64,000 nucleotides of DNA from Methyloceanibacter caenitepidi (GTDB lineage Bacteria; Pseudomonadota; Alphaproteobacteria; Rhizobiales; Methyloligellaceae), in contig NZ_AP014648.1 of NCBI RefSeq assembly GCF_000828475.1, positions 2,367,400 to 2,431,399 of the forward strand, given 5' to 3'. Both the position numbers and the translations under genes were made by a program. How positions within the stretch are numbered: the first letter of the stretch is position 1; each line of letters opens with the position of its first letter. A model generated the notes under the pieces. It was not told the DNA's origin. It did no database searches and was given only the letters and a program-made list of their open reading frames with translations. This document shows, piece after piece, positions 1 through 64,000 of the stretch.

Positions 1-1117
1 CGGTCGCGATGGTCGTGCGGAAACGCTTGCCGTCACGATACAAACCAAGCTCGACGGTATTACCGACGCCCTTGGTGACGAAGCGGTACTGGAGCGCTTC
101 CGGATCCTGAATGTCCCTGCCGTCGAAGCTCACGATCACGTCGCCGACCTGAAGCCCGGCGCTCTTGGCGGGCCCCTTCTCGTGCACCCGCGTGACCATG
201 GCGCCCGCCGGGCGATCGAGACCGAGCGACTCTGCAAGGTCGGACGTGAGCGCCTGCAGAGAAGCGCCGAGCCAGGGCCGTTGCACCTTGCCGCCTTTGA
301 GCGCCGATTGAACGACCACCCGCACCATGTTGGAAGGAATCGCGAATCCGATCCCGTGCGACCCGCCACTCTTCGAAAAGATGGCCGTGTTGATGCCGAC
401 AAGGCGCCCGTCCATATCGACAAGCGCGCCGCCCGAATTACCGGGGTTGATGGCGGCATCCGTCTGGATGAAGAACTGATAGTCGGAAATGCCAACCTTG
501 GTGCGCGCCAGCGCCGACACGATGCCGCTCGTCACAGTCTGGCCCACGCCGAAGGGATCGCCGATGGCGAGCACAAGGTCGCCCACCTCGAGACCGTCGG
601 AGTTGGCGAACTGGACCGCCGGGAACTTGGCACCGTCGCCGTCCAGGCGCAGCACGGCCAAATCCGTCTGGTCGTCCTTGAGCAGGATCTTTGCTGGGAA
701 CTCACGGCCATCGTTCAGGGCCACGGTGATCTCCGACTCCTCCCCGCCGCGGATGACGTGATAATTGGTCACCACCACACCATCGGTGCTGACCAAGACA
801 CCCGACCCGAGCGAGTTTTGGATGCGCTCCTGCGGCGTCCCGAACTGCGGACCAAAGAAGCGCCGGAAGAACGGGTCGTTGAAAAGCGGGGAAACCGTTT
901 GCTTGACCCTGTGGCGGACATAGACGTTGACAACGGCTGGCGCCGCCCGCTTCACCACGGGCGCAAAGGACTGCTGAACCGCTGCCGCGCTCTTGGGAAC
1001 GACCTTGGTCACCACCTCGTCCTGCGCGGAAGCCGTGCAGAGCGGCCCCACGCAAAGCATCGCGGTGACAAGGGCAAAATTGCCAATTCTTCGCAGCAAA
1101 AAGTCCAAACGTGTCAT
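1..1117 (-). CDS. HtrA/DegP-type periplasmic serine protease (3' end outside window)
   Basis: Trypsin-like S1C protease expected to degrade or refold damaged envelope proteins. I read 372 codons from an ATG at 1117 to the window edge, so the C-terminus is missing. Residues 1-32 look like a signal peptide (hydrophobic core, then TASAQD). The catalytic triad is intact: His120 in TNYHVI, Asp152 in QTDLAVL, Ser228 in NPGNSGGAL. A first PDZ domain starts near residue 275 (PWLGASLQ, then AGLQVGDVIVSFDG) and is nearly complete at the edge. Whether a second PDZ follows cannot be seen. The gene is divergent from the SRPBCC gene at 1365. No lipobox is seen, so it is probably soluble in the periplasm. 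DegP, DegQ and DegS types cannot be separated without the C-terminus. Confidence 0.93.
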   Translation of the reverse strand, partial: MTRLDFLLRRIGNFALVTAMLCVGPLCTASAQDEVVTKVVPKSAAAVQQSFAPVVKRAAPAVVNVYVRHRVKQTVSPLFNDPFFRRFFGPQFGTPQERIQNSLGSGVLVSTDGVVVTNYHVIRGGEESEITVALNDGREFPAKILLKDDQTDLAVLRLDGDGAKFPAVQFANSDGLEVGDLVLAIGDPFGVGQTVTSGIVSALARTKVGISDYQFFIQTDAAINPGNSGGALVDMDGRLVGINTAIFSKSGGSHGIGFAIPSNMVRVVVQSALKGGKVQRPWLGASLQALTSDLAESLGLDRPAGAMVTRVHEKGPAKSAGLQVGDVIVSFDGRDIQDPEALQYRFVTKGVGNTVELGLYRDGKRFRTTIAT

Positions 1118-1283
1118 CTTTCGCTCTGCTAATGAATCTGAAGAAGATGGAACGCACACCTTAGCGAGTGCAAGACAGATCAACCGTCTTCCAAAGAAAA
1201 CGGGCGTTCTTGCGGCGACAAGGAGCGGAATTGCCCGCGAATTGGCTCAGCCAAATGCCGACCGCCACGCCTGCACGGCTCGG

Positions 1284-1311
1284 TTGCCGCCGGTCCTTTT
1301 TGAACTAAGAT
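1284..1311 (+). promoter_or_regulatory. possible sigma70-type promoter for the SRPBCC gene
   Basis: TTGCCG (1284-1289) and TAAGAT (1306-1311) are separated by 16 nt and lie 53 nt upstream of the ATG at 1365. This is a motif match by eye only. Confidence 0.35.
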
Positions 1312-1364
1312 GCCGCGCTGGTGAAGGCCTTCACCGGCATAAACAAACGATTGGAGAGAAACGC

Positions 1365-1856
1365 ATGCGTATTGTCAGAATAGGTCTCGCCGCTTTGGCG
1401 GCCACGGTGGCCCTGAGCGCCGCAGCGCACGCCGCAGAGGTCAAGAAAAGCGGCCAAGCGACAGGGACGCCAGCCGACGTTTGGGCCGTGGTGGGCGATT
1501 TTTGCGCCATCAAGGATTGGCACCCCGCCGTCGTGGAATGCGACGAGATGGAAGAAGGCGGCGACACCTATCGCGTTCTGACTCTCGGCGATGGCGGCAA
1601 GATCAAGGAAAAGCTCACCAACAAGGGCGACACGACCTATAGCTACGAGATCATCGAGAGCCCCCTGCCCGTGCAGAACTACGCCGCCACGCTCACAGTG
1701 AGCGAGGACGATGGGGACGATATAGCCGAGGTCGTCTGGGTAGCCGAGTTTGATCCCGCCGACGGCGTGGAAGAGGCCAAGGCTGTCGAAGTCATCAGCG
1801 GAATTTTCGACGCGGGAATCGAGGGCATCGGAAAGAAAGCCGGCGCGGCGCAATAG
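1365..1856 (+). CDS. exported SRPBCC (START-like/polyketide cyclase) family protein
   Basis: 163-residue protein with a clear signal peptide (MRIVRIGLAALAATVAL, cleavage near AHAAEV, residue 22-23). The mature part fits the SRPBCC fold: an early FCAIKDWHPAV segment, alternating strands, and a C-terminal helix (GIFDAGIEGIGKKAG). Such proteins hold small hydrophobic ligands in a helix-grip cavity, but the ligand here is unknown. The ATG at 1365 is chosen because GGAGAG sits 7 nt upstream and the signal peptide starts there; longer in-frame starts would only add low-quality sequence. Cys residues in DFCAIKD and VECDE might form a disulfide in the periplasm. A strong hairpin terminator follows at 1915. 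Confidence 0.8.
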   Translation: MRIVRIGLAALAATVALSAAAHAAEVKKSGQATGTPADVWAVVGDFCAIKDWHPAVVECDEMEEGGDTYRVLTLGDGGKIKEKLTNKGDTTYSYEIIESPLPVQNYAATLTVSEDDGDDIAEVVWVAEFDPADGVEEAKAVEVISGIFDAGIEGIGKKAGAAQ

Positions 1857-1914
1857 CCCCGAGCAGATCATGCTGCCGCCCATGGCCCAGAACTATGAGC
1901 CATGGAAGAAACAG

Positions 1915-1951
1915 AAAAGGCGCACCGCCAAGCGGTGCGCCTTTTTCTTTT
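1915..1951. terminator. bidirectional rho-independent terminator
   Basis: Perfect 10-bp stem GGCGCACCGC / GCGGTGCGCC (1919-1928 and 1932-1941) with a CAA loop, followed by TTTTTCTTTT on the plus strand and flanked by AAAA on the other side. It can therefore stop both the SRPBCC transcript and the long ribosomal transcript ending with rplQ. Confidence 0.9.
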
Positions 1952-1995
1952 GCGGCTAAAGCCGAAGATCGTGTGCGTGAAGCCTTGACCGGCTC

Positions 1996-2424
1996 TTATG
2001 CGGCGGCAGACTCGCCTTCTTCGTCCTGGTCCTGCGTGGGACCGGAATCCTGACCGCGTGCATCCTCGTCGCGATCCACCAGCTCGATCACGGCCATCGG
2101 CGCGGAATCGCCGTACCGGAACCCGGCCTTGAGAACGCGGGTGTATCCGCCCGGACGCTCCGCGTAGCGCGGCCCAAGCGTCTCGAACAGCTTCGCCACC
2201 TGGTCCTCGTCGCGAATGCGCGCGAAAGCCAGACGGCGGGCGTGAAGATCGCCACGCTTGGCCAGCGTGATGAGCTGATCGGCCACGCGGCGCAGTTCCT
2301 TCGCCTTCGGCAAGGTCGTCACGATCTGCTCATGCTTAATGAGCGCGGCCGCCATATTGGCGAACAACGAACTGCGATGCGTCGATGTCCGGTTCAGCTT
2401 CCGGCCTGCCTTGCGGTGTCGCAT
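1996..2424 (-). CDS. rplQ: 50S ribosomal protein L17
   Basis: 142 residues, opening with the invariant [12 protein letters not shown] and carrying the [21 protein letters not shown]-type core. It lies near the exit of the peptide tunnel on the large subunit. Residues after about 120 are an acidic/polar tail ([11 protein letters not shown]... EEGESAAA), longer than the compact enterobacterial form but usual in alphaproteobacteria. It is the last gene of the alpha operon, 53 nt after rpoA, with the terminator at 1915 about 45 nt downstream. Confidence 0.98.
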
Positions 2425-2477
2425 TGACTTTTCCTCTTTCGAAGCTCGTCAGGCCGCCCTTTCGAACGGCCTGGCGG

Positions 2478-3494
2478 CTAGTAATGATCCTCGAAGCGCT
2501 TAGCAAGCTCTTCGATGTTCTCCGGCGGCCAATCCGGCACGTCCATGCCCAGATGCAGGCCCATGGAGGCCAGGACCTCCTTGATCTCGTTCAGCGACTT
2601 GCGGCCGAAGTTCGGTGTCCGCAGCATCTCTGCTTCCGTCTTCTGGATAAGGTCGCCGATGTAAACGATGTTGTCGTTCTTCAGGCAGTTGGCCGAACGG
2701 ACCGACAGTTCCAGCTCGTCGACCTTCTTGAGCAGCGCGGCGTTGAACACCAGCTCCGGCTGCTGCTGGAACGTCTGCTCCTTCTTCGGCTCTTCGAAGT
2801 TCACGAAGACCGAGAGCTGATCCTGAATGATACGCGCCGCGAGCGCGATCGTGTCTTCGGGGCGAACCGAACCGTCCGTCTCGATATTCATGGTGAGCTT
2901 GTCGTAGTCGAGGATCTGCCCCTCGCGAGTGTTCTCGACCCGGTAGGAGACCTTGCGCACCGGGCTGAACAGCGAGTCCACGGGAATGAAGCCGATCGGC
3001 GCATCGTCCGGGCGGTTCCGCTCGGCCGGCACATAGCCCTTGCCGGACGCGGAGGTGAACTCCATGTGGATAGCGGCGCCTTCATCGAGCGTGCAGATGA
3101 CGTGCTCCGGGTTCAGGATCTCGACATCGGAACCGCCCTGAATGTCGCCAGCCGTCGCAATGCCGGGGCCTTCCTTCTGAAGCACCATGCGCTTCACGCC
3201 TTCGGAATGCTGGTTGACCGCGATTTCCTTGATGTTGAGGACGATGTTGGTCACGTCCTCACGCACGCCCGGAATGGACGAGAACTCGTGCAACACGCCA
3301 TCGATATGGACGGACGTGATGGCCGCACCCTGAAGCGAAGACAGGAGCACACGACGCAGCGCATTGCCGAGCGTCAGGCCGAAGCCGCGCTCGAGCGGCT
3401 CGGCGACAACAGTCGCATACCGTGCCGGATCGCGGCCGGGGGTGACGTTGAGCTTGGTGGGCTTGATGAGATCTTGCCAGTTCTTTTGCAGCAC
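2478..3494 (-). CDS. rpoA: DNA-directed RNA polymerase subunit alpha
   Basis: Assembly scaffold of RNA polymerase. The N-terminal dimerisation domain holds [20 protein letters not shown], the middle contains [16 protein letters not shown], and the C-terminal domain (from about residue 250) has [16 protein letters not shown] and the helix-hairpin-helix segment [17 protein letters not shown] that contacts UP elements and activators. I favour the GTG at 3494 ([12 protein letters not shown]), preceded 9 nt upstream by AAAGG. It gives 338 residues, the usual alphaproteobacterial length and beginning. An in-frame ATG at 3563 would add 23 residues, but its nearest AAGG is 14 nt away. The gene lies between rpsK and rplQ. 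Confidence 0.97.
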
Positions 3495-3587
3495 CGGTGT
3501 CGCCCTTTCTTGATCGTTGTTTGGAGCCTGAGGCTCCGGAATACGAATGTCTTCGTCCAGCATCGTGCGTCAGCTTGCCTTTTCGTC

Positions 3588-3977
3588 TTAGACGCGGCGG
3601 CGCTTGCGCGGCCGGCAACCGTTGTGCGGGATCGGCGTCACATCGCGAATGGAGATGATGTTGAAGCCCGCCGCCTGAAGCGCACGCAGAGCGGACTCAC
3701 GGCCCGACCCCGGACCGCGCACCTCGATCTCGAGGTTCTTCATGCCGTGCTCGGTCGCCTTCTTACCGGCGTCCTCCGCGGCGACCTGTGCCGCATAAGG
3801 GGTCGACTTCCGCGATCCCTTGAAGCCCATGGCACCAGCCGAAGACCAGGAAATCGCGTTCCCTTGAGCGTCGGTGATGGTGATCATGGTATTATTGAAG
3901 CTTGCATGCACATGGGCCACGCCGGACGTGATGTTCTTCCGTTCCCGGCGGCGTACCCGTGCTTTTTCCTTGGCCAT
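3588..3977 (-). CDS. rpsK: 30S ribosomal protein S11
   Basis: 129 residues, full length. Platform protein of the small subunit next to S6/S18/S21 and the mRNA exit. Diagnostic segments are [15 protein letters not shown] near residue 25, the [14 protein letters not shown] stretch, [14 protein letters not shown] and the basic C-terminus [14 protein letters not shown]. It lies 75 nt after rpsM in the alpha operon. Nothing unusual is seen. Confidence 0.98.
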
Positions 3978-4052
3978 GCTCTATTCCCGCGAATTCCACT
4001 GAGTCGCGGCAAAAGCATCGCAAAGGTGCTTGGCCGCGCGTTCGTAAGGTCT

Positions 4053-4421
4053 CTACTTCTTCTTGCCTGCGATCGGCTTCGCCGGCCCCTTGCGCGTGCG
4101 CGCGTTGGTGTGCGTCCGCTGACCGCGAACCGGCAGACCGCGCCGGTGCCGCAGGCCGCGATAGCAGCCCAAGTCCATGAGGCGCTTGATATTCATCGAC
4201 ACTTCGCGCCGAAGGTCGCCCTCGACCACGTAGTCGCGGTCGATGGTCTCACGAATCTGGATCACCTCGGATTCGGTGAGTTCGTTCACCCGCCGCTCGG
4301 ACGGAATGGAAACCTTCTCACAGATCTCCTTGGCAAAAGCATCGCCAATCCCATGGATATAGGTCAGCGCGATCTCGACCCGCTTGTTGGTCGGAATGTT
4401 CACGCCTGCAATTCGGGCCAC
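4053..4421 (-). CDS. rpsM: 30S ribosomal protein S13
   Basis: 122 residues. Head protein that bridges to L5 and touches the P-site tRNA through its basic tail. [26 protein letters not shown] and [25 protein letters not shown] are diagnostic. The start is GTG (4419-4421) with a strong GAGGAGG seven bases upstream. It is the first gene of the alpha operon here: adk ends 197 nt upstream and no infA or rpmJ lies between, and the spacer holds a promoter candidate and a small hairpin. Confidence 0.98.
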
Positions 4422-4438
4422 GTCGTCGCCTCCTCACA

Positions 4439-4458
4439 CAGCACGCGCTAACGTGCTG
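4439..4458 (-). promoter_or_regulatory. hairpin in the rpsM leader
   Basis: Perfect 7-bp inverted repeat CAGCACG / CGTGCTG with a 6-nt loop, just upstream of the GAGGAGG ribosome-binding site of rpsM. Alpha operons in other bacteria are translationally controlled by S4 at this place. Here rpsD is not in the operon, so that role is only a possibility. Confidence 0.4.
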
Positions 4459-4555
4459 AAATTAAACCAATTTAGCCTATTGAAACACAACAAAACCGAC
4501 CGCGGACAGGCATCGCCCCCGGGTCCGGTCAGTCCATCAAGCCATGGAACGCGTC

Positions 4556-4584
4556 TATGTAGCGATTCCGCTTGACAAGGTCAA
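4556..4584 (-). promoter_or_regulatory. candidate promoter for the rpsM-rpsK-rpoA-rplQ operon
   Basis: On the minus strand TTGACC (4579-4584) and TACATA (4556-4561) are exactly 17 nt apart, in the 197-nt gap after adk and about 135 nt before the rpsM start. The -35 is a 5/6 match; the -10 is weaker. Confidence 0.5.
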
Positions 4585-4618
4585 CTGGCCGTAAGCCCGG
4601 AAAAACCTAGTTTTGGGC

Positions 4619-5269
4619 CTATTCTCCGTCCAGCGCCTGATCTATCTCCTTCTGAACCGTAGCAATATCGGCCATACCATCGACGGTTCTGACCTTACCT
4701 TGTGCCGTGTAATAGCCGACCAGCGGCTCTGTCTGGTCGTGATATGCCTTCAGCCGCTCCCGAACGACTTCTTCCGTATCGTCCTTGCGGCGCTTGAACT
4801 CCGTTCCGCCGCACCGGTCGCAGACGCCCTCTTCCTTGGGCTTCTTGAAAAGCGTGTGGTAGCCCTCGCCGCAGCTGGCGCAGGTGTACCGGCCTGTGAT
4901 CCGGCCGACGAGCGCATCGTCGTCCACGTCGATCACCACGACCCGGTCCACTTGGTCCCCGCGGGACTTCAGAAGCGAGTCCAGGGCCTCGGCTTGGCCG
5001 ATCGTGCGCGGAAAGCCGTCAAGGATAAACCCGGCGCCGCCTTCCTCCTGATCCATCCGCTCGGAAATCAGGCCGATGACGAGCTCGTCCGGCACCAATT
5101 CGCCGCGCTCCATGATGTCGCCGGCCTGCTGACCGAGTTTGGTCCCGGCCGCGACCGCGGCGCGCAGCATGTCGCCCGTCGAGAGCTGCACCAAACCCCG
5201 CATGTCCTCGAGCCGCTTCGCCTGCGTTCCCTTGCCTGCACCCGGCGCGCCCAGCATCACCAAGTTCAT
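4619..5269 (-). CDS. adk: adenylate kinase, zinc-LID type
   Basis: 216 residues. Catalyses ATP + AMP = 2 ADP in the cytoplasm. Visible are the P-loop GAPGAGKGTQ (residues 7-16), DGFPRT (84-89), and a long LID with four cysteines, Cys130, Cys133, Cys150 and Cys153 (CASC...CDRC), which should bind structural zinc. The ATG at 5269 overlaps the secY stop as ATGA, so translation is probably coupled to secY; an upstream in-frame start at 5416 would lie inside secY and is rejected. Position between secY and rpsM is common in bacteria. Confidence 0.98.
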   Translation of the reverse strand: MNLVMLGAPGAGKGTQAKRLEDMRGLVQLSTGDMLRAAVAAGTKLGQQAGDIMERGELVPDELVIGLISERMDQEEGGAGFILDGFPRTIGQAEALDSLLKSRGDQVDRVVVIDVDDDALVGRITGRYTCASCGEGYHTLFKKPKEEGVCDRCGGTEFKRRKDDTEEVVRERLKAYHDQTEPLVGYYTAQGKVRTVDGMADIATVQKEIDQALDGE

Positions 5270-6597
5270 CGACGCCGTCCCCTCAGCTTGGCCTTCTTGA
5301 TCAGCCCCTCGTACTGGTGGGCCAGAAGGTGGCTCTGGATTTGAGCCACGGTATCCATGGTCACGCTCACAACGATGAGGAGCGAGGTGCCGCCGAAGTA
5401 GAACGGAACGCCCCATTCGGCGATGAGAATTTCAGGAAGGACGCAGACGGCGGCCAGATAGATCGCACCGACGACCGTAATCCGGGTCAGCACGTAGTCG
5501 ATATACTCGGCCGTGCGCTCGCCGGGACGGATGCCCGGAAGGAAGCCGCCATACTTCTTGAGGTTATCCGCCGTCTCCTTGGGGTTGAACACAACCGCCG
5601 TGTAGAAAAAGGCGAAGAAGATGATCAGCGAGACGTAGATCAGGATGTAGAGCGGCTGCCCGCGGCCCAGCATGGCCGTCACAGAGGTCAACCACTCGGG
5701 GCCCTGCCCGGCCGAGAAATTTGCGACCGTGATCGGCAGCAGCAGCAGCGACGAGGCGAAGATCGGCGGAATCACGCCGGCGGTATTCAGCTTTAGGGGG
5801 AGATGCGAGGCATCGCCCTGGAACATCTTGTTGCCGACTTGTCGCTTCGGATACTGCACCAACAATCGCCGCTGGGCGCGCTCCATGAAGACGATGAAGC
5901 CGATGACCGCAGTCGCCACGATGAACAGGGCGAGGATCAGCCCCGTGGACAAGGCGCCTTGCTTGCCAAGTTCCAGCGTTCCGATCAGCGCTGCCGGCAG
6001 TCCCGCGACGATACCGGCATAGATGATCAGCGAGATGCCGTTACCGACGCCGCGCGCCGTGATCTGCTCGCCGAGCCACATCAGGAAGACGGTACCACCC
6101 ACCAGGGTGATGACGGTCGTAATGCGGAAGAACCAGCCCGGATCGGTGACGATGTTACCGGCGCCTTCGAGGCCAACGGCGATGCCGTAGCCTTGAAGCG
6201 CGGCCAAAAGAACCGTGCCGTAGCGGGTATACTGATTGATCTGACGGCGGCCCTGCTCGCCTTCCTTCTTGAGCTGCTCAAGCGTCGGCGAGACCGTCGT
6301 CAGAAGCTGAATGATAATCGATGCCGAAATGTACGGCATGATGTTGAGCGCGAAAATCGCCATGCGCCCGACAGCGCCGCCGGAGAACATGTTGAACATG
6401 CCCAAGATGCCGGACTGCTGCTGCTTGAAGACGTCCGCAAGCGCCTGAGGATTGATGCCCGGAATCGGAATATAGGTTCCGAGCCGGTAGATCACGAGCG
6501 CGACCAGCGTGAACATGATGCGCTTCTTGAGTTCGTCGGCCTTCGCAAAGGCGGCGAAGTTCAAGTTCGACGCGAGCTGTTCTGCGGCAGATGCCAT
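5266..6597 (-). CDS. secY: protein translocase subunit SecY
   Basis: 443 residues with ten hydrophobic membrane segments: the channel of the Sec translocon, partnering SecE (encoded at 32581) and SecG. Recognisable segments are the YIPIPGIN region after the first helix, MPYISASIIIQLL, the GNGISLIIYAGI loop, the cytoplasmic KRQVGNK loop, and GGFLPGIRPGERTAEYI. It follows rplO by 72 nt at the end of the spc operon, and its last codons overlap the adk start. Confidence 0.98.
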   Translation of the reverse strand: MASAAEQLASNLNFAAFAKADELKKRIMFTLVALVIYRLGTYIPIPGINPQALADVFKQQQSGILGMFNMFSGGAVGRMAIFALNIMPYISASIIIQLLTTVSPTLEQLKKEGEQGRRQINQYTRYGTVLLAALQGYGIAVGLEGAGNIVTDPGWFFRITTVITLVGGTVFLMWLGEQITARGVGNGISLIIYAGIVAGLPAALIGTLELGKQGALSTGLILALFIVATAVIGFIVFMERAQRRLLVQYPKRQVGNKMFQGDASHLPLKLNTAGVIPPIFASSLLLLPITVANFSAGQGPEWLTSVTAMLGRGQPLYILIYVSLIIFFAFFYTAVVFNPKETADNLKKYGGFLPGIRPGERTAEYIDYVLTRITVVGAIYLAAVCVLPEILIAEWGVPFYFGGTSLLIVVSVTMDTVAQIQSHLLAHQYEGLIKKAKLRGRRR

Positions 6598-6669
6598 TAG
6601 CGCTCTTCCCTTCTCCGGGCCGGCTGGACGGGCCTACAAACCAGCCGCCCTGCCTCGTCCCGGCCCGCC

Positions 6670-7260
6670 CTACTCGGACGTGTCGTTCTTCGCTGCGGAT
6701 TTCTTGGCAGCCGCCTTCTTGGGAGCGGCTTTCTTCGTGGCCGCCTTCTTGGCGGTTTTCTTCGGCGCGCCCTCGCCTTCCGGCTTGGCCTGACGCTGCG
6801 GCATCTCCGTGATCGTCACGGTGCCGCCGGCCGCCTCGACAGCCTTGACCGCACCACTCGACGCCCCGGTGACCTCGAACGACACTTTCGATTTGAGCTC
6901 GCCCCGGCCGAGCAGACGCACGCCGTCGCGTGCGCGGCGGACGACGCCGGCATCGACCAGCGCCTGAACCGTGACCGGCTTGGAGGCGTCAAGCTTCTTG
7001 TCGTCGATCGCCGTCTGGATACGGCCGACATTCACCTCGTTGAAGTGCTTGGCGAACTTGTTGTTGAAGCCGCGCTTCGGCAGGCGCATGTGGATCGGCA
7101 TCTGGCCGCCCTCAAAGCCCTTGATGGCTACGCCCGAGCGCGATTTCTGGCCCTTCTGGCCATGACCGGACGTCTTGCCCAGGCCAGAGCCGATACCGCG
7201 TCCCACACGCTTCTTCGACGTTGTCGCGCCGGGAAGGTCGCGAAGATCGTTCAGTCGCAT
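6670..7260 (-). CDS. rplO: 50S ribosomal protein L15 with Ala/Lys-rich tail
   Basis: 196 residues, longer than the usual 145-160. Residues 1-150 are a normal L15 ([39 protein letters not shown]). The extra part after about residue 160 is a low-complexity tail of repeated AAKK/KKAA units ending KNDTSE. Such tails are typically disordered and RNA- or nucleic-acid-binding by charge; a specific role is not known. It lies 12 nt after rpmD and precedes secY. Confidence 0.97.
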
Positions 7261-7271
7261 CTTATCTACCC

Positions 7272-7475
7272 TTAAGCTCCGGCCTCGTCCTCGACGATAC
7301 GCACCAGGTGGCTCACCTTAGCCACCATGCCGCGCACTTCGGGGCTGTCGACCAGCGTCCGCCGCTTGTGCATCTTGTTCAGGCCGAGCCCGATAAGGGT
7401 CGCGCGCTGCACGCCGGGCCGCCGGATCGGGCTTCCGATCTGCTCCACGACGATTGTCTTCTTATTCTCGGCCAT
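7272..7475 (-). CDS. rpmD: 50S ribosomal protein L30
   Basis: 67 residues with the small-ferredoxin-like L30 pattern [13 protein letters not shown] and [22 protein letters not shown]. It binds 23S rRNA domain II/V. It is packed between rpsE (26 nt upstream) and rplO (11 nt downstream) in the spc operon. The first five residues (MAENK) are a short polar lead usual for Rhizobiales relatives. Confidence 0.97.
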
Positions 7476-7501
7476 CTTCCTTCAACCTTGTCTATGCGCC
7501 T

Positions 7502-8071
7502 TTAGGCTTGCGCCTCGGCACCATCGCCCGCCTGATCACGGCGGCGCGACACGATTTCGCTTACCTTCTTCCCGCGCCGCGCGGCCACGCCGCGGGGGCT
7601 GTCCTCATGGCGCAGCGCATCGAACGTGGCGCGCACCATGTTGTAGGGGTTCGAGCTGCCAAGCGACTTCGCAACCACGTCCTGGATGCCAAGCGTCTCG
7701 AACACGGCACGCATTGGGCCGCCGGCGATGATGCCGGTACCGGGAGGCGCCGCGCGCAGGATCACCTTGCCCGCGCCGTGCTGTCCGCGCACGTCGTGGT
7801 GCAGCGTCCGGCCTTCGCGCAAGGGCACCTTGACCAGGTTGCGCTTTGCCGATTCCGTCGCCTTGCGGATTGCCTCCGGCACTTCGCGCGCCTTGCCGTG
7901 GCCGAAACCGACCCGGCCCTTCTGGTCGCCGACAACGACCAGCGCAGCAAAACCAAACCGGCGTCCGCCCTTCACCACCTTGGCGACGCGGTTGATGTGA
8001 ACCAGCTTGTCGACGAATTCGCTGTCGCGATCGTCGCGATCGCGGTCTCTACCTTGCGGGCCTCGTGCCAC
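7502..8071 (-). CDS. rpsE: 30S ribosomal protein S5
   Basis: 189 residues. Contributes to decoding fidelity and mRNA unwinding with S3 and S4. The S5 double-stranded RNA-binding part is [22 protein letters not shown]; the C-terminal part contains [18 protein letters not shown] and [14 protein letters not shown]. The N-terminus is unusually charged ([16 protein letters not shown]), as often in alphaproteobacteria. It lies between rplR and rpmD. Confidence 0.98.
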
Positions 8072-8092
8072 GGTCGATCCTTTCCGAATTCC

Positions 8093-8455
8093 CTAAAAGT
8101 TGAGACCCGCCTCGCGGGCCGCGTCTGCGAGCGCCTTGATGCGCCCATGATAGATGTACGAGCCGCGGTCAAAGATCACATCCTTGACACCGGCCTTCAC
8201 AGCGCGCTCGGCAACGAGCTTGCCAACGGCTTCTGCCGCCGCCGTATCGCTCCCCTTGGGCAGCGCGCCCTTGAGATCCTTATCGAGGCTCGACGCGAAT
8301 GCGAGCGTCTTGCCCGCACGGTCGTCGATCACCTGCGCATAAATATGCTTCGAGGAACGGAACACCGACAGACGCGCACGTCCATTGGCCGCCCGCTTCA
8401 GCGAATGCCGCACCCGGCGCGCACGCCGCACAGTGCTGTTGTTCAACGTACCCAT
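8093..8455 (-). CDS. rplR: 50S ribosomal protein L18
   Basis: 120 residues from the ATG at 8455, which has GGGA seven bases upstream; a TTG two codons earlier is less likely. 5S rRNA-binding protein of the central protuberance, recognisable by [29 protein letters not shown] and the C-terminal [24 protein letters not shown]. It is 12 nt after rplF. Confidence 0.97.
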
Positions 8456-8466
8456 CTTCAATCCCG

Positions 8467-9000
8467 CTACTTCTTCTTGCCTTCCTTACGGAAAATGTAC
8501 TCGCCGGCGTACTTCACGCCCTTGCCCTTGTAGGGCTCCGGCGGACGGTAACGGCGGATCTCCGCGGCCACCTGGCCGACCAGCTGCTTGTCGATGCCGC
8601 TCACGACAATCTCGGTCGGCTTCGGGCAGCTGATTTCGATCCCCTTCGGAATCTCGAAATCGACGTCATGGCTGAAGCCGAGCTGCAGCTGGAGGGCCTG
8701 GCCCTTCATCGCGGCACGGTAGCCAACGCCGTTGATCTCGAGCGTCTTCGAGAAACCTTCCGTCACGCCCGTGACGAGGTTCGACACGATCGTACGCGAC
8801 ATGCCCCACATAGCCCGCGAGTCCTTGTTGTCCTCGACCATGCCGATCTCGATCCCGTCATCGCCCATCTTGGCGATGACCTGGTCGACCAGCACGTGGC
8901 TGAGCTCGCCCTTAGGTCCTTTGACCTTGATTTCCTGACCGTCCACCGAGGCGGTTACGCCACTGGGGATCGGAACTGGTTTCTTGCCGATGCGCGACAT
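8467..9000 (-). CDS. rplF: 50S ribosomal protein L6
   Basis: 177 residues, two-domain L6 near the factor-binding stalk base: [15 protein letters not shown] at the start, [19 protein letters not shown] in the middle, and the nearly invariant [18 protein letters not shown] at the C-terminus, ending in basic KEGKKK. It is in the spc operon between rpsH and rplR. Confidence 0.98.
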
Positions 9001-9029
9001 TGATCAAACCTTCGCTTCAACTGGCTCCG

Positions 9030-9428
9030 CTAAAATACGCTGCAGAGAATCTCGCCGCCGACATTCTCGTTACGCGCCTGCGAATCCGACATGACGCCCT
9101 TCGGCGTCGAAAGAATTGACACACCCAGACCATTCGCAACGGTCGGGAGATTCTTAACCGAGGAGTACACACGCCGGCCCGGTGTCGACACCCGCTTGAT
9201 GTCTTTGATCACCGGCTCGCCGTCGAAGTACTTGAGCTCGATCTCGAACTCAGACTTGCCGCCGTCGTAGTCGACGCGCGCATAGCCACGGATATAGCCC
9301 TCGTCGGCCAGCACCTCGAGCACGCGCTCGCGCAGCTTGGAGGTTGGCGTTGAGACCTTCGTCTTGCGCCGCATCTGCGCATTGCGGATGCGGGTCAGCA
9401 TATCGCCAAGAGGATCGTTGATGCTCAT
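9030..9428 (-). CDS. rpsH: 30S ribosomal protein S8
   Basis: 132 residues, primary 16S rRNA binder and, in enterobacteria, translational repressor of the spc operon. Seen: [18 protein letters not shown], the [23 protein letters not shown] segment, and the RNA-contact tail [26 protein letters not shown]. It follows rpsN by 8 nt. Confidence 0.98.
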
Positions 9429-9436
9429 CGAAGTCC

Positions 9437-9742
9437 TTACCAGCTCGACTTAACCATGCCGGGGATCAGCCCGTTGCTTGCAAGATCGCGCAACGCAATG
9501 CGCGACATGCGAAGCTTGCGGTAGTACCCGCGCGGCCGCCCGGTGAGATCGCAACGGTTGTGAATACGTGTCGGCGAGGCATTGCGCGGAATCTCCGCCA
9601 GCTTCAGCCGCGCCGCGAAGCGCTCTTCAGCCGGAAGCGACTCGTCCTTGGCAATGGCCTTCAGCCGTGCCCGACGCGCCTCGTATTTTTTAGCAAGGCG
9701 GCGGCGCTTCTTGTCCCGCTCGATCATGCTCGTCTTAGCCAT
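9437..9742 (-). CDS. rpsN: 30S ribosomal protein S14, zinc-independent type
   Basis: 101 residues, the long C-minus form: the position of the usual CxxC zinc knuckle reads [19 protein letters not shown] with a single cysteine, so no zinc site. Binds the 3' major domain of 16S rRNA in the head. Starts [20 protein letters not shown]. It is 29 nt after rplE. Confidence 0.97.
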
Positions 9743-9771
9743 TCAGTCCTCCTGTCGCAGCCAGCCCGTGC

Positions 9772-10329
9772 TTAGCTACGGAACGGAAAGTTCAAACCCT
9801 TCAAAAGCGCGCGTGCCTCGTCGTCGTTATCCGCTGTCGTGCACACGATGATGTCCATGCCGAGCACGTCTTCCACCTTGTCGTAGTCGATCTCGGGGAA
9901 AACGATGTGCTCTTTCAGGCCCATCGAATAATTGCCGCGCCCATCGAAACTCTTCGGATTGAGCCCACGGAAGTCGCGAACGCGCGGCAGCGCGACGTTC
10001 ACAAGCCGATCGAGGAACTCGTACATCCGGTTCTTACGCAGCGTTACTTTCACACCGACGGGCATGCCCTCGCGCAGCTTGAAGCCGGCGATCGACTTGC
10101 GCGCCTTCGTGATCACAGGCCGCTGGCCCGCGATCAACCCGAGGTCGTTGGCCGCGGACTTGACCTTCTTCGAGTCGTTCACCGCCTCGCCGACGCCGAT
10201 GTTCAACACCACCTTCTCGAGGCGGGGAATCTGCATGACGTTCTTGAACGCGAACTCCTTCTCGAGTTCGCCCTTGATGACGTCGTTGTACTGCTGCTTC
10301 AACCGCGGTGTATATGCCTGCTCAGCCAT
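9772..10329 (-). CDS. rplE: 50S ribosomal protein L5
   Basis: 185 residues. Binds 5S rRNA and contacts the P-site tRNA and S13. Recognised by [43 protein letters not shown] and [20 protein letters not shown]. The start overlaps the 3' end of rplX by 8 nt, which suggests coupled translation. Confidence 0.98.
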
Positions 10330-10642
10330 CGATGACCTCGCCCGAACGCTTTGCGAAACGCACCTTGCGTCCGTCCTTCAAAAATTTGTAGCCGACGCGC
10401 GTGGGCTGCCCATCCTTGGGATCCTCAAGCGCGAGATTCGAAATGTGGATCGGGGCTTCCTTGGTGATAATGCCCCCCTCCTGGGATGCGGTCTGGCGCT
10501 GGTGCTTGCGCACCTGTGCCACGCCCTGCACCACCGCACGGTTCTCGGACGGCAAGACCTTCAGGACTTCGCCCTTCTTGCCCTTGTCCTTGCCCGTGAG
10601 CACCACAACGTGGTCGCCCTTCTTGATCTTCAAGCCTGCCAT
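10322..10642 (-). CDS. rplX: 50S ribosomal protein L24
   Basis: 106 residues from the ATG at 10642 ([15 protein letters not shown]), a KOW-type assembly initiator of the large subunit. The KOW motif is [21 protein letters not shown] near the N-terminus. A GTG two codons upstream overlaps the rplN stop and is a possible alternative. The 3' end overlaps rplE. Confidence 0.96.
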
Positions 10643-10644
10643 GA

Positions 10645-11013
10645 TCACAGAACCTCCGGCGCGAGCGACACGATCTTCATGTGCTTCTTCGCCCGCAACT
10701 CGCGCGTGACGGGGCCGAAGATACGCGTACCCACCGGCTCGCCTTGCGCATTGACCAAAACCGCCGCATTGCGGTCGAACCGGATCAGCGAACCGTCCTG
10801 GCGGCGCACGCCCGTGGCGGTACGCACGATGACGGCCTTCATGACCTGGCCCTTCTTCACACGGCCGCGCGGAATTGCTTCCTTGACGCTGACCACGATG
10901 GTGTCACCGATCGACGCGTATTTCCGCTTCGAACCGCCGAGCACCTTGATGCACTGCACGCGCTTTGCACCCGAGTTATCGGCGACATCGAGATTGGTCT
11001 GCATCTGAATCAT
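10645..11013 (-). CDS. rplN: 50S ribosomal protein L14
   Basis: 122 residues. Lies at the subunit interface forming bridges with 16S r[22 protein letters not shown] and the family signature [13 protein letters not shown] are present, as is [15 protein letters not shown]. Its stop lies within a few bases of the rplX start, again a tightly packed junction. Confidence 0.98.
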
Positions 11014-11061
11014 GGCATTCGCCCTTATTCAGGCCTTCAACGAGGCCCTTCGTTATTCGCC

Positions 11062-11307
11062 TTAGCTGGCTGCCTGCTCGCGCGGCAAAACCACCCAACA
11101 TTTTTGCTTCGACATCGGCGCGCACTCTTCGATCCACACCTTCTCGCCGACCTTGAACTCGTTGTTCTCGTCGTGAGCGTGGTAATTCTTCGTGCGGCGG
11201 ACCACTTTGTGGAACAGGGGATGCGTGAAGCGGCGCTCGACCTTGACCACAACGGTCTTGTCGTTCTTGTCGCTCACCACGGTCCCAATCAAAACGCGTT
11301 TCGGCAT
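11062..11307 (-). CDS. rpsQ: 30S ribosomal protein S17
   Basis: 81 residues, OB-fold primary binder of the 5' domain of 16S rRNA. Matches include [23 protein letters not shown] and the signature [22 protein letters not shown] followed by KCWVV. It lies between rpmC and rplN; the 48-nt spacer to rplN is slightly longer than its neighbours' spacers. Confidence 0.98.
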
Positions 11308-11318
11308 CGTATCTACCT

Positions 11319-11519
11319 TTAAGCCTTCGCTGCGGCGCTCTTCTGGCGCGCAACTGTCTTCACGCGCGCAATATCGCGACGCACCTGCCGAACCCGCGCC
11401 GTGTTCTCAAGCTGCCCAGAGGCCGCCTGGAAGCGCAGGTTGAACTGCTCTTTCTTCAACTTGACCAACTCGTCATTGAGCTGATCGACCGTCATATCGT
11501 TCACTTGGCTCGCTTTCAT
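11319..11519 (-). CDS. rpmC: 50S ribosomal protein L29
   Basis: 66 residues, two-helix coiled L29 at the exit tunnel near L23, part of the docking area for trigger factor and SRP. Seen: [19 protein letters not shown], then [18 protein letters not shown]. It is 3 nt after rplP and 11 nt before rpsQ. Confidence 0.97.
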
Positions 11520-11522
11520 CGC

Positions 11523-11936
11523 TTAGCCCTCGATGCGCGCCACAACGCGCGTCTTGATCGGCAGCTTCGCAGCCGCCAGCCGCAGGGATTCCCGCGCTGT
11601 CGCCTCGTTCACGCCGTCGATCTCGAACATAATCCGGCCAGGTTTGACCTTGGCCGCCCAGAACTCCGGCGTACCCTTACCCTTACCCATGCGGACTTCG
11701 GTCGGCTTCTTCGAAACCGGGACGTCCGGGAAGATGCGGATCCACACACGGCCTGCACGCTTCATCTGACGCGTCATGGCGCGGCGGGCGGCTTCGATCT
11801 GCCGCGCGGTGACGCGCGCAGGCTCTTGCGCCTTCAGCCCGAAGGTGCCGAAGTTCAGATCAGACCCGCCCTTCGCCGCACCTTTGATGCGGCCCTTGTG
11901 CATCTTGCGGAACTTTGTGCGTTTCGGTTGCAGCAT
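11523..11936 (-). CDS. rplP: 50S ribosomal protein L16
   Basis: 137 residues. Organises the aminoacyl-tRNA site near the peptidyl transferase centre. [16 protein letters not shown], the [14 protein letters not shown] segment, [22 protein letters not shown] and the C-terminal [10 protein letters not shown] are diagnostic. It sits between rpsC and rpmC. Confidence 0.98.
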
Positions 11937-11960
11937 AATTCTTAAGTCCTGCCCTTAGCC

Positions 11961-12674
11961 CTAAGCCCGTGCGGAGTCGCGCCGGCCACCGGAACGTCCG
12001 CCCTCTTGAGCCTCAAGGGCCTTGGTCTCCTGAGCCATGGGATCGTGCTCCATGATCTCGCCCTTGAAGATCCAAACCTTGATGCCGATGATTCCATAAG
12101 CCGTGCGCCCGAGCGCCGTGCCGTAGTCGATATTGGCGCGCAGCGTGTGCAGCGGCACACGGCCCTCGCGGTACCACTCCATGCGCGCGATTTCCGCGCC
12201 GCCAAGCCGGCCCGAGCAATTTATTCGGATGCCGAGGGCGCCCATACGGATCGCCGACTGCACTGCCCGCTTCATGGCCCGGCGGAACGCCACGCGGCGC
12301 TCGAGCTGCTGGGCGATGCCTTCGGCCACCAGCGTCGCGTCGATCTCCGGCTTGCGCACCTCGACGATGTTCAGGTGCACCTCGGAGTCCGTCATCGTCG
12401 CCAGCTCTTTGCGAAGCGTCTCGATGTCCGCGCCCTTCTTGCCGATCAGGATGCCCGGGCGAGCGGTGTAGACCGTGACGCGGCACTTCTTGTGCGGACG
12501 CTCCACGACGACCTTCGAAATGCCGGCCTGCTTGCGCGTCTTGAGAATATGCTCGCGCATCTTGAGATCTTCGTGCAGCAGGTCTGCATACTCGCCACGC
12601 GAGGCAAACCAGCGCGAATCCCAAGTGCGGTTGACACCGAGCCTAAGCCCGATCGGGTTGACTTTCTGTCCCAT
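11961..12674 (-). CDS. rpsC: 30S ribosomal protein S3
   Basis: 237 residues from the ATG at 12674, which overlaps the rplV stop as TGATG. mRNA-entry protein with helicase role. The KH domain shows [21 protein letters not shown] with the [14 protein letters not shown] loop; the C-terminal domain has [27 protein letters not shown]. The tail is acidic then basic ([16 protein letters not shown]). Confidence 0.98.
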
Positions 12675-13054
12675 CAAGCAGGCTCCTCAACTTGACGCAC
12701 GACCACGGTCATCTGCGAAAACGGCTTCAAGATCCGAGCCGCCCGGCCGCGTGCACGCGCCTGAATGCGCTTCATCACAATGTTCTTGCCCACATAGGCT
12801 TCCGAAACGACCAAGGCGTCGACGTCGAGGTCGTGATTGTTCTCTGCGTTGGCGATCGCCGACTCCAGGGTCTTCTTGACGTCCTTGGCGATGCGCTTAC
12901 GCGAGAAGGTGAGATCGGCCAGGGCGCGATCGACCTTCTTGCCGCGAATAAGCTGAGCGACGAGGTTCAGCTTCTGCGGGCTCACGCGGATCAGCCGGGT
13001 GACGGCCTTCGCCTCGTTGTCCTTGAGCGTGCGCTCTCTCTGCGGCTTGCCCAT
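12674..13054 (-). CDS. rplV: 50S ribosomal protein L22
   Basis: 126 residues. Its beta-hairpin lines the exit tunnel and is a known macrolide-interaction point; no change from the common sequence is apparent ([14 protein letters not shown]). Also seen are [23 protein letters not shown] and [20 protein letters not shown]. It follows rpsS by 2 nt. Confidence 0.98.
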
Positions 13055-13056
13055 GA

Positions 13057-13338
13057 CTACTTGCCTCTCTTCACTTTCTTGTCGGCGGCGTGGCCGTGAT
13101 AGGTGCGCGTCGGCGAGAACTCACCGAACTTGTGACCCACCATGTCTTCCGTCACCAGAACCGGAACATGCTTCTGTCCGTTGTGGACGCCGAATGTCAG
13201 TCCCACGAACTGAGGGAGAATGGTGGACCGGCGCGACCACATCTTGATCACGGCATTGGAGCCGCTCTCACGCGCCTTCTCGGCCTTCTTCAAGAGAAAG
13301 CCGTCGACGAACGGGCCTTTCCAAATCGAACGTGCCAC
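13057..13338 (-). CDS. rpsS: 30S ribosomal protein S19
   Basis: 93 residues. Head protein in complex with S13. [22 protein letters not shown] and [40 protein letters not shown] cover nearly the whole conserved length. It is 3 nt after rplB in the S10 operon. Confidence 0.98.
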
Positions 13339-13341
13339 GTC

Positions 13342-14181
13342 TTATCCCTTCTTCTTCTTCAGATGGCGGCTGCGCAGAATGTACTTGTCGCTCGCCTTGT
13401 TGCTGCGCGTCCGCTTGCCCTTGGTGGACTTGCCCCAAGGGGTAACCGGATGCCGGCCACCAGACGTCCGCCCTTCACCACCGCCATGCGGGTGATCGAT
13501 CGGGTTCATCGCCACACCGCGAACCACGGGCTTGCGGCCCTTCCAGCGGCTGCGGCCGGCCTTCGACAACGACACGTTCGCGTTGTCGGGATTGGAGACA
13601 GCGCCGACCGTCGCCATGCAGGAGGCCGGAACCATGCGCGTCTCGCCCGAGTTCAGGCGCAGGATCGCATAGCCGGCGTCGCGGCCGACGAGCTGTACAT
13701 AGGCACCCGCGGCGCGTGCGATCTGGCCGCCCTTGCCCTGCTTCATCTCCACATTGTGGACGATGGTGCCGATCGGCATGTTGGCCAGCGGCATCGCGTT
13801 GCCAGGCTTCACGTCGACTTTCTCGTCGGCGATCACCTTGTCGCCCGGCGCCAGACGCTGCGGTGCCAAAATGTAGGCCAGCTCGCCGTCGTCATACTTG
13901 ATCAGGGCGATGAACGCCGTGCGGTTCGGATCGTATTCCAGCCGCTCGACAGTCGCCGCGACTCCGCGCTTGGTCCGCTTGAAATCGACCATGCGATACG
14001 TCCGCTTGTGACCGCCGCCGCGATGCCAGATCGAGACACGGCCCGTGTTGTTGCGGCCACCCGTCTTGTTCAAGCCCTCCGTGAGCGGCTTGACCGGCTT
14101 GCCCTTCCACAGATGGCTGCGGTCCACGAGCACCAGCTGACGCTGGCTCGGCGTGGTCGGTTTGAATGTCTTCAACGCCAT
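13342..14181 (-). CDS. rplB: 50S ribosomal protein L2
   Basis: 279 residues. One of the largest rRNA binders, required for subunit joining and the peptidyl transferase centre. [34 protein letters not shown], and the highly conserved [19 protein letters not shown] containing the functionally important His are all present. It follows rplW by 4 nt. Confidence 0.99.
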
Positions 14182-14185
14182 CGCT

Positions 14186-14479
14186 CTAGATCCCTGTCGT
14201 CACGTCGATCTTGTCGCCTTCGGCGAGCTTGACGACGGCTTTCTTGGTATCCTTCTGGGTGCCCTTGATGCCCCGGAAAACCTTGGTCTTACCCTTGCGG
14301 GTCAGCGTGTTCACGGCCACCACCTTGACGCCGAAAAGCTTCTCCACCGCGCTCTTGATCTGCGGCTTCGTCGCGTCGAGGCGAACCTTGAACACCACCT
14401 GATTGGATTCGGACGCCTCACTCGATTTCTCGGTGATCACCGGCGACAAAATCACGTCATATGCTTGCAGCGCACTCAT
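14186..14479 (-). CDS. rplW: 50S ribosomal protein L23
   Basis: 97 residues. Exit-tunnel rim protein and docking site for trigger factor and SRP. Recognised by [37 protein letters not shown] and [11 protein letters not shown]. The start overlaps the rplD stop as ATGA. Confidence 0.98.
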
Positions 14480-15096
14480 TTGAAACGAGCCTCCAGCGCT
14501 TCGAGCGCGGCCTTGGTCAGCACGAGCTTCTCGTGCCGCAAAATGTCGTACACGTTGATGCCTTGGATCGGCAGCACATCCACGTGCGGAATGTTGCGGG
14601 CCGCGAGCGCGAAGTTCGTCTGCACCTCGGCGCCGTCCACGATAAGCGCGGATCCAAAGCCCAGCTTCTCGAACTGCGTCTTCAGCGCCTTCGTCTTGGC
14701 ATCCTTCACGTCGCAGGAATCCAGGACGATCAACTCCTCGGCCTTGGCCTTGGACGACAGCGCATGCTTCAGGGCCAGCGCGCGAACCTTCTTCGGCAGA
14801 TCGAAGCCGAAATTGCGCGGCTTCGGGCCGAAAGCCTTACCGCCGCCACGGAAGATGCCGGGCTTGGCGCTGCCGTGACGCGCACGGCCCGTGCCCTTCT
14901 GCCGGTACATCTTCGCGGTCGTCGCCGTAATCTCAGAACGGTCTTTCGTCGAGACCGTACCGGCGCGGCGCTTGGCAAGCTGGTAGCGCACCATCCGGTG
15001 CAGCAAGTCGGCGCGCGGCTCAAGACCGAAGACATCCTCGGACAGTTCCACGGTTCCCGCCTTCTTGGCGTCGAGCGTTGTTACATCCGCTTTCAT
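14476..15096 (-). CDS. rplD: 50S ribosomal protein L4
   Basis: 206 residues. Tunnel-constriction protein and, in enterobacteria, autoregulator of the S10 operon. The extended loop is recognisable as [34 protein letters not shown]-terminal part [22 protein letters not shown] is typical. The start codon overlaps the rplC stop by one base (TAATG) and the end overlaps rplW. Confidence 0.98.
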
Positions 15097-15863
15097 TACG
15101 CGTTCTCTCCGCCCTCTGCCGGCTGAGCCGCTTCAGCCTCGGCAGGTGCCTGAGCTGCAGCCTCATTGACCGGCGCTTTATCCTCGGCGCCCTTCCGGAA
15201 GGCACCGGGGACCGGCGCACCCTCGGGCAGCGCCCGCTTGACCGCATCGCGCAGGAGAACCCATCCGCCCTTGGCGCCGGGAACGGCGCCCCGGATCATG
15301 ATGAGACCGCGCTCGGCATCCGTCTTCACCACGCGCAAATTCTGCGTCGTGACGCTGACGTCACCCATGTGACCGGCCATCTTCTTGCCTTTGAAGACCT
15401 TGCCGGGATCCTGACACTGGCCGGTGGAGCCGTGGCTTCTGTGGTTGATCGACACGCCGTGGCTGGCCCGCAGACCGCCGAAACCGTGCCGCTTCATGCC
15501 GCCGGCAAACCCCTTACCAATGGAGGTCCCGGAGGCGTCCACGAACTGCCCTTCGACGAAGTGGTCTGCGGTGATCTCCGCGCCCACATCGATCAAGTTC
15601 TCGGGGCTGACCCGGAACTCGGCAACCTTGCGCTTCGGCTCGACATTCGCCACGGCGAACCCGCCGCGTTGCGCCCGAGTCAAACGCTTCACTTTGGCAC
15701 GGCCGGCACCAAGCTGAACGGCGGTGTAGCCGTTCTTTTCCGCGGTCCGCTGACCGACGACCTGGCAGTTCTCCAGGCGCAACACCGTCACCGGGATGTG
15801 CTCCCCGGCATCGGTGAAGATCCTGGTCATACCGACCTTCTGCGCGATAACACCTGATCGCAT
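15096..15863 (-). CDS. rplC: 50S ribosomal protein L3
   Basis: 255 residues, longer than the usual 210 because of a C-terminal extension. The core shows [14 protein letters not shown], the [27 protein letters not shown] loop, including the Gln methylated by PrmB in other bacteria, and [11 protein letters not shown]-like [19 protein letters not shown]. After residue 215 the tail turns Ala/Glu-rich ([21 protein letters not shown]) and is probably disordered, as in other alphaproteobacteria. Confidence 0.98.
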
Positions 15864-15895
15864 CGAACTAATTCCTTGCCTCGTCCCGATACCGG

Positions 15896-16204
15896 TTAGA
15901 GCTTGATCTCAACATCCACGCCGGCGGCGAGATCGAGTTTCATCAAAGCGTCGACCGTCTGCGGCGTCGGATCGACAATGTCGAGCAGCCGCTTGTGCGT
16001 CCGCATCTCGAACTGCTCACGGCTCTTCTTGTCGATATGCGGCGAGCGGTTCACGGTGAACTTCTCGATGCGGGTCGGCAGCGGGATCGGCCCGCGGACA
16101 TCCGCACCGGTGCGTTTCGCCGTGTTGACGATTTCCTTGGTCGACGCATCGAGAATGCGATGGTCGAAGGCTTTCAGCCTGATTCTTATGTTCTGGCTCT
16201 GCAT
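15896..16204 (-). CDS. rpsJ: 30S ribosomal protein S10
   Basis: 102 residues. Head protein that also serves as NusE in antitermination. [19 protein letters not shown], the loop signature [31 protein letters not shown] and [16 protein letters not shown] are present. It heads the S10 operon, but only 65 nt separate it from tuf, so it may be read through from the str transcript across the hairpin at 16221-16256. Confidence 0.98.
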
Positions 16205-16220
16205 CTCGACGGCCTTAAGT

Positions 16221-16256
16221 TAGAGAAACGCGCCGCCCCAGAACGGAGCGGCGCGC
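16221..16256 (-). terminator. hairpin between tuf and rpsJ (partial terminator or attenuator)
   Basis: 11-bp stem CGCGCCGCTCC / GGGGCGGCGCG read on the minus strand, with one T-G wobble and a 5-nt loop. It is followed by TTTCTCTAACTT, a weak U-rich tail. It may partly end the str transcript after the highly expressed tuf. Confidence 0.55.
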
Positions 16257-16269
16257 TCCTCAATTCCCC

Positions 16270-17460
<1,191 letters not shown>

Positions 17461-17511
17461 TGTGGCTCTCCATTCCTCTCACCAAAAGCTAAAACTCAAA
17501 CGCCCAATCGC

Positions 17512-19587
<2,076 letters not shown>

Positions 19588-19608
19588 CGTTCGAGTTCCT
19601 TGAGACGG

Positions 19609-20079
19609 TTACCAGCGATAGTGCGAGAAAGCGCGGTTGGCTTCGGCCATCCGGTGCGTGTCCTCGCGCTTCTTCACGGCAGAACCGCGATTGTTGACGG
19701 CATCGAGAAGCTCGCCCGACAGCCGCTCGACCATCGTGTTCTCGTTGCGGCCGCGCGCGGCCGCGATAATCCAGCGAATGGCCAGCGCCTGACGACGGTC
19801 GACACGGACCTCGACCGGCACCTGGTAGGTCGCACCGCCCACACGGCGGGACCGCACCTCGATGGCCGGCATGACGTTCTGCAGAGCCTGATGGAACAGC
19901 TCGATCGGGTTCTGCTTGACCTTGTCTTCCATCTGGTCGAGCGCGCCATAGACGATCCGCTCGGCGGCAGACTTCTTGCCGTCCAGCATGATGGAATTCA
20001 TGAACTTGGTGAGCACCTGATCCCCGAACTTGGGATCGGGAATGATCTCCCGCTTATCAGCTTTGTGCCGCCTGGACAT
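19609..20079 (-). CDS. rpsG: 30S ribosomal protein S7
   Basis: 156 residues. Initiates head assembly and contacts E-site t[43 protein letters not shown] at the start, [18 protein letters not shown] in the middle, and the conserved end [20 protein letters not shown]. It lies 41 nt after rpsL. Confidence 0.99.
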
Positions 20080-20120
20080 ATCGCTTCAATCCGTTCCTTA
20101 AAAACCGAATAAGCGCCCCA

Positions 20121-20492
20121 CTACTTGGGCCGCTTAGCTCCGTATTTCGAGCGCCGCTGACGGCGGGCGCTGACCCCTTGCGTGTCGAGCACGCCGCGAA
20201 TGATGTGGTAGCGCACGCCGGGAAGATCCTTCACGCGGCCGCCGCGGATCATCACCACCGAGTGCTCCTGAAGATTGTGGCCCTCGCCGGGGATGTAACT
20301 CGTCACTTCCTGCTGGTTGGTCAGGCGCACGCGCGCGACCTTCCGGAGCGCCGAGTTCGGCTTCTTCGGCGTGGTGGTGTAAACGCGCGTGCAAACCCCC
20401 CGCTTCTGCGGGCAGGCCTGCATGGCCGGCACTTTGTTGCGCTTTACCGGGGCCTTACGCGGCTTCCGGATCAATTGCTGAATCGTTGGCAT
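20121..20492 (-). CDS. rpsL: 30S ribosomal protein S12
   Basis: 123 residues from the ATG at 20492 ([13 protein letters not shown]); the longer in-frame start at 20537 adds 15 unlike residues and is rejected. Decoding-site protein. The loops that carry streptomycin-resistance changes elsewhere read [16 protein letters not shown] and [13 protein letters not shown], that is, wild type; the Asp in VKDLPG is the residue methylthiolated by RimO in other bacteria. It is first in the str operon, with a promoter candidate at 20787-20816 and a structured leader. Confidence 0.99.
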
Positions 20493-20544
20493 AGCAGCCC
20501 TAGCGTCCAATCGTTTGCGACGGCGAAACCGCCTCATTCACCTA

Positions 20545-20605
20545 TGGGCGGATGCGCCCAAAACCACATGGGCGGCACCGCCCGAAAAGCTGGGCGGATG
20601 GCCCA
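20545..20605 (-). repeat. three tandem hairpin-forming repeats in the rpsL leader
   Basis: Three imperfect units, each beginning TGGGCGG on the plus strand and each self-complementary: TGGGCG-gatg-CGCCCA (20545-20560), GGGCGG-ca-CCGCCC (20570-20583) and TGGGC-ggatg-GCCCA (20591-20605), spaced 22-24 nt and separated by short A-rich linkers such as AAAAC. In the rpsL transcript each hairpin would be separated by U-rich linkers. They lie 53-113 nt upstream of the rpsL start codon and inside its predicted untranslated leader. Confidence 0.75.
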
Positions 20606-20663
20606 AAACACAAGAGCTGAAGCTGCGAGTCGTCCCTCGCGTCCTTCAGCGCTCAATCCAGAG

Positions 20664-20689
20664 GATCTTGAGGGGTAACCCCCAAGATC
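20664..20689 (-). promoter_or_regulatory. strong hairpin in the rpoC-rpsL spacer
   Basis: Inverted repeat GATCTTG...CAAGATC with an additional GGGG/CCCC segment and a TAA loop, interrupted by one bulged base. There is no U-run on either side, so a terminator is unlikely; it lies in the predicted leader of the str operon, downstream of the promoter candidate. Confidence 0.55.
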
Positions 20690-20786
20690 ATGACCCCGAT
20701 ATGATCCCGGTTAGTCCGGCAGCGTCTAACCCGCGCCCCAAAGGGCATCCTTTCGGTGGGCTACCGCCTGCCGTTAATGTGGCCGC

Positions 20787-20816
20787 GTTGTATCAGGCCG
20801 CTTCTCGAAACGTCAA
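20787..20816 (-). promoter_or_regulatory. promoter of the str operon (rpsL-rpsG-fusA-tuf)
   Basis: On the minus strand TTGACG (20811-20816) is followed after 18 nt by TACAAC (20787-20792). TTGACG is a 5/6 match and TACAAC a 4/6 match to the sigma70 consensus. It lies in the 404-nt gap between rpoC and rpsL, giving an untranslated leader of about 285 nt that contains the hairpin at 20664 and the tandem hairpin repeats at 20545. Confidence 0.6.
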
Positions 20817-20837
20817 GGGTTCAACGACCTGAAATCG

Positions 20838-20881
20838 GGGGCCAAGCGCCGTTTTTTTACGGTTTTTCCGCTTAGCCCCCA
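20838..20881 (-). other. nested stem-loop just after rpoC
   Basis: 12-bp outer stem GGGGGCTAAGCG / CGCTTGGCCCCC (one wobble) enclosing an inner CCGT...ACGG with an A-run in its loop, 16 nt after the rpoC stop. It has the place of a terminator for rpoBC, but the minus-strand transcript lacks a U-run after the stem, so it may instead be a 3'-end stabiliser or processing site. Confidence 0.5.
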
Positions 20882-20896
20882 ATATCCTTGTATTGC

Positions 20897-23800
20897 CTAC
20901 GCCGAAGCGCCGTCCCCGGTGTCTTCCGGCACCGGCTCAGCCTCGGCTGCATCCTCCGGAACGTCCTCACCGGCAGGTTCGAGAACGTCCTGGGCCGAGC
21001 GCTGGCGCTCCTCCAGAATCAGTTCATCGCGATGCGTGGCAATCCGGTTGAGCCGCGAGAGCATGCCACCCGTACCGGCCGGGATGAGCCGGCCCACGAT
21101 CACATTCTCCTTTAGCCCTTCCAGGGCGTCTTTCTTTCCGTTGACCGCCGCGTCGGTAAGAACGCGCGTGGTCTCCTGGAACGATGCCGCCGAAATGAAC
21201 GACCGGGTCTGAAGGCTCGCCTTCGTGATGCCGAGCAGTACGTGCTGGCCTTCGGCCTTCTTTCCGCCCGCCTCTTCCGCTGCCAGGTTGGCGTCTTCGA
21301 AGTCGATGCGGTCCACCTGCTCGCCCTTCAGGAACTCGGTGTCGCCCGGATCGTCGATCTCGATCTTCTTGAGCATCTGGCTGACGATCACCTCGATATG
21401 CTTGTCGTTGATCGTCACGCCCTGGAGCCGGTAGACCTCCTGGATCTCGTTCACGAGGTAGTTGGCCAGTTCCTCGACGCCCTTGATGGCCAGGATGTCG
21501 TGCGGCGCCGGGTGTCCATCCAGAAGGTACTCGCCCTTCTCGATCCGGTCGCCTTCCTGCACCGTCAGATGCCGGCCCTTCGGGATCAAGAACTCCACCG
21601 GTTCCGCGCCGTCCTCGTCGGGAACGATGCTGATCCGCCGCTTGTTCTTGTAGTCGCGGCCGAGCTGCACGATGCCCGAGACTTCGGCGATGATGGCATG
21701 ATCCTTCGGACGCCGCGCCTCGAACAGCTCGGCCACGCGCGGCAGACCACCCGTGATGTCGCGGGTTTTGGCGCTCTCCATCGGAATACGGGCCAAGACG
21801 TCGCCGGCCTTCACCTCGCTGCCAGGCTCCACGGACAAGACCGCGTCCACCGGCAGCAGGTAGCGAGCTTCACCGCCACGCGAGAGCTTGCCGATTTCGC
21901 CCTTCTTGTCCTTGATCACCATGGCAGGCCGAAGATCGACACCGCGCGGGGACGCACGCCAGTCGATGATCACGCTATTGGTGATACCCGTCGACTCGTC
22001 CCGCTGCTCCGACACGGAGACACCTTCGACCAAGTCCTCGAACTCGACCGTGCCTTCGATCTCGGTCAGCACCGGACGCGTGTAGGGATCCCACTCGGCC
22101 AGACGGTCGCCGCGCTTGACCTTGTCGCCGTCGTCGACACGCAAATGCGTGCCGTACGGCAGACGATGGGTTGCGAGCTCGTTGCCCTCGTCGTCCACGA
22201 TCACGATAGCCGTGTTCCGGGTCATGACCATGTGGCGGCCTTGGGAGTCCTCGACCACGTTGCGCTGCTTGATCTTCACGGTGCCTTCGTAGGCCGATTC
22301 CAGCGAAGACTGGTCGACGACCTTGGAACTCGCCACGCCGCCCAAGTGGAAGGTCCGCATGGTGAGCTGCGTTCCAGGCTCGCCGATCGACTGCGCCGCG
22401 ATAACGCCCACGGCCTCGCCCATGTTGACGGGCGTGCCCCGGGCTAGATCGCGCCCATAGCAGCTCGCGCAAATGCCGTTCCGGGTTTCGCAGGTCAGGG
22501 CCGAGCGCACGCGAATCTCCTGGACCCGCGCGCTTTCGATAGCCTCGACGTGCTCTTCCTCGATCAGTTGACCCTTAGCGATGATGACATCGCCGGTCGC
22601 CGGATCCTTGACCGGATCGGCGGCCGTACGGCCCAACACGCGCTGTCCGAGCGACACGGTGACCTCGCCCGCATCGAGAACGGCGCGAACCGTGATGCCG
22701 CCATTGGTACCGCAGTCCTCTTCCGTCACGATGCAGTCCTGCGCCACGTCAACGAGACGACGCGTCAGGTAGCCCGAGTTGGCCGTCTTCAAGGCTGTAT
22801 CGGCCAGACCCTTACGGGCGCCGTGGGTGGAGTTGAAGTACTCCATCACGGTCAAACCTTCCTTGAAGTTCGAAATGATCGGCGTCTCGATGATCTCGCC
22901 CGACGGCTTGGTCATGAGACCGCGCATGCCCGCAAGCTGCTTCATCTGCGCCGGCGACCCACGGGCACCGGAATGCGACATCATGTAGATCGAATTGATC
23001 GGCTTCTCGCGGCCGGTCTCCTCGTCGATCTGCACCGAGGAAATGCGCTTCATCATTTCCTTCGCGACGAGTTCCGTACATTCGGTCCAGGTATCGACCA
23101 CCTTGTTGTACTTCTCGCCACGCGTGATCAGACCGTCATTGTACTGTTGCTCGTACTCGCGAACGAGCTCGGTCGTCTTGTGGATGATTTCGTCCTTGGT
23201 CTCCGGGATCACCATGTCGTCCTTGCCGAACGAGATGCCGGCGCGGCACGCATAGCGGAACCCGAGGCCCATGATCTTGTCGCAGAAGATGACCGTCTCC
23301 TTCTGACCGCAGTGGCGGTAGACCACGTCGATCATCTTGGAAATCGCCTTCTTCGTCAGAAGCTGGTTGACCAGGTCGAAGCTGACCTCCGCACGGCGCG
23401 GAAGCAGCTCGCCAAGAAGCATGCGGCCCGGCGTCGTGTCGTAGATATACGCCACCCAGTTGCCGTTCTCGTCCTTGGTGATGTAGCGGCCCTTGACCTT
23501 GGCATGCAGCGTCACAGCGCCAGACTCGAGCGCGTGGTGGATCTCGGCGACGTCGCCAAAGATCATCCCCTCGCCCGGCTCGTTGTCCATGACCAGCGAC
23601 AGGTAGTAGAGGCCGAGCACGATATCCTGCGACGGCACAATGATCGGCGAACCGTTGGCCGGGTGCAGGATATTGTTGGTCGACATCATCAGCACGCGCG
23701 CTTCCAGCTGCGCTTCGAGCGACAGCGGCACGTGCACGGCCATTTGGTCGCCGTCGAAGTCGGCGTTGAACGCCGCACAGACGAGCGGATGAAGCTGAAT

Positions 23801-25144
23801 GGCCTTGCCCTCGATGAGCTTCGGCTCAAAGGCCTGAATGCCCAAACGGTGCAGCGTCGGCGCACGGTTCAGCATGACCGGATGCTCGCGGATGACCTCG
23901 TCGAGGATATCCCAAACCTCGGGCTTCTCCTTCTCGACCAGCTTCTTCGCTTGCTTGACGGTCGAGGCATGGCCCTTGGCGTCCAGCCGCGAGTAGATGA
24001 ACGGCTTGAACAGCTCGAGCGCCATCTTCTTCGGCAGGCCGCACTGGTGCAGCATCAGGTCGGGACCGACCACGATGACCGACCGGCCCGAGTAGTCGAC
24101 GCGCTTGCCGAGCAGGTTCTGACGGAACCGGCCCTGCTTGCCCTTCAGCATGTCGGCGAGCGACTTCAGCGGACGCTTGTTGGCGCCCGTGATGACTCGG
24201 CCGCGGCGGCCATTGTCGAACAGCGCGTCGACGGCCTCCTGCAGCATGCGCTTTTCGTTCCGGATGATGATGTCCGGCGCGCGCAGCTCCATCAGCCGCT
24301 TCAGGCGGTTGTTACGGTTGATCACGCGGCGATACAGGTCGTTCAGGTCCGACGTCGCGAACCGGCCACCGTCGAGCGGCACCAGCGGGCGCAGCTCCGG
24401 CGGAATGACCGGCACGACGGTCAGGATCATCCACTCGGGACGGTTGCCCGACTGAATGAAGGCCTCAACCACCTTCAGGCGCTTGGCCAGCTTCTTCGGC
24501 TTGAGCTCGGTGGTCGCCTCGGCGATCTCAACGCGCAAGTCCGCCGCGATCTTCTCGAGGTCGAGACCCTTGAGGAGTTCGCGGATCGCCTCGGCGCCGA
24601 TCCCAGCGGTGAACGAGTCCTCGCCGAAATCGTCCTGCGCCTGCATGAACTCTTCTTCGGACAGAAGCTGCAACGGCTTGAGCGAGGTGAGCCCCGGCTC
24701 CAGCACGATGTAGTTCTCGAAATACAGGACGCGCTCGAGATCCTTCAGCGTCATATCCAGCAGAAGGCCGATGCGCGAGGGCAGCGACTTCAGAAACCAG
24801 ATATGCGCGACGGGCGCGGCGAGCTCGATATGGCCCATGCGCTCGCGGCGCACCTTGGCCAGCGTGACCTCGACGCCGCACTTCTCGCAGATGACGCCCT
24901 TGTACTTCATGCGCTTGTACTTGCCGCACAAGCACTCGTAGTCCTTTACCGGGCCGAAGATGCGCGCGCAGAATAGGCCGTCGCGCTCGGGCTTGAACGT
25001 CCGGTAGTTGATCGTCTCAGGCTTTTTGATCTCCCCGAACGACCAAGACAGGATCTTTTCCGGGCTCGCAATACCGATCTGAATCTGATCGAAATTCTGC
25101 TGCGGAGTCTGCGGGTTGAACAGGTTCGCGAGATCTTGGTTCAT
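20897..25144 (-). CDS. rpoC: DNA-directed RNA polymerase subunit beta'
   Basis: 1415 residues from the ATG at 25144 ([14 protein letters not shown]), which has GGAGAC 9 nt upstream; an ATG five codons earlier would swallow that ribosome-binding site. Zinc site 1 is Cys71, Cys73, Cys86, Cys89 (CLCGK...CEKC). The catalytic magnesium site [12 protein letters not shown] and the second zinc set ([19 protein letters not shown]) are present. The C-terminus is an acidic tail ([19 protein letters not shown]). It follows rpoB by 81 nt; hairpin structures follow its stop. Confidence 0.99.
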
Positions 25145-25225
25145 TCTGCTTGTCTCCAAATGGGCGGGGCCGCCGCCCTTCGGTTGTCTTCAACGGGTGT
25201 GTAACGAAGCGTCCGGGCTTGACGC

Positions 25226-29356
<4,131 letters not shown>

Positions 29357-29458
29357 GTGGTCCTCTCAAAGCTCGCCGCGACCGCTCTCCTAAATCCCCG
29401 CCTTGGCGGAAACTCAGGGGAACCGTCACGTCATACGAATTTGGATGGGTTAGGGGCC

Positions 29459-29489
29459 CGGGCCGACCCCGGTATATGGGGACGGCCCG
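29459..29489 (-). promoter_or_regulatory. long hairpin in the rplL-rpoB spacer
   Basis: Inverted repeat CGGGCCG-T-CCCC / GGGG-T-CGGCCCG around a 7-nt loop: 11 pairs with one internal mismatch, no U-run. The position matches the E. coli rplL-rpoB spacer, which holds an attenuator and an RNase III processing site; the same role here is inferred. Confidence 0.6.
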
Positions 29490-29521
29490 AGCCTCCTTCA
29501 ACCCAAGTCTTTAACTCAAGC

Positions 29522-29899
<378 letters not shown>

Positions 29900-29952
29900 T
29901 GTGTTATCCTCGTACGTTCAACTCTTGTGTTTCGATGTATGTCGTCAAAGGC

Positions 29953-30468
29953 CTACGCTGCGTCCTTCGAGCCATAAGCGCCGAAAACCCGCGCGAGCTG
30001 CGCGGCCGGTGCACTGACCGTCCGGGCGATCTTGCCCGCCGGTGCCTGCAACAGACCAACCAGCTTTCCACGCAGTTCATCGAGCGAAGGCAGCTCGGCA
30101 AGCGAGCCAACTGCTTTGGCGTCGAGAACCGTGGCGCCCATCGCACCGCCGAGGATCACGAACTTGTCGTTCCCCTTGGCGAATTTGACGGCCACCTTCG
30201 GCGCCGCGACGGGATCTTCGGAATAGGCGAGGCACGTGGGCCCCGTCATGAGATCCGAAATTCCCTGGGCGTCGGTTCCATCCAGCGCGAGCTTCACGAG
30301 CCTGTTCTTTGCCACTTTGACCGCGCCGCCAGCTTCTCTCATGTCGCTGCGCAGCTTGGTCATCTGTGACACGGAAAGACCCGCATAGTGAGCCACGACG
30401 ACCACGCCGGTCTTGGCGAAGACATCGCTGAGCGCCGATACAACTTCGCGCTTTTCAGCTCTTTCCAT
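29953..30468 (-). CDS. rplJ: 50S ribosomal protein L10
   Basis: 171 residues from the ATG at 30468, which has GGAG 7 nt upstream. Anchors the L7/L12 stalk to 23S rRNA. Seen: [43 protein letters not shown], and the C-terminal stalk helix [39 protein letters not shown] 375-nt untranslated region separates it from rplA. Confidence 0.98.
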
Positions 30469-30843
30469 GCTCACTCCGTTCTTTCAAACCCGCGAAGGCA
30501 TTGCGCCGGTGCGGGCTTAGGCCACACTGAGCCGCGAGACTTTCGGGGGGCATCGACGCCGTCCCGCGAGCCTTCGCGGCGCTCTGTTGCCTGTCCCGCT
30601 CGTCCGCGCAAAAACGCACGTGAGCCACATACGAGGTTCAACCGATCTTCCGAATGCGGCAGCGCCCTTTCCGAGCAACGTCCGCACTCCTCGAACCGTT
30701 TGTCTCCCGTCTCATGCAGGCCCTAAAGGCTTAAGCGGTTTCCCACACCTGCAATCTCGGACAGGTTCGGGCCGCTCGGCGAACCGGACGGCCCATCGGG
30801 ACGAAACGTCCCGTTCGGAACCGAAGTCCCGAAACTCTTTCGA
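30469..30843 (-). ncRNA. L10-type autoregulatory leader region (rplA-rplJ spacer)
   Basis: No credible gene is present in these 375 nt. In the minus-strand transcript there are several hairpins soon after the rplA stop, among them a perfect CGGGACG-ttt-CGTCCCG (30797-30813) and GGGCCG...CGGCCC. Further on there is a segment CTTAAGCCTTTAGGGCC followed by GCATGAGACGGGAG. Position and length fit the known L10(L7/L12) leader that represses rplJ translation. I assign it by context and cannot confirm a covariance-model match. Confidence 0.6.
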
Positions 30844-31542
30844 CTAAGCGCCGCCGATGCTGGCGGGCTCGATCTTGATGCCGGGACCCATCGTCGAGGT
30901 CACGGCGATCTTCTTCACAAACGTACCCTTCGCTCCGGAAGGCTTGGCCTTGATCACCGCGTCGGCGAAGGCGCGGATATTGTCGACCAACGCCTGCTCG
31001 GTGAAGCTCGCCTTGCCGACACCGGCGTGGATGACGCCCGCTTTCTCGACGCGGAACTCCACGGCGCCGCCCTTGGCGGCCTGAACGGCCGCGGCGACAT
31101 CGGTGGTCACGGTGCCGACCTTCGGGTTCGGCATCAGGCCGCGCGGGCCGAGCACCTTACCGAGACGGCCGACGAGCGGCATCATGTCCGGGGTAGCGAT
31201 GCAGCGATCGAACTCGATCGTGCCCTTCTGGACCTGTTCCACCAGATCCTCGGCGCCGACAACCTCGGCGCCCGCCTTCTTGGCTTCCTCGGCCTTGTCG
31301 CCCTTGGCGAACACACCAACGCGAAGCGTGCGTCCCGAACCGTGCGGCAACTGGCAAACGCCGCGCACCATCTGATCCGCGTGGCGCGGATCGACGCCGA
31401 GATTCATCGCGACCTCGATCGTCTCGTCGAACTTGGCCTTGGCGGCGCCCTTGAGCACCTTCACGGCTTCTTCGACGCCGTAGAGCTTGTCGTTGTCGAC
31501 CGTCTCGGCCGCTGCACGAAACCTCTTACCGGGCTTGCTCAT
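30844..31542 (-). CDS. rplA: 50S ribosomal protein L1
   Basis: 232 residues. L1 stalk protein moving E-site tRNA and, in many bacteria, repressor of its own operon. [16 protein letters not shown], the signature [21 protein letters not shown] and the C-terminal [25 protein letters not shown] are present. It is 5 nt after rplK. Confidence 0.98.
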
Positions 31543-31547
31543 CGTCT

Positions 31548-31976
31548 CTACTCCTGAACCTGAAGACCCATCGAACGGGCGGAGCCGGCGATGATCTTCA
31601 TCGCTTGTTCGACGGTGTTGGCATTCAAATCCTGCATCTTCGCTTCGGCGATTTCCCGCAGCTGATCCTGCGTGACCTTGCCGGCAACCGTGCGTCCCGG
31701 CTCCTTGGAGCCGCTCTTGGCCTTCGCCGCCTTCTTAAGAAGGTAGGAGGCCGGCGGCGTCTTCGTCTCGAACGAAAACGACCGATCCGCATACACCGTG
31801 ATCACGGTCGGGATCGGCGAGCCCGGCTCAACCTTCTGCGTCGCCGCGTTGAACGCCTTGCAGAACTCCTGAATGTTCACGCCGCGCTGACCGAGCGCCG
31901 GACCAATCGGGGGCGAAGGATTCGCCTGCCCTGCCGGCACCTGCAGCTTGATATAACCGTCAATCTTCTTCGCCAT
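31548..31976 (-). CDS. rplK: 50S ribosomal protein L11
   Basis: 142 residues. Base of the GTPase-associated centre, needed for RelA activation and thiostrepton binding. N-terminal [31 protein letters not shown] and C-terminal [42 protein letters not shown] are diagnostic. It is 53 nt after nusG. Confidence 0.98.
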
Positions 31977-32029
31977 CCCAGTACGTCCTGCGTTTCACGT
32001 CTCGCGCGCGTCAAAAATTTGCGCGCTCG

Positions 32030-32560
32030 TTACAGTTTTTCCACCTGCGCGTATTCGAGCTCGACGGGCGTCGCCCGGCCGAAAATCGAAACCGCCACCT
32101 TGAGCCGCGCCCGTTCTTCGTCGACCTCTTCCACGAGACCGTTGAACGATGCGAACGGGCCGTCGGCCACGCGCACCTGCTCCCCGATCTCGAAGGTCAC
32201 GGACGGCTTCGGCCGCTCGACACCTTCCTGAACCTGCTGGAGGATGCGGCCCGCCTCCTCCTCGCTGATCGGAATGGGCTTGTTGTCCGTACCCAAAAAG
32301 CCGGTCACCTTCGGCGTGTCCTTGATCAGATGGTAGGTCTCGTCGCTGAGCTCCATCTTCACCAGCACATAGCCCGGAAAGAACTTGCGCTCCGACGCCA
32401 CCTTCCGGCCGCGCCGCATTTCCACGACCTCTTCCATGGGGACGAGCACTTCCTCGAACTGCTCCCCGAGCCCGGCGGATTCTGCCCGCTCCTTGATGGA
32501 TTCGGCGACCTTCCGCTCGAAGTTCGAGTAGGCGTGGACGATATACCAGCGCATAGCCAT
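32030..32560 (-). CDS. nusG: transcription termination/antitermination protein NusG
   Basis: 176 residues. NGN domain: RWYIVHAYSNFERKVAESIKER, VEMRRGRKVASERKFFPGYVLVKMELSDETYHLIKDTPKVTGFLG. The C-terminal KOW domain starts near residue 122 with GEQVRVADGPFASFNGLVEEVDEERARLKVAVSIFGRATPVELEY. Links RNA polymerase to Rho or to the leading ribosome. It lies 20 nt after secE. Confidence 0.98.
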   Translation of the reverse strand: MAMRWYIVHAYSNFERKVAESIKERAESAGLGEQFEEVLVPMEEVVEMRRGRKVASERKFFPGYVLVKMELSDETYHLIKDTPKVTGFLGTDNKPIPISEEEAGRILQQVQEGVERPKPSVTFEIGEQVRVADGPFASFNGLVEEVDEERARLKVAVSIFGRATPVELEYAQVEKL

Positions 32561-32580
32561 CGGACTGAAGCTTCGACCTC

Positions 32581-32781
32581 CTAGAAAAATCTGATGCCGA
32601 GAATCAGCTGGACGAGCGTACCGAGTACCCAGTCCACACCGAGAAAGAAGAGCGCCGCGATGATCGACATGACGACCACCATGATCGTGGTGATGATCGT
32701 TTCACGCCGCGTCGGCCAGGTGACTTTCGACACCTCGGTGCGCACTTGCTGCAGAAACTCAAACGGATTCGTTCTCGCCAT
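32581..32781 (-). CDS. secE: protein translocase subunit SecE
   Basis: 66 residues, the short one-helix SecE. The amphipathic part FLQQVRTEVSKVTWPTRRETI precedes a single membrane segment (IITTIMVVVMSIIAALFFLGVDWVL). Clamps the two halves of SecY. It follows tRNA-Trp by 94 nt and precedes nusG by 20 nt, the usual bacterial order. Confidence 0.98.
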   Translation of the reverse strand: MARTNPFEFLQQVRTEVSKVTWPTRRETIITTIMVVVMSIIAALFFLGVDWVLGTLVQLILGIRFF

Positions 32782-32875
32782 CTCGTTCTTACTCTCGGGA
32801 CCCGCATGCCCCGGCTTTCTTTAAACTCAGGACCGTGCGCCCTGGCCGTCGCCGCCAACTCGCGCCTCCGCCGCG

Positions 32876-32952
32876 TGGCAGGAGTGGAGGGACTCGAACC
32901 CCCAACCCCCGGTTTTGGAGACCGGTGCTCTAGCCAGTTGAGCTACACTCCT
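32876..32952 (-). tRNA. trnW: tRNA-Trp (CCA anticodon)
   Basis: 77 nt including an encoded 3' CCA. Acceptor AGGAGTG pairs with CACTCCT; the anticodon loop is CTCCAAA (anticodon CCA); the T loop is GGTTCGAGTCC. It is the last of three minus-strand tRNA genes upstream of secE, probably co-transcribed with tRNA-Gly and tRNA-Tyr. Confidence 0.97.
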
Positions 32953-33015
32953 ATCGTCCTCGTCGTCCTCAAACAAAATTCAATAATCAAACCAACAGGC
33001 TAAAAGCCCAAGCTC

Positions 33016-33089
33016 TGGAGCGGGTGAAGGGAATCGAACCCTCATCGTCAGCTTGGAAGGCTGCTGCTCTACCATTGAGCTACACCCGC
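33016..33089 (-). tRNA. trnG: tRNA-Gly (TCC anticodon)
   Basis: 74 nt including encoded CCA. Acceptor GCGGGTG / CACCCGC, D-loop GTAGCTCAATGGTAGAGC, anticodon loop CTTCCAA, T arm GGGTTCGATTCCC. The middle gene of the tRNA-Tyr, tRNA-Gly, tRNA-Trp cluster. Confidence 0.97.
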
Positions 33090-33118
33090 GACCGTCTTCC
33101 TCTGGCTCCACTGAGAGG

Positions 33119-33203
33119 TGGTGGAGGGGGTTGGATTCGAACCAACGTAGGCATAGCCAACGGGTTTACAGCCCGTCCCCTTTAGCCACTCGGGCACCCC
33201 TCC
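33119..33203 (-). tRNA. trnY: tRNA-Tyr (GTA anticodon)
   Basis: 85 nt including encoded CCA, with the long variable arm of a class II tRNA. Acceptor GGAGGGG / CCCCTCC, anticodon loop CTGTAAA (anticodon GTA). It is first of the cluster; the promoter at 33294-33322 and a terminator-like hairpin at 33251-33277 lie upstream. Confidence 0.97.
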
Positions 33204-33248
33204 ATAAATCAAGAGCGTCAGATGGAATGACTGGTGATTTTAACCAAG

Positions 33249-33277
33249 CAAAAACACCCCGCCGTCGGCCGGCAGGG
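33249..33277 (-). terminator. terminator-like hairpin between promoter and tRNA-Tyr
   Basis: On the minus strand CCCTGCCG-gccga-CGGCGGGG makes an 8-bp stem (one T-G wobble), followed at once by TGTTTTTG. It is oriented to act on a transcript starting at the promoter 33294-33322, before the tRNAs and secE-nusG are reached, that is, as an attenuator. It faces away from rlmB. Confidence 0.55.
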
Positions 33278-33293
33278 TCCGCAATAGCCGCTG

Positions 33294-33322
33294 TTTATGA
33301 GTAGCCAGGCGGTCCCTGTCAA
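33294..33322 (-). promoter_or_regulatory. promoter of the tRNA-Tyr/Gly/Trp (secE-nusG) transcript
   Basis: Perfect -35 TTGACA (33317-33322 on the minus strand), 17-nt spacer, and -10 CATAAA (33294-33299; 4/6). It lies about 90 nt before tRNA-Tyr in the divergent region shared with rlmB. Confidence 0.7.
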
Positions 33323-33414
33323 CTGTAAATCAGGGGCGAGCGCCTGGAATCCTTGGGATTTATGCTAGGCCTCTACCCGGCCGCCAATTTTCGCAGCGAA
33401 AAGTCCTTATCCCC

Positions 33415-34206
33415 ATGACACAGCAGAAACCAAGGCATTCCAAATCACCCAGCCGCGGCGGCGGTTACCGCGCCCGAAAACCGGCGAAAAATCAAGAGAC
33501 CGACCGGGTACGGCTCTTCGGCTTCCATGCGGTGGAGGCCGCCCTCGCCAACCATCGCCGGCCCGTCTTCGCCATCCAGGCGACGGAGAACGCCGCCCAC
33601 AAGCTCGCCCCCCTGATGGCCAAGCGCGGTCTCTCTCCCGAACGCGTGCTGCCCAAGGCGCTCGACCGGATACTCGGCCCCGATACGGTCCACCAGGGCG
33701 TGCTGCTGGAGGCAGGACCGCTCGATTCGCTGACACTGGACGATCTGGACCTGTCCGGAACGCTGCTCGTGCTGGATCAGGTCACCGATCCCCACAATGT
33801 GGGGGCCGCACTGCGATCCGCGGCAGCCTTCGGCGCGAAGGGCCTCGTGATGACCCAGCGCCACAGCCCTCCCCTTGGCGGCGTGCTGGCGAAGTCGGCA
33901 AGCGGCGCGCTGGATCTTGTTCCCATCGTGCAGGTCCGCAATCTGGCCGAAGGCTTGGCCGAGCTCGGCGACCGTGGCGTGAGTCGTTTGGGTTTGGCCG
34001 AAGAAGCCGAGCAGGCGCTTGAGGACGTGCCCCTCACCCAACCGCTCGCGCTCGTGCTCGGGGCTGAAGGCCGGGGCTTACGGCAATTGACGCGGGAACG
34101 CTGCGATGTGCTCTGCCGCATCTCGACGGCCGGCGCGCTGGCAAGCCTCAACGTGTCGAACGCGGCGGCGATTGCCCTCCATTGGGCGCGGGTCAAAACC
34201 GCCTAG
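33415..34206 (+). CDS. rlmB: 23S rRNA 2'-O-ribose methyltransferase RlmB / TrmH family
   Basis: 263 residues. SPOUT (SpoU) knot methyltransferase using SAM; in E. coli RlmB methylates G2251 in the P-loop of 23S rRNA. An N-terminal L30e-like substrate domain (VRLFGFHAVEAALANHRRPVFAIQAT) is followed by the three knot motifs: DPHNVGAALRSAAAFGA, LALVLGAEGRGL and ISTAGALASLNVSNAAAIAL. The first 30 residues are basic (SKSPSRGGGYRARKPAK). It is divergent from the tRNA cluster. RlmB is more likely than TrmH because of the N-terminal domain, but a different rRNA target is possible. Confidence 0.9.
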   Translation: MTQQKPRHSKSPSRGGGYRARKPAKNQETDRVRLFGFHAVEAALANHRRPVFAIQATENAAHKLAPLMAKRGLSPERVLPKALDRILGPDTVHQGVLLEAGPLDSLTLDDLDLSGTLLVLDQVTDPHNVGAALRSAAAFGAKGLVMTQRHSPPLGGVLAKSASGALDLVPIVQVRNLAEGLAELGDRGVSRLGLAEEAEQALEDVPLTQPLALVLGAEGRGLRQLTRERCDVLCRISTAGALASLNVSNAAAIALHWARVKTA

Positions 34207-34294
34207 CCGAAAACGAACGGGAGGGGGACAGCGCCAACGCACCCTCCCCCTCACGTCCGGGAATCAACCAGTACGCACTGGAAGCTCGAAAGAC

Positions 34295-34705
34295 CTAGTC
34301 GCAGAACCGGCGGCCGAAGGAATCGTACCAGCAGTTCCGTCGCCAGTAGCAATTGCCGGGACCGAGGTTGCAGCCACCCGCGTAAGCAGGCTGCTTGTAA
34401 TAAGCGTAGTAGTTCGGGTTCCGATAATAGTAGGCGCGCGGCGCGGGCACGCCACACGGCGCAACGCAGGGCGCAGGCGCAACGGCGACCGGGGCGGCGG
34501 CGCAGGGAGAGACACACGGGGCTGCTGCGACGACGCGAGGCCGGCGCCAATTCCGGCGCAGCGGGATAGGCTGGGGCGTCGGCACAAGCACTTGAGCATT
34601 GCAGCCGTAGGCGGCGACACACCCCGCCTTCGCCTCAGGCGCGGTCAGCAGACTGAAACCGGCCGCTACAATGACGGCGACAACGACAGTCGTCAGGATC
34701 TTCAT
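34295..34705 (-). CDS. exported Cys/Tyr-rich protein of unknown function
   Basis: 136 residues from the ATG at 34705 with GGAG 7 nt upstream; an ATG twelve codons further upstream would break the signal peptide. Signal peptide KILTTVVVAVIVAAGFSLLTAPEAKAG. The mature part has about nine cysteines, Ala/Pro-rich PVAVAPAP stretches, then a Tyr-rich YYYRNPNYYAYYKQPAYAGG and a Cys/Trp-rich end. I do not recognise a family. Disulfide-stabilised envelope or surface protein is a guess. It converges with rlmB. Confidence 0.65.
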   Translation of the reverse strand: MKILTTVVVAVIVAAGFSLLTAPEAKAGCVAAYGCNAQVLVPTPQPIPLRRNWRRPRVVAAAPCVSPCAAAPVAVAPAPCVAPCGVPAPRAYYYRNPNYYAYYKQPAYAGGCNLGPGNCYWRRNCWYDSFGRRFCD

Positions 34706-34940
34706 CTTGGAACTCCACTCGGGAACATACAGAGCAGCCACCCTGGCCTCCCAGAGGCGGCGCGACTGACTGAGTGGAGACTAGCGACGCCAAGTATCGC
34801 TAAGGTTAATGCGCTGAAATTCAGGCAAGAAAAAGCCTTGAAACAGTCTTAACGACTGCTCCAAAACGGCACAACATTGCATACCGGAAGAAGTTATTCG
34901 CGAAATACACAGAAAGTCTTGTGAGTCCGGGTGTCGGGCT

Positions 34941-35252
34941 CTACTTCATCGCGCGGTCGACCCAGGCGTTCCCGGAGCCACCACCGTCAGAATAGTGGAA
35001 ATAGGGCTCGCAGCGCGGGAAATCCTCGCCGGCTGTCGTGTATGGGCGGTAGAACCACCAATAGTTCCGGTCGAGGCAATGGGCCTCCGTGACGCGCTTC
35101 ATATGGCCGAAGCCGATCAGCCCGCGATTCGTGATGATCTCGGCCTGTTCACCGGCGCGCGCCGAACCGCTCAGCGCGACCACGAGGGCGAGCACCACAC
35201 TTGCACCAAGCGCAAAAGCATACCCTGATCTGAAGCCAGCCTTGCTTGTCAT
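34941..35252 (-). CDS. small exported protein of unknown function
   Basis: 103 residues from the ATG at 35252, preceded by GAGG. A signal peptide or N-terminal anchor spans residues 9-33 (FALGASVVLALVVALSGSARAG). The mature part has two cysteines and many aromatics (DRNYWWFYRPYT, RCEPYFHYSDGGG). No family is recognised. It stands alone between two minus- and plus-strand single genes. Confidence 0.6.
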   Translation of the reverse strand: MTSKAGFRSGYAFALGASVVLALVVALSGSARAGEQAEIITNRGLIGFGHMKRVTEAHCLDRNYWWFYRPYTTAGEDFPRCEPYFHYSDGGGSGNAWVDRAMK

Positions 35253-35468
35253 CCCTCTTGCGCCCCTTTGCGGCACCCCCGTTAAGCGTTCGGAGTCTAA
35301 ACCAAGCGAAAGGTGCGGGCAATCAAGGGAGTGCGCCGATTACGCAACAGTCACGCAAGAAATTTCTAGTCATGTTATACCGGGCGAACCGACTACGGCC
35401 CCCCGCGCCGCACATAACCACCACCTGACCTCATCGTAGGTCAGAAGCTCTCGAAGGAGTATTCCCAC

Positions 35469-35708
35469 ATGGCGACCCAAAAATCCGAAACCGACGAACT
35501 TGCCGCTCAGATTGATGCCATCAAGGCCGAGATGCAGAACATCAGCGCCACCATGGGGCGTATCGCCGAAAAGGGCATGCACCGCGCGCAGGACAAGGCG
35601 TTCGAGACGAAGGAAAGCGCCGAGGAAGCCATCAAGCAGAACCCGCTCCAGGCGATCGCGATCGCAGTTGGCCTCGGTCTGCTCATCGGCATCCTGACCC
35701 GCCGTTAG
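35469..35708 (+). CDS. DUF883 / ElaB-YqjD family membrane-anchored protein
   Basis: 79 residues. N-terminal amphipathic coiled-coil helix (DELAAQIDAIKAEMQNISATMGRIAEKG) and a C-terminal membrane segment with the family pattern NPLQAIAIAVGLGLLIGILTRR. E. coli YqjD of this family tethers inactive ribosomes to the inner membrane in stationary phase; that role is not shown here. Start ATG has GAAGGAG upstream. The next gene is 10 nt away and encodes a holin-like protein, the same pairing as yqjD-yqjE. Confidence 0.85.
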   Translation: MATQKSETDELAAQIDAIKAEMQNISATMGRIAEKGMHRAQDKAFETKESAEEAIKQNPLQAIAIAVGLGLLIGILTRR

Positions 35709-35718
35709 GAGAGTCTCC

Positions 35719-36129
35719 ATGTTGCGGCTCGCGCTTTCACTGGTCTCCTCGATTCAGGCCGGCGCCCGGATCAAGCAAACGGTCGAACAGTCCGTGCGAC
35801 GGGCCGTGATTGTCGTGGCCGCAATCGTGGTCCTTCTCTTCGCCGTCGGCTTTGGCCTGGCCACGGGCTATCAGGCCCTGCTCGTTTACGACTTCACGCC
35901 GCTCGCGGCGGCCGGTTTGATCGCCGGCGTCCTGGCGGCCATTGGCCTCGTGCTTCTGCTGATCGGCTTGCACAAACCGAAGCCGAAGCAGCCGAACCTC
36001 GTGAATGCGCCTGCCGAAGGCCTGGCCATGGTCGACCAGAGCATCAACAAGGCCATGAACCAGGTGGGGCCGCTGACGCTGCTCGTCGCGGCCTTCGCGG
36101 CTGGCCTGCTGGCGAGCCGCCGCCGCTAG
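35719..36129 (+). CDS. holin-superfamily (YqjE-like) membrane protein
   Basis: 136 residues with two adjacent membrane helices (VIVVAAIVVLLFAVGFGLATGYQALL and AAGLIAGVLAAIGLVLLLIGL) and a third hydrophobic stretch near the end (TLLVAAFAAGLLASRRR). The first 25 residues form an amphipathic segment. Translationally linked to the DUF883 gene. YqjE-type proteins are annotated as putative actinobacterial-holin-like; lytic activity is not implied. No phage genes are around. Confidence 0.7.
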   Translation: MLRLALSLVSSIQAGARIKQTVEQSVRRAVIVVAAIVVLLFAVGFGLATGYQALLVYDFTPLAAAGLIAGVLAAIGLVLLLIGLHKPKPKQPNLVNAPAEGLAMVDQSINKAMNQVGPLTLLVAAFAAGLLASRRR

Positions 36130-36296
36130 CGTCCAGCGCGCCATCGTCATTCGCCTACGCGCCGCGACCCGGGCCGCGGAGGTCGCTGAGGGCGCGCATC
36201 GTCCCATTCCGGAACGCCTCTTAAGCCTCTCTTAACCATGCGCATTGCACCTTCTGGATAAGGAAAACGATATCCAGCAAGGGGCGAGGCACAACA

Positions 36297-37337
36297 ATGA
36301 AGCTCAGGAGCATGGGTCTGGCACTGCTGGCTTCGGCCTGCATTGCAGACGCGGCATCTGCGCAAGGGGTCGTAGAGACATACGGCCCTCTGCAGAACGC
36401 CGTCGATGTCCCGCGCCCCTACGCCATTCCCCTGCCCCCGAACGCCAATCCGCGTCCCCAATGGGAGGTCGGCACGCGCTATTGGTGGAGCGAAGGCTCG
36501 ACCCGATTCGACATCAACTCCTCGCGCTTGGATCCGGCGCTCTACGGCAGCCCCACCTCCACGCTCACCTATGACGGCGTGACAGGAAATTCGCTCGAGT
36601 TCTTCATGTCCGTGCGCAACGAGACGGACACGTTCTTCAAGGGTTTCGTCGGCGGCGGCTGGCTCGGCGGCGGCAGCCTCGACGACGAGGATTTCTTCGC
36701 GGGCCAAGTGAAGTTCTCGGATACCTACAGCGAGATCGACGGCGAGGGTTCTGTGTACGTCACACTGGACGTCGGCCAGGACTTCCAAGTCGGTCACGGC
36801 GGCAACCTCGTCATCAGCCCCTTTGTCGGCTTCAACTATTGGCAGGAATCGATCGATGCCTATGGCTCCCGCTGCACCATGGGCCTCGTTGACGGCAGGC
36901 AATGTGGCTTTCCGGCCGGCACCTACGGCGTTCCGTCCGGTACGAAAGTCATCAACAACAAGTCCATGTGGTCGTCCTTGCGGCTCGGCACCGAAATCAC
37001 CGCACGCCTGCTCAATCGGGTGACCTTCCGCGGTGACGCCGCAATCCTGCCGGCGGCCTATCTCCTCAACGAAGACAGTCACTACCTGCGCCCCGATCTG
37101 GGGCCGACACCCAACGTTGAGGACAGCGGCACGGGCTGGGGCTATCAGCTCGAAGGCGAACTGAAGATCGACGTGGACGACAACTGGACCGTCGGCGCCG
37201 GCGTCCGTTACTGGTACGCCGAAACGGGCGGGATCAGCGAATTCATCGAGAGCCGCACCGAGGTCGACCTCCAGGACTTCACCTCCGAGCGCTTCGGCGT
37301 TTTCGGCAACGTCTCGTACCGCTTCAGCACGTTCTAG
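36297..37337 (+). CDS. outer-membrane beta-barrel protein
   Basis: 346 residues. Signal peptide MKLRSMGLALLASACIADAASAQG. The mature chain alternates polar and hydrophobic residues in strands (FEVGTRYWWSEG-like EVGTRYWWSEG, GNSLEFFMSVRNE, FFKGFVGGGWLGGG, LVISPFVGFNYWQE, VGAGVRYWYAE) and ends FGNVSYRFSTF, with the terminal Phe expected for BamA recognition. Two cysteines in the large loop (SRCTMGLVDGRQCGF) may form a disulfide. Resembles the omptin/OmpA-like barrel architecture, but I see no certain omptin active-site pattern, so protease activity is not assigned. Confidence 0.75.
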   Translation: MKLRSMGLALLASACIADAASAQGVVETYGPLQNAVDVPRPYAIPLPPNANPRPQWEVGTRYWWSEGSTRFDINSSRLDPALYGSPTSTLTYDGVTGNSLEFFMSVRNETDTFFKGFVGGGWLGGGSLDDEDFFAGQVKFSDTYSEIDGEGSVYVTLDVGQDFQVGHGGNLVISPFVGFNYWQESIDAYGSRCTMGLVDGRQCGFPAGTYGVPSGTKVINNKSMWSSLRLGTEITARLLNRVTFRGDAAILPAAYLLNEDSHYLRPDLGPTPNVEDSGTGWGYQLEGELKIDVDDNWTVGAGVRYWYAETGGISEFIESRTEVDLQDFTSERFGVFGNVSYRFSTF

Positions 37338-37431
37338 CGGCAGACGCCTTCCAGGATCGCCATGGTCCTCGTGCTTGAGACTTGAAGACACGCACGGTTA
37401 GGCGCTAGAAGCGCAAACCATCGCAGAGGAT

Positions 37432-37507
37432 GCCGGCTTAGCTCAGTTGGTAGAGCGGCTGATTTGTAATCAGTAGGTCGCGGGTTCGACTCCTGCAGCC
37501 GGCACCA
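37432..37507 (+). tRNA. trnT: tRNA-Thr (TGT anticodon)
   Basis: 76 nt including encoded CCA. Acceptor GCCGGCT / AGCCGGC, D arm AGCTCAGTTGGTAGAGC, anticodon loop TTTGTAA (anticodon TGT), T arm GGGTTCGACTCC. The next gene starts 14 nt after it on the same strand. Confidence 0.97.
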
Positions 37508-37521
37508 CTACTCTCAAGGCC

Positions 37522-37977
37522 ATGATGACCAGAGCACTCATTGCCGCGATTGCCTGCCTCGGGCTTGCTTTGACAACCGCCTTCATCCCCGCGAACGACG
37601 CGCTGGCGCAAGACGATATGTTCGGCCAAAGCGATGATGCCGGCATGGACGACGCCGACGCCGGTGCGTTCTTCGAGGAGTTCATGGGCCAGGTGAAGCG
37701 TGACGATGCGGACCGAGAACGGTGCGCCAATACCCGCGACACGGTGTCCAAGGAAGAGCAATACGACGCCTGCACGCGGCTGATCGAGGACGCGCCCAAC
37801 GAGAACGATCTTGTCGGCTCTTACTACGTCAACCGCGCTTTGGCTCCGAAGAGCCCCGCTGGCCAGTGCGAGGACGTATCGCGAGGCGTCGCGATTATCG
37901 AGGGCTTCAAGTCAACCGCATTCCGTGGGGCATTCCTCGAGGCAGCCAAGAGCCTCAAGGAAAGCGCCTGCCGCTAA
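37522..37977 (+). CDS. exported acidic protein of unknown function
   Basis: 151 residues. Signal peptide MTRALIAAIACLGLALTTAF, cleavage probably after DALA. The mature protein starts with a very acidic stretch (QDDMFGQSDDAGMDDADAGAFFEEF) and then a TPR-like pair of short helices with four cysteines (RCANTRDTVSKEEQYDACTRLIE and CEDVSRGVAII...SACR). Possibly a Sel1/TPR-like periplasmic protein, uncertain. The start overlaps the region just after tRNA-Thr, so it may be co-transcribed with it. Confidence 0.65.
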   Translation: MMTRALIAAIACLGLALTTAFIPANDALAQDDMFGQSDDAGMDDADAGAFFEEFMGQVKRDDADRERCANTRDTVSKEEQYDACTRLIEDAPNENDLVGSYYVNRALAPKSPAGQCEDVSRGVAIIEGFKSTAFRGAFLEAAKSLKESACR

Positions 37978-38065
37978 GAAACCCTCCAGAGCGGCGCACG
38001 CATTGTTGAGAGCGCCTCTTTCGCCACCAAGCACCGCCTTGCTCAACATGAGCGCCCGCTCGCCT

Positions 38066-38431
38066 TCACTTCGAGCCCACGAAACGAACCGCTTTCTCGT
38101 AGATCAAGAGCGCGACGCAGCCGCCATGGCTCCCGGGCGAATGGCGCGTGCCGGGCGGGTGGATGACGAAGCTGCCGGCCGGATAGGTCCCGGTCTCGTC
38201 GTATTCGTCCCCCTCCAACACGAGCATATGCTCATAGCCGACATGTTCGTGCTCGGCGACGCGCGCGCCGGGCTCGTAGCGCAGCAACACGGCAGCGGCA
38301 CCGCCATCGGGCTCCTTGTAGAACCAGTGAGCCGTGACGCCGGGGTGAAATGCATCCCAATCGCTTTCACGTAAACCGCGCACGTAGTCGAGAAGGTTGG
38401 GCAGGTTCGCCGAGGCGGGAAGAGCGGGCAT
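38066..38431 (-). CDS. cupin-domain protein (ChrR-like fold)
   Basis: 121 residues, a single cupin barrel. Metal-binding pattern is visible: AEHEHVGYEHMLVLEG (His, His, Glu) and the second motif PPGTRHSPGSHGG (His). Start ATG has AGGAGG upstream. It is the third gene of an apparent operon hydrolase-urea channel-cupin, 12 nt after the channel gene. Possible roles are sensor, anti-sigma-like regulator or small-molecule enzyme; the sequence does not decide. Confidence 0.8.
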   Translation of the reverse strand: MPALPASANLPNLLDYVRGLRESDWDAFHPGVTAHWFYKEPDGGAAAVLLRYEPGARVAEHEHVGYEHMLVLEGDEYDETGTYPAGSFVIHPPGTRHSPGSHGGCVALLIYEKAVRFVGSK

Positions 38432-38443
38432 GGAGCAGCCTCC

Positions 38444-39457
38444 TTATTGGTCATGCGCACGGCGCGTTGACGCGGCGTGACGTGTCGCGTGCGCGGGATG
38501 TGTCGACGGCAAGGGTTCTGGGGCAACGGTCTCCGCTGCATCGAACCAGCGGTCCTCGATCCAGCCCAAACCGATCAGGAGCCAGGTCGTCAGAACGAAT
38601 GGAGCGGAGAGAACCTGCACACCGAAGTCGGCAATCGCCGGCATCAGCATGGTGGCGATCAACGCCCCCAGGATGGAGAGCCTGAGCTTCCCGCCGCAAA
38701 CGACGAACACGGCCACAGCCGTCAGCACGCCGTTGAAGCCGTAGAGTCCCATGTCGGCGCTCGCCGGATCCACATGGCGGTAATAGTAGGCCACGACCGT
38801 TCCGATAACCGCACCGGCGACGGCCAGAACGCCGTGGCGCCAGTTGCTCAGCAAAACACCGGTCGCGAACAGCACACCCGACAGAACAGCGGGCGAGAAC
38901 AGAGCCTGTCCCAGGCTCAACAACACGGCCGTGAGGGGATGGAAGGTTGCGCCGTCGGTGGTCGGGAAAGAGAGCAACCGAAGACCATCGAAACTCGGTT
39001 CCAGCGCGTAGAGCGCCCAGAACACGATCAGAAACGGCAACGCAAGCGTCGGGAGCGGCAAGACGGCGACACAAATGCGCACCAGCATGATCGTGATCGC
39101 GACACAGACGACAAGGACGGCCCACATGCCGACATTTGTCCAGCCGGTTTCGAAATAGGCCGGGATCGCGAGCGCTATCAGGCAGGGGTTGAGGCCCGGC
39201 AGCCCGCTCGAAAGGGCGACTCCCCTGTCGCCGAGCAGCATACGCCCGGCTGGGGCCATGATGCCGGCCACAAGAAGATAGGCGGCGCTGATCGGCGAGG
39301 CGGCGAGGACGGCCAGCAGAAAGAAGACGCCCGTCAGCTCGTTGCTCTGGAAACACATCTGCGAGGCGCCCCGCAGCACGAGCCGCCAATACGGAACCTC
39401 GCCCGGCACGGCGGGCGGGAAGATGTAGTCGACGGGCGGTCTCATGCAGGGCTCCAT
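38444..39457 (-). CDS. urea transporter family channel
   Basis: 337 residues with about ten hydrophobic segments. Fits the UT/Yut family: GASQMCFQSNELTGVFFLLAVL near the start, a central pair of repeats with LPTLALPFLIVFWAL, and GLYGFNGVLTAVAVF in the second half (the matching half-repeat motif to the first NELTGVFF). Urea channels are passive trimers. An ATG four codons downstream (39445) has GGAG 6 nt upstream and is equally possible as start. The C-terminal 40 residues are soluble. The upstream neighbour is a biuret-hydrolase-like enzyme. No urease or allophanate hydrolase gene is in the window. Confidence 0.85.
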   Translation of the reverse strand: MEPCMRPPVDYIFPPAVPGEVPYWRLVLRGASQMCFQSNELTGVFFLLAVLAASPISAAYLLVAGIMAPAGRMLLGDRGVALSSGLPGLNPCLIALAIPAYFETGWTNVGMWAVLVVCVAITIMLVRICVAVLPLPTLALPFLIVFWALYALEPSFDGLRLLSFPTTDGATFHPLTAVLLSLGQALFSPAVLSGVLFATGVLLSNWRHGVLAVAGAVIGTVVAYYYRHVDPASADMGLYGFNGVLTAVAVFVVCGGKLRLSILGALIATMLMPAIADFGVQVLSAPFVLTTWLLIGLGWIEDRWFDAAETVAPEPLPSTHPAHATRHAASTRRAHDQ

Positions 39458-39490
39458 GCCGGCGGGCTCCGCCGGGGGCGTCTCGCTAAG

Positions 39491-40192
39491 CTAGGCAGCC
39501 TTGTGCGGGCTTGTTTGTCCCGGGACCTCCTTGGCCATCATGTCGAGCAGCACGTCCGACTTGCAGGTCCAGCCGACAATCCCACCCTGTGCAACCAGCG
39601 CCTTCAGCGTCATCTCCTTGAATTCCGGAAAATAGCTGTCGGTCCCGTCTTCGACCAGGAGGCAGTCATAGCCCCGGTCGTTCGCGCAGCGCATCGTCGT
39701 CTGCACGCAGACCTCGGTCGTCACGCCTGTGATCACCAGTCCGGAGATCTTCCGCCGCGTCAGATACTCGTCGAGGTCGGTGCGATAGAACGAGTCCTTG
39801 CCCGGCTTGGAGATGACGTGCTCGTATTCCCGAGGTTCGTTCTCAGAAACAAATTCGACCCCCGGCTCGCCATCGACCAAGATTCGCCCCATCGGTCCAA
39901 ACTCGCCGATTTTGACCTTCGGGTTTCCCCGATTGCGCTTGGCGGTGGGAAGGTCGGAGAGGTCGGGCTGGTGACACTCTTTCGTATGGATGATCGGCAG
40001 CCCGGCCTTGCGAAAGGCGGCTTGCAACTTGCCGATGACCGGGATGCAGGGCTGAATGTTCGCGATGTTGTTGCCGAGCGACTCGGCGAAGCCTCCCGGT
40101 TGGCAAAAGTCCCGCTGCATGTCGATGCAGATCAGGGCGATGTGGTCGAAATCGAACTGAAAGGGAAAGGGCTTCGCGTCGATGAATGGCAT
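39491..40192 (-). CDS. isochorismatase-family cysteine amidohydrolase, biuret-hydrolase-like
   Basis: 233 residues from the ATG at 40192 (MPFIDAKPFPF). Catalytic triad of the cysteine hydrolase superfamily: Asp24 in CIDMQRDFC, Lys129 in SKPGKDSF, Cys162 in TTEVCVQTTMR. The layout including HTKECHQPDLSDLP, GRILVDGEPG and ANDRGYDCLLVEDGTDS closely follows rhizobial biuret amidohydrolase (biuret to allophanate plus ammonia). Other members act on ureidoacrylate, N-carbamoyl compounds or triuret, so the substrate is inferred from similarity and from the urea channel 33 nt downstream. An inverted repeat lies upstream at 40233. Confidence 0.8.
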   Translation of the reverse strand: MPFIDAKPFPFQFDFDHIALICIDMQRDFCQPGGFAESLGNNIANIQPCIPVIGKLQAAFRKAGLPIIHTKECHQPDLSDLPTAKRNRGNPKVKIGEFGPMGRILVDGEPGVEFVSENEPREYEHVISKPGKDSFYRTDLDEYLTRRKISGLVITGVTTEVCVQTTMRCANDRGYDCLLVEDGTDSYFPEFKEMTLKALVAQGGIVGWTCKSDVLLDMMAKEVPGQTSPHKAA

Positions 40193-40232
40193 GTGATGCA
40201 CTCCGTGGCTGCGTTGGCCGCTGTAATCCGCA

Positions 40233-40259
40233 CTAGGTGATCCGGCTGAAGACACCTAG
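40233..40259 (-). promoter_or_regulatory. inverted repeat upstream of the hydrolase-urea channel operon
   Basis: Perfect 7-bp inverted repeat CTAGGTG-N13-CACCTAG, 41 nt upstream of the hydrolase start. Geometry suits an operator for a dimeric regulator; no regulator gene is adjacent. Confidence 0.4.
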
Positions 40260-40490
40260 GCGAGACAACTTAAAATTCAGTTGGAGAGAACCGGCGAATT
40301 GAAGACACACGGCTGTTCCGCGTCGGATACGTCGCAACAGGGAAGACACGACACAGAAGTTGTGCGCGCTCATCAGGCATCTGCGCGCAAAACGGCGCTA
40401 TGAGTTGCGGCTCATCCGTAATCCGTGGATGCTTGCTCGCAGCACTCCTCGACCGGCGTGCATTGAGACTCATCGGCAATCGGCTCGATC

Positions 40491-41024
40491 ATGACACCGC
40501 GAAAGCCTTCCCTTGATCCGCCGCAAGACGACTTCGCTGTGATGACGGAGGCGCTCGTGGACGAGGCGGTGCGCCAGAGCCGGATCGCGCCGCGCGGACG
40601 TATGATCGCGCCGCTGCATCGCTCCCTGGCCGATCCGGTGCACCGCATGATTAATGCAATCCAGCCCGGAAGTTACGTGCGGCCGCATCGCCACCTCGAC
40701 CCGCCCAAACCGGAAGCTTGGATCGTTCTGCGCGGTCGGCTTCTCTTTGTGACGTTTCACGACGACGGCGCGATCGACCGTCATCTGGTGCTCGCGGCTC
40801 AGTCGGAGCGTTTCGGCGTGGACCTCGTACCGGGGCGCTATCACACCGTCGCCGCCCTTGCGCCCGACACCGTGATCTACGAGGTCAAGTCGGGCCCGTA
40901 CGAGGCGACGACCGACAAAGCCTTCGCACCCTGGGCACCCGAGGAAGGTACAACCGAGGCCGAGGCGTATCTCAGTAGACTCTTGGCCAACTGCGGCCAG
41001 ACATCATCCGTTCCGGCAGGCTAG
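40491..41024 (+). CDS. WbuC-family cupin-fold metalloprotein
   Basis: 177 residues. Motifs of the family are in order: RMINAIQPGSYVRPHRHLDPPKPEAW (metal His pair and Glu), VLRGRLLFVTFHDDGAI, LVPGRYHTVAAL (third His) and the end EVKSGPYEATTDKAFAPWAPEEG. WbuC proteins occur near O-antigen or sugar-nucleotide genes; the exact reaction is not established. No sugar genes are near here. It is a single gene, divergent from the hydrolase operon. Confidence 0.85.
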   Translation: MTPRKPSLDPPQDDFAVMTEALVDEAVRQSRIAPRGRMIAPLHRSLADPVHRMINAIQPGSYVRPHRHLDPPKPEAWIVLRGRLLFVTFHDDGAIDRHLVLAAQSERFGVDLVPGRYHTVAALAPDTVIYEVKSGPYEATTDKAFAPWAPEEGTTEAEAYLSRLLANCGQTSSVPAG

Positions 41025-41054
41025 AACGCCTACAACGTCGAGCGCAGAGCGCTC

Positions 41055-41288
41055 TTAGTCGGATGGCTCGGCGCGCTTAAAAAGTTCCGTGGATTCGACC
41101 GGCGCCGCGTCCTTGAGCATTTCCTCGGGACGGCCGTCGTCCCAGCCCAGCATCCGGCGGAACGACTGCATCAGCGGCGGAACACCGGCGCTGATTTCGC
41201 CGGCGTCGACGCCTTCGAGCCGCCGCGCCGCGTACGCGAACACGAGGACGATGACGGCGAGCACCAGAACTTCTTTGAGAATCCGCAT
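41055..41288 (-). CDS. small membrane-anchored protein of unknown function
   Basis: 77 residues. One N-terminal hydrophobic helix (RILKEVLVLAVIVLVFAYAARRL) followed by an acidic soluble tail (MLGWDDGRPEEMLKDAAPVEST). No family is recognised. It follows the Nudix gene by 9 nt, so the two are probably co-expressed. Confidence 0.55.
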   Translation of the reverse strand: MRILKEVLVLAVIVLVFAYAARRLEGVDAGEISAGVPPLMQSFRRMLGWDDGRPEEMLKDAAPVESTELFKRAEPSD

Positions 41289-41297
41289 CGAACGAAC

Positions 41298-41729
41298 TCA
41301 AACACCCTCTCCGGTCGCGTCGGCCGAGGCCCAAGCGAGCCACCCGTCCAGCGCCTCCACGGCCGCTCGTGCGTGAGCGCTCATGAGCAGCATCCCCGTC
41401 TCGCTCGGCGCGAACCATTCCATCGCCTGGCCCTCCCCGAGAACGAGTTCGGCACCGTCATATCGTTCCAGGAAAATATGTTGCGCGTATGCCCGCCCCT
41501 GGTTGCTGAAGCGTTGGCTGAGCCAGTGCCGCGGCGCCTTGAGCGCGTAGGACAGCTCCTCGTACGCCTCTCGGATCGCCGCTTGTTCCAGAGTCTCGCC
41601 GGGCTCTACGCCACCGCCGAAAAACGACCAATGGCCGGGGAAGGTCGGCGCATCGTCGGTGCGGTGCTGCAGCAGAATCCGGTTTAGACCGTCGTAGAGA
41701 ATGACGGCGGAGAGGTCGATCACGGCCAT
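41298..41729 (-). CDS. Nudix hydrolase
   Basis: 143 residues from the ATG at 41729. Nudix box GGVEPGETLEQAAIREAYEELSY fits Gx5Ex7REUxEExGU except that the last Gly is Ser and the U after RE is Ala; the metal-binding REx2EE glutamates are intact. The sequence begins IDLSAVILYDGLNRILLQHRTD, typical of a nucleoside-diphosphate-linked Nudix fold. Substrate is unknown. A start 111 nt upstream exists, but that extra part is not Nudix-like and 41729 matches the family beginning; the ribosome-binding site is weak. Confidence 0.82.
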   Translation of the reverse strand: MAVIDLSAVILYDGLNRILLQHRTDDAPTFPGHWSFFGGGVEPGETLEQAAIREAYEELSYALKAPRHWLSQRFSNQGRAYAQHIFLERYDGAELVLGEGQAMEWFAPSETGMLLMSAHARAAVEALDGWLAWASADATGEGV

Positions 41730-41873
41730 GGGCGTATACAGGACCGCAAGCCCACAGGCGTCAACGCGTCCCGGCTTGATTGCTGTGCATGCGAGCCGCC
41801 CCGCAAACGATCTGGGGCGCCCCCACAGGAGCAGCCCCAATCGTCGTGTGTCCGCGAACCGGTACCCGGAAGG

Positions 41874-43292
41874 CTACTCTTCGATCACGTTCACATTCTT
41901 CGCCTTGATGCCGTCCTTGATCTCCGAGGCGATGATGCGGAGGGTGGCTTCGCCGGTGCCCGCCTGCTCGACCTTCAGCCCCGTCTCGTCGCCGTCGTCG
42001 TTGTCGGCGGTCCGGGATTGATCGACGGTGACGTTCAACGTCCCCTCGTCGATCTGCTTGAGGGCCGCACCGTATCCGCCATTGTTCTTGGAGGTGAGCT
42101 TGGCCAGAAGCGCAGACAGATCGCCGTCCTCGCTCTCGACCATCTTCAACGCATCGTCGGTGTTGTCTTTCGCGTCCACATTCCAAATGCCGAGCTTGAG
42201 ATCGCCCGCGCCTTCCTCGCCGAAGTCCAGGCCCTCGTCGTGATTGCCCTTGACGGATGTGTCGACGACCAAGGCCCACAGATCGCCGGGACCGGCCTCG
42301 TCGATATCGAAACCGTCGTCGTAGTCGATGCTGATTTCGTACTCTTTGACCGAGCCGGACTCGTAGAGCTCGACCTCGCGCTCGAAGCACGAATCGTCGG
42401 CCGAACCTGTCACCTTGGCGGGAACATCGGCTTCCTTGAATTCGCCGTCCTCGAACTCGCCTTCGGCTTCTTTCGGCAGGAAGCTCTCCAAGAGCTTCCC
42501 GTCGCAATAGTTGCCGTTGTCGTCGAACCTCGAATCGACCGCCGTGGCGAACACGCCGCCCTCCTGCCCTTCGTCCAGTTCGATGCCGTCGGCGCCGGCA
42601 TTGGTGAACTCGGAGTCCTTGGCATAGAAGAAAATGTCGCCCGGACCTCTCTCGTCCACACGCAGGCCGTCGGCGTCGAAGTGACCGTTGCCGACATCGT
42701 CGATCTTGACGTCGTTCAAGCGCACGAGGATGGACGCGGGCGAGCCGTTGCCCTTGCCGCCACGCCCCGCGCCGCAGTTGTCAACGACGTCGCAATCGGA
42801 AATGAGCACGCCGTAGTCGGCGAAACCGGAGATCTCCACATCGTCGAGAATGAAGGTGACCGTACCCGTTTGATCGTCACGCACGTCGACGAAGATACCC
42901 TTCCCCGTTCCGCCCTGATTCTCGATGCTGAATTTTCCGGGCCCGGCCAGATTGAGCTCGGTCACGGTGAGATCGGCTCCCTGACTGATGGTGAGAAGAT
43001 TCGTGTCCACTGATGTCTTCACGGTCTGGCCTTTGCCGAGGATGGCCAGCGGTGCCGTCCCCGCATAGTCGAGCGTCGACTTGATCTCGATGTCACCATC
43101 GGTCGCGATCAGAACCTGCGTCAGACCGTCCGATTTGGATGCGGCTTCGAGTGCGGCGCGCAGCGTTCCCTCCCCGCTGTCCTCGGCGCTCGTGACCAGA
43201 ATGGGACCGTCCGCAACCGCGGAAAGGGTGGAAATGGCCGTCATGGCGGCGGCAAGAGCAAGGGTCGAAAAACCGTTCAGGGCGTGTTTCAC
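41874..43292 (-). CDS. secreted, strongly acidic beta-helix-like repeat protein
   Basis: 472 residues from the GTG at 43292 (VKHALNGFSTLALAAAMTAI), preceded by GAGG; the longer ATG start at 43448 has no signal peptide at its beginning. Signal peptide cleavage near SAVADG. The body carries degenerate repeats of about 25-30 residues built on a DG(L/I/F)xxDExGxGDxxxxxxDSxxxxN pattern, for example DADGLRVDERGPGDIFFY, DDGFDIDEAGPGDLWALV, DEGLDFGEEGAGDLKLGI. This looks like a right-handed parallel beta helix with Asp/Glu-rich coils. Five cysteines cluster in the middle. Calcium binding or surface attachment is inferred from acidity only. It is not followed by other genes on its strand until the Nudix pair. 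Confidence 0.7.
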   Translation of the reverse strand: MKHALNGFSTLALAAAMTAISTLSAVADGPILVTSAEDSGEGTLRAALEAASKSDGLTQVLIATDGDIEIKSTLDYAGTAPLAILGKGQTVKTSVDTNLLTISQGADLTVTELNLAGPGKFSIENQGGTGKGIFVDVRDDQTGTVTFILDDVEISGFADYGVLISDCDVVDNCGAGRGGKGNGSPASILVRLNDVKIDDVGNGHFDADGLRVDERGPGDIFFYAKDSEFTNAGADGIELDEGQEGGVFATAVDSRFDDNGNYCDGKLLESFLPKEAEGEFEDGEFKEADVPAKVTGSADDSCFEREVELYESGSVKEYEISIDYDDGFDIDEAGPGDLWALVVDTSVKGNHDEGLDFGEEGAGDLKLGIWNVDAKDNTDDALKMVESEDGDLSALLAKLTSKNNGGYGAALKQIDEGTLNVTVDQSRTADNDDGDETGLKVEQAGTGEATLRIIASEIKDGIKAKNVNVIEE

Positions 43293-43537
43293 CGAAGTTT
43301 CCTCAAGGCCATAGGGATTGTATGCAGCCGCATTGGTAGCTTGGTATTGCGATGGTTTTGCAACAGTTCCAGCGCCGGCGGACGCCAACACGAGGCGTGC
43401 GCGCATGTCTTCAAACTGCCGTGTTGCATGGCAGAATGGGTTTCTCATCCCACAACGATCCCCCTATGATGGCGCCGCTACGGGGGTCCCGGCGGGGGAC
43501 GAGTTCAAAAGTTGAGGTCTAGAGGGTGACGCGTCAT

Positions 43538-43831
43538 ATGACACGGCTTGGATTGCTTCTGCTTGGGGTGCTTTTTCTTGGCGGCGCGGCGTTTGCGCAA
43601 ACGACATCGCAGCCGGCCCAGTCGCTGAAGCCCACCCCGTCGGCCTGCAGCTCCTCGAGCCAGTCCATGCGGGTCTGCACCAACGGTCTCAGATCGTGCA
43701 ACGATGTCTGTGCGGCGCAGGCCCTGTCGGCGAACTCGCAGATCGTCGGTTGCGAAACGTCCTGCTGCACCCGCTATAATGTCTGCGTCAAGACGCGAAA
43801 CTGCGGCTCCCGCGTGATCGACTGCCAATAG
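43538..43831 (+). CDS. exported ten-cysteine small protein
   Basis: 97 residues from the ATG at 43538, with GAGGG upstream; a GTG four codons earlier is an alternative. Signal peptide TRLGLLLLGVLFLGGAAFAQ. The mature chain of about 77 residues has ten cysteines, including SCNDVCAAQ, CETSCCTRYNVC and RNCGSRVIDC, so five disulfides are possible. No known toxin or inhibitor family is recognised from memory. It lies between two minus-strand genes. Confidence 0.65.
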   Translation: MTRLGLLLLGVLFLGGAAFAQTTSQPAQSLKPTPSACSSSSQSMRVCTNGLRSCNDVCAAQALSANSQIVGCETSCCTRYNVCVKTRNCGSRVIDCQ

Positions 43832-43849
43832 AGGCCACGCGTCCGCCGC

Positions 43850-45958
43850 TTAGGTGCCCCCGGCTTCTGCCGAGACCTCCTCGAGCTGAGCCTTCAGCAT
43901 CTCGGGATCCAGGTACTGGATCACGGACCGCTCTGCGCCGTCGGAGTCATAGCGAAGCTTGAGCAGCAATCCCCCATAGGATTCGAAGAACTCCTCGATC
44001 GAAATGCCATCCGCGCTGCCCGTGGCCTCGGGCGGAAACAGGAAGGTCAGCCGGAAAGGCTCTCCCGGCCCCACGGTGGCCACCGGGCCCGGCGACGATA
44101 GCTCTTTGTCTTGTGGCTCCACGACCACGTCGAGCTTGAGATCGGGCCGCTTCACGTCGGCACTGAGAGCAGCCTCCAAATCCGTTAGAGTCTCGTCGGA
44201 GTTGTTCACCCCGGCAATTGAGATGCCGTTGATTAGGAACGATTGGGGCGTGCCCGAAAGGGTGAAGACGGAGCGGTCCGGCAACGGGAGGTCGGGCTGG
44301 TGGAAGGCCCAGGAAATTTTGGAGAAGGTTTCGTCCCCCGGCTCCGCGGCGATCACGGGGCCGGAAGTCGACCGCAACAGAAAGCCGCCTCCGATCAGAA
44401 GGCCGCCAAGGACGAGTAACACGGCACCGGCGAATATCATCATCTGACCGAGATCCAGCCCCCTCTTTTGCGCCCAGTCGGCACCTTGAGCGATCGCGCC
44501 CGCCTGCATGCGGGTAACAGCGGCCACGCCGGCTTTCGCCGATGCCACGCCGCGCGCCGTTTGCCGGCGTAGCCAGACCGACCCGGTACTGGCCTTGCTC
44601 CCGACACCGCGAGCGAGGCTCCCGGCCTGAATGTTGGCGCGTTGCCCCCATGATGACAGCATATCGCCCATCCGGGCGGCAACGCCTGACGCCAGACCGC
44701 CTGGAATCGCCGCTACGGCCGTGCGGCCCTCGCTGGTCCGCTCCGGTTCGGATGGGGACGTCGCATCGGTTTCGCCGGCAGAGCGTGACTCCTGCACCCA
44801 CGGATTGTTTGCGGGCTGGCCGAAGAGCCTGGTCCCTTCCGGATGCGGCCCATAGGTCTCGAAAACATGGACCGAGGCGGAACGAGCGGCACCAAGAGCC
44901 TGGTCATTGTCGTAATGCGCAGTCCCCTCGCCCCTGCCGGCTTGGACCGAGGCCGGCGCACGAACCCGCGCAAAATGCTGCACCTCACGCCCGACCCGCG
45001 CCAAGTGAATGAAGAGCTTCGAGGGGATGGCCGCCGCGCGCGAAGCCGTCCACGCGCCGGCCCGGGAAAGTCCGCGCCCGCCCGTCGCGCTGAGCTTGGC
45101 GGCCTTCGCAGCGGCAACCCATGCGCCGGAAGCAAGACTGTCGCGGGTGGCGGTGGCCAGTGCCGCTGCGCTGCCGCCGCCGGAGGTCAATCCGCTTCCG
45201 ATTACACGGCCGCCGCTGCCAAGGGCTTTTCCGGTCTGGCGTGACAGTTTCCCGGCCTCGGCGGCAACAACCTGCGACCCTGCGGCGAGAGCCTGGCTGC
45301 CGGCCCGGACCGACGCCTTCGCCTTCGAACCGCTCCAGGCCGCGCCCGCCGCGACGCCAGCGCCGGCACCGCGCGCTGCCAAACCAACCTTCTGGCCCGT
45401 CCACTGCGCCCCTTGCGCGAGACCCCGGCCGGCGGCGGCAAACGCCTGAGCCGACACGCGGGCCACGGCCGACAAGCCAGATCCAGCATAGCGCATGCCC
45501 GAACCGCAAACACGCACGAGCCCTTGCCACACGACCACCACACCATGGCCGATCGCGCGGACGGCGAAGCGCACGGCGCCCGTGACCTTCCTGGCGCCGA
45601 AAACAATCCAGGAGCGGAAGAACAGGTAGAGATCGACAAACGCATCGCGGATTGCTTGAAGTGCGCGCTGGCGCACCAAACGCCGGTGACGGCGGACACG
45701 GTCCTTCTTGGCGTTAGCGGCGCGAAGCTCCTGTTGCCGCTGAAGCCAGCGCTCGTGACGATCCCTATCCCGCTTGACGGCGTCGCTCTGGGCCTGGAGC
45801 CAGCGCTGGTGGTCGGTCAGATCTTCTTTGACGCTCGATAAAAGGGCGCCCGATCGCGCCGCCGTGTCTTTGGCAGCGGCAACGGACGCCGCCAGGGCCG
45901 CGGACTCTTGCTCGTCCACGTCCTCGTCCAAAGTCGACCAGGCACGTCGTTTTTTCAT
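43850..45958 (-). CDS. large single-pass membrane protein with Ala/Gly-rich W repeats
   Basis: 702 residues from the ATG at 45958 (MKKRRAWSTLDEDVDEQES); a TTG start at 46102 would add 48 residues. Layout: residues 15-100 charged coiled coil (TDHQRWLQAQSDAVKRDRDRHERWLQRQ); about 105-145 a hydrophobic helix region; about 160-500 Ala/Gly-rich low-complexity repeats of the type xGAxWTxxK (GAQWTGQK, GAAWSGSK, AGAWTASR, GADWAQKR); residues about 505-527 a clear membrane helix (MMIFAGAVLLVLGGLLIGGG); then a 174-residue C-terminal domain (FTLSGTPQSFLINGISIAGV, a beta-rich pattern). No family is recognised. C-terminus probably periplasmic. Confidence 0.65.
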   Translation of the reverse strand: MKKRRAWSTLDEDVDEQESAALAASVAAAKDTAARSGALLSSVKEDLTDHQRWLQAQSDAVKRDRDRHERWLQRQQELRAANAKKDRVRRHRRLVRQRALQAIRDAFVDLYLFFRSWIVFGARKVTGAVRFAVRAIGHGVVVVWQGLVRVCGSGMRYAGSGLSAVARVSAQAFAAAGRGLAQGAQWTGQKVGLAARGAGAGVAAGAAWSGSKAKASVRAGSQALAAGSQVVAAEAGKLSRQTGKALGSGGRVIGSGLTSGGGSAAALATATRDSLASGAWVAAAKAAKLSATGGRGLSRAGAWTASRAAAIPSKLFIHLARVGREVQHFARVRAPASVQAGRGEGTAHYDNDQALGAARSASVHVFETYGPHPEGTRLFGQPANNPWVQESRSAGETDATSPSEPERTSEGRTAVAAIPGGLASGVAARMGDMLSSWGQRANIQAGSLARGVGSKASTGSVWLRRQTARGVASAKAGVAAVTRMQAGAIAQGADWAQKRGLDLGQMMIFAGAVLLVLGGLLIGGGFLLRSTSGPVIAAEPGDETFSKISWAFHQPDLPLPDRSVFTLSGTPQSFLINGISIAGVNNSDETLTDLEAALSADVKRPDLKLDVVVEPQDKELSSPGPVATVGPGEPFRLTFLFPPEATGSADGISIEEFFESYGGLLLKLRYDSDGAERSVIQYLDPEMLKAQLEEVSAEAGGT

Positions 45959-46330
45959 CGGACTGCCCACGCGATGGCCCTCTGTGGACTCCCGGCCGGA
46001 CTTCCGCCCGCTGACGGGCATCCAACCGCCATCGGCCTTGCGCTCCAGCGCAAGCCGCGATTGGCAACGGAGTCGAATCTCGCGGGCGCTCGACAGCCAC
46101 AAAGCGTGTCATGAGCCGAAGCGCCATTCCCCACGGCGGAAACCGGTGTTCTACAAGGCTCACCCAACCCGAGCCGCTTAGAACCAAAGCTTATCAATTT
46201 CCGCCAATCCACCTTAGCGGTCATCGGGACGGCGGCCAATAGCCCTTCGCCAACGCGTTATGCGGCAGGGCCTCTGTAGCGAGATAGTCTGAGGGGTAAT
46301 CGCTGCCGGAACGGCGAAACGCGGCGGAGC
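45959..46330. other. gene-free spacer between two minus-strand genes
   Basis: About 370 nt between the large membrane protein and the small lipoprotein. Apart from the possible upstream start of the former (TTG at 46102) I see no gene, tRNA or clear terminator; probably the promoter region of the membrane protein. Confidence 0.4.
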
Positions 46331-46612
46331 CTAGAACTCGTTCAGGCCACCCAGGACCCGGTCGAAATCGCGGGCCTTCTGATAGTCGATTTCAGCCTTC
46401 GTGGCCCTTTTCGTCGCCCGTTCCTGGCGGCAGGCCTCATAGGCGGCGTCGCCGGGTTCGGCGTTCGTCTTCCGGCATTGTGCGTCGTCCTCGGCGTTGG
46501 CGGCTTCTTCCTTGGCCAAACGCCCAGCCTCGATATCGCCGCGCGAAGCGCAACCAGCGAGGGCGACCGCAAGGGACGCGAGGGCCACCGGGACTAGAAA
46601 AGGTCTCAACAT
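46331..46612 (-). CDS. small lipoprotein
   Basis: 93 residues. Lipoprotein signal: MLRPFLVPVALASLAVALAGC with lipobox LAGC, Cys21 lipidated. The mature part is charged and helical (EAGRLAKEEAANAEDDAQCRKTNAEPGDAAYEACRQERATKRATKAEIDYQKARDFDRVL) with two cysteines. No family is recognised. A single gene, divergent from the S10 peptidase gene. Confidence 0.7.
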   Translation of the reverse strand: MLRPFLVPVALASLAVALAGCASRGDIEAGRLAKEEAANAEDDAQCRKTNAEPGDAAYEACRQERATKRATKAEIDYQKARDFDRVLGGLNEF

Positions 46613-46755
46613 GACAGATTGGCTTGGCCCCCAAACATGGCACGGTCAAGGTCAAAGCTGCGTGATTGTAACCACGCTGCCTTGAGAGCGCCCGTTTGAG
46701 TCCTTAGCTGCGATAAAGGAAAGACGCGTCCCCAGACGAAGACATCGGAGAAATC

Positions 46756-48414
46756 GTGATCCTGTTCCGCCAACGCCGCACCGCAAACACCGTCCTCTCC
46801 CTCCTCGCCGCTCTAATGATCCTTGCCGCTACGGGCGCCGCCCACGCGGGTGAAACGCATGGGGCCGAGAAGGCGTTCTCCGACGGGATTAAACTAGCTT
46901 CCACCGACCAGACAACCGAAGCGTCGGAGAGCACCGGCTCTGACAGCAGCAGCCAGAACGGCACCGACGAAGATTCAGACGAATCCAAGAGCGCCGAAAA
47001 GCCGCTGCGCCTGCCCGCGGACGTCACAACGCAGCACGTTCTCAAACAGAACGGCAAAGACATTCCGTACACGGCCATTGCCGGCACGATCAAACCCCAT
47101 GACGGCAGCGGCAAGCCCGAGGCGGAGATCTTCTACACCTCATACACGACGCACCCCTTGGACGCCGACCGGCCGATCACCTTCGTCTTCAACGGCGGTC
47201 CTGGTGCCGCATCGACCTATCTGCACCTCGGCGCCATGGGGCCGAAAGTCGTGGCCACCACCGAAGATGGCGCGTTGATCGGGCCGCCTGCGCAACTCAT
47301 TGCCAACGAGGCGAGCTGGCTGGATTTCACCGACCTCGTCTTTGTCGACCCCGTCGGCACCGGCTACAGCGGCGCCGCCGGCAGCAAGAGCGGGAAGGAC
47401 TTCTGGGGCGTCGACCAGGACGCGGAATCCCTCGCCGACTTCATTCGTCTCTACCTGACCGAAACGGGCCGCATGGGCTCGCCGGTGTTCCTCGCCGGAG
47501 AAAGCTATGGCGGCTTCCGCGTGGCCGTCCTTGCCCGGAAACTGCAAGAGAAAGGCAGCGTATCCCCGAGCGGTCTCGTGTTGATCTCTCCAGCGCTGGA
47601 GTTCGCGATGCTGCGGGGCGAGGACTTCGACCCACTTCCCTGGGCACTGCAACTCCCCTCCTATGCCGCGGTAAAGCTGGAGAGCGAGGGAACCACCTCG
47701 CGCGAAGGACTGGCGGCAGCCCTTGAAGATGTCGAACACTACGCCATGACCGACTACCTCGTGGCGCTCGCCTCGGGAGTCCAGCCAGGCGGCGAAACGG
47801 CAAGCGAAAAAGTGGCCGAGCTCACCGGCCTGCCGTTGCAGAAGGTCGAGCGCTACTTCGCCCGCGTCCCCCAATCCGTCTTCGTCAAGGAGTTCGACCG
47901 GGACGACGGTCAGGTCCTGAGCATGTATGACGGGAGCGTCGGCGGTCCCGATCCAAACCCGTCAAGCGCCTGGCCCCGCGGTCCCGACCCCGTTCTCGAC
48001 GCCACCGTGCCGTTGTGGTCGACAGCCTTCGTGCGCTACGCCGCCGAGGATCTGGGCTACAAGACCGACGAGGAATTCACGCTCCTAAACCGGAAGATCA
48101 GCAGCCGCTGGGACTACGGCACCAGCCCCACCAAGCAGGGCTATGCCGGCGTCATGGACGATATCCAAGATGCCCGGGCCGCCAACCCGAACCTCGAAGT
48201 TCTGATCGCCAGCGGCTACACCGATCTGATCACGCCCTATTCCGTGCCGGCCTATCTCGTCGGTCAATTGCCGCCGTTGAAGGGCGCGAAGCCCATCGAG
48301 ATCAAGAACTATGCCGGGGGCCATATGCTCTATTTGCGGGCGCCCTCGCGTCTCCACCTGAAGCAGGACGCGCAAGCCATGTACGCCCGCGCGACCGGCG
48401 AAAAAGGATCCTAG
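46756..48414 (+). CDS. exported S10-family serine carboxypeptidase
   Basis: 552 residues, GTG start at 46756 with GGAG 5 nt upstream. Signal peptide about residues 12-31 (LSLLAALMILAATGAAHAG), then a Ser/Asp-rich linker. The alpha/beta-hydrolase S10 motifs are complete: oxyanion region TFVFNGGPGAAS, Ser250 in GESYGGFRVAVL, Asp490 in SGYTDLITPY, His523 in AGGHMLYLRAPS. Hydrolyses C-terminal residues of peptides at acidic pH in known relatives. Bacterial members are usually periplasmic. Its 3' end overlaps the convergent TVP38-like gene by 4 nt. Confidence 0.88.
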   Translation: MILFRQRRTANTVLSLLAALMILAATGAAHAGETHGAEKAFSDGIKLASTDQTTEASESTGSDSSSQNGTDEDSDESKSAEKPLRLPADVTTQHVLKQNGKDIPYTAIAGTIKPHDGSGKPEAEIFYTSYTTHPLDADRPITFVFNGGPGAASTYLHLGAMGPKVVATTEDGALIGPPAQLIANEASWLDFTDLVFVDPVGTGYSGAAGSKSGKDFWGVDQDAESLADFIRLYLTETGRMGSPVFLAGESYGGFRVAVLARKLQEKGSVSPSGLVLISPALEFAMLRGEDFDPLPWALQLPSYAAVKLESEGTTSREGLAAALEDVEHYAMTDYLVALASGVQPGGETASEKVAELTGLPLQKVERYFARVPQSVFVKEFDRDDGQVLSMYDGSVGGPDPNPSSAWPRGPDPVLDATVPLWSTAFVRYAAEDLGYKTDEEFTLLNRKISSRWDYGTSPTKQGYAGVMDDIQDARAANPNLEVLIASGYTDLITPYSVPAYLVGQLPPLKGAKPIEIKNYAGGHMLYLRAPSRLHLKQDAQAMYARATGEKGS

Positions 48415-49124
48415 ACGTTCGTGGAAAGCAGCGGCTTTTCGCGTGCCCCGAAGCGAGGCCAATGCTTCCTCGACAAGCCGACGAGCGTGCCCAACGCGAA
48501 CAGCCCGATGACCCCAACGGCAAGGGTGTTGGATCCGAACGCCACCAATTGCTGCCCGGCCGCGACCACCAGCAGCGTGTAAGGCAGCAGCGCGGCGAAA
48601 CTGGCGAGGTAAAAACGCCAACCGCTCAGCGAGGTAATGCCGGCCACGTAGCTGAGCGCGTCCATGTTGAGCCCCGGCACCAGCCGGCACAGAAAGACCG
48701 CCAGCATCAAATGCGATTGCGGCGTGTTCTCATCGAGCAGCCAACGGCCAATACGCGTTTGCGAGACCCGATCGAGCCAGCCCCGGCGCACCACGAAATC
48801 GCGGCCGAAACGCCTGCCGATAACAAAGCCTACAAGCGCCCCGAGCTGCGCGCCGATCATCACATAGAGCGTGCCGAGAAAGACTCCTTGCGTCGCGCCC
48901 GCCGCAAGCAGGAGCGGCGACGTCGGCACGACGCCGGTGAGGCTTGCAAGAAAACGCAAGAACACGATGGCGATGGGGCCGAAGACGCCAAGCGAGGGCA
49001 AGCCCCGCTGCAGATCGAAATTTTCGAGCGCAACGGCGCCGGCTGGCGTGGTCGTCCACAAGAGAGCCAGCGTGCACAGGCCGATGAAGGCTGTTGGAAT
49101 CGCTCGATGAACCTTCAGCATCAT
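48411..49124 (-). CDS. TVP38/TMEM64 (DedA-like, VTT domain) membrane protein
   Basis: 237 residues, five to six membrane helices. The VTT signature region is VVPTSPLLLAAGATQGVFLGTLYVMIGAQLGALVGFVIGRRFGRD, followed by FLCRLVPGLNMDALSYVAGITSLSGWRFYLASFAALLPYTLLVV. Bacterial relatives are linked to lipid scrambling or transport; the substrate here is unknown. Convergent with the S10 peptidase. Confidence 0.85.
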   Translation of the reverse strand: MMLKVHRAIPTAFIGLCTLALLWTTTPAGAVALENFDLQRGLPSLGVFGPIAIVFLRFLASLTGVVPTSPLLLAAGATQGVFLGTLYVMIGAQLGALVGFVIGRRFGRDFVVRRGWLDRVSQTRIGRWLLDENTPQSHLMLAVFLCRLVPGLNMDALSYVAGITSLSGWRFYLASFAALLPYTLLVVAAGQQLVAFGSNTLAVGVIGLFALGTLVGLSRKHWPRFGAREKPLLSTNV

Positions 49125-49335
49125 GCGCCGTGCTTACGGCAGTCGCATAACCGGAGAACGACAGCCTGAAGCAATGAGCCATTGTTCGTCGTGCCGCTGT
49201 TGTTTGGAGATCCACCGTGCCCAGAGCTTGTCAAATTGCGCCAATGTGCGGTCAGAACGGCGCTGCCCCCTTGCGGACGCCCTTTTTTTGTGGTCCACGG
49301 GCTCTCCACTGGATCGGCGACTTTGAGGATTGGTG

Positions 49336-49989
49336 ATGTCTCTTGGAGGTCTCACGGACTCTGTACGTACAACCTTGGCCCTTGCGATGGCCGGCGCAGC
49401 TGTAGCGGCGTTTGGTTTCGCGGGCCTGGCAAGCGCACAAGATGCTGCGACGACGGACACCGGCGCGGAAGACCAAGCGGCGCAAGTTCTCGCTTGGCAT
49501 GAGTTTCATTATCCCGAACGCGGCTTCGTCATTTCGTTCCCGGGCGTCACGGAACGGCCCAAGGCCGAGAGCACACCCGTGCCGGGGCAGAATCCCCTGC
49601 TTCAGCACGAGTACAAGGTCGAAGCCGGCAAGGACACGGTCTACTCCGTCGTCGTGTTCGAGTATCCGGAGGGACGCGCGCCGAATCCGCCCAGCCAGGA
49701 CTATTTCGAGAAAGTCGTGACGGCTTACGCCAAGGGCAGCGATACGGATCTGCGCCGCAAGACCCCGCTAAAAATCGACGAGCGTCCGGGCTACGAAGCG
49801 AAAGCCGAAGACAGCAAGGGCAAGCTCAACCACTTGATCACGATGGTCGCCAATGGCGACCGGGTCTACATGCTGATCTCGGCCGGACCGAACAAGCACG
49901 CCACCAGCGAGGACGCGCTGCGCTTTCGAGACAGCTTCCGTCTGCTCGGCGGGCCGCCGCCGCCCGGGCAGGCTAAGAAAGACGAGTAG
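49336..49989 (+). CDS. exported protein of unknown function
   Basis: 217 residues. ATG at 49336 with GAGGA 6 nt upstream; TTG and GTG codons just before are less likely. Signal peptide RTTLALAMAGAAVAAFGFAGLASAQ. The mature part is a single domain containing FHYPERGFVISFPG, TPVPGQNPLLQHEYKVEAGKDTVYSVVVFEYP and GDRVYMLISAGPNKHATSEDALRFRDSFRLL. It resembles the periplasmic PsbP/MOG1-like hypothetical proteins, not assigned. A Pro-rich tail (GGPPPPGQAKK) ends the protein. Confidence 0.7.
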   Translation: MSLGGLTDSVRTTLALAMAGAAVAAFGFAGLASAQDAATTDTGAEDQAAQVLAWHEFHYPERGFVISFPGVTERPKAESTPVPGQNPLLQHEYKVEAGKDTVYSVVVFEYPEGRAPNPPSQDYFEKVVTAYAKGSDTDLRRKTPLKIDERPGYEAKAEDSKGKLNHLITMVANGDRVYMLISAGPNKHATSEDALRFRDSFRLLGGPPPPGQAKKDE

Positions 49990-50019
49990 GCCCGGCTGGT
50001 TGACCTGCGGCTCTCGTCG

Positions 50020-51567
50020 CTAAACAGGCTCCGCCCGCAGAGTGTCGAAGAAGCGCTGTCGCCTAGCCGACGGCGCGGGCGCGAATAGTCCTACAAGAAT
50101 CGCAACCAGGAACCCCACCGGGACGCCAAACACGCCGGCCAGGGATCCTTGCACGCCAAGCCAGTTCGCGATCGGCCGCACCGACTCTCTCCACTCCGCC
50201 AACACGGCCGCCTGCTTCGCGGCATCGCTTGTGAGGTAGTACTCGTGGCGCAGAGCCTCGAAGGCCGTTGTCTGCGCCGCAGTCGCGTCCGACAAGAGGC
50301 TCGAGGACTCGTAGAACAGGATGGGCATCGTGTGCGGCGCGATCATGTAATAGAGGCACACCAAGAGCCCCGCGATCATGCCCGCCAGGGCCGCATCGCT
50401 CCCAAGCCGCTTCCACCAGATCCCCAACACCAGCACGGGCAGGAATGCGCTCGCCGCCAAGGACAACGCCGTCGCGGCGCCGACCAGCGTTTCCTGCGGC
50501 CACCGCAACGCCACGGCGCCAGCCGCAACGGCGACCGCGAAAACCGACAGGCGGGCCACGGAAAGCTGCCGGCCGGCAGAGGCGTTGGGCGCGAGGCTTT
50601 TGAAGTACACGTCGTGAGCGATCATGTTGGCGATCGACAAGGCGAGCGCCGCGCCCGTGGACAGGAGGGCCGCTACGGACACGACGGCGAGCACGGCCTC
50701 GCTGAGCATGGACAGGCCGTCGCCAACGGCCAAGGCGGCCGGCTCGTATAGCGCCGCAACCGCTGGAATCGCGGCACAGATGAGGAAAAGGAACACAGGG
50801 GCCCCAACGAAAGACAACCGGGCATCGCTCATGTCCGGTGCCGCGAAGCTCCGCATGAGCAGATAGGGCAGCGAAGCGAACCCCGTCACGAGACAGAAGA
50901 ACAGCGCAAACGAATTGATAGGGCTCGACTGGGCGAAGGGCTGCCAGGACAGAGCTGGGATCACTTCATCGACCAGAAGCGTGTCCGTGCCCGTCAGCGA
51001 GCCCGTTTGCCAAAGCACGGCAACGACGGCGACAAGCCCCGCCAGCAGCATCACCATGTAATAGGCGAGCTGCGACAGGCTCAGCGATCGCATGCCGCCG
51101 ATCAGCGTCGCCACGAAAATGAAGACGATCCCCCCTGCGATGCCGATCCATACGGGAAGCGCCAGCGCCGCCTGTCCCAGCAGGCCGAAGCCGAGCATCA
51201 CGGCGCCTAGCGCCGGAAACGAACACAGCAAGGCGGCAAAAACGCCGAGCGGCCGCATCGTCTCGGCATTGAACCGTTCCGCCAGGAAGTCCGGCAGCGT
51301 GTAGCCACCATAGCCACGCAGGTACGGCGCGATCAGCAGGCCAGCCAGGACGAGGCCGAGCCCCGCGCCCACGAGGAGCAGCGTCGCACCCTGCCAGCCG
51401 AAATCGATACCGCCGGCCGCGCCGACGAAAACGAGCGCCCCCACCGCGGACCCGGCGATAGCGATGGCGTTAAGAAAGGCCGGCATGAGACGGCCGGACG
51501 CAAAGAAGTCGGCGAGCGGACGGGTCAGGCGAACCAGCCCCGCCCGCGCAAAAAGCAGCGCCGCCAT
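50020..51567 (-). CDS. sodium:solute symporter family protein (ActP-like)
   Basis: 515 residues, about 12-13 hydrophobic segments. SSS family core: LADFFASGRLMPAFLNAIAIAGSAVGALVFVGAAGG, YGGYTLPDFLAERFNAETMRPLGV, and GFASLPYLLMRSFAAPDMSDAR with the NSFALFFCLVTGFASLP sodium-site region. Closest to the acetate/cation symporter-like subfamily. The usual first helix is short at the annotated start; the seven in-frame codons upstream (STQLTLL) are hydrophobic, so a start overlapping the oxyR end is possible. It follows the OxyR-like regulator gene by 20 nt. Confidence 0.85.
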   Translation of the reverse strand: MAALLFARAGLVRLTRPLADFFASGRLMPAFLNAIAIAGSAVGALVFVGAAGGIDFGWQGATLLLVGAGLGLVLAGLLIAPYLRGYGGYTLPDFLAERFNAETMRPLGVFAALLCSFPALGAVMLGFGLLGQAALALPVWIGIAGGIVFIFVATLIGGMRSLSLSQLAYYMVMLLAGLVAVVAVLWQTGSLTGTDTLLVDEVIPALSWQPFAQSSPINSFALFFCLVTGFASLPYLLMRSFAAPDMSDARLSFVGAPVFLFLICAAIPAVAALYEPAALAVGDGLSMLSEAVLAVVSVAALLSTGAALALSIANMIAHDVYFKSLAPNASAGRQLSVARLSVFAVAVAAGAVALRWPQETLVGAATALSLAASAFLPVLVLGIWWKRLGSDAALAGMIAGLLVCLYYMIAPHTMPILFYESSSLLSDATAAQTTAFEALRHEYYLTSDAAKQAAVLAEWRESVRPIANWLGVQGSLAGVFGVPVGFLVAILVGLFAPAPSARRQRFFDTLRAEPV

Positions 51568-51587
51568 CAGAAGAGTAAGCTGGGTAC

Positions 51588-52529
51588 TTAGCGTTTTGGG
51601 CCTCCCTTCGGCCGCCGCGGCCGTGCCTTGTCAGGCGCTGCCGGCGCCGCGTCGCGCAGCAACTCGCCAAGCTGCATGAACTCCGCCTTCCGGGGCGAAC
51701 TCCTGCGCCAGGCAAGTCCGATCTCCCGTTTGGGCTCCGGCTCGGTGAAACGCAAGAGCCGAATATCGTCGTCAGGATGAACCTCGATCGCCGCCGCCAT
51801 TTCCGGCAGCAAAGTCACGCCGTAGCCGTTCGCCACCATCTGCATGATCGTGGTGAGGCTCGAGGCGCCGAAACTCTGGCGCATGTCGGGCGCCATCAGA
51901 TGGCAATAGGACAAGGCCTGGTCCCGGAGGCAATGCCCCTCCTCCAGCAGCAGCAGGCGGTCCTGCGCCAGCATGTCCTGGGTCGCCGACACGATGCCCG
52001 AATTGTCCGGCGTGGCCTTGGTCGCGAGAATGAAGGAGTCGTCGAACAAGTAATGAGTCTCCACGGCAGGATCGTCGATGGGCAGCGCCACGAGAATAAC
52101 GTCGAGGTCGCCGCTTACAAGCTCGCGCACCAATGTTTCGGTGACTGTCTCGCGCAGGCGCAGCGAAAGATCCGGAAAACGCGCCTGCAGGGCCGGCAAC
52201 GCGGCCGGCAGCAGGTACGGCGCGATCGACGGGATCGCGCCCAGCTTCAGAACACCGGTGAGGAAGCCTTCCTGCCCCTTGGCGTAGTCTACGAGGTCCT
52301 GGACCGAGGCAAGAATGGTCCGGGCCCTGCCCGCGATCTCCTCGCCCTTGTCGGTGAGTTCGACGCCGGATTTGCGGCGCTCCACGAGTTTCAGCTTCAA
52401 CTCGTCCTCGAGATCCTTGATCTGCATGCTGAGGGCGGGCTGGCTGACGGCACAATCTCGCGCCGCCTGCCCGAAATGGCGCGTGCGGGCCAGCGCCTCC
52501 AGGTAGCGCAACTGTCGGAAAGACACCAT
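51588..52529 (-). CDS. oxyR: LysR-family hydrogen-peroxide-responsive regulator (OxyR-like)
   Basis: 313 residues. N-terminal winged helix FRQLRYLEALARTRHFGQAARDCAVSQPALSMQIKDLE. The regulatory domain keeps the redox cysteines at Cys200 and Cys209 (GHCLRDQALSYC), the spacing of E. coli Cys199/Cys208, so disulfide switching is expected. C-terminal tail Arg/Lys/Pro-rich. The start has no clear ribosome-binding site; an inverted repeat ATAAC-N5-GTTAT sits directly upstream at 52535-52549. It is divergent from pqqCDE and followed by a symporter gene. Confidence 0.88.
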   Translation of the reverse strand: MVSFRQLRYLEALARTRHFGQAARDCAVSQPALSMQIKDLEDELKLKLVERRKSGVELTDKGEEIAGRARTILASVQDLVDYAKGQEGFLTGVLKLGAIPSIAPYLLPAALPALQARFPDLSLRLRETVTETLVRELVSGDLDVILVALPIDDPAVETHYLFDDSFILATKATPDNSGIVSATQDMLAQDRLLLLEEGHCLRDQALSYCHLMAPDMRQSFGASSLTTIMQMVANGYGVTLLPEMAAAIEVHPDDDIRLLRFTEPEPKREIGLAWRRSSPRKAEFMQLGELLRDAAPAAPDKARPRRPKGGPKR

Positions 52530-52534
52530 TGGCG

Positions 52535-52549
52535 ATAACGATTAGTTAT
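52535..52549. promoter_or_regulatory. inverted repeat at the oxyR-like start, possible LysR operator
   Basis: ATAAC-GATTA-GTTAT, 5-bp arms with 5-nt centre, 6 nt from the start codon of the OxyR-like gene; typical geometry of a half-site pair for a LysR regulator, so autoregulation is plausible. The rest of the divergent 314-nt region (52530-52843) also holds the 10-nt palindrome GTTCATGAAC at 52729-52738. No PqqA-type gene is seen in it. Confidence 0.45.
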
Positions 52550-52799
52550 GAAACGGGGGCGGTCAGTGAGGATTTACTTATCATGGCATCGGCGCCCGCG
52601 CTATTTGCGATGAGCCGGGCATGCAATGGAACGGCAGGGTTTCTTCCGGTAGAGTTCAAATATCGGGCTGCCAGGCTGACGGCCCAGATCAGCGGCTTCA
52701 GATGTTCTTAATCCGGGTTCAAGCCCGTGTTCATGAACGAGTCATAGATTCCTTGCGGATTCTCCCCATTTATCTAGGGAGAGACCGTTTCGAGGCGCC

Positions 52800-52847
52800 A
52801 TGAAGAAGTGCCGTATTTGGAAACCCAATGAGGAAGTAGGCCCGTGA
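52800..52847 (+). CDS. possible 15-codon leader peptide overlapping pqqC
   Basis: ATG at 52800 opens MKKCRIWKPNEEVGP and ends with TGA overlapping the pqqC GTG start (GTGA). The sequence upstream of this ATG (TTTCGAGGCGCC) has GAGG 5 nt away. It does not have the E-x3-Y pair of PqqA, so it is not PqqA. It could couple translation to pqqC or be chance. Confidence 0.25.
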   Translation: MKKCRIWKPNEEVGP

Positions 52848-53578
52848 CCAAGATTCTAAGTCCCGAGGAACTCGAGGAGGAGCTGCGCGCCATCGGAGCC
52901 GCGCAGTACCATGACAAACACCCGTTTCATAAGCTCTTGCACGGCGGCAAGCTGAACAAGGGCCAGGTCCAAGCCTGGGCGCTGAACCGCTACTGCTACC
53001 AGTCGGCCGTGCCCCGCAAAGACGCGGCGCTGATGAGCCGCTGCCACGACCGCGACTTGCGGCGCGAGTGGATCCACCGCATCACCGACCACGACGGCCA
53101 AGGCGACGAAGAAGGCGGCATCGAGCGCTGGCTCGTGCTCACCGACGGCCTGGGGCTCGACCGCGACTATGTGATCTCCCGCAAAGGCGCCCTGCCCGAG
53201 ACGGTTTTCGCCGTCGAGGCCTATGTGAACTTCGTGCGCGACAAGACGCTCGTCGAGGCCGTGGCCTCGTCGCTCACCGAGCTGTTCGCGCCGAGCATTC
53301 ACAAGGAGCGTATCTCGGGCATGCTCGAGAACTACGACTTCATCAGCGACGACGTGATGGCCTACTTCAAGCGCCGCCTCACCCAGGCGCCGCGCGATGC
53401 CAACTTCGCGCTCGAGTACTGCAAGCAGAACGCCCGGACGCCCGAGGCGCAGCAAGGCGTGCTCGACGCACTGCGCTTCAAGACCCACGTCTTGTGGGCG
53501 CAACTCGATGCGCTTTACCTCGCCTATGTCGATCCGGGCATGATCCCGCCCGGCGCCTTCGTGCCGGATGCGGCCTGA
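52844..53578 (+). CDS. pqqC: pyrroloquinoline-quinone synthase PqqC
   Basis: 244 residues, GTG start at 52844 with GAGGAAG about 8 nt upstream. Cofactor-less oxidase that performs the last step of PQQ biosynthesis, oxidising and cyclising AHQQ with O2. Family segments: YHDKHPFHKLLHGGKLNKGQVQAWALNRYCYQSAVPRKDA, HDRDLRREWIHRITDHDG and ALRFKTHVLWAQLDALYLAYVD, all helical heme-oxygenase-like. Its stop overlaps the pqqD start by one base (TGATG). pqqA and pqqB are absent on either side here. Confidence 0.95.
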   Translation: MTKILSPEELEEELRAIGAAQYHDKHPFHKLLHGGKLNKGQVQAWALNRYCYQSAVPRKDAALMSRCHDRDLRREWIHRITDHDGQGDEEGGIERWLVLTDGLGLDRDYVISRKGALPETVFAVEAYVNFVRDKTLVEAVASSLTELFAPSIHKERISGMLENYDFISDDVMAYFKRRLTQAPRDANFALEYCKQNARTPEAQQGVLDALRFKTHVLWAQLDALYLAYVDPGMIPPGAFVPDAA

Positions 53579-53880
53579 TGGCAGATGTGAAACAGCCCGG
53601 CCGGCTTGTCGTCGACCGGGCGACAAAACCGGTGATGCCCCGTTATTTGAAACTACGCCACGATGCGGGGCGAGACCGTTGGGTGCTCCTCGCGCCCGAA
53701 CGGATCATGACGCCGGATGCAATCGCCGTGGAGGTGCTGAAACTGTGCGACGGAGAACGCACCGTGGAAGACATCGCCGCGAAACTGGCCGAGGAGTATT
53801 CCGCGCCCGTCGACGTGATTACCGCGGACGTAACCGAGTTACTCCAAGACATGGCCGACAAAGGATACATCAAGGGATAG
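53578..53880 (+). CDS. pqqD: PQQ biosynthesis peptide chaperone PqqD
   Basis: 100 residues. RiPP-recognition-element protein that binds the PqqA peptide and hands it to Pqq[28 protein letters not shown] and [21 protein letters not shown] match PqqD. The ATG overlaps the pqqC stop (TGATG), and pqqE starts 4 nt later, so the three are translationally linked. Confidence 0.95.
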
Positions 53881-53884
53881 TGCG

Positions 53885-55117
53885 ATGACGGACGATCTCA
53901 AGATTGACAGACATATGGACGCCGTCGCCGTTGACGACGAACCGACGACGGGTGTCATTGGCAGCGAGGAAGAGTCGAACATGCTGTGCGCCGTCGCGCC
54001 GGTGGGTCTGCTCGCGGAGCTCACACATCGCTGCCCGCTGCAATGCCCCTATTGTTCGAATCCGGTGGAACTGGAAAGCGTCAAGAACGAGCTGACCACG
54101 GAAGAGTGGTGCTCGGTCATGCGCCAGGCCGGCGAGATGGGCATTTTGCAGGTCCATCTGTCGGGCGGCGAGCCCACGGCGCGTAAAGACCTTGAGGACA
54201 TCGTCAAGGCCGCGGCGGACGCAGGCCTTTACACCAACCTCATCACTGCCGCCGTGAACGTGAAACGCGAGCGTTTGGAGAAGCTCCAGGAGCTCGGTCT
54301 CGATCATGTGCAGGTCTCCGTCCAGGACGTGGACCCGGCCGGCGCGGAGCGCATCGGCGCATTCAAGAACGCGCTGGAGAAGAAGCTGGAGGTCTGCCAC
54401 TGGGTCACCGAGCTCGGCATGCCGCTGACCATCAACGCCCCCATCCATCGCCACAACATCCACAACGTGCCGCGCTATATCGACTTGGCCGTGGAACTCG
54501 GCGCACAGCGTGTCGAGATTGCCCATGCGCAGTATTACGGCTGGGCGTTTCTCAACCGCGCCGCGCTGATCCCCACCTACGAAGAGACGGTCGCCTCGAT
54601 CGAATATGTAGAGGCGGCGCGAGAGCGTCTGAAAGGCATCCTGACCATCGACATGGTCGTGCCCGACTACTACGCCAAGCGCCCAAAGCCCTGCATGGGC
54701 GGCTGGGGCAAGGGCTTCATGAACATCACGCCCGCCGGCAAGGTTCTGCCCTGCCACGCGGCGGAAAGCATCCCGGAACTCAATTTCGACAACGTGCGCG
54801 ACAAGAAGCTCTTGGACATCTGGATGGACTCCGAAGCGTTCAACGCATTCCGGGGCACTGATTGGATGAAGGAGCCTTGCCGGTCTTGTGCGTTCAAGGA
54901 AGTCGACTTCGGCGGCTGCCGCTGCCAGGCCATGGCGATCAGTAAGGATCCGCGCAACACGGACCCCGCCTGCTCGCTCTCGCCCTATCACAGCGAGATG
55001 GTGAAACTGGCCAAGTCCGAAGCGGCTCAGCCCGCCACGGCGTTCGTCTACCGCAACACGCGCAACGCCGCGCAAGTCGGCAAGGCGCACGGCGAGGAAC
55101 TGGTCCCGGCCGAATAG
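53885..55117 (+). CDS. pqqE: PqqA peptide cyclase PqqE (radical SAM, SPASM)
   Basis: 410 residues. Joins Glu and Tyr side chains of PqqA. Radical SAM cluster: Cys50, Cys54, Cys57 (CPLQCPYC); SAM glycine-rich [11 protein letters not shown]-terminal SPASM cysteines in [14 protein letters not shown] and [20 protein letters not shown]. The N-terminus has about 40 extra residues before [13 protein letters not shown] compared with common PqqE. The ATG at 53885 is supported by AAGGGA 7 nt upstream, so the extension is probably real. A terminator follows at 55153. Confidence 0.96.
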
Positions 55118-55152
55118 CCTGCGCAAAAGCGCTGCTCACCAAGACGTTCTGC

Positions 55153-55185
55153 AAAGGCGCTCCCATCGCGGGCGCCTTTGTTCTT
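55153..55185 (+). terminator. rho-independent terminator after pqqCDE
   Basis: AAAGGCGC...GGCGCCTTT hairpin (55153-55178) followed by GTTCTT. It ends the pqq transcript. Confidence 0.75.
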
Positions 55186-55225
55186 GGGTGGCTGGAGTTG
55201 CGGCTAACGTCACGCCAACGCAGAC

Positions 55226-56152
55226 TCACGCCGATGCTCCCGCCGTGCTCGGGGATGTCTGCGCTGCGTTGCCTAGCAGCGTGACATAGGCATGAGCGAA
55301 ACTCAGCTGGCCGAGCAAGAATACGAGGTCGAAACAAATCCACTTCAGGGTGAGGGCGGCAAAAATGACCACCCTGCCCTCCAACGGTACCTCGTCCCAA
55401 TAGAATCCAAGCATACGGACAACCACCCCCACAACCGTCCAGAAGACGACCATGCCGAGTAGCCGTCCGCGACTTCCTTTGGTCATGCGGATGCTCTCTC
55501 TCATGGCCTCAATCGGCCCGAGATTCCGGTCGATCACGAGCAAACCCGGGAAGGCCAGAAAAACTCTGGTGACGAAGTATGGGATAAGCATCGCGGCAAA
55601 GCAGACGAAGCCCCAATGTGTCGAATTCATAATCTCAGCGGGGCTCCACCCGACTGCACCGAACACGATAGCCGGGAAAGCATATGTTCCTGGCGATAGC
55701 GAACCCCAACCGATGAAGTCAAACACAATGAGCCATGGTGCAAGACTCATCGTGTAGGTGTGCTCTAGGTCCCACGCAGAAAAGAGTGCAGCAACAACCG
55801 AGACACCGCTGAGTTCTGCCAACCACCAGACAATCCAAACGACCGCGAACGACCAATAAGGATGTGGCCGGAAGAGCGCCCTCAGCCGGCCCGCGTCCAA
55901 CCCGCCACAAACATGCAGGCAAAACACGAGCATCCCCATGGAAACGAGGATCCCGGTAGCCTCGTAGAGGAGCATGCGCCACCACGCTAAGGGATGCAGG
56001 GGGAAATCAGTCGCATTGTCGATGTGTTCAATAATTCTGCCTGGCAGTTCGTACGCAACTGAGATCACCAGTGCGGCCGCCAAAAACAAAGCCGGACGCC
56101 CCATGAACATCGTCCAGCTCGATTGAATTGACGACTTGGCTGAAAACCGCAT
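55226..56152 (-). CDS. polytopic membrane protein, paralogue 1 of 3
   Basis: 308 residues, about six to seven hydrophobic segments. Shares with the next two minus-strand genes the motif DRNLGPIEAMRESIRMTKGSRGRLLG (compare DRGLGPLDALKTSMEMTKGNRWPLFG), plus a C-terminal FAHAYVTLLG region. The start of this copy is about 90 residues longer than the others and more aromatic. Resembles DUF975 or glycerophosphodiester-phosphodiesterase membrane-domain-like proteins; function unknown. Confidence 0.7.
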   Translation of the reverse strand: MRFSAKSSIQSSWTMFMGRPALFLAAALVISVAYELPGRIIEHIDNATDFPLHPLAWWRMLLYEATGILVSMGMLVFCLHVCGGLDAGRLRALFRPHPYWSFAVVWIVWWLAELSGVSVVAALFSAWDLEHTYTMSLAPWLIVFDFIGWGSLSPGTYAFPAIVFGAVGWSPAEIMNSTHWGFVCFAAMLIPYFVTRVFLAFPGLLVIDRNLGPIEAMRESIRMTKGSRGRLLGMVVFWTVVGVVVRMLGFYWDEVPLEGRVVIFAALTLKWICFDLVFLLGQLSFAHAYVTLLGNAAQTSPSTAGASA

Positions 56153-56245
56153 GGGCGAAGCTTAGCGCAACCTCTAATTGTACAGAAGCGCTATGTCAGG
56201 GATGTATGTCGCGCACATGCTTCAGGGGCACGAGATGCTTTAGCC

Positions 56246-56905
56246 TCAGGCCGCCAGCCGCGCGTCCGCTGCCTCGGCGTTGTCAAGCCTGCCCGACAAG
56301 GCCCGGTAGGCATAGGCCGTGGCGAGCCCCACAATGGGCACGGCCACGAGAAGGCCGAGCCCAAGGGCCAATACGCCGAGAGCCAGGATGAGCGCTGTGA
56401 GGACGGCGAACCCGAACAGCGGCCAGCGGTTGCCCTTGGTCATCTCCATGCTCGTCTTCAGCGCGTCGAGCGGCCCCAAGCCGCGGTCGACGACGAGGAA
56501 ACCGGCGAACATGAACAGCACCATCGCGATCAGACCCGGCACGATCAGCAGGACGAGACCGAAGCCGATCGCCAGCGACGTCAGAAGCGAGGTGGCGAAA
56601 AACTTCCAATAGAATGCCGGATGCCAAAGGGCAGAATACGCCACGCCATCCGGATCGTCGTGGGCGGCCAAGAAAAAGGCGACTGCCCCCTCAATGATCA
56701 AAGCGCTCAGCGCGAGATTCACGAGGTTCGACACAATGGTCGGCTCCTCGAGGGTGCCTCCCGTCAATCTGTTGACCCCGCTGGTAACGCCGACGTTCAG
56801 GACGTTCGCCACAAGCAGAATGGCGGCGGCGCCAACGAAGAACCAGGGGCGCTTCTTGAACGTGTCCCAGCCAAACTGGATTGCAGTCGTAGGTGAAAAC
56901 CCCAT
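56246..56905 (-). CDS. polytopic membrane protein, paralogue 2 of 3
   Basis: 219 residues from the ATG at 56905 (MGFSPTTAIQFGWDTFKKRPWFFVGAA); the GTG pair upstream is unlikely. Five to six hydrophobic segments; central motif DRGLGPLDALKTSMEMTKGNRWPLFG; end GLATAYAYRALSGRLDNAEAADARLAA. The same length as paralogue 3 and similar through most of the chain, so a recent tandem duplication. Confidence 0.75.
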   Translation of the reverse strand: MGFSPTTAIQFGWDTFKKRPWFFVGAAAILLVANVLNVGVTSGVNRLTGGTLEEPTIVSNLVNLALSALIIEGAVAFFLAAHDDPDGVAYSALWHPAFYWKFFATSLLTSLAIGFGLVLLIVPGLIAMVLFMFAGFLVVDRGLGPLDALKTSMEMTKGNRWPLFGFAVLTALILALGVLALGLGLLVAVPIVGLATAYAYRALSGRLDNAEAADARLAA

Positions 56906-57024
56906 GAGCACCACCTAGCTCCGTTGCGTGACGGCCCGCCAAGGCAGACTGAACAACACTCACTGCTGATGTTGTAGGGGGATCGCGACCTGAGTCAGAG
57001 TCCCCGCCGCCCCCGCCCGTGGCC

Positions 57025-57684
57025 TCAGATATCGAGCCGCGCGTCCGGTGGCGCAATCCGCGCCGCATGGCCGGACAAGAGCCGGTAGGCATAGGCGAAG
57101 GCGATGCCGACGATCGGCGCCGCCACGAGAAGCCCGACGCCGAGCGCAAGTACACCCACGAAGATGATCAGCAGGCAAAGGAGCAGGAAGCCGAACAGCG
57201 GCCAGCGATTGCCCTTGGTCATCTCCATGCTCTCTTTCAACGCATCGACCGGGCCCAAGCCGCGGTCGATCACGAGAAAAGTCGAAAACATGAAGAGAAC
57301 CATGGCGATCAGCCCGGGGACGATCAGCAGTACCAGCCCGATACCCACGGCCAGCGAGGCCAGAACGGACGTGGCGAAGAACTTCCAATAGGGGCTCGGA
57401 TGCCACAGGGTCGCAAATTCGACCCCATCTGGATTGTCGTGGGAGGCCAGGAAAAAGGCCGTCATACCCATGCTGATCAGCACGCCCAGCAAGTAGCTGA
57501 CGAGATTGCCGAGGATAGTCGGCTCCTCATACGAGCCACCCGTAATGGTGTCGACCGCGCCGCTGACGATGCCGACGGCAATGTTCGCCACCGCCAGGAT
57601 CACCATCGCGCCAATGAAGAACCAGGGACGCCTCTTGAACGTCTCCCAACCAAACCGAATTGCGTCGCCGGGTGAGAACTGCAT
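57025..57684 (-). CDS. polytopic membrane protein, paralogue 3 of 3
   Basis: 219 residues. MQFSPGDAIRFGWETFKRRPWFFIGAM start; motif DRGLGPVDALKESMEMTKGNRWPLFG; end AFAYAYRLLSGHAARIAPPDARLDI. Highly similar to the 56246 gene (same length, same order of conserved stretches). It is preceded by the 250-nt region before the divergent substrate-binding protein gene. No function can be assigned. Confidence 0.75.
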   Translation of the reverse strand: MQFSPGDAIRFGWETFKRRPWFFIGAMVILAVANIAVGIVSGAVDTITGGSYEEPTILGNLVSYLLGVLISMGMTAFFLASHDNPDGVEFATLWHPSPYWKFFATSVLASLAVGIGLVLLIVPGLIAMVLFMFSTFLVIDRGLGPVDALKESMEMTKGNRWPLFGFLLLCLLIIFVGVLALGVGLLVAAPIVGIAFAYAYRLLSGHAARIAPPDARLDI

Positions 57685-57783
57685 AGAGCCAACCTATCAC
57701 TTCCGCGCCCGTTTTTTGGAAAAGGATCGCCGTTCTCCAACAGAATCCACAGTTTCCTTAGAAGCGTGAACTATCCCTCAGGA

Positions 57784-57833
57784 TTGCCACTTAATCCCGC
57801 CGCTGTTTCCAACTTGCCATCCCATTGTTGCCA
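57784..57833 (+). promoter_or_regulatory. three TTGCCA direct repeats upstream of the PQQ-linked binding-protein gene
   Basis: TTGCCA occurs at 57784, 57814 and 57828 within 50 nt, in the 251-nt divergent region before the ATG at 57936. Spacing 30 and 14 nt. Could be activator binding sites or chance. Confidence 0.3.
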
Positions 57834-57935
57834 TTTGTAGCATGCCGAAAAAGAACACGGCCCCTCTGAAGACGCCGCCGGCAAGGGGTGGACTGTGATC
57901 TGAGGAAACGCTCGCCCGGCGGCCAAGGCCCGATC

Positions 57936-59243
57936 ATGCGCATCGATACGCTTCCGGTAGGTCTCGCCCGTGCGGTCGCGATTGCCGCTATCATGTTTCT
58001 CGGGTTGGCGGCCGGCCCCGCATCAGCCGCCGACAACAACGAACCCGCCCAGCAGAGGGAGGGCGGCGTCGCTATTCGGCTGCCGCAGTCGCCCCCCATG
58101 ACGCCGGTCGATATTGGCTACATCCGCGAGGAGGTTGCCGGTCCGCGGCCCGCCTCGCGCCTGGACATCGAGCCGGACAATGCGGGCATCGCCGGCGCCG
58201 AAATGGGCGTCAAAGAGAACAACGCCGGCGGCCGTTTCATGGGGCACCTCTACGGGCTGGATGTCGAGACGGCTTCATCGCCCGAGGAAGCGGTCGAGGC
58301 GCTTAAGAAGCTCTCCGAGTCTGGTCACAACTATATCGTGGTCGACGCTTCGGCGCCGACGTTGCTCAAGCTGTCCGATTGGGCGGCGGACAAGGACATC
58401 CTGCTGTTCAATATCCGCGCCGAGGACGTTTCCCTGCGTCAGGAAGATTGCCGCGCGAACGTCATGCATGTCGTGCCGGATCGCTACATGCTCGCCGACG
58501 CCCTCGCGCAATATCTCGTCAAGATGGGATGGACGGACTGGCTCGTCGTCCACGGCTCTACGGACGCCGACAAAGCTTACCGCGACGCGGTCGTGCGCGC
58601 GGCCGAGCGCTTCGGCGCCAACATCGTCGACGATCGCGAGTACATCGACGTGTCCGGCGGACGGCGCGACAGCGTCGGGCCTATTCCTCCGGCGAAGCCC
58701 CACAAGGAAGCCAATGCCAACCACCAGATGGTCAAGCCGGTCGACTACGACGTGATCGTGGTGGCAGACGAGAACCAGACGTTTGGCCCCCTGATACCCT
58801 ATCGCGGCGGGGGGCAGCCGCGGGTCGTGGCCGGTACGACAGGCCTGACGGCCACCACCTGGAGCCGTGGCCACGAGAAATGGGGCGCGACTCAAGCGAA
58901 CAACAATTTCGAGAAAGCCAACAACCGGCTCATGCTGCCGATCGACCACATGGCCTACGTGGCCACGCGGACAATCGGAGAAGCAGTGACCCGGAAGCCC
59001 AAGAACGACTTTGAAACAGTCTCGGCCTTCATCCACGGGCCTGACCTGCAGCTTGCGCCCTTCAAAGGCATCAAGCAGCAGTTCCGGCCTTGGGACGGTC
59101 AGTTCCGCCAGCCCATTCTAATCGCGACCGAGAAGGTGCCGGTGTCCGTATCACCGCAAAAGGGCTTTCCGCATGCGAGCCACCCGGAGATCGAAGTCGA
59201 CACGCTCGGCATCGACGAGCCGGAGAGTAAATGCAAGATGTAG
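57936..59243 (+). CDS. ABC-type substrate-binding protein of the PQQ-dependent alcohol dehydrogenase system
   Basis: 435 residues from the ATG at 57936 (MRIDTLPVGLARAVAIAAIM), whose signal peptide ends near GPASAAD. An upstream ATG at 57888 is less likely. The mature chain is a type-1 periplasmic-binding fold in which the usual helix-strand order is visible (MGHLYGLDVETASSPEEAVEALKKL, VVDASAPTLLKL, ADALAQYLVKMGWTDWLVVHG, YDVIVVADENQTFGPLIPY). Matches the subfamily annotated as PQQ-dependent alcohol dehydrogenase-associated ABC substrate-binding protein; the ligand is unknown. No permease or ATPase is adjacent. It converges with the next gene, 2 nt apart. Confidence 0.83.
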   Translation: MRIDTLPVGLARAVAIAAIMFLGLAAGPASAADNNEPAQQREGGVAIRLPQSPPMTPVDIGYIREEVAGPRPASRLDIEPDNAGIAGAEMGVKENNAGGRFMGHLYGLDVETASSPEEAVEALKKLSESGHNYIVVDASAPTLLKLSDWAADKDILLFNIRAEDVSLRQEDCRANVMHVVPDRYMLADALAQYLVKMGWTDWLVVHGSTDADKAYRDAVVRAAERFGANIVDDREYIDVSGGRRDSVGPIPPAKPHKEANANHQMVKPVDYDVIVVADENQTFGPLIPYRGGGQPRVVAGTTGLTATTWSRGHEKWGATQANNNFEKANNRLMLPIDHMAYVATRTIGEAVTRKPKNDFETVSAFIHGPDLQLAPFKGIKQQFRPWDGQFRQPILIATEKVPVSVSPQKGFPHASHPEIEVDTLGIDEPESKCKM

Positions 59244-59245
59244 GC

Positions 59246-60127
59246 TTATTGAACGGCCGGCGCGGCGCCTTCCGTCGTCAGAAGGTGCCCCTCCCGGTCT
59301 AGAACCGGGACATCGTAGTCCTCAAGGATCGCTAGGATCTCGTCCGCGTTCTCGGCCAGGACCTTGTTCACCTGATGCTTGAACTGAGGTTCGTTCGGAC
59401 GAATGCCGAGCGTGATTGGATAAAACGTCGCCGGCCCCGCGCGCTCCTTTACCAACGGCACGACGTTCAGAGGGACATCGGAAAGAGCGGCGTAGTAGCC
59501 GCCGATGGGTCCCCAAAGAAGCCCCGCATCGAGCTCTCCCGAAACGATCTCCGCAATCATTTTTTGAGCAATCGCGGACTGACTCTCACCGGAGCGCGCG
59601 TCGAACGGTTTGGCATTCGCGATCAGGCCGTGCATGGCAAGGATGCTCGCCGGCGGCGTGCGCGCGACGAGCCCGATGCGCTTCGATTTGAGCCTTGGAT
59701 CCGACAACGAGATTACGCCGTCCAACGCCGCATCGTCGGCGCGCGTAATAAGAACGTAGGATGCGTAGTAGTAAGGGTTCGAATCTTCGATCAGCCCCGT
59801 GCCTTGCGCATAGCCCATCACCATCGCGCAGGCGTTCTCTCCGACCGTATTCGGGACGTAGCCGGTGTCCTCCGGGAACCATGTGTAGACGAGTTTGAGG
59901 TCCAGACGGTCGGCAATGAGCTTGGCAAGCTTGTTTTCAAAGCCTTCCCCCTTGTCGTTCGAGAACGGCATGTTGTCGGGATCGGCGCAAACGCGCAGGA
60001 CGCCCGCCTCCATGGCGCGCGCTTGACCGGCGGCACACACGAACACGACGGCCAGCACAACGGCCGCCCAAACTGGACCGCCCCGCCGCGCAGCCGCGCT
60101 CCTCGTTCGTGATCGAGCTTTGCTCAA
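59246..60127 (-). CDS. quinoprotein dehydrogenase-associated substrate-binding protein (MoxJ/XoxJ-like)
   Basis: 293 residues from a TTG at 60127 with GAGGA 6 nt upstream; a more upstream start at 60241 adds 38 basic residues before the signal peptide. Type-2 periplasmic-binding fold: LRVCADPDNMPFSNDKGEGFENKLAKLIADRL, GLVARTPPASILAM and GLLWGPIGGYYAALS. Belongs to the MoxJ/XoxJ-type family that occurs with methanol or ethanol dehydrogenases and is thought to help their assembly or bind a ligand; no dehydrogenase gene is in this window. Converges with the binding-protein gene at 57936. Confidence 0.82.
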   Translation of the reverse strand: MSKARSRTRSAAARRGGPVWAAVVLAVVFVCAAGQARAMEAGVLRVCADPDNMPFSNDKGEGFENKLAKLIADRLDLKLVYTWFPEDTGYVPNTVGENACAMVMGYAQGTGLIEDSNPYYYASYVLITRADDAALDGVISLSDPRLKSKRIGLVARTPPASILAMHGLIANAKPFDARSGESQSAIAQKMIAEIVSGELDAGLLWGPIGGYYAALSDVPLNVVPLVKERAGPATFYPITLGIRPNEPQFKHQVNKVLAENADEILAILEDYDVPVLDREGHLLTTEGAAPAVQ

Positions 60128-60289
60128 GGGCGTTCCTCTGCCGCGCGTCCTGCGCTGTCTCCTCTGTCCGGGCCGGATCGACCAGCCGCGCACGCGTCGA
60201 AGTAAGTCAGGGTTCGAGACCGTCTTAAACGACGACTGCAATCCCGGAGCAAGGGCAACCTCTGGGAACCGGCGCCCCTTTGCTTCGGT

Positions 60290-60844
60290 TTATGGGTCGA
60301 CCCCTGCGCAACGGCGGATGTTGTCCACCCGTTCCAAACCTGTCGGGTAGTACGCACCGGTGGGGTTGTCGCCGAATTCGGCCATCGCAACCGACCCGGC
60401 GTCGATACCGTCATCCTCGCGCCGTTCGCGGAGAAGGCGCACAGCGCAGCAGTCGGCCTCGAGTTCCATGCGCTTCAACGCTGGGGCTATGTAATAGAAG
60501 GCCTGCGGTCCGACATGACCCAGCCCCTTCTTGGCGTTCGCCACATGGCCGAGCGTGTGGTGGCAGCACTCATGCGCCAACAGAAATCGGCTGTAACTCG
60601 GCTGATCCCGCAGCGTCATGGCGTTGACAACGATAACGGGACGCCCGAGGCGATCCGTCATGGAGGAGGCTTGCTCCTCGACTCCGCGGAGCTTGTAGGT
60701 CCGGATGTTGCAGTAGGGATTGTCGACCTCCGGCAGGAAACGCCCCGCCCGGGCCGGCGACGATGGCTGAGAAACAATAAATGCGACCAGTGCGGCCGGA
60801 AGCACGGCCACGAGGACGACCGGCAGCCGCGAGAAAACCAGCAT
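60290..60844 (-). CDS. putative secreted zinc metalloprotease (HECCH motif)
   Basis: 184 residues from the ATG at 60844. N-terminal signal or anchor (LPVVLVAVLPAALVAFIV). A HExxH zinc motif HECCHHTLGH lies at residues 91-100, followed 33 residues later by MELEADCCAVRLL with Glu127 as likely third ligand, the M48-like order HExxH...ExxAD. Extra cysteines surround the site (HECCH, DCCA). Family not recognised with certainty; a reduced-size M48/M56-like peptidase is the best guess. Confidence 0.6.
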   Translation of the reverse strand: MLVFSRLPVVLVAVLPAALVAFIVSQPSSPARAGRFLPEVDNPYCNIRTYKLRGVEEQASSMTDRLGRPVIVVNAMTLRDQPSYSRFLLAHECCHHTLGHVANAKKGLGHVGPQAFYYIAPALKRMELEADCCAVRLLRERREDDGIDAGSVAMAEFGDNPTGAYYPTGLERVDNIRRCAGVDP

Positions 60845-61086
60845 TCTTCTTCTATCGCGCCCGGCACCCCACAAACCGGGCAGCCGGCGGACCGGCCATC
60901 TGATTTGGCGCATTTGGCGGATATTAGCGGAAACTGGCGCCTCGCACGATAAATACTGCGTTATTTGGGAACTGTGACGTTCGTCACACCCCGTACAAGG
61001 CCACGTTGATCCTGGTCATGCCCCCCACCATATACGGCAGACCCCCAACCGCCGATCGGCGATCTTTCGCCCCGGAGGACCCGACG

Positions 61087-61362
61087 ATGATGACCGAACT
61101 GATGAAGCAGCTGACCCTTTCCGTCTTTGGCCTCGTTCTTGGCGTGGCCGTTCTCGCCGCCAACAGCAATCCGGCCATGGCCGACCGCGGCAAGGCCTAC
61201 TGGATCGACGGCACGCCGCGCTATTCCAACGAGCCGACGGTGATCAAGCGGAAATCCAAGTCCGCACAGACCGCCAAGGCCAAAGACAAGTTTCAGAACA
61301 ATCTCAACTTCGAAACCGAAGCCGTCTGGCGCAACCTGCGCCCGAACTGGTTCTCCGACTAA
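61087..61362 (+). CDS. small exported protein of unknown function
   Basis: 91 residues from the ATG at 61087 with GGAGG 8 nt upstream; longer starts are rejected because the signal peptide starts here. Signal peptide QLTLSVFGLVLGVAVLAANSNPAMAD. Mature part about 65 residues, basic, with KAYWIDGTPRYSNEPTVIKRKSKS and FETEAVWRNLRPNWFSD. No family. Ends in a perfect terminator, so it is a single-gene unit. Confidence 0.65.
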   Translation: MMTELMKQLTLSVFGLVLGVAVLAANSNPAMADRGKAYWIDGTPRYSNEPTVIKRKSKSAQTAKAKDKFQNNLNFETEAVWRNLRPNWFSD

Positions 61363-61370
61363 AGACAGCT

Positions 61371-61402
61371 GAAACGCCCCGTATCGGGGCGTTTCGTTTT
61401 TT
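61371..61402 (+). terminator. rho-independent terminator
   Basis: GAAACGCCCCG-tat-CGGGGCGTTTC, 11-bp perfect stem, followed by GTTTTTT. It lies 8 nt after the stop of the small exported gene. Confidence 0.92.
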
Positions 61403-61432
61403 GGACTGCCCGTCCGCGTACCGGCGCGCCAA

Positions 61433-61460
61433 TTGACAGGCCCGTATCAGCCGATAGGGT
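61433..61460 (+). promoter_or_regulatory. candidate promoter for the CHASE2-cyclase gene
   Basis: Consensus -35 TTGACA (61433-61438), 16-nt spacer, weak -10 TAGGGT (61455-61460), 52 nt before the ATG at 61513. The -35 is perfect; the -10 matches only 3/6. Confidence 0.45.
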
Positions 61461-61512
61461 CTGGCCGCTGCGGGCCCCTCGCCCGGCCGAAAACGACGGA
61501 ATTACGAGCGGG

Positions 61513-63729
61513 ATGGGTCCACGCCTTCTTTATAGCCTCATCATCGGGGCCGCGATTCTGGCTTCCCTGGTGCTGCGCGTCTGGGACCCCACGCCCGTGG
61601 CCCGGCTGAGATCCCTCGTCTTCGACTCCTACCAGCGCCTGGCTCCCCTCAAGTTCGACCCGGAACTGCCGGTCCGCATCGTCGATATCGACGAGGAGTC
61701 GCTGCAACGGATCGGCCAATGGCCCTGGCCTCGGACGGTCCTGAGCGACCTGTTGGCCAAACTGCGCGATGCCGGCGCCGCCACGGTCGGCTTCGATATG
61801 GTGTTCCCGGAACCGGACCGGATGTCCCCGGCCAATGCCGTAAAGTTCTGGCCTCAGTCGGACCAGCTCACCCAGCTCAAAACCGAGCTCGACGCGCTTC
61901 CCTCCAATGACGAGATTTTCGGCGAGACCATCGGCACGGCGCCGGTCGTGATGGGCTTCATCGCTTCGCCCATGAACCAGCATGCCTTGCCCGAAGCCAA
62001 GGCGGGCATCTCCTTCGGCGGCGACGACCCGCGCCTGTTCGCGCCCCACTACCCCGGCGCGACGTCGAGTCTCAAGGAACTGCAGACCCCCGCGGTCGGC
62101 GCCGGCGCGCTCAACTGGGTCCCGGAATACGACCAGATTATCCGGCGCATGCCCATTCTCGTGACCCTCGACGAAACGCTGTATCCGTCTTTTTCCGCCG
62201 ATCTCCTGCGCGTCGCCCAAGGCGCGTCAACCTATGTGGTCAAGTCCTCCGGTGCGAGCGGCGAGAAGGCGTTTGGCGAGCAGACCGGCATCGTCAAGGT
62301 CCGCGTCGGCGATTTCGAAATTCCGACCGATGCGAACGGCCAAATGTGGCTCCATTTTTCGCCGCAGACCCGCGATCGTTATCTGCCGGCCTGGAAGATT
62401 TTGAACGGCGAGCTGGGTGAAGAAGCGATCGCAGGACGCATTCTTCTGATCGGCACCAGCGCCGCGGGCCTGCTGGACCTTCGTGCGACGCCGCTCGAAG
62501 CCTCCGTACCCGGCGTCGAACTGCACGCTCAGGCCGTGGAACAGATCATCCGCGGCAGCTACCTCATGCGGCCCGATTTCGCGACGCCGGCGGAACTACT
62601 TTATATCCTCGTCCTCGGCCTCCTGATCGCCGTGCTGATCTACCGGGCGGGGGCGCTGGGCAGCGCCGTGCTCGGCGGGCTCGCCGTGGCCTTCGTCGTC
62701 TGGCTGTCGTGGCACGCGTTCAACAGCTGGGGATGGCTGGTCGATCCGGTCTATCCGACGATCGCCTTGACGGCGATCTATCTCACCGGCTCTTCGTTCG
62801 TCTTCTTGCGGACCGAGCGCGAACGCAATCGCGTGCGCAACGCCTTCTCGCACTACATGGCTCCCGCTCTCGTGGAACGGTTGGCGGACGATCCCGAGCG
62901 GCTCAAGCTCGGCGGCGAGAATCGCGACATGACGCTTCTCTTCAGCGACGTGCGCGGTTTCACCACAATATCGGAGGGGCTGGATGCGGAGGAGCTCACC
63001 CGCTTTCTCAACGACCTGTTCACGCCGCTCAGCAACATCATCCTCGACGAGGAAGGCACGATCGACAAATTCATGGGCGATGCGTTGATGGCCTTTTGGA
63101 ACGCGCCGCTCGACGACCCCTACCATCCCGGACACGCCTGCGCCGCCGCGCTTCGCATGGTCGACGAGATGGCAGTTCTGAACGAGCGCTGGCAGAAGGC
63201 CGCAGAGGAAGCCGGCCGTGAGTACAAGCCCGTGAAGCTCGGCATCGGCCTGAACACGGGCGTTTGCTGTGTCGGCAATCTCGGTTCGGAAACGCGGTTC
63301 GACTATTCGGTTATCGGCGACAACGTGAACGTCGCTTCCCGCCTCGAGGGCCAGTCGAAGACCTACGACCTCGTGATCATTGTCGGCGAGGAGACTGCGG
63401 CCCGCGCGCCGGATTTCGCCTTCCTCGAACTCGACCTGTTGAAGGTCAAAGGCAAGACAGCGGCCACCCGCATCTTCGGTCTGCTGGGCGACGACGCCGT
63501 CCGGCAGAGCGAGGCCTTCGGAGCTCTCGCCGCCAAGCACCAGGACTTCCTGTCCAAATACCGCGCTATGGACTGGGACGGCGCCAAGGTGCTACTGGCC
63601 GAATGCGAAACATTAGGCGGCGACAAGCTGAAAGGTCTTTACGCGCTCTATCGCCAGCGCATCGATGCATTTCGTATCACGCCCCCGCCGGACAATTGGG
63701 ACGGCAGCACGCAAGCAGCCTCCAAATAA
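61513..63729 (+). CDS. CHASE2-domain class III adenylate cyclase
   Basis: 738 residues. Short N-terminal anchor (LLYSLIIGAAILASLVL), a large CHASE2 extracytoplasmic sensor domain about residues 40-330 (RIVDIDEESLQRIGQWPWPR, GFDMVFPEPDR, INWVP-like LNWVPEYDQIIRRMPI, LHFSPQTRDRYLPAW), three membrane helices about 350-440, then the cyclase domain about 465-665. Metal-binding Asp479 (FSDVRGFT) and Asp523 (DKFMGD) are present, and Lys519 fits adenine recognition, so cAMP is the likely product. GLNTGVCCVGNLGSETRFDYSVIGDNVNVASRLEG completes the active site. Ends about 60 nt before a DUF3307 gene. Confidence 0.93.
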   Translation: MGPRLLYSLIIGAAILASLVLRVWDPTPVARLRSLVFDSYQRLAPLKFDPELPVRIVDIDEESLQRIGQWPWPRTVLSDLLAKLRDAGAATVGFDMVFPEPDRMSPANAVKFWPQSDQLTQLKTELDALPSNDEIFGETIGTAPVVMGFIASPMNQHALPEAKAGISFGGDDPRLFAPHYPGATSSLKELQTPAVGAGALNWVPEYDQIIRRMPILVTLDETLYPSFSADLLRVAQGASTYVVKSSGASGEKAFGEQTGIVKVRVGDFEIPTDANGQMWLHFSPQTRDRYLPAWKILNGELGEEAIAGRILLIGTSAAGLLDLRATPLEASVPGVELHAQAVEQIIRGSYLMRPDFATPAELLYILVLGLLIAVLIYRAGALGSAVLGGLAVAFVVWLSWHAFNSWGWLVDPVYPTIALTAIYLTGSSFVFLRTERERNRVRNAFSHYMAPALVERLADDPERLKLGGENRDMTLLFSDVRGFTTISEGLDAEELTRFLNDLFTPLSNIILDEEGTIDKFMGDALMAFWNAPLDDPYHPGHACAAALRMVDEMAVLNERWQKAAEEAGREYKPVKLGIGLNTGVCCVGNLGSETRFDYSVIGDNVNVASRLEGQSKTYDLVIIVGEETAARAPDFAFLELDLLKVKGKTAATRIFGLLGDDAVRQSEAFGALAAKHQDFLSKYRAMDWDGAKVLLAECETLGGDKLKGLYALYRQRIDAFRITPPPDNWDGSTQAASK

Positions 63730-63789
63730 TCCATTCGAGCAGCCCATCCACCAACGCAATACGCCAAACGCCTACAGTCGAACGTTCCT

Positions 63790-64000
63790 ATGCCTAAGAT
63801 TGCCATTCTTTGCCTCGCCGCGATCGCCATCTTGATGATCAAGCACACCGTGGCGGACTTCTTCCTTCAGACCCCATTCCAATACTGCAACAAGGGGACG
63901 TACGGTCATCCGGGCGGCTTCGTGCACGCGGGGATTCATGTGGCGCTGACGCCGCTCGCGTATCTGGTGCTGGCCCCCGCCTCCTTGATGCTGGCGCTCT
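63790..64000 (+). CDS. DUF3307 membrane protein (3' end outside window)
   Basis: The first 70 residues are visible. IKHTVADFFLQTPFQYCNKGTYGHPGGFVHAGIHVAL is the characteristic DUF3307 opening (KHxxADFxLQ, GHPGGxxHAxxH), followed by a hydrophobic segment. It is a membrane protein of unknown function. Follows the cyclase gene by 60 nt on the same strand. Confidence 0.8.
   Translation, partial: MPKIAILCLAAIAILMIKHTVADFFLQTPFQYCNKGTYGHPGGFVHAGIHVALTPLAYLVLAPASLMLAL

Follow-up and report, generated by a model that had tools for sequence, protein, structure and literature searches.

PQQ genes at three chromosomal places in Methyloceanibacter caenitepidi and a promoter array common to its remote pqqA genes and pqqCDE

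The closest described systems are the classic pqqABCDE operon, which holds pqqA and pqqB together with the other genes, and the multi-copy pqqA genes of methylotrophs. Excerpts of earlier studies report 3 to 12 pqqA copies in Methylophilaceae (PMC4109929) and five in another strain (PMC9851590), and excerpts of the Gela4 genome account assign pqqBCDE to two loci, GL4_3155 and 2349-2351, with pqqA not among the pqq genes listed in them (PMC6417678). That the genes for the redox cofactor PQQ can be scattered, and that pqqA can occur in several copies, is already known, and the gene content described here is ordinary for methylotrophs. We analysed a 64,000-nucleotide stretch of M. caenitepidi DNA (the window, C1:2367400-2431399) from a one-contig genome of 3,424,964 bases. 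Its pqq locus resembles the classic operon in its enzymes, its pqqC-D-E order and its close packing, but it lacks both pqqA, which lies ~1.09 Mb away on the circle, and pqqB, which lies ~0.77 Mb from pqqE. As in the multi-copy methylotrophs of those excerpts (PMC4109929, PMC9851590), there are several pqqA genes and single enzyme genes; unlike them, the three copies here are in tandem with separate copies of a promoter array, and the array also precedes pqqCDE. We give a probability of roughly 0.7 to the reading that the PQQ genes of Methyloceanibacter are split over three chromosomal places, that pqqA and pqqCDE are probably switched together through the array they share, and that a local pqqA was deleted.

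The block in the window comprises three intact genes on the plus strand, pqqC (52844-53578; TIGR02111, 375.9 bits, NCBIfam equivalog cut-off 240), pqqD (53578-53880; TIGR03859, 75.2 bits, cut-off 46) and pqqE (53885-55117; TIGR02109, 556.7 bits, cut-off 381.35). Each encodes a PQQ biosynthesis enzyme that exceeds its curated equivalog cut-off, and the genome holds one copy each of pqqC and pqqE above cut-off. pqqC and pqqD overlap by 1 nt, pqqD and pqqE are separated by 4 nt, and downstream of pqqE, on the same strand, lies a terminator-like hairpin (~55151-55181) that has a T-rich tail. With its flanks the hairpin folds at -23.1 kcal/mol (z -3.27); it is missing from the list of a simple terminator scan. 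These coordinates agree with an earlier note, made from the letters alone, that had described tightly packed pqqCDE genes ending in a terminator, and the three genes would form one transcription unit. The same note had seen neither a PqqA-like peptide nor pqqB upstream, and a search for open reading frames with the pattern M..W..P...E...Y was indeed empty across 45001-62000 (17 kb), including the 314-nt gap between oxyR and pqqC. This locus is thus not an operon that includes pqqA and pqqB. A sigma-70 consensus scan of 52400-55300 found no site, and an Rfam scan of the window and of stretches L005 and L006 returned four tRNAs alone, all within the window.

Both missing genes turned up elsewhere in the genome, as the earlier note had expected. 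pqqB is single above cut-off (C1:3192149-3193078). pqqA is present as a tandem of three genes at C1:85.5-86.2 kb, spaced 301 and 280 bp apart, and all three encode an identical 29-residue peptide, MKEWLKPEITESEAGMEVTSYLPAELDRA, which scores 23.9 bits (cut-off 20) and has the E-x3-Y motif as E-V-T-S-Y. By eye, a G+C-rich inverted repeat and a run of Ts lie 3' of each copy, and the terminator scan lists one of the three. These genes add to the Gela4 genome account as excerpted (PMC6417678). For the PqqA protease, PqqF, there were two weak matches, neither above cut-off. A pqqA match occurs in 90 of 297 genomes sampled from the order, with at least two copies in 53 of these. One remote pqqA of genome G004 (L115 at 1492) has an altered C-terminal tail following LPAD, where LPAELDRA is usual, beside a normal copy. 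Near pqqB lie two similar TonB-dependent receptors (L006 8515-13001, minus strand), one with a long Asp/Glu run; that they serve metal or lanthanide uptake is a guess.

The promoters of remote pqqA genes have a distinctive organization. Across 34 such promoters from 17 genomes we found a common array of 7-bp boxes ending in TCAT, TCAG or TAAT and separated by 4-bp spacers, the last box standing, in most copies, 10 bp before CATTAT or a similar element. Each of the three pqqA genes has its own promoter copy with the array. The array recurs before pqqC, in the oxyR-pqqC gap (52695-52756, plus strand), with 7-bp boxes at 11-bp steps: GCTTCAG (52695), TCTTAAT (52706), GTTCAAG (52717), TGTTCAT (52728), GAGTCAT (52739) and TCCTTGC (52750). 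The third box is poor and the sixth is lost, so that boxes 1, 2, 4 and 5 alone fit well. A putative -10-like element, CATTTAT (52767-52773, plus strand), lies 10 bp after the place of box 6, as in most remote pqqA promoters.

We assessed the rarity of this pattern with a matrix built from 27 of the 34 remote pqqA promoters, leaving out four out-of-register rows and the three promoters of this genome. On the window it scored 13.2 bits at pqqC and -20.1 at the next site, and the top score in 60 random sequences of 64 kb was 3.1. Box counting gave one window match, again at pqqC, compared to 1.6 per Mb in random sequence. Among 14 loci of relatives, 12 likewise had their best matrix site before pqqC; the two misses were Methyloligella. 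A genome scan that covered 982,006 of the 3,424,964 bases scored the three pqqA promoters at 65-70 bits and pqqC at 13.2, with the next site at -8.4. These were the top four sites in the scanned bases under each of four matrices, with a small margin for a shorter pqqA-only matrix (pqqC 12.3 versus 4.9) and with pqqC at 51.8 versus -3.4 and 35.7 versus 6.7 for matrices that included relatives' pqqC promoters. The latter set came from 11 of the 12 relatives with their best site at pqqC, L013 being omitted because its register was unsure.

Genome-wide, a three-box pattern had ten matches, half of them in the three pqqA promoters. Of the other five, two overlap long open reading frames (L121, L126), one is at a gene start (L128), one is unsure (L125) and one lies between genes (L127). 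The matrix scan covered the places of L126 and L127, and neither was among its top sites. The L127 match (1501-1526; G000:C1:1288706-1288731, minus strand) reads TCAA/TCAT/TCAT at 11-bp phase just before a 271-aa open reading frame and is possibly the site of a related regulator. Both the matrix scan and the upstream sequences showed the array to be absent from the stretches of pqqB, mxaF and four other methanol dehydrogenase genes. Because pqqB is without it, the array does not unite the whole PQQ pathway, and for the genes tested the idea of a general methanol regulon marked by the array did not hold. That two of the three loci have this unusual promoter pattern in common suggests that pqqA and pqqCDE are switched on together, and not by the neighbouring OxyR. 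Judged by titles and abstract starts, none of the papers listed on OxyR with pqqA, on Methyloceanibacter pqq and on pqqA with PhoB dealt with this arrangement, and a shared array tying scattered pqqA to pqqCDE looks new.

The geometry of the array is reminiscent of OmpR/PhoB-family regulators, which, according to excerpts of PMC4832192, bind 7-bp direct repeats with a strict 4-bp spacer, M. tuberculosis PhoP binding also runs of three and four repeats. The boxes given there are CTGTCAT-(A/T)4-CTGTCAT for E. coli PhoB and GTTCACC-N4-GTTCACC for Streptomyces PhoP. The remote pqqA promoters carry direct repeats of this type; they share the 7-bp motifs, the 4-bp spacers and the absence of a good -35 with the promoters in those excerpts, but differ in having up to six boxes and G+C-rich spacers. 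The genome encodes ten full-length OmpR/PhoB-type regulators as candidates, and by analogy a response regulator of this type would bind the array. One such regulator is PhoB, and the array could then be a Pho box through which phosphate shortage drives PQQ synthesis. This is improbable, although several observations fit it: the 7+4 geometry is the same, the first box is CTGTCAG in many copies, close to the E. coli CTGTCAT (PMC4832192 as excerpted), and the genome has phoB and a pstS promoter with CTGTCAT and GCGTCAT 22 bp apart. The pstS boxes were read by eye, a Pho-box scan of the pst-pho stretch having given no match. However, the array spacers are G+C-rich (the last is GCGG in most copies) whereas those of pstS are A+T-rich, and the best score of the pqqA matrix in the pst-pho stretch is -16.9. 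With pstS spacers of that composition and pstS missed by the matrix, PhoB is possible but not favoured.

While the window has no pqqA beside pqqCDE, some of its relatives do. We compared the best 80 named loci from 383 relatives with PqqC. Outside the window's group, pqqB lies directly 5' of pqqC in 47 of 66 loci from these 80, and in the other 19 pqqC stands alone or farther from pqqB. The window's group contributes 14 loci, from Methyloceanibacter, Methyloligella and their MAGs. Six of them (L014, L015, L020, L021, L022 and L024) have the order oxyR-pqqA-pqqCDE without pqqB, and their local pqqA is of another type than the remote one (REWHKPTIEETESG... and close variants); in the other eight the local pqqA is absent. 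Evidence against a shared array comes from its strength before pqqC, which is 29-54 bits in the species with a local pqqA but low in the window's clade, where box 6 is lost and box 3 poor and where L010 (1.8), L011 (-5.2) and L013 (-9.3) fall within the random range.

A tree of PqqC+PqqE with 23 rows puts the window in a clade of seven, all without a local pqqA, with support of 100/100. Its sister row, L015, has the local gene and joins at 99/97. L018 and G017, both without it, fall outside this set of eight, so a separate loss looks to have occurred there. At least four changes of state are needed on the tree, some deeper forks of which are weak, and Methyloligella may or may not ever have carried the gene. 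Where present, the local pqqA sits upstream of the array, never between the array and pqqC, and the alignments place the deletion by which it was lost between the promoters of oxyR and pqqC. This comparison indicates that the window's clade lost its local pqqA, between oxyR and pqqC, by deletion. Downstream of pqqE, the window encodes a short row of related membrane proteins, two or three in number (55226-57684, minus strand). Next come a PQQ-system ABC binding protein (TIGR03863, 57888-59243, plus strand; 382 bits, below cut-off) and a binding protein of the MoxJ type (TIGR03871, 59246-60241, minus strand; above cut-off). Most of the 14 group loci keep the two binding-protein genes beside pqqCDE, and relatives differ in how many membrane proteins separate pqqE from the gene for the PQQ binding protein.

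Divergent from pqqC lies a gene for an OxyR-like regulator (51588-52529, minus strand). It has Cys200 and Cys209, a redox pair nine residues apart; the pair in E. coli OxyR is Cys199/Cys208. OxyR is its best family (NF008361, 241 bits, below the 329-bit NCBIfam equivalog cut-off), and the closest solved structures are OxyR proteins. Just before its start is an OxyR-type dyad, ATAAC-GATTA-GTTAT (52535-52549), whose arms pair at 5 of 5 positions. The alignment of this region covered 15 rows. A pattern search located the dyad in 12 rows, with 5 of 5 pairs in ten of them, 4 in L011 and 3 in L012, and gave no match in G017. Relatives show a paired change within it, ATAAC-N5-GTTAT versus ATAAG-N5-CTTAT. 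The alignment also points to CTTATCA (52577-52583, minus strand), kept in the window's clade, as a putative -10-like element for oxyR. A sodium/solute symporter family gene (50020-51567, minus strand; PF00474; TIGR03648 at 253.6 bits, below cut-off) follows on the same strand 20 nt behind oxyR, and OxyR here would most likely control its own gene and perhaps the symporter too. Excerpts of PMC5002191 describe OxyR as using repeated ATAGnt elements on one helix face. The arrangement here resembles the oxyR-oxyS type divergon of the same excerpts (PMC5002191) in that an operator lies at the start of oxyR and, among relatives, a candidate target gene diverges from it. It differs in that this candidate encodes a PQQ precursor and is missing from the window.

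Each of the six local-pqqA species has an additional OxyR-type site at 22-bp phase from the dyad, ATAAGGAAATACGAT in five of them and different at two bases in L015; L020 has three OxyR-type sites in phase. In all six, the further site abuts a -35/-10 pair with a constant 18 nt that points at pqqA, the -35 being TTGGAA in all but one species, which has TTTGAA, and the -10 being CATATT in four and GATACT and CATGTT in the others. OxyR sites adjoining a -35 go with activation. The second site and its promoter are absent from five rows of the window's clade by pattern and were unseen in all seven by alignment.

These observations bear on the proposal, built on the earlier note, that OxyR, responding to peroxide, activates pqqCDE through the shared divergent region. 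In its favour, 11 of the named loci compared (the best 80 of 383) have an adjacent oxyR, all of them among Methyloceanibacter relatives, the dyad is kept, and the phased sites of the six species abut their TTGGAA-18-CATATT-like promoter. However, the window's clade lacks that second site and promoter, L016, L017 and L019 keep pqqCDE without an adjacent oxyR, and pqqC has its own array ~145 nt from the dyad. Because this array is common to the remote pqqA genes, OxyR control of pqqCDE, and with it a response of PQQ maturation to oxidative stress, is unsupported here, and we regard it as distinctly unlikely. What stands of the earlier interpretation is that pqqA and pqqB are elsewhere and that an OxyR-like gene with Cys200/Cys209 and an operator-like repeat at its start adjoins pqqCDE. 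With the second site and promoter present in the local-pqqA relatives and absent from the window's clade, a connection of PQQ with oxidative stress is a better match for the relatives than for the window. It may be right for those six and have been lost in the window's clade, and an OxyR-linked pqqA looks new. The short open reading frame MKKCRIWKPNEEVGP (52804-52851) before pqqC is very unlikely to be a leader peptide or a pqqA reduced in size. By eye it has an ATG start, WKP as in PqqA and a stop overlapping the pqqC start. However, it has no E-x3-Y, the alignment shows neither its frame nor, in L010, L011 and L013, its start codon to be kept, and local pqqA elsewhere lies on the other side of the array; we rejected it as a pqqA fossil because it is not conserved.

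We return to the preferred reading, in which the remote pqqA genes and pqqCDE are switched together. PqqA would come from the distant tandem cluster, where three genes with one promoter each encode one peptide, and PqqB from the third, single locus. The three tandem promoters would yield more of the peptide, which is consumed, than of the enzymes. More tentatively, and at a little under even odds, we envisage two PQQ-precursor regimes. A dedicated response-regulator array would serve only remote pqqA and pqqCDE, as a two-locus regulon, and a pqqA paralogue that belongs to the oxyR divergon and is activated by OxyR would tie PQQ supply to peroxide stress in some species, having been deleted in others, including that of the window.

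For peptide-derived cofactors, the general question is how the precursor is kept in step with its maturation enzymes despite scattered genes. With the small set of promoters described here, precursor-enzyme coordination can be tested directly in one cultured methylotroph, and the relatives that have or lack an OxyR-linked pqqA form a natural series for comparison.
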